NCBI RefSeq assembly: GCF_014640615.1
Contig: NZ_BMHH01000027.1
Location: 1 to 42,974, forward strand
Direction of reading: 5' to 3'
Length of the DNA stretch: 42,974 nucleotides
DNA from: Paramesorhizobium endophyticum
GTDB taxonomy: Bacteria > Pseudomonadota > Alphaproteobacteria > Rhizobiales > Rhizobiaceae
Shown one piece after another: positions 1 through 42,974 of the stretch. Each line of letters begins with the position of its first letter. Positions within the stretch are counted from its first letter, which is position 1. Under the pieces are notes generated by a model. It did not search any database and had not been told where the DNA came from. It saw only the letters and a program-made list of their open reading frames with translations. A program made the translations under genes and the position numbers.

Positions 1-1372
1 AGCCATCATACGCCCGTCCGTACCCGCATGTACGAGGCAAGGCCGCGGCCCTGCTCGTATGCATACCCTTCATGCTCTCATGGAACATGCCAGCCTTGAT
101 CGCCTCGATGATGCCGCGGATCTGCTTCTCGATCTTGACCAGTTCCGCTTTCCAGGCATCGCCGCTGGAGCGGCGTTCCCGGTTCAGCCGGTTGGTTTCC
201 TCGGCATAGGCGCGCATCGCCTCCTCAACGATCTCAGGCGCCATCATCCGATCCTTCAGGCCGGAAAGCACGCGGGCTTCCAATTCCTCACGCGGGATCG
301 TGCGGCTGTTTGAACAGGCGCCCTTGCTGATGTGGTTCGAGCAGGCGAACCGATGAGCGCCGCGAAGCGAGTAGGGGCCTCCGCAGCAGCCACAGAACAC
401 CAGGCCGGACAGTAGGGACTTCGGGCGACGTGTGCTGTTCAGACGGTTCTTTTTGTGGTGTTTGCGCACGGCTTCGGTGACGTTTGCAAACTTCTCGGCG
501 ATCTCGCCCTGCCGGACACGAACCGAATGCCAGAGTTCGTCATCGACCATGCGCAGCTCCGGGACATCCTTGATGATCCATTCCGATTCCGGGTTCAGAC
601 GTGAGACGCGCTTTCCGGTCGATGGATCTTTGATGTAGCGAAGCCGGTTCCAGATCAGACGACCGATATAGAGTTCATTATTCACCAGTCCAGTGCCGCG
701 CTTCACATGGCCCCGGATGGTGGTGTCGCTCCAGAGCTTGCCAGCTGGACCGGGGACACCTTCCTCGTTCAATGTGCGGGCGATTGTACGCGGACCCACG
801 CCAGCGGCGAACTCCCGGAAGATGCGCCGGACAACATTCGCTTCGGCTTCGTTGATCTCGCGATCACCACGAATGGGATCGCCGCGCGCATTGAGTTGCT
901 TGATGACGTTGTAGCCGAAGCATAGCCCCCCACCTGACTTGCCTTCCTCGACGCGGCCACGTATGCCGCGATGGGTTTTGGCGGCAAGGTCTTTCAGGAA
1001 CAGCGCGTTCATCGTGCCCTTGAGGCCGACATGCAACTCACTGATCTCGCCCTCGGACAGCGTGACGATGGGAACGCCAGCGAATTTGAGGTGCTTGTAG
1101 AAGGTGGCGACGTCAGCCTGGTCACGACTGATACGGTCGAGCGCTTCCGCTAGCACAACGTCGAAATGGCTTGCCTGCGCATCCTGAATGAGTGCCTGAA
1201 TGCCGGGGCGCAGGATCATACTTGCGCCGGAGATGCCAGCATCCTTGTAGGTTCCGACGATCTTCCAATTCTCGCGCTTCGCCTGCTCGCGGCAGATGCG
1301 CATCTGGTCTTCAATCGATGCCGCGCGCTGATTGTCGGAGGAATAGCGGGCATAAAGTGCAACGCGGGTCAT
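1..1372 (-). CDS. Large serine recombinase (resolvase + recombinase + zinc ribbon), runs off the left edge
   Basis: Site-specific recombinase of the large serine family, expected to cut and rejoin element ends through a serine-DNA linkage. The N-terminus begins MTRVALYARYSSDNQ, which holds the nucleophilic serine and Arg of the resolvase domain (about residues 1-150). LSRDQ-type and GLKGTMNALF motifs follow, then a recombinase domain with the GVPGPAGKLWSDTTI stretch, and a Cys-rich zinc ribbon (FCGCCGG ... CSN ... GACSN). The start at 1372 has a GGAGAG ribosome site. It is clearly homologous to the recombinase at 38616-40283. The C-terminus departs from the family pattern after ESMKGM, where a roughly 40-bp imperfect palindrome is read through, and the frame is still open at position 1. 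The 3' end is therefore outside the window and may be rearranged. HigA lies 12 bp upstream. Confidence 0.9.
   Translation of the reverse strand, partial: MTRVALYARYSSDNQRAASIEDQMRICREQAKRENWKIVGTYKDAGISGASMILRPGIQALIQDAQASHFDVVLAEALDRISRDQADVATFYKHLKFAGVPIVTLSEGEISELHVGLKGTMNALFLKDLAAKTHRGIRGRVEEGKSGGGLCFGYNVIKQLNARGDPIRGDREINEAEANVVRRIFREFAAGVGPRTIARTLNEEGVPGPAGKLWSDTTIRGHVKRGTGLVNNELYIGRLIWNRLRYIKDPSTGKRVSRLNPESEWIIKDVPELRMVDDELWHSVRVRQGEIAEKFANVTEAVRKHHKKNRLNSTRRPKSLLSGLVFCGCCGGPYSLRGAHRFACSNHISKGACSNSRTIPREELEARVLSGLKDRMMAPEIVEEAMRAYAEETNRLNRERRSSGDAWKAELVKIEKQIRGIIEAIKAGMFHESMKGMHTSRAAALPRTCGYGRAYDG
26..64. repeat. Imperfect GC-rich palindrome at the recombinase 3' part
   Basis: The arms gcatg-tacgag and ctcgta-tgcat surround a ccgcgg centre, with the inner arms caaggccg and cggccctg pairing apart from one mismatch and a bulged base. 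It sits exactly where the recombinase reading frame stops resembling its family. It may be a recombination or insertion junction. It could also fold as an RNA hairpin. Confidence 0.4.
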
Positions 1373-1384
1373 CGGTTGTCTCTC

Positions 1385-1765
1385 CTAGGCTACCTTATCC
1401 ATCCGGCTTGGCCGGATTAGCACCTCGGCCGAGATGCCGAGGCGGATATGCAATTGCCGGATCATGTCGATCGATAGGCTGCGCTTGCGGTTGAGCACGT
1501 CTGCAACCCGATTGCGCGGTCCGATCATCGGCTCCAGATCTTTGCGGGTCAGTCCCTGTTGCTCCATGCGGAAGCGGATCGCCTCTACCGGATCAGGTGG
1601 ATCCATAGGATAGTGCTTCGCCTCATAGACGTCGATCAGCGTTGCCAGCACATCCAAGCGGTCACCTTCTGGCGTGCCGCTCTTGGCGCCCCACAGCCGT
1701 TCGACATCGGCTAGCGCTTCATCGTAATCCGATTCCGTGCGGATCGGTTTCAGATCAGTTGCCAT
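1385..1765 (-). CDS. higA: HigA-like antitoxin, XRE helix-turn-helix
   Basis: Antitoxin of a type II HigBA pair, 126 residues. The N-terminal half (ESDYDEALADVERLWGAK) matches the long HigA form (COG5499 type). The C-terminal half carries an XRE-type HTH around LTRKDLEPMIGPRNRVADVLNRK. The start overlaps the toxin stop by 11 bp, so the pair is translationally coupled with the toxin first, as is usual for higBA. HigA should neutralise HigB and repress the shared promoter. The module lies between the small recombinase-associated gene and the recombinase, which are adjacent in the copy near 40 kb. Confidence 0.85.
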   Translation of the reverse strand: MATDLKPIRTESDYDEALADVERLWGAKSGTPEGDRLDVLATLIDVYEAKHYPMDPPDPVEAIRFRMEQQGLTRKDLEPMIGPRNRVADVLNRKRSLSIDMIRQLHIRLGISAEVLIRPSRMDKVA

Positions 1766-2078
1766 GTTCGATCTCCTTCACGTCGATCCTGTCATAAGCC
1801 TTGTGCGTGCCGAGCCACTTGATCCAGACGATACTCTTCTCAAAGTCCGCCGACACGATGAGGCGGTAGTCATTGCCCTTGATGTTGAAGACGATCCGCT
1901 CGGCACTGACGATGCTCGCCGTCGCATAAAGTCGCTTCACATCGGCGGTGCTCACCCACTCCGCCTTGCTGACTTCGTCGAACCAGGCATCGAGTGCAGC
2001 CTTTACGGCCGGCTGCTCTTTTTGCCCCGCGAGGCTTTCGACAAATTCGCGCAAAGTACGGCGGGCAATAATCCTCAT
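1755..2078 (-). CDS. higB: HigB-like mRNA interferase toxin
   Basis: 107-residue toxin of the HigB_toxin family (RelE-like fold). These proteins cleave mRNA, usually on the ribosome. Family features include the MRIIARRTLREFVE start, a central IVSAERIVFNIKGNDYRLI strand pair, and the C-terminal VWIKWLGTHKAYDRID, with the basic and aromatic residues (R, K, H, Y) typical of the active face. The length is normal for the family. It is the first gene of the pair. A possible TTGAGA / TGATAA promoter and the short inverted repeat gacc-aaaac-ggtc lie just upstream (2091-2111), a likely HigA operator. Confidence 0.87.
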   Translation of the reverse strand: MRIIARRTLREFVESLAGQKEQPAVKAALDAWFDEVSKAEWVSTADVKRLYATASIVSAERIVFNIKGNDYRLIVSADFEKSIVWIKWLGTHKAYDRIDVKEIEHGN

Positions 2079-2090
2079 CTGTCACCTTTA

Positions 2091-2111
2091 TCACGGGACC
2101 AAAACGGTCTC
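2091..2111 (-). promoter_or_regulatory. Candidate higBA promoter and operator
   Basis: On the minus strand TTGAGA is followed at short spacing by TGATAA just before the higB start. The inverted repeat gacc (2097-2100) / ggtc (2106-2109) lies within it. The spacing is not ideal, so this is a candidate only. Confidence 0.35.
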
Positions 2112-2112
2112 A

Positions 2113-2154
2113 AGAAAAAACGGCATCAGCCCGGTGCAGGGAGCTGGCACCGGG
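2113..2154 (-). terminator. Stem-loop with T-run, terminator of the small recombinase-associated gene
   Basis: cccggtgc (2130-2137) and gcaccggg (2147-2154) form a perfect 8-bp stem with a 9-base loop. On the minus strand a run of six T follows after about 9 bases. It separates the 2202-2399 gene from higB, suggesting the toxin-antitoxin module brings its own transcription unit. Confidence 0.5.
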
Positions 2155-2201
2155 TGAAAATGCGTACATGTCGCTTGCCAGCGAGGCCGGCAGTTGAACC
2201 A

Positions 2202-2399
2202 TCAGGGCGAAGAAAGGGGCTTCACGTGCTGTTGTTTCTGAGCCTTGCGCTCGAACTGCTCGCGGGCGATCTGGCGGCCGATCAACCGAGCGATGGACTG
2301 GATCGCTGCGTCGGTGCGGGCAAGCTCGTTCCGGCCCATTTCCTGTTCGGACGAGGGCGAAATAGCATTGTTGCTGATCCTGTTCCGCTTAACTGCCAT
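2202..2399 (-). CDS. Small recombinase-associated protein
   Basis: 65-residue protein of unknown function. The motif IARLIGRQIAREQFERK matches LARLLGEQLARENFAAQ in the 75-residue protein directly upstream of the other serine recombinase (40297-40524). I infer a small accessory protein that travels with this recombinase family, perhaps a directionality or DNA-binding partner. The start at 2399 (MAVKRNR) is preferred. An in-frame start nine bases upstream gives METMAVKR, and a longer one reaches 2438. The IS at 2448 sits immediately upstream and may have replaced its promoter. Confidence 0.6.
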   Translation of the reverse strand: MAVKRNRISNNAISPSSEQEMGRNELARTDAAIQSIARLIGRQIAREQFERKAQKQQHVKPLSSP

Positions 2400-2518
2400 T
2401 GTCTCCATAATTCCATGCCCGGAAAGGGCAGGGGACATGGAAGCGTGGGTAATCCCCCCGCCAATTAACGGGCTTCAAAAGTAGAATTTTCTCGGGCTTT
2501 ATGATCGAGGAGATTTTG

Positions 2519-2782
2519 ATGAAGACGAGCAGATTTAGCGAACCCCAAATTCTTGCGATCCTGCGCCAGGCGGAAGGCGGGGTCCCTGTGTCCGAGATAT
2601 GCCGGGAACATGGGATGAGCACGGCCGCCTTTTACAAATGGCGGGCCAAATACGGCGGCATGGATGCGTCGATGATCAGCCAGATGAAGGCTCTGGAAGA
2701 CGAGAACCGTCGGCTCAAAAAAATGTATGCCGAGATGAGCATGCAGGCTGAGCTTCTGAAGGAGGCACTCGGAAAAAAATGA
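2519..2782 (+). CDS. IS3-family transposase OrfA
   Basis: 87-residue helix-turn-helix protein (HTH_8/transposase_8 family) that binds the IS ends. It starts [19 protein letters not shown] and ends in a leucine-zipper-like coiled coil ([17 protein letters not shown]). The start at 2519 is chosen for its GAGGAG ribosome site; an upstream ATG at 2501 is less likely. The A7 run at 2773-2779 next to the stop is a likely slippery site for a -1 frameshift giving OrfAB. Confidence 0.93.
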
Positions 2783-3606
2783 CGCGGCCATCTATACGCC
2801 GGGAGATGGCCGGGAAAGCAGTGGCGTTGCGTGGGGTAAGCATTGCGCTTGCCTGCCGCACCTTTGGTATCAGCGAGACCTGCTATCGTTACAGCGCCAA
2901 GCTGAACGACGAGAACGAGCAGATCGCCGACCTGCTGATCGGGCTGACTATAGCCAAGAAGAGTTGGGGATTCGGCCTATGCTTTCTTTACCTGCGCAAT
3001 GTCCAGGGACATCGCTGGAACCACAAGCGTGTCTACCGCATCTATCGCGAGCTGGAATTGAACCTTCGGATCAAGCCACGTAAGCGGTTGAAGCGCGACA
3101 AGCCCGATGCACTGGCCGTGCCGGATGCGCCGAACCTGGTCTGGTCCATGGATTTCATGGCGGATCGTCTGGAGGATGGCAGGCAATTCCGGGTGTTGAA
3201 CGTTCTGGACGACTTCAACCGCGAAGGGCTGGGCATCGAAGTGGATTTCTCGCTGCCGGCCGAGCGCGTCATCCGCAGCCTGAACCAGATCATCGAATGG
3301 CGCGGCAAGCCATTCACCATCCGAGTCGACAATGGCCCGGAATATATCAGCGGCAAGCTGATGAAATGGGCTGCGAACCAGGGCATTGCCTTGAACCACA
3401 TCCAGCCAGGAAAGCCGCAGCAAAATGCCTATGTCGAGCGCTATAACCGCACTGTCCGGCATGAATGGCTCGACCAGTACATCATCGAAAGCATCGAGGA
3501 GGCACAGGAATTCGCCACGCAATGGTTATGGACCTATAACAATGAACGGCCCAATATGGGCATCGGTGGCATAACGCCCGCACAGAAACTGAAAATGGCC
3601 GCGTGA
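2779..3606 (+). CDS. IS3-family transposase OrfB, DDE integrase domain
   Basis: 275-residue catalytic half of the transposase. An N-terminal HTH_21 region is followed by the rve integrase core. The DDE triad is visible as D in [14 protein letters not shown] in [11 protein letters not shown] and E in [14 protein letters not shown], followed by the typical [14 protein letters not shown] end. Its ATG overlaps the OrfA stop in the -1 frame. No lesion is visible, so the element looks competent. Confidence 0.94.
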
Positions 3607-3648
3607 ATTCTACTGCGGAGCCCGTTAAAAATGGGGGGATTACCCGTG

Positions 3649-4021
3649 GAATGCCAAATTGAGGAAGGTCTCGCGGCACTCCGTGCGGTGAATAGGATGC
3701 CTTGGCGTAGAAAAGGGATGGGGCACACTGAGGCGGAGAGAGGGTGAGTGAGGCCCATATGCTCAATTCGTACTCGGTCGAGTTCGAATCGGTTCCGGTC
3801 GATTGGTCGTTTTTGACCCTGCGTAGACGTAGCTTATGGGGCATTAGACGACCGCTATCCATAGCACTCGATTCGAGTAATCGAGGTACCTGAACTTCGA
3901 ATCCAGAAAGCTTAACGAGCGGAAAGTAATGGGTCGGCAACTGCTGGGCCGTCATCCGCTTTAAAGCGGACATTCACTTTAGACGGGCTGACTTGCGTTA
4001 CAACAGCGTTCAAGAAACATC
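3649..4021. other. Intergenic stretch without a recognised gene
   Basis: About 370 bp between the IS and the end of the helicase gene. A minus-strand frame from 3973 is open but runs through the IS right end, so it is not one gene. It contains the palindromes ccgctttaaagcgg (near 3957-3970) and ctcgattcgagtaatcgag (near 3867). No conserved protein was recognised. Confidence 0.5.
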
Positions 4022-7000
4022 TTATTCCTTTTTGTCTTGTAGCAAAGCTATAATCTCCTCAAAGTCGGCAGCGTCTACTGAGAACATCTCTTTTATGCGG
4101 GCATTTTCTACTTTGTCGCGAATTGTATCCCACTCGTCCGTAGCCACTCTAGTGATCTCCGAAGATAGGGTGGAGTAGTGCTCAATGGTGGCGAGACGAG
4201 ATGAGTGTCCTGCATCGACCGCGAGCGCAAGTTGGTAGGGATTATTAAAACCTTGGCGAACTAGCTGTGGCAAAAAGCCAAGCATCGGCGACACCGTTTT
4301 CTCGGTCTCAGCGGTTAGCTTCTGCGCAACTTGGCTGAGCACACCACATAGAAACCCCATATCGGGCGCAACGCGGAGCACTAATCGACGCGCGCGTTTT
4401 GCTTTTTTGTCCGCTTTTGTAGGCCGTGCGACAATGCCCTCATGAGCCGCCACAAACGCCGCGATGTCCGCCTCCATTTTTTCCAGAGTGTCTCCGGCAA
4501 ACCAACACTGCAGCGCAAGGCGGGTCCCTTCAATGCCGATAGTTCTTTGATCGGGTAGGCTTTTCTGGGCAGTAAACGCCCGACCGAAGACTCTGCCCAT
4601 GGCATCGGGTCGCAAGAAAAAGTCTGTGTCGACATCGTCGGCGCTCAACTGCGCTAACATCCAATCTATCCAGGTTGACGCCTCTAGAGCGTCAGCTGGC
4701 GCTGTTTCGTATGCTTTCACCAGCTTCCCGATGAAACTAGGCGATGCACCGGTTTTGGCCGCCAACTCTTCTTGCCATGGCAACCCATCTTGTTCTGCAT
4801 TCTCACTCAAGTGCTTTGTAAGTGTGGCTTTTCGCTTCTCTAGCCAGGCATCCGCTTCAGCAACACCCTTTAAACGACGTTGGAAATAGCCGAACGTACG
4901 CTTCGACAGTTTTTCAAAGGTCTCGATGCCTTCTCGCTCTTCACCAAGCGAAACCGCCAGCCTACGCAGAAGGTAGTCAGCATCACTACCAGCAACGCCT
5001 CTCGTCTCAATTATATCGAAGAGAACGGTAAGTGGGTCGGCAAGTGGGAGACATTGATCGCCGTCCGCGAAGACGAGTTGAAGATCTCCGTCGTACTCCA
5101 CATACTTAGTCGTCAGATCGCACCAAGTCGGCTGTCCCGGTATTACGATGGAATAGCCAGTAGCCGCTTGCCCAGCCCGCCCGGCACGACCGAGGGCGTT
5201 CAGAATTTCGTGTGGTTCCAGGTTCGACCGTCTTTTCTCTTCTGGATCGCTTTCATCGAGTCGATCCATTGAAGCTAAAATCACAACGTCACAAGGAAGA
5301 TTAAGTCCCTGTGCAAGTGTAGATGTCGCAGCAAGTACCTTCAGCTGGCTATCGCGGCGACGGAACAAACCTTCCACCAGACGTCTTTCGGTAGGCAACA
5401 ACTCGCCATGGTGAACTGCAGCGATCATTGTTCCGGCATCGTAAAGTGCGGCCTCTGAGCCTAACTCTTTAACGGCGGTTTCTCGAAACTCGTTTTGTGT
5501 ATCGTCCCGTTCGCTTTCGAACGCTTCCGACTTTTTGTTCAAAGCGTTGGCAACGCTGCCGCAGGTCACGATGCTTTCACAGAAAACAATTACCTTTAAG
5601 CCGCTGTCCGCGAACCGCTTAGCGATTGTCGCAGCAACTTCGTAGCGATTTGACGTTAGATATGGACCTGCCCTGCTACTCCCGTATCCCAAAGGAACCG
5701 GGTCCGGAGTCAATGGGCGCAGCAGCAATCTATCTGGAGCATCCGGATGCCAACCGCTTGATAGCGAGAACATGCCATACGGTCGAGCGGCTGGTCTCTT
5801 ATTGGGTGGGTCACCTCTTAGGGATTGCTTTTGATCCGTTATCTCCGCTTTATCATACAGGACACAGCTTCTGAGCTGACGCGTCGGTTTCCATTTGTAA
5901 TCGAATGCTTTGACACTACGTCCGACAATAGATTGCAGCCAGTCCGCGACTTCCTGGCCGTTGCTTACCATTGCGGAAAGCAACAGATAATCGGCGCCAG
6001 AGTTGATTGATTGAAACGTCAGCAAACAAAGCATTGCGTCGATAGACCGGCGATCGATCCTTGTATGCTCTACGCCTGCATCCGATAAATTCACACCCAA
6101 CAAGTGAAATTCGTCAAATACGAGAAGACCGACATTCTTAAAAAGTTCGGGCGCGAACGTTAGAAGAGCAAAACACCTTTCGGGCGTAGCGACAGCGATA
6201 TCGGGAAGGCTTTCGGCGGTGGCCTCCACTCCGACATCTTCGATACTTTCTGCCTTGGCTAAGCCGACAACTCTCTCATTAAGGTCATTTTGAACCTGAC
6301 CTACCAGAGCGTGTGTCGGTGCTAGGTACAGCACGGTCTTACCTGTAGCCAAAGTCGCAGCAATCTTCAGGGCAGCGAGAGTTGTCTTCCCCGACCCCGT
6401 AGGGGTGGTCATGACTAAAGAATTGCCCTGATCCAAATAGCCAGTTGCTATCGCGTCTCGATGATTTTCCCAAAGGAAGGGCCATCGGCCTGCTTCGCTC
6501 TTTAGCCACTCGCCCCAGCTAGCTTGGTCTGCACCTGAGGGCGACGGAGTGAGAACAAGTACATCCTGCCCGAATGAGCTCGCCGTTCGTTCGAGAAGCG
6601 CTGCCAAATGGTATGGCCCGGCGAAAACTGACGTCGCGGAGAAGTTTTCGATTGGCCCTGCTGCGGTCGTTTCTTCGATCGCAAATTTCTGGACCTGTCG
6701 AAAACTGGCTAGAGCATTTTCGATGCCCTCCAGCCCTGTTTCCCCCAATCCAACGGAAGCCAGCACTTGCAGAGCTCGCAGCAACTCTCGAAATAGCAGG
6801 TCTGCAGCCAAATCAGTCGGATTGGATGTGTCCAGAGCTTCTTGCTCGGCATCAATCTCGAGCAGCGATCTGAACTGACCACGGGCAAATCGACCGATAG
6901 CCAAAATCAAGGCGCGGCGGATCGCGTTTGGCTCACGGGCCGCACTAATCTCTCGAGACGCTTCATAAGCATCGGATGATCGTTGTGCGATTAAGAAAAG

Positions 7001-7366
7001 AAGTGATGCGGACAATTCCGCGCCTACCATTCTGTCATTAAGTGCCGTCGGCGCATCTGCGCTCGCGAGGAGCCTTGAAATTTGTGCCAGGACTTGCCTT
7101 GCCGAAGCGGCCACGAAAGCAATGGATCGGCGGCGAGCACTTTGCACATCGAGAACGATTTCTGCTTCGTATGCATCCGCGAGCCTGCTCATGCGATCGG
7201 CGAGTTGAGACAGGTTCTGTAGCTGCGGATTATCTGTTCCCATGGCCAACCTGGTTGCAGCAATGTCTACGTACGCAGCGGTTAGCTCATCGACCAAGTT
7301 CGCAGGGTCGAGACCAGGCAGCGGTGCGGCAGAACGAACGAACTCTGCGGTGACAGGATCGAACAT
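4022..7366 (-). CDS. Ski2-like DEAD/DEAH helicase of a two-gene defence cassette (HamB/AbpB-like)
   Basis: 1114-residue superfamily 2 helicase. About 300 helical residues precede the motor. Motif I is TTPTGSGKTT near residue 320, motif II is DEFH near 416, motif III is SAMVSN, and motif VI is ALGRAGRAGQ near 725. The GRAGR form and long C-terminal helical part are typical of Ski2/Hel308/Lhr-like enzymes. It lies 2 bp after a nuclease-like gene, so the two form an operon in the order nuclease then helicase. That order and these sizes match Hachiman (HamA/HamB) and AbpAB phage-defence systems. In Hachiman, HamB is the DNA sensor that controls the HamA nuclease. The assignment to that group is inference. 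The SF2 helicase call is firm. Confidence 0.85.
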   Translation of the reverse strand: MFDPVTAEFVRSAAPLPGLDPANLVDELTAAYVDIAATRLAMGTDNPQLQNLSQLADRMSRLADAYEAEIVLDVQSARRRSIAFVAASARQVLAQISRLLASADAPTALNDRMVGAELSASLLFLIAQRSSDAYEASREISAAREPNAIRRALILAIGRFARGQFRSLLEIDAEQEALDTSNPTDLAADLLFRELLRALQVLASVGLGETGLEGIENALASFRQVQKFAIEETTAAGPIENFSATSVFAGPYHLAALLERTASSFGQDVLVLTPSPSGADQASWGEWLKSEAGRWPFLWENHRDAIATGYLDQGNSLVMTTPTGSGKTTLAALKIAATLATGKTVLYLAPTHALVGQVQNDLNERVVGLAKAESIEDVGVEATAESLPDIAVATPERCFALLTFAPELFKNVGLLVFDEFHLLGVNLSDAGVEHTRIDRRSIDAMLCLLTFQSINSGADYLLLSAMVSNGQEVADWLQSIVGRSVKAFDYKWKPTRQLRSCVLYDKAEITDQKQSLRGDPPNKRPAARPYGMFSLSSGWHPDAPDRLLLRPLTPDPVPLGYGSSRAGPYLTSNRYEVAATIAKRFADSGLKVIVFCESIVTCGSVANALNKKSEAFESERDDTQNEFRETAVKELGSEAALYDAGTMIAAVHHGELLPTERRLVEGLFRRRDSQLKVLAATSTLAQGLNLPCDVVILASMDRLDESDPEEKRRSNLEPHEILNALGRAGRAGQAATGYSIVIPGQPTWCDLTTKYVEYDGDLQLVFADGDQCLPLADPLTVLFDIIETRGVAGSDADYLLRRLAVSLGEEREGIETFEKLSKRTFGYFQRRLKGVAEADAWLEKRKATLTKHLSENAEQDGLPWQEELAAKTGASPSFIGKLVKAYETAPADALEASTWIDWMLAQLSADDVDTDFFLRPDAMGRVFGRAFTAQKSLPDQRTIGIEGTRLALQCWFAGDTLEKMEADIAAFVAAHEGIVARPTKADKKAKRARRLVLRVAPDMGFLCGVLSQVAQKLTAETEKTVSPMLGFLPQLVRQGFNNPYQLALAVDAGHSSRLATIEHYSTLSSEITRVATDEWDTIRDKVENARIKEMFSVDAADFEEIIALLQDKKE

Positions 7367-7368
7367 TG

Positions 7369-8217
7369 TTAAACCGCCATCGACTGAATTTTTGCGACGA
7401 CTTGAGTAGCTAGATCGTCAAGGTATTTCCGAACATCCTTCATTGGCATTACTTCGGCCAAACGAGCGGTGACCTCACCGCCGGCATTGTCATCGAACCC
7501 GTTAAATAAGTGGCTATATGCGTCGTTCTGAATCTGGTCGTCTCCTACGGTGAGGGCGACCCTAAAATGTCGGGCTCGTTCCCAAACCAGACGAGCGATC
7601 GCCAATTCCCGATCTTCCTCCTGGAGAGAGGAGAGCAGCGGTGTGATAGCATCTAGGACTTCGATATCCCTGTTTCCCGCTATGATCGATTTGACGTCCG
7701 GCCATATACTGGAAGTGACAAGGCCACGCGGGCTTATTGACGCTTTGTCTTCGCAAAGGACAACCCGCGATAATTGAACGTTCGCGATGTCAACATCCAC
7801 CAGAACCCCATCGAAACCCTTGTCCGCCTTTCTAACATGAGGCGGGGTCGCTTCCGCCGTGGGAAATTGAAGTCGGGCTGCGATCCAAGAGATATGCTGA
7901 AATAGTAGGCCGTCTCGATGTGACATGCGAGCGTCCTGTTTCTTTTTCGCTGACTCCCTTATGTCGGCGTCCGCACTTTCCAAGTCGGCAACAATGTCTG
8001 AAATATCGTACAGAAGTAAGTCGATGGCACCCTGCTTAGCGTTTCCAAACAAACCTATGGTACCTGGTTCGAGCCCCTGCATGATGCGGAATGAATGAAG
8101 CGGTTTTCGCAGGTAGAGCCAAGCCAAGGCGTCTACCAAAACATCGTATTGATCTACGGACCACTGCGTGAGCACACAAACGTTATTGTCCTCAGCTTGT
8201 AAAAATCCCAGAGGCAT
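7369..8217 (-). CDS. PD-(D/E)XK-like nuclease paired with helicase (HamA/AbpA-like candidate)
   Basis: 282-residue protein not confidently matched to a named family. The candidate catalytic core is KGFDGVLVD (residues about 132-141) followed by a strand ending in VVLCEDKAS (about 151-159). An acidic residue before an E-x-K motif on successive strands is the PD-(D/E)XK signature and resembles the HamA (DUF1837) core. The N-terminal half (VDALAWLYLRKPL, LLFQHISWIAARLQF) looks helical. The start at 8217 is chosen because GGGAG lies upstream; a TTG start at 8241 is also open. As first gene of the operon it is the likely effector, with the downstream helicase as sensor or motor. Confidence 0.6.
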   Translation of the reverse strand: MPLGFLQAEDNNVCVLTQWSVDQYDVLVDALAWLYLRKPLHSFRIMQGLEPGTIGLFGNAKQGAIDLLLYDISDIVADLESADADIRESAKKKQDARMSHRDGLLFQHISWIAARLQFPTAEATPPHVRKADKGFDGVLVDVDIANVQLSRVVLCEDKASISPRGLVTSSIWPDVKSIIAGNRDIEVLDAITPLLSSLQEEDRELAIARLVWERARHFRVALTVGDDQIQNDAYSHLFNGFDDNAGGEVTARLAEVMPMKDVRKYLDDLATQVVAKIQSMAV

Positions 8218-8750
8218 ACGGTGGTATCTCCCAGAGCCCAAAGTCTATACGAATCGACAGGTCGCTGTCGGACCGTAGCACGTTCATGTGCGGGAAGGGT
8301 AAGCAACCCCATGCAGACAATCCTATTACGCCAAGAAATTATTGACAGTAAATCGGTCTAGCGAAGAGCGGCGACTGGATCCGATAGCTATTCCCTTTGA
8401 GCGTCTTGAAGCTGTGATTCCGCTCGCGGCCCCATATCGGCCGTTCATCGGCGTGTAACGGGAAACTTACTTATGAATTTCTTCGAGCTTAATCTGGCTG
8501 CCGGTCCTACCTGCAAGTTCATTTAGAGGGCTATGGCGTAAACGTAGTTCTCATCATCACGTGGTGCGGCGCAGGAGTTCTACAGTATGGTGGTGCTCAG
8601 GCACTAAGGGCGTTGCCCTCGCGCCAGCAAGGTAAGTGAACCGCTCAGGGCGGTATCCCCATCCTTCCAAATAGGCTTGTGCAGGCCGGGTGATCCCCCT
8701 CCGCCCTGGCCGCCGTTGCTGTTTGCTACCCCAGTCTCGCCGACGGGCAA
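8218..8750. other. Intergenic region between defence cassette and ardA
   Basis: About 530 bp with no convincing gene. It must hold the minus-strand promoter of the nuclease-helicase operon and the start of the ardA leader. The right half becomes rich in short GC stems such as cgctcagggcgg. A 17-codon frame at 8473 is not supported. Confidence 0.4.
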
Positions 8751-8784
8751 GGGTTCAAGAGCGGCGCTTCGCTGCTCTGAACCC
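8751..8784 (+). promoter_or_regulatory. Strong hairpin in the ardA leader
   Basis: gggttc and gaaccc, then agagc and gctct, then gcg and cgc, pair across a 3-base loop to give about 14 bp with one bulge and one mismatch. It lies 10 bases before the aaagga ribosome site of ardA. Leading-region antirestriction genes of conjugative elements are often driven by hairpin promoters active on single-stranded DNA. That role here is inference. Confidence 0.5.
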
Positions 8785-8799
8785 AAAACCCAAAGGATC

Positions 8800-9333
8800 A
8801 TGGACATGACGAACGTATCCGACAGCAATCCTCGCATCTATGTTGCCTGCCTTGCCGCTTACAATAACGGCTATCTGCATGGGGCTTGGATCGACGCGGA
8901 CCAGTCCGGAGACGAAATCAGGGACGAGATTGCGGCCATGCTAGCGCGCTCCCCGATCAAGGAGGCAGAGGGATATGCCATTCACGACTATGAGGGCTTC
9001 GAAGGTGTCAACATCAGGGAGTATGCTGAAATCGGCACCGTGGTGCGAATGGCCGCTTTCATAGAAGAGCATGGCGCACTAGAAGCTGGCCTGCTGGAGC
9101 AGTTCGGCGGTGACATAGATCAAGCCGAATTCACTTTGCAGGACGGCTATCACGGTCAGTTCCCGAAGCTTGCCGACTACACGGAAGAAGTGACCACCGA
9201 GAGCGTCACGATCCCCGACACTCTGCGCTACTATATCGACTGGGATGCGATGGCACGTGACGCTGAGATGGCCGGCGAGTTCTTCACCATCGAGACCGCA
9301 TATGGCGAGGTCCATGTGTTTTCCAACAGATGA
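8800..9333 (+). CDS. ardA: Antirestriction protein ArdA
   Basis: 177-residue acidic DNA mimic that occupies the DNA-binding site of type I restriction-modification enzymes and protects the incoming element. The start MDMTNVSDSNPRIYVACLAAYNNGYLHGAW is split here by the NP-RIYVACLAAYN family motif. The HGAWIDA segment, the many Asp/Glu residues and the C-terminal YYIDWDAMARDAE segment are typical. The start at 8800 follows aaagga; an upstream in-frame ATG at 8677 lies in the structured leader and was rejected. It is transcribed away from the Hachiman-like cassette. Confidence 0.93.
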   Translation: MDMTNVSDSNPRIYVACLAAYNNGYLHGAWIDADQSGDEIRDEIAAMLARSPIKEAEGYAIHDYEGFEGVNIREYAEIGTVVRMAAFIEEHGALEAGLLEQFGGDIDQAEFTLQDGYHGQFPKLADYTEEVTTESVTIPDTLRYYIDWDAMARDAEMAGEFFTIETAYGEVHVFSNR

Positions 9334-9501
9334 AAAAACGGGTGGATTAGTTTCTGGGGCACTGGAGAGGAATGCTGAACAGACTTATCGGTTTAGGCGA
9401 TCCACTTATCTTCTTAGTCTGGCTACACGAAGCGCTGAAGTTGCGGCAGCCTCTCCGGATCGGACGATGTCTCGCGTTGTCCGATTATGGGAGGACGCGC
9501 C

Positions 9502-10297
9502 ATGCACAGCATAGATTGGCGTACTCCGGCGGCCTATAGACGCATTAAAGACTTTCCGCCCGCCGGTTTCGCCTGGGAATATCTTCGTCGCAACGAAGAC
9601 TATCGCCGTGACGTGGTGAGACTCACGCAGAGGAGAGAACCCGCGGGAGATGAGGTTGACGCCTTTGCTTCCCGCTGGGGGGTGCGATTTCGCACACGAC
9701 CCCGACGCGCAGCCTGACGGCGCACCGCCTTTCTGGTCGCCGCATTTCAATCCGCAAGCCATTATTCTGTCTCCAGTCGAGCAGAACGATGCCGATCGCG
9801 GGTGGCTTGTCGCTCTTGCACATCTCGATGGCCTGATCCTGCGCCGCGCGCCGGATGGCTGGCACGCAATCTGGCGTGTCGGTGGGATGGCGCATCAATT
9901 CTGGCTGCAACAGGGGGCGATCGATGCGGCAGCTTTCTATGCTGCAATCCTGCCCATGGACGAGTTCATGGAATTACGCGCCCATGCGGCCCGCCGCCTC
10001 TGGAGGTGCCTGACAGGCCGCTCTCCGGGGCCGGATATTCGCGCCATGCCAGCGCAGCTTCGCCAATGGCACCTTCTGTCGCTGCGGGCGCTGGACGCAC
10101 GGCTGCATGGCGAAAGCTATCGCGCCGTTGCCGAAGTCCTGCTCGGCTTCCGTGGTAACAAAGAAGATTTCGAGACTGATCCGCGCAAGAACAAGGCACG
10201 TCGTCTTGTTGCCCACGGCATCAGGATGATGCGCGGCGGCTATCGGCTGCTTCTGCATTATCCGGTCAAGCCGATTCCACGATCAAAAGGCGACTGA
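9502..10297 (+). pseudogene. DUF6499/DUF2285 transcriptional regulator-like gene split by a frameshift
   Basis: Two overlapping frames make one protein of the family found at the start of alphaproteobacterial integrative elements. The first, 9502-9717, holds the DUF6499-type start (IDWRTPAAYR ... FAWEYLRRNEDYRRD). The second, open from 9650 to 10297, continues with the middle part and a DUF2285 C-terminus (LRALDARLHGESYRAVAE ... MMRGGYRLLLHY). The frames join across a run of six G at 9677-9682. With five G the sequence would read RWGCDFAHDPDAQ without a break. Either the gene is inactivated, or slippage or a sequencing error at the homopolymer is involved. The likely role is regulation of element excision or transfer, not proven. 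Confidence 0.7.
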
Positions 10298-10304
10298 GGC
10301 GATC

Positions 10305-10595
10305 TCACCGATTTCTGTTTGCTGCAGCCTGTTCCAATATTTGCCTGTAACCTTCCCGCGACAGCCATTTGGCGCGTTCCAGATGGCTCTGCCAGCATCG
10401 CCGGGTGCGAATCTCATCTGTTGCCGGATCGCGGTGCAGAACAATTCGCGCCACTTCCTTCCAGTCGGCTTCCTCGGACTTGGCGTCCAGAATACGCAGA
10501 TAGGTCACAAAGTGCTGCTCGTCATAGGCGGTGATGACAAGGCCGGACGGGGCCAGATCATCCACATCGGGGTCAAGTTCGACGGGTGCTTTCAC
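10305..10595 (-). CDS. DUF2285 domain protein
   Basis: 96-residue protein almost entirely covered by DUF2285: LDPDVDDLAPSG, YDEQHFVTYLRILDAK, ADWKEVARIVLHRDP and SHLERAKWLSREGYRQIL match the family. It is convergent with the split DUF2285 gene, so two relatives face each other with a 7-bp gap. The family has HTH-like character and is common near the HTH/repA genes of these elements. The upstream region is highly structured, which could control its expression. Confidence 0.85.
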   Translation of the reverse strand: MKAPVELDPDVDDLAPSGLVITAYDEQHFVTYLRILDAKSEEADWKEVARIVLHRDPATDEIRTRRCWQSHLERAKWLSREGYRQILEQAAANRNR

Positions 10596-10616
10596 GGTTA
10601 TTCCCCTTCTTTCAGA

Positions 10617-10650
10617 AGAGTTTCTGCGGTTCGCCCCCGCAATAAAACTC
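10617..10650 (-). promoter_or_regulatory. Leader hairpin upstream of the DUF2285 gene
   Basis: agagttt (10617-10623) and aaactct (near 10644-10650) pair, and inside them gcgg pairs with ccgc. On the minus strand the hairpin lies about 22-55 bases before the start codon at 10595, in the untranslated leader. Confidence 0.45.
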
Positions 10651-10672
10651 TCTGACTCCTGGTGATCGGGGA

Positions 10673-10808
10673 GTTAGTAACCGTGACTAGACGGCCCCAT
10701 GGCCTTTAGCTGGAAAGCCTGTTGCATACGCCACAGGCTCCCCGACCATAGGGTCAAGGAGTATGGTGCCGTCACGGCCGACACCAACCGCTAGTCAGGG
10801 GTTACTAA
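10673..10808 (-). ncRNA. Candidate multibranch structured RNA element
   Basis: The segment is closed by a long imperfect stem: gttagtaac-cgtgactag (10673-10690) pairs with ctagtca-ggggttactaa (10791-10808), about 15 pairs with a small internal loop. Inside are several local hairpins: ggcctttagctggaaagcc (10701-10719), gcctgt/acaggc (10718-10737), and ggtg-ccg/cgg-cacc (10765-10785). A second pairing of tcggggag (10666-10673) with ctccccga (10738-10745) competes with the closing stem. No protein explains it. It may be a leader RNA or attenuator between the 45-residue gene and the DUF2285 gene. Confidence 0.4.
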
Positions 10809-10928
10809 GCCCCGGAGCAGTGCGTCTGCCCCATCTGCATTCATAGCCGAACTGCGCGCGGATGTCTTGAGCGAATCCGCATAGGCCTCCCTGAGTTGCT
10901 GAAATCTCACGTCTTTTCGCGCTGACAT
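10791..10928 (-). CDS. Small protein, 45 residues, unknown
   Basis: Starts MSARKDVRFQQLREAYADSL and ends ADALLRGLVTPD. I do not recognise it. A strong AAAGGAG ribosome site lies just before the ATG at 10928, and the codons look like the surrounding backbone genes. The stop codon lies inside the closing stem of the structured region. It is divergent from the HTH gene at 11065. The longer upstream frame to 11111 is not supported by a ribosome site. Confidence 0.5.
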   Translation of the reverse strand: MSARKDVRFQQLREAYADSLKTSARSSAMNADGADALLRGLVTPD

Positions 10929-10942
10929 AGCTCCTTTCGGGG

Positions 10943-10974
10943 GTGCCGTCTGCGCATAGGCGCAAATGCGGCAC
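10943..10974. promoter_or_regulatory. Nested inverted repeat in the divergent promoter region
   Basis: gtgccg (10943-10948) and cggcac (10969-10974) enclose tgcgc (10951-10955) and gcgca (10960-10964). It lies between the divergent small gene and the HTH gene. A regulator-binding site is plausible, with the adjacent HTH protein the natural candidate. Confidence 0.4.
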
Positions 10975-11064
10975 GCTACACGCCGCCGATCACTTCCCAT
11001 GGTTCGCCATAGCGCGCCGCCGTCTCCGGCAGCCGCATCAACCTGACGAACCGGAGGTGATCTC

Positions 11065-11337
11065 ATGGCCGAGCGCCGCAACACGGAAATGCCACCGCGC
11101 ATGCTGCGCACTCAGGAAGCAGCACGTTTCCTTGGCATTTCTCTTCGCACGCTGGAAAAGCACCGCACCTACGGGACCGGCCCGACCTATCGCAAGATCG
11201 GCGGCCGCGTCCTCTATACGGTCGAGGATCTTCAGTCCTGGGCCGACATTGGAGCACGCAAATCCACCAGTGACAAGGACGCCGGCACGGTCTTTCCGGC
11301 GCGTCCCCTGACGCCTGAAGAGCGGAGCAAGCTCTGA
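11065..11337 (+). CDS. AlpA/MerR-like helix-turn-helix protein
   Basis: 90-residue DNA-binding protein. MLRTQEAARFLGISLRTLEKHR is an HTH_17-type winged helix as in excisionases and AlpA regulators, followed by the wing YRKIGGRVLYTVEDLQSW. GGAGGTGA is a near-perfect ribosome site before the start. It is directly followed by repA, with stop and start codons abutting at 11337/11338. It probably regulates replication/excision functions of the element. Confidence 0.88.
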   Translation: MAERRNTEMPPRMLRTQEAARFLGISLRTLEKHRTYGTGPTYRKIGGRVLYTVEDLQSWADIGARKSTSDKDAGTVFPARPLTPEERSKL

Positions 11338-12429
11338 ATGCGGCGCGTCGATCACCATGACGCCCTGCGGCGAGAAGGCGCCAGCGAGCGCAGCCACCTC
11401 GATCCCTTCGTGGTCGCAACCGGCGATGCCAGTCCGCGCGACCAGCGCGATCTGATGGAACGGCCATTCTTCTCGCTGGCGAAGACGCCGCGCACGAAGC
11501 CCATCCTCTACAAGACCGCCGATGTCGAGGTGCAGGTGTTCGGGATGCCCGAACATGGAATGGCGACGATCTGGGATGCTGATGTGCTGATCTGGGCTGC
11601 AAGCCAGATCGTCGCCGCCGAAAACAACGGCATCAAGACATCCCGCTTCTTCCGCTTCACGCCCTATCATCTGCTGCGCGCCATCGGGCGCGACACCGGC
11701 AACCGGCAATATCTGCTACTGAAGGCAGCGCTTGCCCGGCTGCAATCCACGGTCGTCGCCACGACGATCCGTAACGGCAAGCATTGGCGCCGCCGCCAGT
11801 TCTCCTGGATCAACGAATGGGAAGAGATGACCACGCGCGACGGTCGCGTCGAGGGCATGGAGTTTGTCCTGCCCGAGTGGTTCTACAACAGCGTCCTCGA
11901 CCGTTCGCTGGTCCTCACCATCGACCCGGATTATTTCCGGCTGACCGGCGGTATCGAGCGCTGGCTATACCGTGTCGCTCGCAAACATGCCGGACATCAG
12001 CCGCATGGCTGGCTGTTCGAGATCGCCCACCTCTACCAGAAATCCGGCAGCATGGCCCGGCCATCGGACTTCGCACTGGACCTGCGCCGCATTGCTGCCC
12101 GCCAGCCGCTGCCCGGTTACAGGCTCAAGATCCTGCGCGAAGATCGCCGCGAACTGCTGCGAATCCGCCCTGAAAATCTATCCACAGTGCCTGTGGATAA
12201 CATTGTGGATGCCGTCGGTACATCAGGCGCAAAGGGTATCGGTACATCAGGCGCAGCACTGTCGGCACATCAGGCGCACGAACCCCAACCAAGCCTCTGG
12301 AATGAAAAGCAGAATCCGGCTGCTAACTTAGAATCTAACATAGAATCTAACTTTTCTTCTTTGACGCGCGCGCATGGGAGGCGCGGTGCCAGTGCCACTT
12401 CCCGCCGACCTGGGAGGGGTACGCCATGA
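11338..12429 (+). CDS. repA: Replication initiator protein A (RPA family)
   Basis: 363-residue initiator of the RPA (PF10134) family found on alphaproteobacterial plasmids and integrative elements. Recognisable stretches are ERPFFSLAKTPR near residue 41, YHLLRAIGRDTG, ALARLQSTVVATTIRNG, FSWINEWEE, and GGIERWLYRVARKHAG, a winged-helix core for iteron binding. The last 85 residues are low complexity (GTSGAKGI GTSGAAL), because the DNA there carries iterons and DnaA boxes. Its stop overlaps the parA start (ATGA). It supports autonomous or post-excision replication of the element. Confidence 0.9.
   Translation: MRRVDHHDALRREGASERSHLDPFVVATGDASPRDQRDLMERPFFSLAKTPRTKPILYKTADVEVQVFGMPEHGMATIWDADVLIWAASQIVAAENNGIKTSRFFRFTPYHLLRAIGRDTGNRQYLLLKAALARLQSTVVATTIRNGKHWRRRQFSWINEWEEMTTRDGRVEGMEFVLPEWFYNSVLDRSLVLTIDPDYFRLTGGIERWLYRVARKHAGHQPHGWLFEIAHLYQKSGSMARPSDFALDLRRIAARQPLPGYRLKILREDRRELLRIRPENLSTVPVDNIVDAVGTSGAKGIGTSGAALSAHQAHEPQPSLWNEKQNPAANLESNIESNFSSLTRAHGRRGASATSRRPGRGTP
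12178..12210. promoter_or_regulatory. Cluster of DnaA-box-like sites inside repA
   Basis: ctatccaca (12178-12186) and tgtggataa (12192-12200) form an inverted pair of near-consensus DnaA boxes. The palindrome is atccacag-tgc-ctgtggat. A third tgtggat lies at 12204-12210. Three boxes within 33 bp next to iterons is an origin pattern. Confidence 0.7.
12215..12278 (+). repeat. Three 17-bp iterons, predicted RepA binding sites
   Basis: tcggtacatcaggcgca occurs at 12215-12231 and 12239-12255, and with one change (c for t) at 12262-12278. The periods are 24 and 23 bp, about two helical turns. The third copy is in another reading frame from the first two, so selection acts on the DNA and not on the RepA residues. 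Confidence 0.8.
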
Positions 12430-13079
12430 TCGTCGCGCTCCTCAATCAGAAAGGCGGCGTGGGCAAGACCACGCTGGCGCTGCATCTTGCCGGAGCCTGG
12501 GCTGCGCAAGGCAAGCGCGTCATCCTGATCGATGCCGACCCGCAAGGCTCCGCACTCGACTGGTCGGAGCGGCGCAGCCATGAAGGGCTGCCAAGGCTGT
12601 TTACCGTCATCGGCCTTGCCCGCGATACTCTGCACAGGGAAGCGCCGGAGCTGGCGCGTGACGCCGATCATGTCGTTATTGATGGTCCGCCCCGTGTCGC
12701 TGGTTTGATGCGCTCAGCGCTGCTTGCAGCCGACCTGGTGCTGATCCCGGTGCAGCCATCTCCTTTCGACGGCTGGGCATCGGCCGAGATGCTGGCGCTT
12801 CTGAACGAAGCGCGCATCTATCGCCCGGAGCTGTCCCCCCGTTTTCTGCTGAACCGATGCGCTGCGCGCACTGTCATCGCCCGCGAAACGGCCGAGACAC
12901 TGGCAGACCATGATCCGCCCTTGCTGGCCACAACGATCAGCCAGCGTGTCGCCTTCGCCGAAGCCGCACAGACCGGGCGACTGGTCTCCGAGACTGATGG
13001 CGGCGAACGGGCCGCAAGGGAAGTCACAGCCCTGGTGACCGAGAACAATGGTCTGGGCATCGGAAGGAGCGTGTCATGA
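12426..13079 (+). CDS. parA: ParA-family partition ATPase
   Basis: 217-residue deviant Walker ATPase. Walker A is NQKGGVGKTTLA with the signature lysine, Walker A' is LIDADPQGSALDW, and Walker B is VVIDGPPR. The length fits small ParA/ParF partition proteins without an N-terminal HTH. A GGAGG ribosome site precedes the start, and the start overlaps the repA stop. It probably works with the small protein encoded next, and ParF-type pairs commonly have such a ribbon-helix-helix partner. Confidence 0.93.
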   Translation: MIVALLNQKGGVGKTTLALHLAGAWAAQGKRVILIDADPQGSALDWSERRSHEGLPRLFTVIGLARDTLHREAPELARDADHVVIDGPPRVAGLMRSALLAADLVLIPVQPSPFDGWASAEMLALLNEARIYRPELSPRFLLNRCAARTVIARETAETLADHDPPLLATTISQRVAFAEAAQTGRLVSETDGGERAAREVTALVTENNGLGIGRSVS

Positions 13080-13330
13080 CACGTCCGCCTGTCAAATCCG
13101 GCTTCGCATCGCGTCCGGGCAATCCCGATAGCTGGGTCAGAGCTGCCGATGCGCCGACAACCGGCAAGACGGTTGCGGAGGCGTTCACCGCCCGCCTGAC
13201 CATCGACATCACGCCCGAACTGCGCGGGTGCATCAAGGTTGCCGCTTTCCGGCGTGGCGTCACCGTCGCCGTGATGCTGCGCGAGCTGCTGGTCCGCGAG
13301 TTTCCACCCACCGAAGGAGATCAGCCATGA
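13076..13330 (+). CDS. Small partition partner, ribbon-helix-helix-like
   Basis: 84 residues with a disordered N-terminus and a C-terminal part, ARLTIDITPELRGCIKVAAFRRG, followed by MLRELLVREF. That is a beta strand plus two helices, the pattern of ribbon-helix-helix centromere-binding proteins. Both ends overlap neighbours by 4 bp (ATGA), so it is translationally coupled to parA and the DUF2840 gene. A ParB/ParG-like role is inferred from position and fold pattern. Confidence 0.65.
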   Translation: MTRPPVKSGFASRPGNPDSWVRAADAPTTGKTVAEAFTARLTIDITPELRGCIKVAAFRRGVTVAVMLRELLVREFPPTEGDQP

Positions 13331-13845
13331 CCGGCAAAACCGTGCGCGCTGCTCATGAACATCCGCAGGCGGACGGGCCTGCACCGTTCACTACATTGGT
13401 CGAACTGACCTTCCAGAAGAAGAAGGTCGAGCGGTGGATACGATTCGGCCGCAAGAGCTTCGAGCAGATCATCGACCGCCGCCGCAGTCGGATCGGTTTT
13501 GCGCCCGAAAGCATCTTCGCCTTCGTCCGCTGGGCCTCCAACGATTACGGCACCATCATTTCGCGGCTCGACATCCTGCGCGCTGTCGGGCGTGGCGAAC
13601 CGTACCAGACCGTGCCCTTCGTTCGCCCTGGCGGCGAGATCCTGCTGCGTATTGACGGCTGGCGACAAGTCCAGCGGGTGCTGGCCCTGATTGATGCCGC
13701 GGACGCGTTTGGCGTCGATCCGGCGGATGTTGCGCCGGACCATTGGCGGCACGTCCACAACCGTTTGAGTGCCGGTCAGGAACCCAATCCCTACACCCCG
13801 GAGCGCCATGCCGCATGGGTCAGCCGCCGGAGGATCGCAACATGA
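13327..13845 (+). CDS. DUF2840 domain protein
   Basis: 172 residues. The stretches TLVELTFQKKKVERWIRFGR, FAFVRWASNDYGTIISRLDIL and GGEILLRIDGWRQVQRVL are typical of DUF2840. This family is found almost only between parA and traF in alphaproteobacterial integrative elements. Function is unknown. The start at 13327 overlaps the previous stop by 4 bp, and its stop overlaps the next start by 4 bp. Confidence 0.88.
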   Translation: MTGKTVRAAHEHPQADGPAPFTTLVELTFQKKKVERWIRFGRKSFEQIIDRRRSRIGFAPESIFAFVRWASNDYGTIISRLDILRAVGRGEPYQTVPFVRPGGEILLRIDGWRQVQRVLALIDAADAFGVDPADVAPDHWRHVHNRLSAGQEPNPYTPERHAAWVSRRRIAT

Positions 13846-14759
13846 GCCGCCGTCATATCCTTGCCGTGTCGATGCTGGCTGTCGGAACGCTTGTCGCCAC
13901 GGCTGTTGCCGATCTGCCAATCCGGCTGATCTGGAATGCGACTGCCAGCGCGCCCATCGGCTTCTACACAGTTGCTCCCGCCGATGCGCTCGAAGTTCCC
14001 GAACTGGTCGCCATCATGCCGTCTGAGCCGCTGGAGCGGTTCATGGTCGAGCGCGGCTATATCGGACGCGGCGTACCGCTGCTGAAGCGCGTCCTCGGCC
14101 TGCCGGGACAGCGGGTCTGCCGCAACGGTGCGACCATTACCGTCGATCATGTCGAAATGGGGGACGCGCTGGAGCGCGACCGCATGGGCCGCGATCTGCC
14201 GGTCTGGCAGGGCTGCCGCATCATCGGCGGCGGTGAACTCTTCCTCATGAATTGGGACATTCGGGACAGCCTCGACGGCCGTTACTTCGGACCTGTTCCC
14301 GCCAGTTCCGTTATCGGCCGGGCGCTCCCGCTCTGGACCAATGAGGAAGGCGATGGCCGCTACGAATGGCGGGCGGCCACGCATGGACCCCACGCCAAAC
14401 CCACAAACATAAGGAGACACACCATGCCACAGGTCGGTCAATTTGCGCGTGACGCATCCGGCTTCGCCGGTCAGCTCGTCACGCTTACCATGAAGCGCGA
14501 TCTCGTCATCGTGCCCGCCGAACATTCTGATGCGGAGAATGCGCCGGACTATCGCGTCCATTACATTGAACATGACGGGCCGGAGGTCGGGGCTGCATGG
14601 AAACGCACCGGCGAAAAGGCTGGCGAATATCTCTCGGTGCTGCTCGATGATCCCGCCTTGCCGCAGCCGATCCGCGCCAACCTGTTCCGCGATGACGACA
14701 CAGGCTCGTCATGGTCGCTGCACTGGAGCCGCCCGCGACCCCGCGAAGATCGGGACTAA
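13842..14759 (+). CDS. traF: TraF-like S26 signal peptidase, in frame with DUF736
   Basis: The first about 185 residues are a TraF/S26-type peptidase. After an N-terminal membrane helix (ILAVSMLAVGTLVATAVA), SAPIGFY carries the catalytic serine. PLLKRVLGLPGQRV carries the lysine of the Ser-Lys dyad, and the end is MNWDIRDSLDGRYFGPVPASSVIGRALPLW. TraF processes pilin or relaxase-associated transfer proteins at the inner membrane. The frame has no stop after the usual family end near WRAATHG. It runs straight into the DUF736 gene at 14424, so the single open frame is 305 residues. A TAA in the +1 frame just before the DUF736 ribosome site suggests an indel removed the original stop. Confidence 0.8.
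   Translation: MSRRHILAVSMLAVGTLVATAVADLPIRLIWNATASAPIGFYTVAPADALEVPELVAIMPSEPLERFMVERGYIGRGVPLLKRVLGLPGQRVCRNGATITVDHVEMGDALERDRMGRDLPVWQGCRIIGGGELFLMNWDIRDSLDGRYFGPVPASSVIGRALPLWTNEEGDGRYEWRAATHGPHAKPTNIRRHTMPQVGQFARDASGFAGQLVTLTMKRDLVIVPAEHSDAENAPDYRVHYIEHDGPEVGAAWKRTGEKAGEYLSVLLDDPALPQPIRANLFRDDDTGSSWSLHWSRPRPREDRD
14424..14759 (+). CDS. DUF736 family protein (internal start within the traF frame)
   Basis: 111 residues matching DUF736: MPQVGQFARDASGFAGQLVTL, then a two-strand pattern ending APDYRVHYIEHDGPEVGAAWKRTG, and GEYLSVLLDDP. DUF736 proteins are small cytosolic proteins of unknown role encoded beside traF in these elements. An AAGGAG ribosome site at 14411-14416 supports independent initiation at 14424, even though the upstream traF frame reads into it without a stop. 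Confidence 0.85.
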   Translation: MPQVGQFARDASGFAGQLVTLTMKRDLVIVPAEHSDAENAPDYRVHYIEHDGPEVGAAWKRTGEKAGEYLSVLLDDPALPQPIRANLFRDDDTGSSWSLHWSRPRPREDRD

Positions 14760-14763
14760 GATC

Positions 14764-15474
14764 ATGCGATCCCGCGCCCTTCTTCTCTTCACGGCCCTGC
14801 TGTCGGCGGGCAGCGGATTGACGCCAGCGATTGCGCAGGTCACGCCGCAACCCGCGCCTGTTACCGCGCATCCCCATGCTGCTTTCATTGCCGAGGCGTC
14901 GCAGCGTTTCGGCATTCCAGAGCACTGGATTCGGGCCGTGCTGCCTGTTGAAAGCGCGGGCGATGTGCGCGCCATCTCATCGGCGGGTGCAATGGGACTG
15001 ATGCAGGTCATGCCCGATACCTGGGCGGGCCTGCGCAGCCGCCATGGCCTCGGGCGCGATCCTTACGATCCGCGCGACAACATCCTCGCAGGCACAGCGT
15101 ATCTGCGGGAGATGTGGGACCGCTATGGCAATGCCGCGGCCATGCTTGCCGCCTACAATGCCGGTCCCGGTCGCTATGACGAGCATCTGGCGACAGGTCG
15201 CACTTTGCCCGCAGAAACACGCGCCTATGTCGCCACGCTCGCACCTGTTCTCGGCAGTGCAACTGCGCCCGATGTGCCGACGATCGTGCCGCCGCCACCG
15301 CCGGATTGGCGCGAAGCTCCGCTCTTTGTTGCGCAATCCAGCGGTGATTCGGCGGCGGCCAATCAGCCGTCGAACGACGTCCGCGCAACCGTTCCTCTGC
15401 GCTATTCCGTCGATCAGGAGCCGCAGGGCGGCGGCATATTCGTGGCCCGTGCGAGCAATGGAGATGCGCCATGA
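14764..15474 (+). CDS. Lytic transglycosylase (VirB1-like)
   Basis: 236-residue SLT-domain protein with an N-terminal signal peptide (LLLFTALLSAGSGLTPAIAQ), so periplasmic. The catalytic Glu is in VLPVESAGD near residue 61. GAMGLMQVMPDTW and ILAGTAYLREM and AAYNAGPGRYD are the standard motifs. It opens peptidoglycan for the transfer apparatus. The C-terminal 70 residues are Pro-rich and low complexity. It follows DUF736 by 4 bp and its stop overlaps the next frame by 4 bp. Confidence 0.92.
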   Translation: MRSRALLLFTALLSAGSGLTPAIAQVTPQPAPVTAHPHAAFIAEASQRFGIPEHWIRAVLPVESAGDVRAISSAGAMGLMQVMPDTWAGLRSRHGLGRDPYDPRDNILAGTAYLREMWDRYGNAAAMLAAYNAGPGRYDEHLATGRTLPAETRAYVATLAPVLGSATAPDVPTIVPPPPPDWREAPLFVAQSSGDSAAANQPSNDVRATVPLRYSVDQEPQGGGIFVARASNGDAP

Positions 15475-15791
15475 GCATGGCGTCTCCACGCGCTTTCGGT
15501 CCGCTTCCGGTGTGCAGTCAGGCAAGGGGTCGCCTGGCTGCATTCCCGGCAGGAAGGGCAGAAAGGGCAGGGAAGGCGGAGGGCAAGATAAAGGAAACCG
15601 GCACTCTATCGGGGCGGTTTCTGGACAAGCCCTTGTCTGCACACTGTTTTGGGGCGCGGCGCACGGCACCCTGCTTTTGGGTCTCGCGTGCCGTGATATG
15701 GCGCAAAGCCTTGGCTTTGCTGGGTTTTGACCGGCACTATAGCCGAATATCTGCCGTTTGCGTGCCTAAACGGCATGGGATGCGCCCATGA
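15471..15791 (+). CDS. Uncharacterised frame bridging to the relaxase gene
   Basis: 106-residue frame with ATGA overlaps at both ends, to the transglycosylase stop and to the relaxase start at 15788. The product (RAFGPLPVCSQARGRLAAF ... RFLDKPLSAHCFGA) is rich in Arg, Ala and Cys and was not recognised. The second half of its DNA consists of strong hairpins that look like a transfer origin. The frame may be a real coupled gene, or only open because the origin lies here. Confidence 0.35.
   Translation: MSMASPRAFGPLPVCSQARGRLAAFPAGRAERAGKAEGKIKETGTLSGRFLDKPLSAHCFGARRTAPCFWVSRAVIWRKALALLGFDRHYSRISAVCVPKRHGMRP
15662..15775. other. oriT: Candidate origin of transfer: three 8-bp-arm hairpins before the relaxase
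   Basis: Hairpin A pairs cacggcac (15662-15669) with gtgccgtg (15688-15695). Hairpin B pairs gcaaagcc (15703-15710) with ggctttgc (15713-15720). Hairpin C pairs tgccgttt (15752-15759) with aaacggca (15768-15775). All arms are perfect, and the last ends 12 bp before the relaxase start. Inverted repeats beside a MOBP-type relaxase gene are the usual oriT setting. No nic site could be assigned. Confidence 0.45.
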
Positions 15792-17860
15792 GCGCCGACG
15801 ACGAGAACCGCTTTCGTCCCAGGCTAGGTCGGATCAAATCCGACTTACCGAAGGCGGGCAAGGCGAAGAGCTTTCTGACGCAGGCGAAGAAGCTGGCGCG
15901 TCAGCACAGCAACAGCCCCGGCAGATCATCATCATTCGCATCCCGGACCTCCTCGTCGCCTTCATCTGGTTCAGCCGGAAAGAGCGGGAAGGCATCGCGC
16001 GCGGGTAAAGGTCCGGGCGTCAAGCGTGGCCGTGGCTCGGCCTTTGTCCGCGCCCGAACCCTGTCAGGCGGCTGGCGCCACAGTGCGGCCGGAGTGCGCC
16101 GCGTCGTCGTCAAAACCCGGTACGTTCAGAGCGCGGGGAAGAACGGAAAAGGGGCTGCCCATCTGCGCTATATCCAGCGCGATGGAACCTCGCGTGATGG
16201 CGAACGTGGCCAGCTCTATTCCGCCACCGACGATCGCGCTGATGGAGATGCCTTCCTTGATCGCGGCAAGGATGATCGCCACCAGTTCCGCTTTATCGTT
16301 TCGCCCGAGGATGCCGCCGATCTTTCCGACCTCACCGAACACACCCGCGATCTGATGAGCCGCATCGAGGCTGACCTTGGCACGAAACTTGATTGGGTGG
16401 CGGTCAATCACCACAATACCGGCCATCCCCATGTCCATGTCATTGTTCGGGGGAAGGACGATCTGGGCGAGAACCTGGTCATCAATGGCGACTATCTCGC
16501 CAATGGTATTCGTGAGCGGGCGAGCGAACTGACCACGCTGGAACTCGGCCCCGTGACCGAGATCGAGCAGAGCCGCAAGCTGTCTGCCGAAATCGATCAG
16601 GATCGCTTCACGCGCATCGACCGCGCCATGGCCGAGGAGGCCGACGAACGGTTCCTCGATCTGCGCCATGAACCGGCCGATGCGCGCCGCCAGTTCAACC
16701 GCACGCTTCGCCTGCGCCGTCTCGCCAAACTAGAAAAGATGGGGCTGGCCACGGAACATGCACCCGGCGTCTGGGAGCTTGGTGCGAAGATGGAACCGGC
16801 GTTGCGTGAACTGGGGGAGCGCGGTGACATCATCCGCAACATGCACAAGGCGCTGAAGGCTGATGGGCAGGAGCGTGATCCGATGACCTTCCAACTTCAC
16901 GATGCGGCGCCCGCGGCACCCATCACCGGCCGCGTCGTGGACAAATATCTCACCGACGAGATGGGCGAGAACCTGACGCTCGTGGTGGACGGCATCGACG
17001 GGCGAACACACCATCTTCCCGGCATTGATCCGGCCCGCGTCAAAGACGCGCGGATCGGCAGCATCGTTGAAGTTGGCCCCGCCGATACGGCGCAGCGTCC
17101 CTCCGATCGCACCATCGCTGCGATCTCCGAGAATGGTATCTACCGACCGAGCCGCCACCTAGAACAGGCGAAGTTCGAGGGACGTGTGCCTGGCGGTGAT
17201 TACGACGGCTGTGTCGATGCTCATGTCCGGCGACTGGAGGTGCTGCGCCGCGCCGGGATCGCTGAGCGGATCGACGCTGACCAGTGGCGCATCCCCGATG
17301 ACTTCGAGAACCGCGCCACCGCCTATGATGCCGGTCGCAACCGGCAGGCCAGCATCCGTGTCGTCTCGACCTTCGATCTGGAAAAGCAGATCGGTGCCGA
17401 TGGTGCGACCTGGCTGGACCGGAGGCTGGTTACTCCCGACGCTTCGGATCTTACCCCGGCAGGGTTCGGTCAGCAGGTGCGCGAGGCGATGGATCAGCGC
17501 CGCGAGCATCATATCGCACAGGGCGATGCCACGCTGCAGCAGAACGGACGCATCCTCTATCGGCGCAATCTACTCGCCAATCTGCGCGAACGGGAAGTCG
17601 CCCGCGTCGGTGCGGAAATGACCGGGAGCAAAGGACTGCCGTTCCGTGCGGCTGCCGATGGAGAAACTCTCAATGGCAAGTTCACCGGGACAGTCCAGTT
17701 ATCGAGTGGCAAGTTCGCCATAGTCGAAAAAACCCACGAGTTCACCCTTGTTCCATGGCGGTCGGTCATCGACCGCCAACTGGGTCGCGAGGTCGTCGGC
17801 GTCGTTCAGGGCGGTTCCGCATCATGGCAGTTGGGGCGGAAGCGAGGATTGGTACTGTAG
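15788..17860 (+). CDS. Relaxase, VirD2-like with DUF3363
   Basis: 690-residue mobilization relaxase of the MOBP/VirD2-like group seen in alphaproteobacterial elements. A basic, Ser-rich N-terminus is followed by the nickase domain. AAHLRYIQRDG carries a candidate catalytic Tyr, and NHHNTGHPHVHVIVRG near residue 205-220 is the HxHxH metal motif. The C-terminal half is DUF3363 (FEGRVPGGDYDGCVDAHVRRLE ... LVPWRSVIDRQLGREV). It nicks oriT and pilots the strand into a conjugation pore. No TraG or Trb genes follow, so in this window the element would depend on another conjugation system. Confidence 0.93.
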   Translation: MSADDENRFRPRLGRIKSDLPKAGKAKSFLTQAKKLARQHSNSPGRSSSFASRTSSSPSSGSAGKSGKASRAGKGPGVKRGRGSAFVRARTLSGGWRHSAAGVRRVVVKTRYVQSAGKNGKGAAHLRYIQRDGTSRDGERGQLYSATDDRADGDAFLDRGKDDRHQFRFIVSPEDAADLSDLTEHTRDLMSRIEADLGTKLDWVAVNHHNTGHPHVHVIVRGKDDLGENLVINGDYLANGIRERASELTTLELGPVTEIEQSRKLSAEIDQDRFTRIDRAMAEEADERFLDLRHEPADARRQFNRTLRLRRLAKLEKMGLATEHAPGVWELGAKMEPALRELGERGDIIRNMHKALKADGQERDPMTFQLHDAAPAAPITGRVVDKYLTDEMGENLTLVVDGIDGRTHHLPGIDPARVKDARIGSIVEVGPADTAQRPSDRTIAAISENGIYRPSRHLEQAKFEGRVPGGDYDGCVDAHVRRLEVLRRAGIAERIDADQWRIPDDFENRATAYDAGRNRQASIRVVSTFDLEKQIGADGATWLDRRLVTPDASDLTPAGFGQQVREAMDQRREHHIAQGDATLQQNGRILYRRNLLANLREREVARVGAEMTGSKGLPFRAAADGETLNGKFTGTVQLSSGKFAIVEKTHEFTLVPWRSVIDRQLGREVVGVVQGGSASWQLGRKRGLVL

Positions 17861-17890
17861 CTCGCTGAAGTGAAACCTGTTCCTGCAAAA

Positions 17891-18295
17891 CTACTTTTTG
17901 CTCTTCGTCAACCGGCGTTCGAGTTTAGCGAGCAGAACTAGGCTGGCCATCAGTAGGAGCGCTCCGTTGAACGGGTGGAATGCGAGCGCTAGCGAATTCG
18001 CCCCGGCCGCCGATGCGAACTGGACGATATAGAGTGTGAAGACCAATCCAACCCACCAGTTGAAACCACGCAGGCGCGGGATGATAAGCACACCGGCGCA
18101 CAAGACTATTATCGGCAAAGACAAGCCTCCTCCAATTGCCTTGTGGATATGCCAATCCCACGCACCGATGAACAGAGCCGCTCCCGCACTCAAGAACTGA
18201 CTGACTATGCCCAACGGAAGCAGCCGCGCGGATAGGACGAACCAGAGAGGCGTGCCGAGGTGGAGGTCGGTCAATGTGTCATGCACCTTTGTCAT
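17891..18295 (-). CDS. Small integral membrane protein (DUF6220-like)
   Basis: 134 residues with four predicted membrane segments (LWFVLSARLLPLGIVSQFL; GLSLPIIVLCAGVLIIP; WWVGLVFTLYIVQFASA; FNGALLLMASLVLLAKL) and a conserved-looking AWDWHIHKAIGG segment before the second helix. The length and His-containing pattern resemble DUF6220. The substrate is unknown. It lies 3 bp after the oxidoreductase gene, so they form a two-gene operon divergent from the LysR gene. Confidence 0.75.
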   Translation of the reverse strand: MTKVHDTLTDLHLGTPLWFVLSARLLPLGIVSQFLSAGAALFIGAWDWHIHKAIGGGLSLPIIVLCAGVLIIPRLRGFNWWVGLVFTLYIVQFASAAGANSLALAFHPFNGALLLMASLVLLAKLERRLTKSKK

Positions 18296-18298
18296 CGC

Positions 18299-18865
18299 TC
18301 ATCCTCTCTTCGAACCGGAGTTGCCGATCCAGTTTGCGAAAGCGTCGACATAGTTTTCGCCAAGCTTTCCGAGCTCGTCGACGGAGAGCTTGTCGGCACG
18401 GTATATGACGAACGGCTCCGTCCAGATCAGTCCGCATCGGTTCGCCGTGGCGCGCAGGGGCGTGAATATGTCTGATATCGCGAACATGTTGGTCCCGCCT
18501 GGCCGATAGGCTTCGGCGGTGTTGCCGGCGGTTGCCGTGAGCATCAGCGGTGTACCCTCGAGGCGGCGCCCCTCTGCTTCGTAAGCGATATAGAACATGC
18601 GTGTGAGCACGGCATCCTGCCAGGCTTTCAGCAGAGGCGGCGTGGAATACCATTGAACTGGGAACTGCAGGACAATCCGGTCGGCTTCGAGCAATCGCGC
18701 CGCCTCCCGTTCGCCGTCGCGCCGCATGTCCATCCCGTTGGGATAGGCCTCCTGCATATCGACCACCTCGACACCCGGCAGCGCTCCCGCCCTCCTGGCA
18801 AGCACGGCGTTCGCCTTGGAACGGCTGAGATCCGGATGGAAAATAAGAACAAGAGTCTTGGTCAT
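18299..18865 (-). CDS. NAD(P)H-dependent flavin oxidoreductase (KefF/MdaB-like)
   Basis: 188-residue flavodoxin_2-fold quinone or nitro reductase. MTKTLVLIFHPDLSRSKAN is the FMN/FAD phosphate-binding start. IVLQFPVQWYSTPPLLKAWQD is the family signature, and LMLTATAGNTAEAY is another flavin-contacting loop. The start at 18865 is preferred over the ATG directly before it, from its spacing to GGAG. The gene is divergent from a LysR regulator, a common arrangement for inducible quinone or electrophile detoxification. Confidence 0.85.
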   Translation of the reverse strand: MTKTLVLIFHPDLSRSKANAVLARRAGALPGVEVVDMQEAYPNGMDMRRDGEREAARLLEADRIVLQFPVQWYSTPPLLKAWQDAVLTRMFYIAYEAEGRRLEGTPLMLTATAGNTAEAYRPGGTNMFAISDIFTPLRATANRCGLIWTEPFVIYRADKLSVDELGKLGENYVDAFANWIGNSGSKRG

Positions 18866-18953
18866 CATCAACTCCAATATTTTGTTGGAAAGACCATGCC
18901 GAAAGCCAGAAAATTATTCCAATCGATATATTATCTATCTTATTATTCGCGAC
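18866..18953. promoter_or_regulatory. Divergent promoter region controlled by the LysR protein (predicted)
   Basis: An AT-rich 88-bp spacer between the divergent oxidoreductase and lysR genes. It contains ttccaatcgatatattatc with the core atcgat and short T-n11-A-like dyads. By the usual LysR arrangement the regulator would bind here. No exact operator is assigned. Confidence 0.45.
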
Positions 18954-19844
18954 ATGAATTTGAGATCGATCGACCTGAACCTCCTTGTGATCCTCGATGC
19001 GCTGCTGGACGAGGCCCATGTCGGCCGGGCTGCCAACCGGGTTGGGCTTTCGCAGCCGGCCGCTTCGGCTGCCTTGCAGCGGTGCCGCGAATTGTTTGGT
19101 GACGAACTCCTCGAACGCGGACGCGGAACGATGCGGCGGACGGTCAGGGCGGAATCTCTTCGCGCTCCGCTCAAATCCCTGCTTGCCGGGATCACGGAAC
19201 TCGTCGATCCGCCTGAGCCACCGCTTGAGGAGATCAGGCAAACCCTGCGTCTTTCAATGGCGGATTATCCGGCGCTCTTCGTGTTGCCGCCGCTTCAGCG
19301 CGCTTTACAGACTTCAGCGCCCGGCATAGATCTGGTGATCTTGCCCTGGAACGGAGCGGACGCCGCACGGGCTGCACTGATCGACGGCACGATCGACATC
19401 GCTGTTTCTGTCTTTCCAGGTGACGATAACGATATCCATCGCGATATTCTGCTGAACGAGCACTACGTCGTTGCGTTTCGAGAGAGTCATCCGGCGGCGG
19501 ACGACTTCAATCTCGACCGATGGTTGGATTTTCCGCACATTCTCGTTTCAGGCAGAGGCGAAGGATGGGGGCCGTTGGACATGGAACTTGCCCGGATCGG
19601 GCGATCGCGACGTGTGGGCTTGGTGGTTCCATCATTTGGAATGGTTCCTGAACTGCTGCGTGGCTCTGACATGATCGCGATGCTGCCCTCGCGTGTTGCC
19701 TTGCTGGCCGACGACCTCACTATTTTGTCGACGCCGATCACTGTGCCGGGGTTTGCGCTGCACCTAGCGTGGCACCGACGGCGGGCAAGGGATGCGGGAT
19801 TACAGCACGCCGTGGATTTGGCGAAAGGATTGCTGCGTGTTTGA
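18954..19844 (+). CDS. LysR-family transcriptional regulator
   Basis: 296 residues. The N-terminal HTH is LNLLVILDALLDEAHVGRAA and GLSQPAASAALQRCRELFGDELLERG. It is followed by a LysR_substrate domain (LRLSMADYPALFVLPPL ... HYVVAFRESHPA), of the NodD/NahR-like subgroup by the RSIDLNLL start. The start at 18954 is chosen to match the family; the frame is open further upstream but through the promoter region. It probably controls the divergent oxidoreductase and perhaps the efflux genes downstream. Confidence 0.92.
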   Translation: MNLRSIDLNLLVILDALLDEAHVGRAANRVGLSQPAASAALQRCRELFGDELLERGRGTMRRTVRAESLRAPLKSLLAGITELVDPPEPPLEEIRQTLRLSMADYPALFVLPPLQRALQTSAPGIDLVILPWNGADAARAALIDGTIDIAVSVFPGDDNDIHRDILLNEHYVVAFRESHPAADDFNLDRWLDFPHILVSGRGEGWGPLDMELARIGRSRRVGLVVPSFGMVPELLRGSDMIAMLPSRVALLADDLTILSTPITVPGFALHLAWHRRRARDAGLQHAVDLAKGLLRV

Positions 19845-19969
19845 GCTTCGCGATTTCAGGCTTAATTGGCTGCGTTGAACGGTTTTCTGTCCTTCTCGCA
19901 AGCGCAAAAAATCCGCAACTGTCGAAATATCCTTCTCAACAAACGATAGAATTCGAGTTGAGAACTTTC

Positions 19970-21133
19970 ATGTCGAGTCCCGCAGCAACAACCGCCACAT
20001 CATCTTCAGCATCCGATCAAAAGCCGCGCATTGGGCATCTCAAACTGGCCCCGTGGCTGGCGTGCGCCGCCGTGATAGGCGCGGTCGCTTACACGGTTTC
20101 GAACTGGGGTGCGTGGACAAGCAATCGACCGATGCAATCTACCCAGAATGCCTTTGTCAAATCCGAGCCTGCGATATTGAGCGCACGCGTCGGCGGCTAT
20201 GTCAGGGGTCTTCCCGTCACGGATTACCAGACGGTCAAAGCCGGAGATATCATCGCCGAAATCGAGAGCGATGATTATGCTGTGCGCGTCCAAGGGGCCG
20301 AAGCATCGCTCGCAAAAGCGCAAGGTGTGCTCGACAATCTCGGCAATGAGGAAGCCCAACAGCGCGCCGCGATTGAGCAGGCCGTGGCGTCGCTTCATGC
20401 TTCGGAAGCGCGCCTTATACAATCCCAGCAGGATTTCGACCGTAAAAGCCGGCTCGTGACCAATGGCACTGTCTCGGGAAAGTCCTTCGATGACTCAAAG
20501 GCGGAACTGGCCTCAGCGAAAGCTTCCCGCGAGGCGGCAGTGGCGGCCTTGACTTTTGCGCGAAGACAATTGGACACGCTGGCAGGGCAGCGCGCTGAGC
20601 GCAGGGCGGATCTCGATGCCGCCGGAGCCGCTCTTGCGTCGGCAAAGCTCGAATTGGGTTACACCCGGATCATCGCACCTTTTGACGGCACGCTTGGCCG
20701 GCGCAGCGTTCAGATCGGCAGCCTTGTGGGATCAGGCACGCAAATCGTCACGATCGTACCTCTCACCCGGCCTTATTTGATTGCAAACTACAAGGAAACG
20801 CAGCTCAGGAATGTCCGGGCCGGACAACCGGTGGAAGTCGCTATCGATGCCCTTCCCGGATATAGCTTCCAGGGACGCGTCGAGCAGATTGCCCCCATGA
20901 GCGGCAACGAATCGTCTCTTATCCCGACAGACAACGCAACGGGCAACTTCACCAAGGTCGTTCAACGTATTCCGGTGCGCATCGAACTTGAGCCGGGGCA
21001 GACGGACCTTGATCTCTTGAGGCCAGGCATGTCCGCCGAGGCGCGGATCGATACGCTCGGGGCGAAGGTGGCCGCCTATACCCGTGAAATTCGTACCGTG
21101 ACAAAAGAGACCTACGCCGATGCAGTTCGATAA
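19970..21133 (+). CDS. HlyD/EmrA-family membrane fusion protein
   Basis: 387-residue periplasmic adaptor of a drug efflux pump. One N-terminal membrane helix (APWLACAAVIGAVAYTVSNW) is followed by the lipoyl half-motif SARVGGYVRGLPVTDYQTVKAG. A long alpha-hairpin coiled coil rich in Ala and Gln follows, then the second lipoyl/barrel part YTRIIAPFDGTLGRRSVQIG. It overlaps the MFS transporter gene by 14 bp, the standard emrAB arrangement. The start at 19970 (MSSPAATT) is favoured over long upstream frames through the intergenic DNA. Confidence 0.92.
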   Translation: MSSPAATTATSSSASDQKPRIGHLKLAPWLACAAVIGAVAYTVSNWGAWTSNRPMQSTQNAFVKSEPAILSARVGGYVRGLPVTDYQTVKAGDIIAEIESDDYAVRVQGAEASLAKAQGVLDNLGNEEAQQRAAIEQAVASLHASEARLIQSQQDFDRKSRLVTNGTVSGKSFDDSKAELASAKASREAAVAALTFARRQLDTLAGQRAERRADLDAAGAALASAKLELGYTRIIAPFDGTLGRRSVQIGSLVGSGTQIVTIVPLTRPYLIANYKETQLRNVRAGQPVEVAIDALPGYSFQGRVEQIAPMSGNESSLIPTDNATGNFTKVVQRIPVRIELEPGQTDLDLLRPGMSAEARIDTLGAKVAAYTREIRTVTKETYADAVR

Positions 21134-22658
21134 GGTCTTTTCGATCTCACATCTCTGGCGCGGCGCCCAAGCGCCAAATCCTGCGCTGACAGTGGCGGTC
21201 GTTTTCATGGGCGCGTTGCTCACCACATTGCAGGGCCGGCTTTTTTCCATGTCTCTCGCGGACCTGAGAGGAGCGTTCGGTCTCGACATGATCGAAGGGG
21301 CTTGGCTGAGCACGGCGATGAACGCGGCGCAGCTTTTGTCCATGCCCGTTACTGTCTGGCTAATGCTGATTTTCGGGCCGGCGCGCGTCATAATGGTGCC
21401 CAGCGTGACGATCGCACTTGCGACCGTGATAATACCCTTCGTGCGCAGCTATGACCTGCTCGTTTTGCTCCATGTCATCGTTGGGTTGTGCCTGGGAACT
21501 TATCTCCCGCTGACGATTTCGCTGGCGCTGCGCAGCCTGAAGCCTCATTTCTGGCTTCTGGCGATGGCAGTCTACAGCCTGCGGGCTTCATTCGGAACCG
21601 ATGTTGGTGTCGGACTGTCCGGCATCTATGTCGATGTGATCGACTGGCGGTGGGTGTATTGGACTGCCTCGCTCGCCGGGCCTCTCATCGCGTTCATGGC
21701 CTGGAAAGCGCTTCCCCTGACGCCGATAGATTACGACAGGCTGCGGAACAGCGATTGGGGAGGTATGGCGATGTTCTGCTTGGGGCTGGCCATGCTGTTT
21801 GCAGGATGCTCTCTCGGCGAGACTCTGGGATGGTTCGATTCCGGCGTGGTGACAGCTGGCCTGGCAGGTGGCGCGATTCTGCTGGTGATGTCCATTGTGA
21901 ATATCGCTATGAACAAGGACGCATTCGTCGATTTCAGCGCGCTTGGAAACCACAACGTCCGCACCGCGCTCCTGATTGCCTGTCTTTATGGGGTCCTGAT
22001 GGCGCCGACGTCGGTTCTGATCCCGAATTTCCTTGCCACGATCGGCAAGCTGAAGCCGCTCCAGACCGGATCGGCCGCTATCATCGTCTTCGGCACCTAC
22101 CTGACGATGACGCCGATCGCCGTGTGGTTTGCACGGCGTGTAGACGCACGACTGCTGCTGATCGCAGGCTTGAGCATCATTGTCTTCACTTCAGCCTGGT
22201 GCGGCTCCAGCATCAGCAACGAATGGGGGACCGACCAATATATTCCAGCCCTCATCCTCTTCGCCATCGGGGAGTGCCTGACGCTTATGGGCATTATCCC
22301 GATCATCGTCGTCAACATGAACCCGGCGCACGCGGCGGCTATCGGGGTCTTTGCTCCTCTCGCGCGCATTTTCGCACCGGGCGTAGCAAGTGGCATCATA
22401 TCACTCGTGTTGCGGCTTTCGTTGGATACCCACAGCGTTATGCTGAAGGCTGGTATCGAGGCTGGGCAGCCTGCTGTTGTCCAGCGCGCCGCAAGCGGCG
22501 TGTCAGGCGTCGCTTCCGTCGTTGCGCGCGAGGCGGCTGTCCTATCCTATGTGGATGGGTTCTATCTCGTCTTCTGGGTGGGAATTGTCGCCTTGCTCCT
22601 CGCCGCCACCCTGCAACGGGCGCCGGTTAACCCCTTGATGCCACCGAAATCCGCATGA
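21120..22658 (+). CDS. DHA2-type MFS multidrug transporter (EmrB-like)
   Basis: 512 residues with about 14 hydrophobic segments, as in the 14-helix DHA2 proton-drug antiporters. GAWLSTAMNAAQLLSMPVTVWL and the conserved loop VGLCLGTYLPLTISLALRSL lie in the N-terminal half. IPIIVVNMNPAHAAAIGVFAPLAR lies in the second half. With the preceding adaptor it should export toxic compounds across the envelope. The outer-membrane channel is not in the window. The start overlaps the adaptor stop. Confidence 0.92.
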   Translation: MQFDKVFSISHLWRGAQAPNPALTVAVVFMGALLTTLQGRLFSMSLADLRGAFGLDMIEGAWLSTAMNAAQLLSMPVTVWLMLIFGPARVIMVPSVTIALATVIIPFVRSYDLLVLLHVIVGLCLGTYLPLTISLALRSLKPHFWLLAMAVYSLRASFGTDVGVGLSGIYVDVIDWRWVYWTASLAGPLIAFMAWKALPLTPIDYDRLRNSDWGGMAMFCLGLAMLFAGCSLGETLGWFDSGVVTAGLAGGAILLVMSIVNIAMNKDAFVDFSALGNHNVRTALLIACLYGVLMAPTSVLIPNFLATIGKLKPLQTGSAAIIVFGTYLTMTPIAVWFARRVDARLLLIAGLSIIVFTSAWCGSSISNEWGTDQYIPALILFAIGECLTLMGIIPIIVVNMNPAHAAAIGVFAPLARIFAPGVASGIISLVLRLSLDTHSVMLKAGIEAGQPAVVQRAASGVSGVASVVAREAAVLSYVDGFYLVFWVGIVALLLAATLQRAPVNPLMPPKSA

Positions 22659-22785
22659 TGCGTGGCCGTTTCTCTGCAAATCATGGCCGGTTCGCAGCAG
22701 CCAAACTGCGTGGAGCGTGATATGTTGCGAAAATTGGGAATGGAGAGGAAAGCGGCGTTCAGACGAAAGCGTTGAGGTATCATCG

Positions 22786-23691
22786 ATGAGCATTCCGGTT
22801 CTTCCCCCTCATGATTATCCCGATACTATCGCGCGCCCCGTCGTCGGTCTGAAGGTCGAACTCGCTTTTGCCGGCGAGACAGAACCGCACAAGCACCGCA
22901 AGGACCAGTTGCTCTATGTCATCGAGGGGCTGATCACGGTCGAGGCTGAGCAAGGTGTCTGGACGGTCCCGCCGCAATGCGCCATCTGGATTCCGGGCGG
23001 GCTCACGCATTTTGCGAGGGCGACCGGCCAGGTGTCGATCGGGAACCTCTATGTCGAGCCCGACGAAAGCCGCAGCCAGCGGGGAGATTGCGGCATTCTC
23101 TTCGTCCAACCTCTCCTGCGCGAATTGATACTGCGTTTCGTCAACGAGCCGCACAGCTACCCGGAGGGAGATATCCGCGAGACGCGCCTGGCGTCGGTCT
23201 TGATGGATGAGCTTGAGAGAGCGCCGGTGGAGCCGTTGCGTCTCCCTATGCCCTCGGACCGAAGATTGAAGCGGCTGGTCGATACGCTGATCGACGATCC
23301 TTCAATCAGGCTGAATCTGGAAGAGTGGGGCGCCCGTGTGGGGGCGAGCAATCGCACCCTGACAAGGCTGTTTCAGCGGGAGACTGGCATGTCATTCGGC
23401 CGCTGGCGGCAGCAATTGCATGTCGGCCTTGCACTTCAAAGGCTGGCGGATAACGAATCCGTAACGAATATCGCAATTGACCTCGGATATGAGAGTCCGA
23501 GCGCATTCATCGCCATGTTCCGGCGGATGCTCGGCACGACTCCGGCCCGCTATCTCACCGAGACGGTAACCGACATGAGTGGCAGCGGCAAAGAGGATGT
23601 CATCCATATCTGCGGCGACCGATGCCCTCACAACAAGGTCCCGCCAGTAGGTAATGTGGTGCCGCTCTCTCGCAAACGCGGCACCATTTAA
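22786..23691 (+). CDS. AraC-family transcriptional regulator with cupin sensor
   Basis: 301 residues. The N-terminal cupin (HKHRKDQLLYVIEGLITVEA ... WTVPPQCAIWIPGGLTHFA) probably binds a small ligand. The C-terminal double HTH is LNLEEWGARVGASNRTLTRLFQ and ESVTNIAIDLGYESPSAFIAMFRRMLGTTPARYL. It is 127 bp after the transporter in the same direction and is a likely local regulator of the efflux genes. A short Cys/His-containing tail (VIHICGDRCPHNK) extends beyond the usual end. Confidence 0.9.
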   Translation: MSIPVLPPHDYPDTIARPVVGLKVELAFAGETEPHKHRKDQLLYVIEGLITVEAEQGVWTVPPQCAIWIPGGLTHFARATGQVSIGNLYVEPDESRSQRGDCGILFVQPLLRELILRFVNEPHSYPEGDIRETRLASVLMDELERAPVEPLRLPMPSDRRLKRLVDTLIDDPSIRLNLEEWGARVGASNRTLTRLFQRETGMSFGRWRQQLHVGLALQRLADNESVTNIAIDLGYESPSAFIAMFRRMLGTTPARYLTETVTDMSGSGKEDVIHICGDRCPHNKVPPVGNVVPLSRKRGTI

Positions 23692-24020
23692 CGCTGCAAT
23701 CCGGCAGCAGGCGGATCCGCATCAGCAATCGATGAGTAGGTTTCGACGCACGCCGGATGTGCCGTTTCTTAAAGGAAAGGCTGACAACCTGCTTAGCAGG
23801 CATTTCCCCTCAATCTGACAGCAACGCATGCCACCACGTTTTGTCTCTTTGGCGTGATCAACATATTATCTGGCTTGATCGTCCCATGTAATGAGAATCA
23901 ATCGCAGATAGCTGGTTTTCCGTTATCGGGAACGGGGCTATCACATGAGAAGCAAGCAATCTCCGTCAATCGCAAGTGTCGTTGCAAATCTCTCTCTAAG
24001 CCGATTGCCGGTTCAAAGAG
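23692..24020. other. Intergenic remnant before the second IS
   Basis: About 330 bp without a complete gene. At 23890-23905 aatgagaatcaatcgc matches a Fur-type box core at about 12 of 16 positions. An ATG at 23945 opens a frame (MRSKQSPSIASVVANLSLS) that is cut by the IS after 25 codons. This may be the promoter and start of an iron-regulated gene whose body has been lost. Confidence 0.35.
23890..23905. promoter_or_regulatory. Weak Fur-box-like sequence
   Basis: aatgagaatcaatcgc compared with the classical core aatgataatcattatc agrees at 12 of 16 positions, 40 bp before a truncated frame. It is weak evidence on its own. Confidence 0.25.
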
Positions 24021-24080
24021 TGGACTTCCCCTTCAAAAGTGGAGGGCTTCTGTTAGATAAGACTGACAGGAGACATAGAG

Positions 24081-24362
24081 TTGAAGCAGCGAGAATTTAC
24101 AGAAGAGTTCAAACGCGAAGCCGTTCGGATTTTAACGACGAGTGGTCGAAGCATTTCATCGGTTGCCGAGGACCTTGGCATTGGCAAATCAACACTTGAC
24201 CGCTGGCGTCGTAATTTTGCTGAGAAAGATTTGCTCTCCGGTCCGCATGAAGACATGAGCCAGGAGCTTGCTCGGCTTCGCAAGGAAAACGAACTTCTGC
24301 GCCAGGAACGAGATTTATTAAAAAAAGCGACGGCCTTCTTCGCTCGGGAGACAAGTCGATGA
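24081..24362 (+). CDS. IS3-family transposase OrfA
   Basis: 93 residues, starting at TTG (KQREFTEEFKREAVRIL), with the transposase_8 HTH (RSISSVAEDLGIGKSTLDRWRR) and a C-terminal coiled coil (ELARLRKENELLRQERDLLKK). A slippery ttattaaaaaaag at 24315-24327 lies where the -1 frame is open through to OrfB, so a fused OrfAB by programmed frameshifting is expected. Confidence 0.92.
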   Translation: MKQREFTEEFKREAVRILTTSGRSISSVAEDLGIGKSTLDRWRRNFAEKDLLSGPHEDMSQELARLRKENELLRQERDLLKKATAFFARETSR

Positions 24363-25240
24363 AGTTTGCATTCATCGACATGGAGAAGGCCCACATGTCT
24401 CTGTCACGGCTTTGCGCTTTCGCAGGCGTCAGTATCAGCGGTTATTATGCATGGAAGCATCGTTTGCCCAGTCGTCGCCAACTCGACGATATGATCATTC
24501 TGGCTCACATTCGTAATCAGTTTGAGTTGTCACGTGAAACTTATGGCAGCCCTCGAATGCATGTTGAACTGAATGAAGAAGGTATTCGAGCAGGACGTCA
24601 CCGCACGGCGCGACTGATGCGCGAAAACGGTCTTAAAGCCCGGCAGAAAACGCGCTTCAAACGCACAACCGACAGCAATCATGGTGAACCCGTCGCTCCC
24701 AATCTTCTGGATCAGGACTTTACCTGTAATGGACCGGATCAGAAATGGGGTGTCGATATCAGTTACATATGGACCGCCGAAGGCTGGTTATATCTGGCAA
24801 TCGTTGTCGATCTGTATTCTCGTCGCATTATCGGCTGGGAAGCGCGGGATCGGATGAAAAAGGATCTGGCGATAAGTGCTTTAAAGAAAGCTATTGCAAT
24901 CCGGCAACCAAAGCCGGGGCTGATCCAGCACTCGGACAGGGGAAGCCAATATGCCAGTTATGAGTATCGCAAAATCCTCAAAGCTCACAAAATGCTTCCA
25001 TCCATGAGTGGAAAAGGAAATTGCTATGACAATGCAATGGTGGAAACCGTCTTCAAAACGATCAAGTCGGAACTGATCTGGCGCACTGTATTCCAGAACA
25101 GAAATGACGCAACCACAGCCATTGGCGAATATATTGACGGGTTCTATAATCCCGTGCGCAGACATTCTGCCCTCGGGTATAAATCGCCGATCCAGTTCGA
25201 GATCATGAACCGGAATTTTGAGACAGAACCTCTCCACTAA
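24359..25240 (+). CDS. IS3-family transposase OrfB, DDE integrase domain
   Basis: 293 residues. The HTH_21 part (LCAFAGVSISGYYAWKHR) is followed by the rve core. The triad is D in WGVDISYIWTAEGWLYLA, D in IQHSDRGSQYAS and E in NAMVETVFKTIKSELI, ending DGFYNPVRRHSALGYKSP. Length and motifs are intact. The ATG overlaps the OrfA stop (ATGA). It differs from the first IS in group, ends and sequence. Confidence 0.94.
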   Translation: MKFAFIDMEKAHMSLSRLCAFAGVSISGYYAWKHRLPSRRQLDDMIILAHIRNQFELSRETYGSPRMHVELNEEGIRAGRHRTARLMRENGLKARQKTRFKRTTDSNHGEPVAPNLLDQDFTCNGPDQKWGVDISYIWTAEGWLYLAIVVDLYSRRIIGWEARDRMKKDLAISALKKAIAIRQPKPGLIQHSDRGSQYASYEYRKILKAHKMLPSMSGKGNCYDNAMVETVFKTIKSELIWRTVFQNRNDATTAIGEYIDGFYNPVRRHSALGYKSPIQFEIMNRNFETEPLH

Positions 25241-25255
25241 ATAAGGGCAAGTCCA

Positions 25256-26167
25256 GTTGTAAAAGATGCTGAAAATATAAATGCTTACCTTGTTCCCAAT
25301 GCGAATGTAATTGTCGATAAACTTTCCAAGCCAATGTCCTCTCTCGCAGAAATGACTTTCGGTAGTAAGCCGGTGGATGGTGGCAATCTCCTTCTTTCGA
25401 GAGCGGAGCTGGACCACCTCTCTCTCAGCAGCTCGGAACGGGTAAAGTTCATCCGGCCAATATTGGGATCAGACGAGTTTATTGGAGGCAAACTTCGCTA
25501 TTGCATCTGGGTTAGAGATGACGATGTGCTTGAGGCATCCAAAATTTCGCGCATACGAGCGCGAATGGATGGTGTGCGCAAAATGAGACTTGCCAGCACC
25601 AAAGTTGCTACGAGGCGAGGAGCAGACTGGCCACACCGTTTTGATGAAAGGCGTCAATCAGGCGACGAACAAACTATCGCAATCGCAGCCATAAGCTCAG
25701 AGAATAGAGATTATCTTCCTTGTGGACCTCTTCCGCTTGGTACGATTATTTCGAATAAATTATTCGCACTTTTTAACGCGCCCCTTTGGAACATGGCGCT
25801 CATTGCTTCGCGCCTGCATTGGGTTTGGATCGGGACTGTTTGCGTACGGATGCGAACGGACTTCAGTTACTCCAACACTCTCGGCTGGAACACCTTTCCT
25901 GTCCCTAAGCTGACCGAAAAGAACAAAGCAGACCTTACCCGCTGCGCAGAAGACATCCTTCTCGCACGCGAGGCGCATTTCCCCGCAACCATCGCCGATC
26001 TTTACGATCCCGAGAAAATGCCCGCAGATTTGCGTGCCGCCCATGATCGCAATGACGAAGTGCTGGAGCGCATCTACATCGGTCGCCGCTTCCGCAATGA
26101 CACCGAACGCCTCGAAAAGCTCTTCGAACTTTATACGAAGATGACCAAGACGAAGGGGGCGGCATGA
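25256..26167 (+). pseudogene. C-terminal remnant of a MmeI-like DNA methyltransferase
   Basis: The frame is open from the IS edge (KDAENINAYLVPNANVIVD), and the conserved block starts KPMSSLAEMTFGSKPVDGG. It continues with IRPILGSDEFIGGKLRYCIWV, LASTKVATRRGADWPHRF, and YSNTLGWNTFPVPKLTE. These are the target-recognition and C-terminal parts of MmeI/YeeA-type class I SAM-dependent DNA methyltransferases. The N-terminal part and the catalytic NPPY-type motif are missing, removed at the IS border. In an intact locus it would methylate host DNA and mark self for the operon. About 277 residues remain from the first ATG at 25334, and whether they are made is unknown. Confidence 0.85.
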
Positions 26168-26742
26168 TTGAAGCTCTCATAGGATTGGCTGGCGTTGTCG
26201 TCGGAAGCACGATCACGATTTCCAAAGAGGTTTGGACGTCCTGGCTTGCTCGTCGCCGAGATGGCTCCTATGCCGCCATTCGGTTGATCTGCATATTGGA
26301 AGAGTATGCCGATAAGTGCATCGACGTGGTTTATGATGACGGAACTGCCTGCGGACGTCCGGCGAGACGCACTGAGAGCGGCGAAGAGTATTGCGAAGCG
26401 CAAGTTTCCACGCCCGATCCGCTTGATTTTCCCGAGGACATTGACTGGCGGAGTATGCCGGAGCCTCTGATGCATCGAATTCTTGCCTTGCCAAACAAGG
26501 CAAGAAGCACCGACAGACATATTTCGGCTTCAAGCGAACACGCATTTCCGCCTGACTACGAGGAATTCTTTGAGCCGCGCCAGAGGGGATATGCTCAGCT
26601 TGGCCTAGATGCGCTGGAGATCGCGGATGATCTGCGCCGACATTTCCGAATATCCGTGAGAAGCCGTGCAGCACTTAATACGGATTGGGACCCAATGGCA
26701 TTCCTCCGTAAAAAAACGTCAGTGACTGAGGGGGCTGCATGA
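26164..26742 (+). CDS. Membrane-anchored protein of unknown function
   Basis: 192 residues. The first about 20 (MIEALIGLAGVVVGSTITI) form a membrane segment, and the rest appears cytosolic (KEVWTSWLARRRDGSYAAIRLICILEEYADKCIDVV). I do not recognise a characterised family. It overlaps the methyltransferase stop and the next start by 4 bp each, so it belongs to the defence operon. Membrane-anchored small proteins of this build are frequent in defence loci. Confidence 0.7.
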   Translation: MIEALIGLAGVVVGSTITISKEVWTSWLARRRDGSYAAIRLICILEEYADKCIDVVYDDGTACGRPARRTESGEEYCEAQVSTPDPLDFPEDIDWRSMPEPLMHRILALPNKARSTDRHISASSEHAFPPDYEEFFEPRQRGYAQLGLDALEIADDLRRHFRISVRSRAALNTDWDPMAFLRKKTSVTEGAA

Positions 26743-27569
26743 GTAGCCTTACGGATATTGAAAAACGTTATTTGGAAAAGCTGCTGGGTATGCAGGGCGG
26801 CTATGTTCTTGATTATACCGATCCTACATTCGGCGAGTTTTTCAATCGGCACAAGGTTGATATTCATAGCCAAGCTTATCAAACTTATGGCACGTCGAAG
26901 GCCAAAAAACTCAGGGCGTTCTGGGAACGTGAATCAGACAATACAGTTGCGAATGTTTTATCGGAGTTGCTTCAAGCTTATGAAGCCGATTGTGATCTGA
27001 ACAACAAGGCTGTCGATGCCACCTTGCTTGAAAAATCACGCGCTATCGTTTCCCGATTAGCTGGCAAGCCTGTTCCCTCCAGTCCTGCGCAGACCGTCGA
27101 TGACTTCCTGCATCGAGAATTCACGATTCCGAACATCCAAAGGCTACCAGTCGAAACTCAGGCGATTCCTATCGTTAAGGCCCGACTAGAGGAGGCGCGT
27201 TTGGCGATGGGCGCTGGCGCGCATCTTTCCGTCATATTCTTATGCGGCAGCGTTCTTGAGGCAGTCCTTCTCGGCGCAGCCCAAAAGGACCCGGCGAAGT
27301 TCAACCGCGCCTCCGCCAGTCCCAAGGATGCTGGCGGCTCTGTCAGAAGATTTCATGAATGGAGCTTGGCGCAGCTAATCGACGTGGCATGTGAGGTCGG
27401 CCTTTTGAAGCCGGATGTGAAGAAGTTCAGCCACGGTTTGCGTGATTTCCGCAATTACATACATCCGTATGAGCAGATGATTTCCGCCTTCTCACCAGAC
27501 GGCCATACTGCGAAAGTTTGCTTTCAGGTTCTCAAAGCAGCGCTCGCGAGCGTCGCAGGGGAGCGGTAA
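26739..27569 (+). CDS. AbiJ-like protein with C-terminal HEPN-type motif
   Basis: 276 residues. The N-terminal 80 (GYVLDYTDPTFGEFFNRHK, TSKAKKLRAFWE) resemble AbiJ-type N-terminal domains of abortive-infection proteins. The C-terminal half is helical (LEEARLAMGAGAHLSVIFL). It carries R-DFRNYI-H near residues 235-242, which satisfies the R-x4-6-H motif of HEPN ribonucleases. I infer a toxin-like or RNA-targeting part of the operon. Both family calls come from pattern memory and were not searched. It is coupled by ATGA to the gene before it. Confidence 0.65.
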   Translation: MSSLTDIEKRYLEKLLGMQGGYVLDYTDPTFGEFFNRHKVDIHSQAYQTYGTSKAKKLRAFWERESDNTVANVLSELLQAYEADCDLNNKAVDATLLEKSRAIVSRLAGKPVPSSPAQTVDDFLHREFTIPNIQRLPVETQAIPIVKARLEEARLAMGAGAHLSVIFLCGSVLEAVLLGAAQKDPAKFNRASASPKDAGGSVRRFHEWSLAQLIDVACEVGLLKPDVKKFSHGLRDFRNYIHPYEQMISAFSPDGHTAKVCFQVLKAALASVAGER

Positions 27570-27581
27570 TGGCGGAGATGC

Positions 27582-29666
27582 ATGATCCTGAGCAATAACT
27601 ATAAGAATGAGAGCAATAGCATGACCAGCGAAAAACACGTCCCATCCGTTTCCGTCACCTACGCGCAGAATGGTAATTCAACCAAGCCGAACGAGCTTGG
27701 CATGCGGCCCATGCAGGAGGCGGTGTACGAGAAGCGGGGCGAACAATACTTGCTGATCAAATCGCCTCCCGCATCGGGCAAGAGCAGGGCGCTGATGTTC
27801 GTCGCGCTGGACAAGCTCAACAACCAGGGCTGCAAGCAGGCGATTGTCGTTGTGCCGGAAAAATCCATCGGTTCCAGCTTCGCCGACGAGGCGCTGTCGA
27901 AACACGGTTTCTATTGGGATTGGCATGTCTCCCCGAAATGGAACCTTTGCAATGCGCCGGGCGCAGACGGCGGCAAGGTCAATTCCGCGAAGGCGTTTCT
28001 GGAAAGCGACGACAAGGTTCTGGTCTGCACTCATGCCACGTTTCGCTTCGCCGTCGATAAATTCGGCATTGAGGTTTTCGATGACCGGCTGATCGCGGTG
28101 GATGAGTTTCACCACGTTTCCGCCAATCCCGACAACAAGCTTGGTTCGCATCTCGGTCAGCTCATCGGGCGCGGCAAGACCCATATCGTTGCCATGACCG
28201 GCTCATACTTCCGTGGGGACGCAGAACCGGTGCTCATGCCCGAGGACGAAACCAAGTTCGAGCCCGTTACCTACACCTACTATCAGCAGCTCAACGGCTA
28301 TAAATATCTGAAGTCACTCGATATCGGCTACTTCTTCTATGCCGGAGCCTATTCGGATGACATTTTGAAAGTGCTCGACCCTGATGAAAAAACCATCGTC
28401 CATATCCCGTCTGTCAATTCGCGAGAGAGCACCAAGGACAAGATCAGGGAAGTCGAGCATATCATTGAAGAGCTAGGTAGCTGGCAGGGCTCCGATCCGG
28501 CAACTGGCTTTCAACTGGTGAAACGCCCCGATGGCCGCATCCTGAAAATAGCAGATCTGGTCGATCCCGATCATCAGGCGACAATCCAGGCCAGCCTCCG
28601 TTCACCCGAAATGAAAACCAACCGCGATTATGTGGACATCATCATCGCCCTTGGCATGGCCAAAGAAGGCTTTGACTGGATTTGGTGCGAGCACGCCCTC
28701 ACCGTTGGCTATCGCTCCAGCCTAACGGAGGTTGTTCAGATCATTGGCCGCGCGACACGTGATGCCCCTGGCAAAGCCCGCGCGCGTTTCACCAATCTGA
28801 TTGCCGAACCGGATGCGTCCGAGGAGGCAGTAACGGAAGCGATCAACGATACGCTGAAAGCCATTGCGGCGAGCTTGCTCATGGAACAGGTGCTCGCGCC
28901 CCGTTTCAATTTCACGCCGAAGCGCCCGGAAAGCGAGCCGACGCCCGGCTTTGATTATGGCGATGGCGGTTATGATCCGAACAAGTGCAATGTCGGTTTC
29001 AATGAAGAAAGCGGCGAGTTCCAGATCGAGATCAAGGGGCTTGCCGAGCCGAAGAGCAAGGAAGCGCAGCGCATTTGCCAGGAAGACCTGAACGAGGTCA
29101 TCACGGCTTTTGTTCAGGACAAGAGGTCAATTGAACGGGGGCTGTTCGATGAAGAACTGGTGCCGGAAGAGCTGACCCAGGTGCGCCTTGGTAAGATCAT
29201 CAAGGATAAATATCCGGAATTGGACGACGAGGATCAGGAGGCTGTGCGACAGCATGCCATTGCAGCGCTGAACCTGACCCAGCAGGCTAAAGGCGCGCTG
29301 AACCCCCATGGGGAAGCTCCGAAATCCGGCAATACCGCCTTGCTTGACGGCATACGGAAGATCGCCATGGATGTGCGAGAACTCGATATTGACCTGATCG
29401 ACCGGATCAATCCGTTCGGGGAGGCCTATGCCATTCTCGCGAAGGCTATGAATGAAGAGAGCCTCAAGCAGGTGGCTGCCGTCATTTCCGGGAAGAATGT
29501 CAAGTTGACACCCGAAGAGGCCCGCGATCTGGCGCGCCGGGCCGTCAAATTCAAACAGGAGCGCGGGCGTTTGCCATCCATCACCGCCGCTGATGCCTGG
29601 GAACGGAAGCTAGCGGAAGGTGTAGCTTTCCTGGCGCGCATGAAAGCGGAGGCCGCAAATGGCTGA
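27582..29666 (+). CDS. DEAD/DEAH-box helicase of the defence operon
   Basis: 694 residues, superfamily 2. Walker A is SPPASGKSRALM near residue 62-72, the DExH box is VDEFHHVSA near 173, motif III is MTGSYF, and motif VI is QIIGRATRDAPGKAR near 385. A distinctive C-terminal helical part includes KFKQERGRLPSITAADAWE. A similar GR-x-P, acidic, FERL pattern occurs in the N-terminal part of the GIY-YIG protein encoded next, with which it overlaps by 8 bp. A start at 27621 (MTSEKHVPS) is an alternative. It probably translocates on or remodels DNA for the nuclease. It is not a type I or III HsdR by size or domains. Confidence 0.88.
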   Translation: MILSNNYKNESNSMTSEKHVPSVSVTYAQNGNSTKPNELGMRPMQEAVYEKRGEQYLLIKSPPASGKSRALMFVALDKLNNQGCKQAIVVVPEKSIGSSFADEALSKHGFYWDWHVSPKWNLCNAPGADGGKVNSAKAFLESDDKVLVCTHATFRFAVDKFGIEVFDDRLIAVDEFHHVSANPDNKLGSHLGQLIGRGKTHIVAMTGSYFRGDAEPVLMPEDETKFEPVTYTYYQQLNGYKYLKSLDIGYFFYAGAYSDDILKVLDPDEKTIVHIPSVNSRESTKDKIREVEHIIEELGSWQGSDPATGFQLVKRPDGRILKIADLVDPDHQATIQASLRSPEMKTNRDYVDIIIALGMAKEGFDWIWCEHALTVGYRSSLTEVVQIIGRATRDAPGKARARFTNLIAEPDASEEAVTEAINDTLKAIAASLLMEQVLAPRFNFTPKRPESEPTPGFDYGDGGYDPNKCNVGFNEESGEFQIEIKGLAEPKSKEAQRICQEDLNEVITAFVQDKRSIERGLFDEELVPEELTQVRLGKIIKDKYPELDDEDQEAVRQHAIAALNLTQQAKGALNPHGEAPKSGNTALLDGIRKIAMDVRELDIDLIDRINPFGEAYAILAKAMNEESLKQVAAVISGKNVKLTPEEARDLARRAVKFKQERGRLPSITAADAWERKLAEGVAFLARMKAEAANG

Positions 29667-30876
29667 TTTCACCGATGAAGATGATGCTCTGCTTGCTGAA
29701 TTAGGGGTCGAGGTCGAAACCAAGAAAGCGGGCAGCCGCACGCCGCGCGAAGAGCGGATTATCGCAGGCTTTGAAGAAATTCAGCGCTTTGTCGAAGAAC
29801 ATGGCCGCGCGCCACGCCACGGCGAAGACCGCGACATTTTCGAGCGGCTTTATGCCGTTCGGCTGGATCGTATCCGTTCGCTGGAAGAGTGCCGCGCGCT
29901 GGTCGAACCTCTCGATCATCAGGGCTTGCTTGGCGATGAGATTGCCGCCGCTCAGCCCGATATTGACGAAATGGACGATGACGCGCTTCTGGCGGAACTC
30001 GGTATCGAAGCGGAAGCGCCGGAAATCACGACTCTGAAGCATGTTCGCTCAACGGCAGAAAAACGGGCAGCGGAGGATATTGCCAACCGTGAGCGCTGCG
30101 AGGATTTCGAGAAATTCAAGCCACTGTTCGACCAGGTCCAGGCCGATCTGAAAAGCGGCGTGCGCACGACACGGAAATTCGTGAAGGACGCAGGTTTCCT
30201 GAAGGCGGAAATCACGGCAGGTCAGTTTTTCATTCTGGGCGGGCAGACTGCCTATGTCGCGGAAGTCGGCGAACCGATCAAGGCTCCGAATGGCGAGACA
30301 GACGCCCGTTTGCGTGTGATCTATTCCAACGGGACGGAAAGCAATCTGTTGCTACGGTCACTTCAGCGCGCCCTTTACAAGGACGAAGCGGGCCGCCGTA
30401 TCACCGAGCCGAGCGCCGGGCCGCTTTTTGCGGAGGATACCGATGAGGATGATACCGCCAGCGGAACGATCTATGTTCTGCGCAGCAAATCGAACCATGC
30501 TCTCGTGGCCGAGAACCGCGACATCGTGCACAAAATCGGAGTGACCAGCGGCAGCGTCGAAAAGCGCATTGCCAATGCCAAGCTCGATGCCACCTTCTTG
30601 CTAGCGGACGTGGAAATTGTTGCGACCTACGAGCTTTTCAACATCAACCGGGCGAAACTCGAAAACCTGATCCATCGGGTGTTCGAGCCTGCAAAACTGG
30701 AAATCAAGATCAAGGATCGTTTCGGCAATCCCGTTGTGCCGAGAGAATGGTTTTTGGTGCCGCTGTTCGTAGTGGATGAGGTTGTGGAGAGGATCAAGGA
30801 TGGCAGCATAAGCAACTACACCTACAACCCGCAGGGAGCTCGCTTGTCGCTTCGAGGCGATCACGCGGCGGACTGA
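29659..30876 (+). CDS. GIY-YIG nuclease-family protein (T5orf172/MUG113-like)
   Basis: 405 residues. The C-terminal third is a GIY-YIG-like domain: GTIYVLRSKSNHALV, then HKIGVTSGSVEKRIANAK, then NRAKLENLIHRVF, close to the T5orf172 subgroup. The N-terminal part contains the acidic motif DDALLAELG twice (about residues 8-16 and 107-115) and a GRAPRHGEDRDIFERL segment resembling part of the helicase C-terminus. It is probably the cutting subunit of the operon. The start overlaps the helicase stop by 8 bp. Confidence 0.85.
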   Translation: MADFTDEDDALLAELGVEVETKKAGSRTPREERIIAGFEEIQRFVEEHGRAPRHGEDRDIFERLYAVRLDRIRSLEECRALVEPLDHQGLLGDEIAAAQPDIDEMDDDALLAELGIEAEAPEITTLKHVRSTAEKRAAEDIANRERCEDFEKFKPLFDQVQADLKSGVRTTRKFVKDAGFLKAEITAGQFFILGGQTAYVAEVGEPIKAPNGETDARLRVIYSNGTESNLLLRSLQRALYKDEAGRRITEPSAGPLFAEDTDEDDTASGTIYVLRSKSNHALVAENRDIVHKIGVTSGSVEKRIANAKLDATFLLADVEIVATYELFNINRAKLENLIHRVFEPAKLEIKIKDRFGNPVVPREWFLVPLFVVDEVVERIKDGSISNYTYNPQGARLSLRGDHAAD

Positions 30877-30878
30877 AA

Positions 30879-31781
30879 ATGGTCGATCATTCCAAAGAGT
30901 TCACAAAAATTCTGTCGGCTGGTGTCAGGCCTGCGTTACTTGTTGGGAATGGTATTAACCGGTTCAACGGTGATGGCTCCTCCAGCTGGGAAGGATTGTT
31001 AGGTACTCTCGCGACACGGAACGGCCTCAAGCTTTCGGCTACGGACGCAGACGAGATGTCCAATACAGAATTGTTTGACTTGCTGGACCTTACCCGACCA
31101 AAGGATGATCGCAGTACCCTCCAATCTGATTTTTGTGAGCTGATGAGCGGCTGGAAGCCCGCCGAGCACCATCGCACGATTGTCAGGTGGGCACAGCATC
31201 ACCGCGTGCCGCTCCTTACCGTGAATTTTGACGAGAACCTTTCTGCGTCGATCGGTGCAAAGCTGTATCGCGCCGAGCAGAAATTCACGGATTACTATCC
31301 GTGGGCATCTTATTTCTCTGACAGGCAGATCAGAAATCCACGTGATGAGTTTGCGATCTGGCACCCACACGGGATGATGAAATATTCCCGCAGCATCAGG
31401 TTGGGCCTCACTCACTATATGGGATCGGTTCAGCGTGCTCGAACCTGGGTTTACGGCAACGAAGGCTTGCGGGCGTCTGCGAAGAGTGGCGCACAAGAGT
31501 GGCGTGGAAGCAATACTTGGCTCGACATATTCTTTTTTAGTCCGATCCTGATGCTCGGTTTCCGTTTCGGGAAGGACGAAAATTTCTTACGTTGGCTGTT
31601 CCTGGAACGGGCGCGCATCCATAAACTCGTACCCGAATGGGGTGCGCCCAGTTGGTATATAGACGTTAGAAATAAAGGCGGAACACACAGCCGAAGGCCA
31701 TTCTTCGAAGGGCTTGGGATCACGTATCTATCGGTAGGTGATTATCGGGACATATATGAGTCAGATGGCTGGGTAAAATAG
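30879..31781 (+). CDS. SIR2-like domain protein
   Basis: 300 residues. LLVGNGINRFNGDGSSSWEGLL is a SIR2-type Rossmann start in the GNG form seen in defence SIR2 proteins. LLTVNFDENLSAS carries the NFD motif near residue 114, IWHPHGMMKY the catalytic-type His near 162, and ILMLGFRFGKDENFLRWL the closing motif. SIR2 proteins in defence loci usually hydrolyse NAD. It starts 2 bp after the GIY-YIG gene, so it is the last gene of the operon. It is convergent with the GmrSD-like gene, 16 bp apart. Confidence 0.8.
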   Translation: MVDHSKEFTKILSAGVRPALLVGNGINRFNGDGSSSWEGLLGTLATRNGLKLSATDADEMSNTELFDLLDLTRPKDDRSTLQSDFCELMSGWKPAEHHRTIVRWAQHHRVPLLTVNFDENLSASIGAKLYRAEQKFTDYYPWASYFSDRQIRNPRDEFAIWHPHGMMKYSRSIRLGLTHYMGSVQRARTWVYGNEGLRASAKSGAQEWRGSNTWLDIFFFSPILMLGFRFGKDENFLRWLFLERARIHKLVPEWGAPSWYIDVRNKGGTHSRRPFFEGLGITYLSVGDYRDIYESDGWVK

Positions 31782-31797
31782 CCTACCGCCTCACCAC

Positions 31798-33801
31798 CTA
31801 ATCAAGCGCTGCCTTTGCGATCACAGTACTCGGATATGGCCACACTTCTTGGGCTGTTTCGAAAAGCAACTTGCCTCGCGCCTCGATAGTATCCTCGTTC
31901 CAATTCTCGACCTTCGTGATTTCCCGGTTCATCACAAGGAGCGAATGATCTTGCAGGGCCTTGCGCTTGATTTCATATTTTCCGTTGCGGACGCTACTGT
32001 TTAGCGGCTGAGTTAGGATCGTCAGGTTGCCGAATGTATTCAGAAGGCGCTGTCTTCGGACAATTTGGCCGACCCGAGTTTCATCTTCGTCCATCGCAAA
32101 GACTGCCTGATAAGCTTCATCGCTGCTGACGAGGTTACCGTCGCCTAGGGGCCAATGCGCTTTCCACTCAGCCGGGAGGATGTGCTCCACAGAGAGATCT
32201 GTGCTTAAATGTTCAGTTTCATGGAATTTATGACGCTTTTGACGCTCTATTGCTTCCAACACCGCACGGACGCGCAGTGGCGTCAGGCGTTTGCCGTAGA
32301 CAGGCGCGGACAGCCATGCCGCCTCAAATTCGCGGTCTGTCGGGAAGCGCGCGCTTTCCGACGTTTGGGCGATAAGAAAGGCTGACAGTCTTTCGGCGCT
32401 GAAGCCCTTCGCTTCGAGGTGCCTAAGCACCGACAGAAAGAACTTGTTGTAGTTTTTTGTCGTCAGCCCGCAGATGGCGCGCCTTACGATGAATGACAGC
32501 ACCGTATCCAGGCACGTCTGGCGCTCACCGTCACCCATGCCGTCTTCAGCCCATAGCCGGAGGATCAATGGATAAACCGTTGTCACGTCCCATGGACTCA
32601 GCAACCAAGCGAAGTGACCGAGCGGATCATCTAGCTTCTTTTCCAGGAGCCTTCGGTATAGCGCACCGTAGCGCGCGAGGTCCGTGAGTTCCACATCGAC
32701 GGTTTGATAGCCGCCGCCCGGCCGGTCGGCCTGCACCTTTAAGAAGGCCTTGTATTCGCTGAATAGCTTGGAAAGCGTAACCTCTCCAGCGACCTGACCT
32801 GCAATGAAGTTCGCAAGGAAGAATTCGATCCTGGCTTTTTTGTACCGCCCTTGCTTTTCCATCTCGCTCCAGAAGGGAGCTTCAAAATCCTTCCAGTGCT
32901 TTTCAAAGAGCTTCTCAGCCTTTTCTTGCCGGGCATCAGCACGGTGAAAGATGTTGTTGCGTACTAGGTCCGCCGCTAGCAAAGGTTCACCGCGTTCATT
33001 CAGCGTTTCGAAGATAACCTGAGCATCGTCACCCTCTTCGAGTATGATCTCGACAACCTTGAATTCTTCAATCAGCGACTCCCACAGCGCGTCCAGCCGC
33101 AGCTCCATCGCCGCACGATCTTGATCAACGGTTTCCTGTGCCACCTCATCTTCCTCGTCCGGCGCGCCGTCAATCGTTTCGGCAAAATCGTCTTCCAGAT
33201 CGTCGCTCTCAACCGCATGACGAATATGCTCAAAGAAGAATCCATAGGCGCCCAGAAGATTTGGCACGGTGCTATAGTCGTAAATCTTGTCCTTGCCCTT
33301 GTAGAAGTGAGCGCTGTATTTCTTTCGAAGCTCCAGGCGGCCCAGCGTGACAATATCCTGAAACAGGACTCTATCGTATTTCGTTGGCCAGACCTTGAAT
33401 TTTTCCACCTCGGCATCTTCCATGAGATGTTGCTTTTCGTTGAACAAGTAGCCCTCTACCAGCCCAACCGTGTCGTCGAATCCTGCCTGCTTGGCGTAGT
33501 CGCGTGCTGCCGCGAGATACAGTTGGAAGGTAGTCAGGCGCTGCTGCCCATCCACTACCTGGAACGAGGTAACTTGGCGGGAGGATACGCTGCCGCGCGC
33601 TTCTAGAACAACAGCCCCCATGAAGTGGGAAAACCTCCGTTCCCGCCCGTTGAGACGTTCGATGGCTTTGGTGCGCACATCGTTCCAGAAGGGGAGCCAT
33701 TGCTTGTCGCGGGTCCATACATAGTGCCGCTGATAGATCGGAACGCAGAACCGCTGGCGGTTTTCAAGTAGCTGCCGAATGGTAACTGGTCCTGCTTTCA
33801 T
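31798..33801 (-). CDS. GmrSD-like DUF262/DUF1524 restriction nuclease
   Basis: 667 residues. The N-terminal DUF262 (ParB/GmrS-like) has VPIYQRHYVW near residue 19, VVDGQQRLTTFQLY near 82 and VIFETLNERGEPLLAADLVRNN. The C-terminal DUF1524 (GmrD-like HNH) has SVEHILPAEW near 537 with the catalytic His, then NTFGNLTILTQPLNSSVRN and YEIKR. Single-chain fusions of this type are type IV restriction enzymes against modified phage DNA, with NTP hydrolysis by the first domain. A GGGGAGG ribosome site precedes the start. It is a single gene between two other defence operons, divergent from the Argonaute operon. Confidence 0.92.
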   Translation of the reverse strand: MKAGPVTIRQLLENRQRFCVPIYQRHYVWTRDKQWLPFWNDVRTKAIERLNGRERRFSHFMGAVVLEARGSVSSRQVTSFQVVDGQQRLTTFQLYLAAARDYAKQAGFDDTVGLVEGYLFNEKQHLMEDAEVEKFKVWPTKYDRVLFQDIVTLGRLELRKKYSAHFYKGKDKIYDYSTVPNLLGAYGFFFEHIRHAVESDDLEDDFAETIDGAPDEEDEVAQETVDQDRAAMELRLDALWESLIEEFKVVEIILEEGDDAQVIFETLNERGEPLLAADLVRNNIFHRADARQEKAEKLFEKHWKDFEAPFWSEMEKQGRYKKARIEFFLANFIAGQVAGEVTLSKLFSEYKAFLKVQADRPGGGYQTVDVELTDLARYGALYRRLLEKKLDDPLGHFAWLLSPWDVTTVYPLILRLWAEDGMGDGERQTCLDTVLSFIVRRAICGLTTKNYNKFFLSVLRHLEAKGFSAERLSAFLIAQTSESARFPTDREFEAAWLSAPVYGKRLTPLRVRAVLEAIERQKRHKFHETEHLSTDLSVEHILPAEWKAHWPLGDGNLVSSDEAYQAVFAMDEDETRVGQIVRRQRLLNTFGNLTILTQPLNSSVRNGKYEIKRKALQDHSLLVMNREITKVENWNEDTIEARGKLLFETAQEVWPYPSTVIAKAALD

Positions 33802-34042
33802 GGTTCCTCCCCTTAATCATTTGACAAGCTTAGGTTCTGATCAGATTTAATCAATCAAAACCATTGCTTGCCCTGATCTTATCCACGCAATCAGACTGTG
33901 GCGTGCCTGCCGAACTGGGCTGGCCGGCGTGGTAGCAGCTGCCGCATTGTGGTGGCGTGTTGTTTTAGTGAAAGTGAGGATAACTCCAGCTTGGCGCATT
34001 AAATGTTCTTGAGTTGTTCTCGCGATTAGTTACGTTGGTTGT
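33802..34042. promoter_or_regulatory. Divergent control region between GmrSD-like and Argonaute operons
   Basis: 241 bp with no gene. The left half is AT-rich with ttgacaa near 33831 and tgatcagatttaatcaatcaaa, and the right half has ttgagt before the SIR2-APAZ start. Both operons must be transcribed from here. No ribosome site of strength precedes 34043, which suggests low expression of the Argonaute partner. Confidence 0.4.
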
Positions 34043-36598
34043 ATGAGCCACAAAACTAGCGTTTCGATTCTTGCCTCGCTGTTGAGGCCCGACAACGACG
34101 CTCGCCCCACATTTTTGTTGGGGGCGGGGGCCTCATTTTCCTCCGGTGTTCCTCTCGCGGCGGAAAGCGTCCGTCGCCTTGCCAAGCACGTCTATGCCGA
34201 GCGTGAGCTTGGAGGCAGGTCTCTTCCCGAGCGCATTAAACCCTCGGAATGGACCAGTTGGCTGCATCAGCAGGAGTGGTTTATTCACGGAGATGATCAT
34301 CTCGCCGAGAATTTTCCGCTCGTTGTCGAGAATTTGCTCAAGCCGGAAGCCTATAGACGGCGGTTGTTGTTGGAGCTCGTCAGCCTAAAGGGCGAACTCG
34401 GTTCAGGTTACCGCGCCCTAGCTGATCTCGTGCTGCGCGGGCTTGCCGGAACGGTGATGACCACCAATTTCGATTTGTGCCTGCCGATGGCGCTCGGGGA
34501 GAAGCACCCTCATATAAGGCATGTTGCGGAAATCAATCGAAGGCCAGACGACTTCAACGAATTTAACCCCTTCGCGAGGGCTCAGATTGTCTGGCTTCAC
34601 GGCAAGGCAGAACAGTATACCGACCGAAACCTTGTTCATGAGACGCAAACTCTGGATAGCGCTCTCCTGGAAAAGCTGCATCCGCTCCTTGAGTTCTCAC
34701 CCTTGATCGTCATGGGCTATCGAGGTTACGAGCCGTCGATCATGTCGTCGCTCCTCGGAGCCGAAGATCAGAAATTCCGGCACGGTATATTCTGGTGTGT
34801 GAGAGCTGGTGAGCAGCTTCACCCCAATGTTCAGGCGTTGTCGGACCGCTTGGGAAGTAATTTTCAAAAACTGGGGATCAAAGGCTTTGATGAAATTCTG
34901 TCCGACTTGAATGTGGAGCTTGCCGGTGTCCAGCGGTTCGTCGCCCTTCCTGTGGCCGAAGCCGGAGACAGCTTTGATGACCGGATATGTGACGGGGCTG
35001 TCTGGGCTGATGTCGATGCGGACCTGGCGCTGGTAACCCTCCGGCAATATTGCGAGAAACTTGAGCGTGGTAGTCTCACATCGGATCAGCTCAAGCCACT
35101 GATGCGCGAGATCGGCCTATTGGCCCAGAAAAAGGATGCTTCCGAACAGCCGACGAATGCCTGCATCCTGCTGTTTGGTCGAAATCCTGAACGCTTTTTT
35201 CCGCACTCTGTGATTTCCGCGACTATTTCCGGAAAGAGGCGCATCGTTTTCGAAGGCAATCTCGTCTCTCAATATCGTGCATTGCTTGAGTGGCTGGAAA
35301 GCAAAGATGTCAATCCCATTATCAAGGTTAAAGGCAAGCAAAAGCATTATACGCGCGCCGCATACCCTGAACGCGCTCTGATCGAAATGCTGGTCAACAT
35401 GATTGTTCACCGGGATTATGAGATGGTTGCGCCGAGTCAAATCGACGTGGACGGAAATTCTGCTGTGTGCTTTTCCAACCCTGGTGGAATGTCTGCGCAG
35501 TCGAAAAATCGACTTGAGACAAATGATGAAGGTGCGTTCTCTCCCGTGCCGGAGTTCAGCGATCTCCGAAACAGAACCCTATGCGATGTATTCTTTGGCA
35601 TAAGCGCCATGGAACGCGCGGGTACCGGGTTATCCGACACCCTCGATCTTTGTTTCGAAGCTGGCGGCTCTGCGACATTCGCTTTCCCGCCGGGAGAGGA
35701 TGGATTCCTTGCCAAGCTTTTCAGGCCGGGCGCTTCTGCGGGATCAGCCTCCGTGTCGATCGATACCCGCCCGGTGGGTACTTATACGATAAACTCGCTG
35801 ATGTTCTCCGCTTTGCCTGAGACGATTACGCGCCTAAAGATCAGAGAGGGCGTCGATCTGGGGCGGGACGTTCCGCTGCATGAAGCCGGTACATTCGTCT
35901 ATGAGCGCCGCAGCGGCGATTTGTGGACGTTCTTGCCTGCCCCTATCGCCAACCTTTTATTCGCGAATGTCCTTTTGAAAGAGACGACAGTCATTTCGCT
36001 GACAGAGGCGGATTCAGACATTGTGCTGCACCGGAAAATTGCTTGGCTGATACGCAAGCATTTTGAGCAGCATATTCGGTCCTTCGAGAAGGACGGTCTT
36101 GTCGTTGAAAAGACGAAGAAGGGCCATCCGGCGAAGCGGGCCTATTTCCAGAGTAGGAATAAAGACAACAGAACCATTGTTTACGACACTCCTCGGCGGA
36201 GGGGTATCAGACGCGATGTTGTCAAAAAGCGCGGGGATGACGGAAAGCCGTGGTTTGAATGCGAAGGTTTCGGCTACGAGATCGTGTGCCTAGGCAATGG
36301 CTGGGGCGTGCGGATTAAACCGTTTTATATGTTCACGAAGCAGGACGGCATCACGCCGTTGCCAGGATATATGCGGACAAGCCGTGCTACGCGTCGAATT
36401 CGCTTCGATAGAAATACTAATGTCGAGAGTGATCTCGTCTTCTGGGGGCGGTTTCTATCGCAAGGGGGGCAAACGATAAATATTGGTGATCAAAACGTGC
36501 CTGATCTGGTTCTCGAAGGCAGTTTTTACACCCAGGATATAACAGAAGAAGGGCTCGTGGATCATGACGATTCAAATGAAAATCGACGTACTGCATGA
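34043..36598 (+). CDS. SIR2-GHKL-APAZ protein, partner of short Argonaute
   Basis: 851 residues with three parts. SIR2 (about 1-290) has TFLLGAGASFSSGVPLA near 25, MTTNFDLCL near 140 and VWLHGK near 183, with the NAD-site Asn and catalytic His present, and VMGYRGYEPSIM. The middle (about 330-560) has ACILLFGRNPERFFP, then EMLVNMIVHRDYE near 443 and CFSNPGGM. After that come RNRTL and ERAGTGLSDTLDLCF near 523. This is the GHKL/HATPase_c_4-type domain of RecG-like and Schlafen-associated proteins. The C-terminal APAZ region (about 580-851) has EIVCLGNGWGVRIKPFYMFT and SDLVFWGRFL. In SPARSA, SIR2-APAZ destroys NAD when Argonaute senses invading nucleic acid. The middle domain is an unusual addition. 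It overlaps the Argonaute gene by 35 bp. Confidence 0.88.
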   Translation: MSHKTSVSILASLLRPDNDARPTFLLGAGASFSSGVPLAAESVRRLAKHVYAERELGGRSLPERIKPSEWTSWLHQQEWFIHGDDHLAENFPLVVENLLKPEAYRRRLLLELVSLKGELGSGYRALADLVLRGLAGTVMTTNFDLCLPMALGEKHPHIRHVAEINRRPDDFNEFNPFARAQIVWLHGKAEQYTDRNLVHETQTLDSALLEKLHPLLEFSPLIVMGYRGYEPSIMSSLLGAEDQKFRHGIFWCVRAGEQLHPNVQALSDRLGSNFQKLGIKGFDEILSDLNVELAGVQRFVALPVAEAGDSFDDRICDGAVWADVDADLALVTLRQYCEKLERGSLTSDQLKPLMREIGLLAQKKDASEQPTNACILLFGRNPERFFPHSVISATISGKRRIVFEGNLVSQYRALLEWLESKDVNPIIKVKGKQKHYTRAAYPERALIEMLVNMIVHRDYEMVAPSQIDVDGNSAVCFSNPGGMSAQSKNRLETNDEGAFSPVPEFSDLRNRTLCDVFFGISAMERAGTGLSDTLDLCFEAGGSATFAFPPGEDGFLAKLFRPGASAGSASVSIDTRPVGTYTINSLMFSALPETITRLKIREGVDLGRDVPLHEAGTFVYERRSGDLWTFLPAPIANLLFANVLLKETTVISLTEADSDIVLHRKIAWLIRKHFEQHIRSFEKDGLVVEKTKKGHPAKRAYFQSRNKDNRTIVYDTPRRRGIRRDVVKKRGDDGKPWFECEGFGYEIVCLGNGWGVRIKPFYMFTKQDGITPLPGYMRTSRATRRIRFDRNTNVESDLVFWGRFLSQGGQTINIGDQNVPDLVLEGSFYTQDITEEGLVDHDDSNENRRTA

Positions 36599-38066
36599 GC
36601 CCCGGATCGAGTTTTCAAATGCGAAAACCGACATCGATCCACGCCGGGGATTGCCAAAGAATGGGCCATCCGACAACACCGGTCTTCGGCAGATAAAGCT
36701 GGGCTTTGTTGGCCTATCGGAGGATATTGACGCTGCCGTTGCATGGCTGTCGCGATTTGAGACTTTCATTCCGGCAAAGGAGAACAACTCCGCGCGTTTC
36801 CGGAATTGGCCAGGGCTCGAAAAGGCTCTGAACGCGAAGTTCATCATGGAGAAGCGGCACAGACGGATCGTTTCTTCCTCGAAATATGGTCAGCTTTTCC
36901 GTGAGGCACAAAAGGGCCAGAAATTCGGTGAACTGGTCGAGCTCTTCGAATACGAGATTAGTAGTCTGTACGGGGACGAGGCTCCTGATTGCATAATCCT
37001 GTGCATCAAGCCTGAACTTGGTGATTTGAGAGTAATGAACCCCGGCCTGTCACCAGAAGAACGCCGGGCGCTGGAGTTCTTGCGCGCGGAGGAAGAAAGC
37101 AATCAGCTTGCGTTGTTTCAGCCCTCGCCTGACGAGCTTGAAGCTGCAAGCGCTCTCTATACAATGGCTGACGATTTGCTATTCCGAACGTTCTACCGTG
37201 CCCTTAAAGCTAAGATCATGGCTGATAGTCAGGCTGTCCCGATCCAGGTCGTTAGACGGGACACAATCGAACGGCCAGACGATAAGGGGCAAAGTCAGGC
37301 TACTCGTGTCTGGAACGCCGCCGTTTCCATCTATTATAAATCCAAGGGCATCCCGTGGAGGCCTGCCGACCTGCCGAAGAATGTCTGCTTTGTCGGGATT
37401 TCCTTTCACCACATGAAAAAGCGTGGCGGGCATCTGGTCTATGCCAGTGTGGCGCAGGCTTATTCGACAGATATCGAACCTTACGCGATCAAAGGTGCGA
37501 GCATCGATCATGACCAGAAGCGTGATCGCCAACCTTACCTGAACGAAGCGCAAGCGCGTCAACTGCTTGAGCAAATACTCGAAGAGTATGAGCGGCGAGC
37601 CGGCGTGACGCCCGACCGCGTGGTGATTCATAAGACCACAAACTATCAGCCAGAAGAAGAACGCGGCTTTCGGACGGCCGCTAAAGATCGGGTCGCCAAC
37701 TGTGATCTGATCTGGCTGCGCAATACCTCGTTTCGGGTCGTCCGTAAAGGAACCGAAGAACCCTGGCGCGGCACATTGTGTTCGCTGGATGGTCATTCCT
37801 ATCTGTTCACGAGCGGCTACATCCCGTGGTGGAACGAGTTCCCAGGAATGCACATTCCTGCACCTCTGGAAATCGGCTCTTGCGGTGAAACCGACATTCG
37901 GGCACGCGCGGAGGAAATCCTGGCATTGACCAAAATGAACTGGAATTCCAGCGATGGGATTACCCGTTTCCCGATCACGCTGCTCTTTGCACGGCGTGTA
38001 GGGGAACTGATGTGCGAGTTGTCGGATAACGCGACACCCAATCCATCTTATCGCTTCTATATATAA
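36564..38066 (+). CDS. Short prokaryotic Argonaute (MID-PIWI)
   Basis: 500 residues, the size of short Argonautes lacking N and PAZ domains. The MID part includes ADSQAVPIQVVRRDTIER, and WNAAVSIYYKSKGIPWRP precedes PIWI. The PIWI part has NVCFVGISFHHMK, VYASVAQAYSTD, RVVIHKTTNY, YLFTSGYIPWWNEFPG and the C-terminal MNWNSSDGITRFPITLLFARRVGELM. The first catalytic Asp position reads FVGIS, so slicing is not expected, as in other short Argonautes. It should use a guide to recognise invader nucleic acid and activate the SIR2 partner. An alternative start at 36576 (MKIDVLHEP) reduces the overlap to 23 bp. Confidence 0.92.
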   Translation: MTIQMKIDVLHEPRIEFSNAKTDIDPRRGLPKNGPSDNTGLRQIKLGFVGLSEDIDAAVAWLSRFETFIPAKENNSARFRNWPGLEKALNAKFIMEKRHRRIVSSSKYGQLFREAQKGQKFGELVELFEYEISSLYGDEAPDCIILCIKPELGDLRVMNPGLSPEERRALEFLRAEEESNQLALFQPSPDELEAASALYTMADDLLFRTFYRALKAKIMADSQAVPIQVVRRDTIERPDDKGQSQATRVWNAAVSIYYKSKGIPWRPADLPKNVCFVGISFHHMKKRGGHLVYASVAQAYSTDIEPYAIKGASIDHDQKRDRQPYLNEAQARQLLEQILEEYERRAGVTPDRVVIHKTTNYQPEEERGFRTAAKDRVANCDLIWLRNTSFRVVRKGTEEPWRGTLCSLDGHSYLFTSGYIPWWNEFPGMHIPAPLEIGSCGETDIRARAEEILALTKMNWNSSDGITRFPITLLFARRVGELMCELSDNATPNPSYRFYI

Positions 38067-38445
38067 AACTGGTTTTCTGACTCTGTGGATTAGGTGTTTT
38101 ACCAAATGCCGCATACTGTGACAGACAGGACCGGGCTGTTGTGAACCGAGCCAGTGGTCTCGGCCATTCGGCTTCCATCCCTTGCGCTTGACTGGCCGCA
38201 TTTCGCGGCCCTTTTGCTGAGCAGGGTTCTTTTACGCGCTCTGCGATATTACCGCTTTCTGTTTGGAGGCTTGCAGCCCCGTCCTCCGTCAAGACCAAGC
38301 CCTTTGGGCAAAAGCATCCGGGCCGTGGCTCGGCGTTCGCCTGCACCCGCACCACCCCGGACGTTTTTGGTCTGGACGGTTTCCCCCTCTCTTCGCCAGA
38401 GGGGCAGATCGGTTGCATGAGCAACCCGATCAAAGGAAAACGGAA
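38067..38445 (+). promoter_or_regulatory. Structured leader of the interrupted ardC gene
   Basis: About 380 bp without a gene, rich in stems: ggccgc-atttc-gcggcc near 38191-38207 and cctct-cttcgcc-agagg near 38391-38405 are examples. A similarly stem-rich leader precedes ardA. Such leaders in front of antirestriction genes fit promoters used early after entry of single-stranded element DNA (inference). Confidence 0.4.
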
Positions 38446-38604
38446 ATGAAAACAGATGTCTACAAACAAGTAACTGACAAGATTATTGCCGATCTGGAAA
38501 GAGGCGAGCTGACCTGGCTGAAGCCTTGGAGTGCTGGCAATATGGATGGACGGATAACCCTACGATTCCGCAGCGAACTTTCAGTATACTTTGTCTGGCC
38601 TTAA
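38446..38604 (+). pseudogene. ardC: ardC 5' fragment, interrupted by recombinase module
   Basis: The first about 38 residues (MKTDVYKQVTDKIIADLERG, then LTWLKPWSAGNMDGRIT) match the N-terminus of ArdC-type antirestriction proteins. Homology ends abruptly near 38560, and the frame stops 14 codons later. The rest of ardC, including the metalloprotease-like domain, is not in the window. The break lies about 55 bp from the 3' end of the serine recombinase gene, as expected for an attachment site next to an integrase. The start has a ggaaaacgg ribosome site. Confidence 0.8.
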
Positions 38605-38615
38605 TTTTAATGTTG

Positions 38616-40283
38616 CTAGATTGCTACTTCAAGCGAATGTCGGTATCGGTGGTTGCGAGCCCCCGCAACCATCTTTACTTGCGACCCCGTAGCGCCCGCT
38701 GCGGGGTTTTTGCTTTTAACCGAAAGCGCGAGAATCCCGGCAAGATCGCCCCGAACATCGATCTCGATCCTGCCCTCCACCGGCGTCAGCACAATGTCAT
38801 CCACCAGCGAGCGGATCGCATCCGCCGCCTCCATACGCTTCTCTTCGGAATTATGCTGAAGTGTCTCGTAGAGCTGCTGGACGCGCTTGCGATATTGCAG
38901 CGCCATGTTCGGATGCAGCAAGGGAGGCGGCTCGTCAGCCGTCTCAAGGAAGGTCTTCAACTCCGCCTTGCGCAGCTTGAGCTGATCGCCGCGCTCCTTC
39001 ACGGCCTCGATTGAAATGGCCTCCTTCAGATAGAGGTCCATCAGCCGTCCTTCCTCACGACCGATCTTCTCTATCTCCGCCTGCGCGGCGTCGATATTGG
39101 CGCGGGCTTCCATTCGTAGCCGGTTCATCGCGCGCGTATAGGCGCCACAAAACTCTGCGAAGATCTCCGGATCGAGCATCCGATTGCGCAACGCATTGAG
39201 CACACGCGTCTCCAACTCCTCACGGCGGATATTGACCCGGTTGTCGCAGGTGCCCTTGTTGCGCGCCGTCGAACAGCCGATCAGCGCCGCCGAGATTGCC
39301 GAATAGCCACCTCCGCAGCAGGCGCATTTGGTCAGGCCGGAGAACAGGTATTTAGGACGACGGCGGTAATTGATGGCCGCAACATCGGCATGGCCATTCT
39401 TATCGCGTTCGATCTTGTTCTCTGCCTGTCGCTTCTTCACGGCTTGCCAAAGTTCTTCATCAATAATGCGGAGTTCCGGTGCTTCCTGGATCACCCATTC
39501 CGATTCCGGATTCGGCCGCGCCTGCCGCTTACCGGTGTCCGGGTCCTTTATGAAGCGCTGACGGTTCCAGACGATCTTTCCGACATACACCTCATTGTTG
39601 AGGATGCCGTTCCCACGCTTCGGATTGCCGTTGATCGTGCTGAAGCCCCAATCACCGCCGGTAGGGGCGGGGACGCCTTCCTTGTTCAAAGCCGCGGCGA
39701 TGGTCTTGGCTGATTTGCCGGCGGCATAGTCGCGAAAGATGCGGCGGACGATTTCGGCCTCTCGCTCCTTGATGTTCCGGTCGCCGCGGATCGGTTCGCC
39801 GTTGGCGTCGAACTTTTTGACAATATCGTAGCCATAGGAATTACCGCCGCCGGATTTGCCCGCCTCGACGCGGCCACGCTGGCCGCGTCGCGTCTTGTCG
39901 GCGAGATCTTGGAGGAACAGTGCATTCATCGTCCCCTTGAGGCCGACATGGAGATGCGTGACCTCCCCCTCGGACAAGGTGACAATCTTAACGTCCGAAT
40001 AGGACATGCGTTTGAACAGCCCGGCGATGTCCTCCTGGTCGCGCGAGAGGCGGTCCATTGCTTCCGCAAGGATCAGATCAAAGCGACCCCGACCAGCATC
40101 CGAGATCAGGGCTTGAATGCCCGGTCGCAGCAGGGAAGCGCCCGAGATCGCATGATCGGTATATTCCTCGACAATCTGCCAGCCTTGTTTCTCGGCATGA
40201 AGCCGGCACATGCGAAGCTGATCGGCGATCGAGGCGTCGCGCTGATTGTCGGAGGAGTAGCGGGCGTAGATCGCAACCTTCAT
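38616..40283 (-). CDS. Large serine recombinase (complete)
   Basis: 555 residues. The resolvase domain is MKVAIYARYSSDNQRDASI with the catalytic serine, and has LAEAMDRLSRDQED and HVGLKGTMNALFLQDLA. The recombinase domain is about residues 160-290, the zinc ribbon is KCACCGGGYS ... CSTARNKGTCDN, and a coiled coil (NIDAAQAEIEKIGREEGRL) is followed by a conserved C-terminus (LVDDIVLTPVEGRIEIDVRGDLAGILAL). The start at 40283 matches the homologue at 1372 and follows an AAGGAG 12 bp upstream; longer upstream frames were rejected. Its 3' end adjoins the ardC break, so it probably integrated its module there. Confidence 0.94.
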   Translation of the reverse strand: MKVAIYARYSSDNQRDASIADQLRMCRLHAEKQGWQIVEEYTDHAISGASLLRPGIQALISDAGRGRFDLILAEAMDRLSRDQEDIAGLFKRMSYSDVKIVTLSEGEVTHLHVGLKGTMNALFLQDLADKTRRGQRGRVEAGKSGGGNSYGYDIVKKFDANGEPIRGDRNIKEREAEIVRRIFRDYAAGKSAKTIAAALNKEGVPAPTGGDWGFSTINGNPKRGNGILNNEVYVGKIVWNRQRFIKDPDTGKRQARPNPESEWVIQEAPELRIIDEELWQAVKKRQAENKIERDKNGHADVAAINYRRRPKYLFSGLTKCACCGGGYSAISAALIGCSTARNKGTCDNRVNIRREELETRVLNALRNRMLDPEIFAEFCGAYTRAMNRLRMEARANIDAAQAEIEKIGREEGRLMDLYLKEAISIEAVKERGDQLKLRKAELKTFLETADEPPPLLHPNMALQYRKRVQQLYETLQHNSEEKRMEAADAIRSLVDDIVLTPVEGRIEIDVRGDLAGILALSVKSKNPAAGATGSQVKMVAGARNHRYRHSLEVAI

Positions 40284-40296
40284 CGGGCATGACTCC

Positions 40297-40524
40297 TTAC
40301 CGGGAGCGGCCTGGCCCCCGCTTGGTTCTTTGTGCAGCAAAGTTCTCCCGCGCCAGTTGCTCGCCGAGCAGCCGGGCAAGCCGCACGAGGCGCGGGTCCG
40401 GGTTGCCGCGCGGCGTGAAGGTCAGTTCCGGCTCGTCGGGCAGCATCGCTGCGAGCAGCTCTTCGCGCTCGCTTCGCGTAATCACTCTCTTGGTTTTGCG
40501 TGCTTCCGGGGTCATGCCCGGCAT
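40297..40524 (-). CDS. Small recombinase-associated protein
   Basis: 75 residues, or 72 from the second Met. LVRLARLLGEQLARENFAAQ is shared with the 65-residue protein at 2202-2399. A basic tail (QRTKRGPGRSR) and a basic start (RKTKRVITRSEREELLAAML) suggest nucleic-acid contact. It lies 13 bp before the recombinase and is probably co-transcribed with it. I infer an accessory or directionality factor. No characterised family was recognised. Confidence 0.65.
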   Translation of the reverse strand: MPGMTPEARKTKRVITRSEREELLAAMLPDEPELTFTPRGNPDPRLVRLARLLGEQLARENFAAQRTKRGPGRSR

Positions 40525-40720
40525 AATTGACGCGACACGTCATGTAAGCAACGGAATTCAAAGGAGAATATCCGGCGGCGTTTAACACGCCATCGGTCGC
40601 TACCGCTCGCTCTGGCGAGGTATAGCGTATCACAGCATACAGAAAATACCTGTGGTCCGTGGGATCGCGCCTCGGCCTCACCGGAATTTTGGATGTGCTT
40701 ATCATCAGATCTGTCCTCGC

Positions 40721-40760
40721 TTGCCAAAATTACAAATCCGGACTATATATCTGGATATAG
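40721..40760 (+). promoter_or_regulatory. vapBC promoter with overlapping operator
   Basis: TTGCCA (40721-40726) and TATATA (40744-40749) are separated by exactly 17 bp. The inverted repeat ctatat (40743-40748) / atatag (40755-40760) overlaps the -10 box, as expected for autorepression by the antitoxin. The antitoxin start is 15 bp further on. Confidence 0.65.
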
Positions 40761-40774
40761 CATGGAGGCAGGTC

Positions 40775-41077
40775 ATGGGCAATACCGCACAGAAGAGAGC
40801 GATCAAGAATTATCGCGCGCGCCTGACGCAGCGCGGCTTCAAGCGCTTTGAAGTCATGGCGCTCGAATCCGACCGCGAACTGATCCGATCTCTCGCGCGT
40901 CAGCTGGCCGAGGAAGGACCGGAATCGGAGCAGGCGCGGCAAGCCGTGAAAACCCTCGTCGCAGGCGAGCCGCCCAAGCCCGGTGGCATTCTCGCCGCTT
41001 TGCGCCGCTCGCCGTTGGTTGGCGCTGACCTCGATCTCTCCCGCCCGCGTGAAGAGGGGCGCAAGGTCGATCTGTGA
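40775..41077 (+). CDS. vapB: VapB-like antitoxin
   Basis: 100 residues. GFKRFEVMALESDRELIRSLARQLAEEG is a ribbon-helix-helix-like DNA-binding part, and GGILAALRRSPLVGADLDLSRPREEGRKVDL is the typical C-terminal toxin-binding tail. It overlaps vapC by 4 bp. A GGAGG ribosome site lies upstream, and the promoter at 40721-40760 carries a dyad for autoregulation. Confidence 0.85.
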   Translation: MGNTAQKRAIKNYRARLTQRGFKRFEVMALESDRELIRSLARQLAEEGPESEQARQAVKTLVAGEPPKPGGILAALRRSPLVGADLDLSRPREEGRKVDL

Positions 41078-41505
41078 CGCGCTATCTTCTCGACACCAAC
41101 ATAATCAGTAACGTCATCAAGCCGCAACCGTCGGAATCACTCCTTGCCTGGATGGCTGCGCAGCGCGATGAGGATCTGTTCATTACCTCGCTGACAGTTG
41201 CGGAAATCCGACGCGGCATTCTCGAAAAGCCGCGTGGGAAGAAAAGAGATGCTCTCGAGGCTTGGTTTGCCGGGCCGGAAGGGCCGCAGGCGCTGTTCGC
41301 GGGACGCGTCCTCGTCTTCGATGACAAGGCTGGGTTGATCTGGGCACGGTTGATGGCGGAGGGGAAGATTGCCGGCCGACCGCGCAGTGCGCTCGATATG
41401 ATCATCGCCGCCGTCGCCGGAGCCAATGACTGTGTCGTCGTCACGGATAACGAGAAGGATTTTGCCGGGCTTCAGATCATCAATCCAATGCGGGCCGCAA
41501 CGTGA
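41074..41505 (+). CDS. vapC: VapC PIN-domain toxin ribonuclease
   Basis: 143 residues with a GTG start. The PIN acidic residues are D in YLLDTNIISNV, E in TVAEIRRGI, D in SALDMIIAAVA and D in VVVTDNEKDF. VapC toxins cut tRNA or rRNA to arrest growth. With VapB it stabilises the inserted recombinase module. Length and motifs are complete. Confidence 0.93.
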   Translation: MTRYLLDTNIISNVIKPQPSESLLAWMAAQRDEDLFITSLTVAEIRRGILEKPRGKKRDALEAWFAGPEGPQALFAGRVLVFDDKAGLIWARLMAEGKIAGRPRSALDMIIAAVAGANDCVVVTDNEKDFAGLQIINPMRAAT

Positions 41506-41564
41506 GCAGCGCCGGGCTGCCTTGATCGAACCACGCCTTCCCGTGCGGTCGGGCCAGCGTCTCG

Positions 41565-41596
41565 TCCGATCCATTCTTAGTCCGATCCATTCTTAG
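41565..41596 (+). repeat. Tandem 16-bp duplication
   Basis: tccgatccattcttag occurs twice back to back (41565-41580 and 41581-41596), upstream of the DUF2493 gene. Replication slippage or a recombination scar are both possible. Confidence 0.7.
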
Positions 41597-41676
41597 AGTG
41601 AGAGTGCCGACCGGGGTTCTGTGACGGGGTGAGCCTGGAAGAGAGGCTTCCGGTGCCCGTCATGGAGACTGGTGCC

Positions 41677-42459
41677 ATGAATATGCAAGTTCTGAATGGC
41701 CGGCGCGATGTGAGTGGCGGCTACAAAGTCGATGTCAGTCGCGGCGAGCGCGTCGGCCGCACCGTCAATCTCTTTCACCGCGCTGCCAACCGGGTGGAGC
41801 GCGAACTCGACGACAATGAGCAGGCGCAGCGCCGCCTTCAGCGGGAACAGGACGGCAGCGAGGTGAAGTCGGTCGAACTCGAACGCCGTACGGCAGAAGG
41901 GCAAACGCTTATCGAGCGGCGCAACAGCATGGAACTCTTCCGTGACCTCTCGGCGGAAGCTTTCGAGCACCGCACCGGCACCGCCTGGCGCCCGCGAGCC
42001 GGCTCGATGGTCAATCATCGCAACCTGACCTCGGCGATGATCGACAGCCGCGACTTCCTCGCCGCAAAGCGCCGGGCCGAAGCCGAGGTGCTGCTGCCCG
42101 CCGGCCCCAAGGTTGCCGTAACCGGAGGCGGCGACTTCAACGACCACCGCCTGATCTGGGAGAAGCTCGATAAGGTCCGCGCCAAGCACCCAGACATGGT
42201 GCTGCTGCACGGCGGCACGCCGAAGGGCGCCGAACTGATCGCCTCCCGCTGGGCAGATAGCCGCAAAGTGCCGCAGGTGGCTTTTCGCCCGGACTGGACG
42301 AAGCACGGCAAGGCCGCACCCTTCAAGCGCAACGACGCCATGCTCGATGTCCTGCCGGTCGGTGTCCTCGTCTTTCCCGGCACCGGGATCCAGGAGAACC
42401 TTGCGGACAAGGCCCGCAAGCTCGGCATCCCCGTCATGAAGTTCGACGGCGGCGCATAA
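41677..42459 (+). CDS. DUF2493 (SLOG-family) protein
   Basis: 260 residues. The N-terminal half is helical and charged (RAANRVERELDDNEQAQRR). The C-terminal half is a Rossmann-like DUF2493 domain: KVAVTGGGDFNDHRLIWEKLD, MVLLHGGTPKGAELIASRWA and GVLVFPGTGIQENLADKARK. SLOG proteins bind nucleotide-derived ligands, and this type is common in the leading regions of alphaproteobacterial elements, near ardC. The start at 41677 is preferred to the GTG at 41629, because the upstream DNA looks like a stem-rich leader. Confidence 0.85.
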   Translation: MNMQVLNGRRDVSGGYKVDVSRGERVGRTVNLFHRAANRVERELDDNEQAQRRLQREQDGSEVKSVELERRTAEGQTLIERRNSMELFRDLSAEAFEHRTGTAWRPRAGSMVNHRNLTSAMIDSRDFLAAKRRAEAEVLLPAGPKVAVTGGGDFNDHRLIWEKLDKVRAKHPDMVLLHGGTPKGAELIASRWADSRKVPQVAFRPDWTKHGKAAPFKRNDAMLDVLPVGVLVFPGTGIQENLADKARKLGIPVMKFDGGA

Positions 42460-42462
42460 AGC

Positions 42463-42484
42463 GCCGCCGCTCGGCGGCTGTTTC
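42463..42484 (+). terminator. Possible terminator after the DUF2493 gene
   Basis: gccgcc (42463-42468) and ggcggc (42473-42478) form a perfect stem with a gctc loop just after the stop codon, followed by tgtttc. The T-run is short, so it may be weak. Confidence 0.45.
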
Positions 42485-42597
42485 AGCCAGGGAGTGCCCA
42501 CGAAGCATTGAAAGACGATACTTCGTAGCGGTTCCGATCCTTCAACGACAATCGCGGCAGCGCGCGAAGGCCACCGGTAAGACCGGCCTTATTCTCA

Positions 42598-42900
42598 TTA
42601 GAGGGTCTGTAGCAGTTCGATGACGTTTCCCCATGGGTCGGTGAAGAATGCGACGCGCACGCTCCAGTGGGCATTGTCGACAGGATCGAGGACGACGCGG
42701 ATGTCTCGAGCTTTCAGTTCCGCCACCGCCTGATCGACATCATCGACCCAGACGCCCAGGTGATGCCATCCGTGCAGACGGAAGCTGTCGTAAAGATCGC
42801 CGTTCCCGGGTCGCTCTTCGGCGCCTTCCCCGGATACCAATTCCAGCCTGACCGGATCAGTGCCCTCCATTGCCATCTCGGTGAATGTCATACCATTCAA
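42598..42900 (-). pseudogene. VOC-family (glyoxalase/dioxygenase superfamily) gene, N-terminus missing
   Basis: 100 residues carrying the second half of a VOC domain: LHGWHHLGVWVDDVDQAVAELKARDIRVVLDP and VRVAFFTDPWGNVIELLQTL, with the metal-ligand His and Glu typical of this half. The usual N-terminal unit is absent. The frame reaches a stop near 42935 with only a TTG start at 42900. It is either truncated or frameshifted close to the window edge, and lies outside the recognisable mobile backbone. The function cannot be assigned. Confidence 0.55.
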
Positions 42901-42974
42901 GTCGAAGGTGCGTATTCCAATGAAACCGGACGGAGATTCCGATCATTAACCGGACGCTTTTTCCAGCGTAATAC

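What the first reader, a model, noticed from the sequence alone, without database searches (positions are those of the whole stretch)
34043..38066. Short Argonaute system whose partner is a three-part SIR2-GHKL-APAZ protein
Seen: SIR2 motifs (GAGAS, TTNFD, LHG), a middle block with EMLVNMIVHRDYE, CFSNPGGM and ERAGTGLSD, and a C-terminal APAZ block, all in one 851-residue frame overlapping a short MID-PIWI Argonaute. Known: SPARSA systems use a two-part SIR2-APAZ of about 500-600 residues with a short Argonaute and deplete NAD on sensing invaders. Inference: the inserted HATPase_c_4-like domain could make activation ATP-dependent, gate the NADase, or add a second sensing step. I have a vague memory of RecG-like domains being noted near Argonautes, but know of no characterised system of this architecture.
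Basis: partly seen in the sequence, partly recalled or inferred. Interest (0 to 1): 0.88.

Follow-up and report, generated by a model that had tools for sequence, protein, structure and literature searches.

The report
SIR2-GHKL-APAZ partner of short Argonaute
A bacterial two-gene immune system pairs a short Argonaute sensor with a partner protein that joins an NAD-destroying-type domain, an ATPase-like middle domain and an Argonaute-binding domain; the layout has been listed before, but what the middle domain does is an open question.

Summary
Gene 1 (34043-36598, 851 aa) has three folded parts: SIR2 (1-300), a middle module (about 312-565) and APAZ (566-840). It overlaps a short Argonaute gene (36564-38066) by 35 nt. 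The middle module is neither SIR2 nor APAZ: its own AlphaFold model (pLDDT 93.2) matches DIP2311 (PDB 3lmm), then, more weakly, GHKL kinases. Of 70 related loci, 63 carry the Argonaute directly downstream. SIR2 Asn/His and ten middle-domain motif residues are invariant in 51 of 51.

Two corrections. [quoted passage not shown] And it is not canonical SPARSA: APAZ and Argonaute are nearest SPARHA/SPARDA. It does not look like a histidine kinase.

Best guess: invader-triggered NADase, with the GHKL-like module in the effector-APAZ linker controlling assembly. Nucleotide binding is uncertain: the usual GHKL G1 aspartate is absent in 51 of 51. New member of a catalogued kind for which nine searches of the held library showed no experiment.

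The parts
34043..36598 (+). Gene 1: SIR2-GHKL-APAZ protein, 851 aa
   Evidence: ORF; PADLOC PDLC02402 8.6e-138 over residues 9-812 and PDLC02418 'SIR2-Kinase' 1.8e-80, best stretch 155-399; AF2 model pLDDT 84.9, pTM 0.61
34043..34942 (+). SIR2 domain (residues 1-300), N142 and H186 invariant
   Evidence: Pfam SIR2_2 in 51 of 51; Geobacter SPARSA SIR2 6.6e-13 at residues 21-287; N142/H186 in 51 of 51
34964..35746 (+). Middle module (modelled as residues 308-568), HATPase_c_4/DIP2311-like GHKL fold
   Evidence: AF2 pLDDT 93.2, pTM 0.90; Foldseek 3lmm_A E 9.3e-13, TM 0.68, then histidine kinases/BCKDK at E 1e-4 to 1e-3, TM about 0.3; A4 profile hits 3lmm 4e-10
35738..36595 (+). APAZ domain (residues 566-851), SPARHA/SPARDA type
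   Evidence: A2 profile vs PDB: 9om4 8.2e-35, DREN-APAZ 9jsb 1.1e-21; Foldseek of the whole model: 9om4_A, TM 0.73 by target length (Foldseek prints no ranges)
36564..38066 (+). Gene 2: short Argonaute, MID-PIWI, 500 aa
   Evidence: PADLOC pAgo_I 2.5e-140; A3 profile vs SPARHA Argonaute 6.1e-101
36564..36598 (+). 35-nt gene overlap, possibly translational coupling
   Evidence: 35 nt is the commonest overlap, 11 of 65 loci, then 4 nt (8), 11 nt (8), 8 nt (6), with longest-ORF starts
33871..38066 (.). Cassette shared at 93% DNA identity with Neorhizobium petrolearium (L038) and, on to 38671, with Brucella gallinifaecis (L037)

Best explanation
A short-Argonaute immune system whose Argonaute and APAZ are of the SPARDA/SPARHA kind, with the nuclease effector replaced by a SIR2 NADase-type domain plus a GHKL-fold module. 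Argonaute and APAZ together hold a guide and bind matching invader DNA (inferred from SPARHA/SPARDA/SPARSA homology). Binding drives oligomerisation, probably filament-like (inferred). That assembles the SIR2 domains into active NADases, the cell loses NAD and stops growing (inferred from the intact Asn/His and from solved relatives). The middle module sits where SPARDA has its length-critical bridging loop between effector and APAZ; I propose it is a regulated dimerisation clamp that decides whether SIR2 domains can assemble, possibly in response to a bound nucleotide. Shown here: domain make-up, fold, conservation, selection, linkage, lineage. Not shown: any activity. Sub-claims: NADase output about 0.75; middle module gates or builds the assembly about 0.45; it does so by binding a nucleotide about 0.3.
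For: Confident fold of the middle module and of the three-part chain. SIR2 N142/H186 in 51 of 51; the same two positions are named as the catalytic residues of Geobacter SPARSA (PMC10781750, passages). Middle residues E448, N452, H456, R457, R509, N510, G527, G529, L530, D532 in 51 of 51. dN/dS 0.062, 0.033 and 0.027 in the middle domain, much like SIR2 (0.046, 0.056, 0.182) and APAZ (0.035, 0.054, 0.052). 63 of 70 loci have the Argonaute directly downstream; among 534 flanking ORFs no family recurs in more than 5 of 65 loci, so two genes look sufficient. In SPARDA, deleting or extending the bridging loop between effector and APAZ abolishes activity and effector domains tetramerise on a filament (PMC12205087, passages).
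Against: The GHKL G1 position is Asn (30) or Ser (21) in 51 of 51, never Asp, so ordinary ATP binding is doubtful. Matches to GHKL kinases other than 3lmm are partial (TM about 0.3). Inter-domain placement is uncertain (pTM 0.61). I found no activity, guide or target data for this family. The SIR2 tree gives no special link to SPARSA SIR2, so NADase activity is argued from the motif and fold only.
Confidence: 0.5

Rival explanations
1. Double effector: the middle module is a second output (a kinase or ATPase acting on another target), fired together with the NADase, as the NAR 2023 authors suggest for two-effector proteins.
For: [quoted passage not shown] Foldseek places histidine and BCK/PDH kinases next after 3lmm.
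Against: No HisKA match in 51 of 51 at E <= 0.01; no His conserved in 40 or more of 51 in residues 312-444; stand-alone relatives scanned carry AlbA_2 + HATPase_c_4, not HisKA (5 of the 6 proteins; the sixth, L007, is a SIR2 protein); G1 Asp absent.
Confidence: 0.12
2. Structural spacer: the middle module is a folded linker/dimeriser without ligand, there to present SIR2 on an Argonaute/APAZ assembly.
For: Lies between effector and APAZ, where length matters in SPARDA; G1 Asp absent in 51 of 51.
Against: Ten residues in the N-box, RN and G2 motifs are invariant in 51 of 51, in proteins down to 27% identical to the window's, more than a spacer should need.
Confidence: 0.22
3. Second sensor: the middle module recognises an additional invader or stress signal (other than a nucleotide) and licenses the complex.
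For: The same module occurs in stand-alone proteins behind an AlbA_2 domain, one of them with a winged helix (L073), so it can serve other N-terminal domains.
Against: No ligand or partner identified; no recurrent third gene (top family 5 of 65 loci).
Confidence: 0.1
4. Canonical SPARSA with an insertion.
For: SIR2 matches SPARSA SIR2.
Against: APAZ and Argonaute are nearer SPARHA/SPARDA than SPARSA; SIR2 of this family is a group of its own.
Confidence: 0.05

Closest known systems
PADLOC PDLC02402 / PDLC02418 (Aga_SIR2-PNTD1-PNTD2; Aga_SIR2-Kinase-PNTD1-PNTD2)
   Same: Both match 51 of 51 aligned members at E <= 1e-20. That 'Kinase' means the middle module is my reading of the name.
   Different: Detection models only; a histidine-kinase reading is not borne out (no HisKA).
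'Double-effector' short pAgo with SIR2, histidine kinase and APAZ (PMC10810196)
   Same: Same set of parts as in the passage read.
   Different: Named in one sentence of the passages I saw; the paper's experiments are on a DUF4365 system. Middle domain here is DIP2311/HATPase_c_4-like.
Ryazansky og_40 and APAZ group IIb SIR2 proteins (PMC6299218)
   Same: [quoted passage not shown] 13 of 225 group IIb APAZ proteins have SIR2. That these are this family is inferred; I did not see the accession lists.
   Different: No AlbA_2/Schlafen match in 51 of 51 at E <= 0.01; only the part that follows AlbA_2 in stand-alone proteins matches.
SPARHA (PDB 9om4) and SPARDA (9jsb, 9qbp)
   Same: Nearest solved APAZ and Argonaute by profile.
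   Different: Effector is a nuclease there; SIR2 plus GHKL-like module here.
SPARSA (PDB 8in8, 8jkz, 8y80; Geobacter)
   Same: SIR2 domain with catalytic Asn/His.
   Different: Two-part partner; APAZ not matched by the family profile at E 0.01.
DIP2311 (PDB 3lmm)
   Same: Middle-module fold, TM 0.68 over 266 columns; profile match 4e-10.
   Different: No SIR2 or APAZ part matched in it by the family profile (only positions 433-561).

Membership tests
SPARSA | SIR2 domain with catalytic Asn and His | tested here: met
   N142, H186 in 51 of 51
SPARSA | SPARSA-type APAZ | tested here: not met
   Family profile matches SPARSA chains only at SIR2 (15-305), APAZ matches SPARHA/SPARDA; family APAZ model hits 0 of 5 two-part SIR2 partners (L182-L186, one of them fused to Argonaute) even at E 10, but 9 of 9 nuclease partners (L170-L178; 4e-8 to 1e-30)
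SPARSA | Argonaute grouping with two-part-SIR2 systems | tested here: not met
   Five two-part SIR2 Argonautes are apart at 100/100, with a long-branch warning; PDB scores SPARHA 6.1e-101 vs SPARSA 1.6e-45
SPARSA | NAD loss on guide/target recognition | not testable with these tools
   needs biochemistry
Nuclease-type short pAgo (SPARDA/SPARHA) | APAZ of that type | tested here: met
Nuclease-type short pAgo (SPARDA/SPARHA) | Argonaute nested in that type | tested here: inconclusive
   Nearest by score (SPARHA 6.1e-101, SPARDA 1.7e-83, but SPARTA 1.8e-79 close behind); in the tree a group of its own (92/66) beside nuclease and TIR systems
Nuclease-type short pAgo (SPARDA/SPARHA) | nuclease effector domain | tested here: not met
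   only SIR2_2 and HATPase_c_4 matched in the 51 members at E <= 0.01
Short pAgo | MID-PIWI only, no PAZ | tested here: met
   500 aa, matched along its length (5-500) by the short-pAgo model pAgo_I
Short pAgo | PIWI without catalytic residues | tested here: inconclusive
   No Asp seen at two positions judged by recalled motifs; no catalytically active Argonaute was in the alignment
SIR2-histidine kinase-APAZ double effector | SIR2 + GHKL-type + APAZ, PADLOC model | tested here: met
   51 of 51
SIR2-histidine kinase-APAZ double effector | real histidine kinase (HisKA, phospho-acceptor His) | tested here: not met
   no HisKA in 51 of 51; no His conserved in 40 or more of 51 in 312-444
HATPase_c_4 / DIP2311-like | profile and fold | tested here: met
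   45 of 51 at E <= 0.01; 3lmm by profile and fold; window protein alone is below Pfam's cut-off
GHKL ATPase | N-box Glu/Asn and G2 GxGL (motifs recalled) | tested here: met
   51 of 51
GHKL ATPase | G1 box Asp (DxGxG, recalled) | tested here: not met
   Asn 30, Ser 21 of 51
GHKL ATPase | ATP binding or hydrolysis | not testable with these tools
   needs biochemistry

The most novel reading that the evidence does not exclude
A two-key Argonaute immune system: invader DNA found by Argonaute is one key, and the nucleotide (or nucleotide-derived) state read by the GHKL-like module is the other; only both together let SIR2 domains assemble on an Argonaute filament and burn NAD. SIR2 would stand where AlbA_2 stands in stand-alone relatives, so the module would be a portable switch shared by several kinds of protein.
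Probability: 0.25. Interest if true: 0.78.

Novelty: new member of a known kind. Interest (0 to 1): 0.5.

Why it matters
The layout has been listed since 2018 without, in the nine searches of the held library, any experiment. The results here make it testable: they replace the labels 'histidine kinase' and 'Schlafen' by a specific fold with named invariant residues, show an NADase-type effector on SPARDA/SPARHA-type APAZ and Argonaute (so effectors are swapped between lineages), and give 61 intact homologues to choose from. If the module gates activation, it would be an extra checkpoint on a suicidal enzyme and a handle on HATPase_c_4 proteins at large, for which I found no functional paper.

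Tried and rejected
Rejected: middle segment as a SIR2 or APAZ extension (own fold); as a true histidine kinase; as a Schlafen/AlbA_2 domain (no PF04326 in 51 of 51 at E <= 0.01); as canonical SPARSA; as a one-off fusion or sequencing artefact (61 of 70 loci hold gene 1 as one continuous profile match with the Argonaute next to it; L049 and L096 hold gene 1 in two pieces; 7 loci are partial or lack a whole Argonaute, four of them, L059, L101, L104, L106, at contig ends); a third recurrent gene (top family in 5 of 65 loci).

Led nowhere: papers on DIP2311/HATPase_c_4 function (3 papers listed, none on the point by title or abstract start); NCBIfam gave no family for gene 1; VIA-align was not available. 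The G1 motif in stand-alone relatives was read in only 4 rows, with a pattern that itself required Pro-Gly, so it cannot show an Asp-type G1 and says little.

Selection effects: the 70 loci were found with patterns from two SIR2 motifs of the six-member alignment A1, so two-part relatives with other SIR2 motifs could be missed. A2 used 50 of the 70 loci plus the window; left out were near-copies or close kin (L037, L038, L070, L072, L074, L075, L083, L090, L093, L094, L099), broken (L049, L096) and partial (L059, L097, L100, L101, L104, L105, L106). A3 used 35 of the 63 Argonautes plus the window. The Argonaute tree used 19 of the 63 plus the window and 16 of the 20 regions fetched (left out: L179 broken, L187 fragments, L188 and L189 other Argonautes); one further genome with weak matches (G399) was not fetched. 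The SIR2 tree used 14 three-part, 6 two-part and 14 other SIR2 rows chosen by hand.
Full report
What is there. The window holds two overlapping genes on the + strand: an 851-residue protein at 34043-36598 and a 500-residue short Argonaute at 36564-38066. Pfam on the single window protein is weak (SIR2_2 6e-5; HATPase_c_4 0.0016, both under the curated cut-offs), but PADLOC matches nearly the whole length (PDLC02402, 8.6e-138, residues 9-812) and the Argonaute (pAgo_I, 2.5e-140). phmmer against the PDB finds Geobacter SPARSA at residues 21-287 (6.6e-13) and the SPARHA HNH protein at 728-830 (0.00069).

It is a family. One scan of a collection with one genome per species (84,980 species) gave 70 loci. 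In 63 of 70 an Argonaute ORF lies directly downstream; in 61 of these gene 1 is one intact ORF with one continuous profile match (L049 and L096 have it in two pieces); the other 7 are partial or lack a whole Argonaute, four of them at contig ends. By record titles and the tree's taxonomy they come from Pseudomonadota, Acidobacteriota, Bacteroidota, Planctomycetota and Candidatus Poribacteria; some are metagenome bins, and one bin is titled Mycobacterium (L049). Identities of the 50 aligned loci to the window fall into two groups: 46-70% (21 proteins, 841-860 aa) and 27-31% (29 proteins, 894-962 aa). In a sample of 385 genomes of the class, 5 including the window's own hold a near full-length match. 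The host genome shows no other match to gene 1 or the middle module at E <= 0.001. Of 38 viral-contig loci, one, L107, holds a whole pair; most others match at SIR2 only.

Fold. AlphaFold2 on a 51-row alignment gives pLDDT 84.9 and pTM 0.61. Foldseek lists SPARSA, SPARHA, SPARDA, SPARTA and DIP2311 (3lmm) for the whole model, without ranges. The middle segment alone is predicted with pLDDT 93.2 and pTM 0.90; its best PDB match is 3lmm (E 9.3e-13, TM 0.68, 266 columns), and the next are histidine kinases and branched-chain ketoacid dehydrogenase kinases, i.e. the GHKL fold, as partial matches (E 1e-4 to 1e-3, TM about 0.3). A profile of the middle segment also finds 3lmm (4e-10). Stand-alone AlbA_2 + HATPase_c_4 proteins match only with the part after AlbA_2, so in this family SIR2 stands where AlbA_2 stands in them.

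Conservation. Invariant in 51 of 51: SIR2 N142 and H186; middle E448, N452, H456, R457, R509, N510, G527, G529, L530, D532, plus others such as D312, Y336, G405, Q410, N424, K430. The motif residues fit GHKL N-box and G2 motifs (recalled). The G1 position is Asn in 30 and Ser in 21, never Asp. No HisKA was matched in 51 of 51 and no His is conserved in 40 or more of 51 in residues 312-444. dN/dS in the middle domain is 0.062, 0.033 and 0.027 in three close comparisons, resting on 3-5 non-synonymous changes each; SIR2 gives 0.046, 0.056, 0.182 and APAZ 0.035, 0.054, 0.052. So the middle domain is held about as tightly as the others.

Lineage. With the family profile against the PDB, the APAZ region matches SPARHA (8.2e-35) and SPARDA (1.1e-21, 5.6e-17), while SPARSA proteins are matched only at SIR2 (2e-30) and no SPARTA chain appears at E 0.01. 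The Argonaute profile ranks SPARHA 6.1e-101, SPARDA 1.7e-83, SPARTA 1.8e-79, SPARSA 1.6e-45. Twenty of 398 genomes of the phylum, the window's own included, hold a pAgo_I match. In the 20 regions fetched the partner was SMEK-APAZ in 4, DUF4365-APAZ in 5, two-part SIR2-APAZ in 5 (one fused to Argonaute), TIR in 1 scanned (L180; L181 is called TIR from its close Argonaute, its partner was not scanned) and unassigned in 4 (L179, L187, L188, L189); the middle-module profile hit none of the 20. The family's APAZ model hit 9 of 9 nuclease partners, the TIR partner L180 weakly (0.0054) and 0 of 5 two-part SIR2 partners. In the Argonaute tree the two-part SIR2 systems are apart at 100/100 (with a long-branch warning); the three-part Argonautes form one group with modest support, 92/66, beside nuclease and TIR systems. 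The SIR2 domains of this family are a group of their own, 100/100, not nested in SPARSA SIR2. So an NADase-type effector sits on SPARDA/SPARHA-type APAZ; for the Argonaute a place nearer to nuclease than to TIR systems is likely but not firm. This agrees with Ryazansky 2018, where 13 of 225 group IIb APAZ proteins, otherwise the DUF4365 group, have SIR2 (section 11 read).

What is already known. Ryazansky 2018 (PMC6299218; passages and sections 11 and 12 read) lists og_40 as SIR2_1 fused with Schlafen among APAZ proteins. PMC10810196 (passages and introduction read; [quoted passage not shown] PADLOC has a 'SIR2-Kinase' model that matches 51 of 51. I found no experiment on this type in nine library searches, judged from listings and the passages opened; the library lacks most subscription papers and preprints, so this is not proof of absence. 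Makarova 2009 (PMC2743648, passages) describes the Sir2 and APAZ parts; the search there for Schlafen, RecG and COG2865 found nothing.

How it most likely works. Shown here: anatomy, fold, conservation, selection, two-gene linkage (534 flanking ORFs, no family in more than 5 of 65 loci) and lineage. Inferred: Argonaute-APAZ binds guide and invader DNA; oligomerisation activates SIR2; NAD falls; growth stops. SPARTA and SPARSA are reported to activate by tetramerising, and SPARDA by forming filaments with a bridging loop whose length is critical (PMC12205087 passages). The middle module lies in that linker position, which is why I favour control of assembly over a second output. Whether it binds a nucleotide is open: the N-box and G2 speak for it, the absent G1 aspartate against.

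Verdict. A real, conserved and catalogued short-Argonaute type for which I found no experiment.

Noticed in passing
window 38237-38386; L037 5683-5831 and 10195-10341: In L037 the cassette is flanked by 149-bp direct repeats (87% identical); the window has a copy on the right and no repeat pair of its own in 30001-41000. The copy overlaps the start of ORF 38263-38604, which looks (recalled) like the start of an ArdC-type antirestriction gene.
   Followed up: partly
window 27582-30876; L037, L073, L074, L090: Three ORF families (one helicase-like, one like the T5orf172 gene, one methylase-like by recalled motif) recur together upstream in 4 of 65 loci, two Alphaproteobacteria and two Pontibacter, although the Argonaute systems there are distantly related. 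In L037 this stretch is 94% identical to window 27621-30803.
   Followed up: partly
L073 and L074 3990-5558 (-): A stand-alone AlbA_2 + HATPase_c_4 + winged-helix protein sits beside the three-part system in both Pontibacter genomes (domains scanned in L073 only).
   Followed up: partly
window 31798-33801 (-): GmrSD-type restriction enzyme next to the cassette (Pfam 2.1e-35 and 6.4e-26).
   Followed up: no
window 30879-31781 (+): A 300-aa protein with a weak SIR2_2 match (0.0024) and no PADLOC hit; possible further defence gene.
   Followed up: no
window 25334-26167 (+): This ORF holds only the target-recognition and C-terminal parts of an MmeI-like enzyme.
   Followed up: no
window 11338-17860, 38616-40379: Replication initiator RPA, ParA-like ATPase, SLT transglycosylase, DUF3363 relaxase and a serine recombinase: the window looks like a mobile element.
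   Followed up: partly
window 40652-41505 (+): PIN-domain protein with a small upstream gene, perhaps a toxin-antitoxin pair.
   Followed up: no
L037 vs L038 gene 1: Synonymous divergence differs along gene 1 (dS 0.024 in SIR2, 0.183 in the middle, 0.132 in APAZ), suggesting recombination between cassettes.
   Followed up: no
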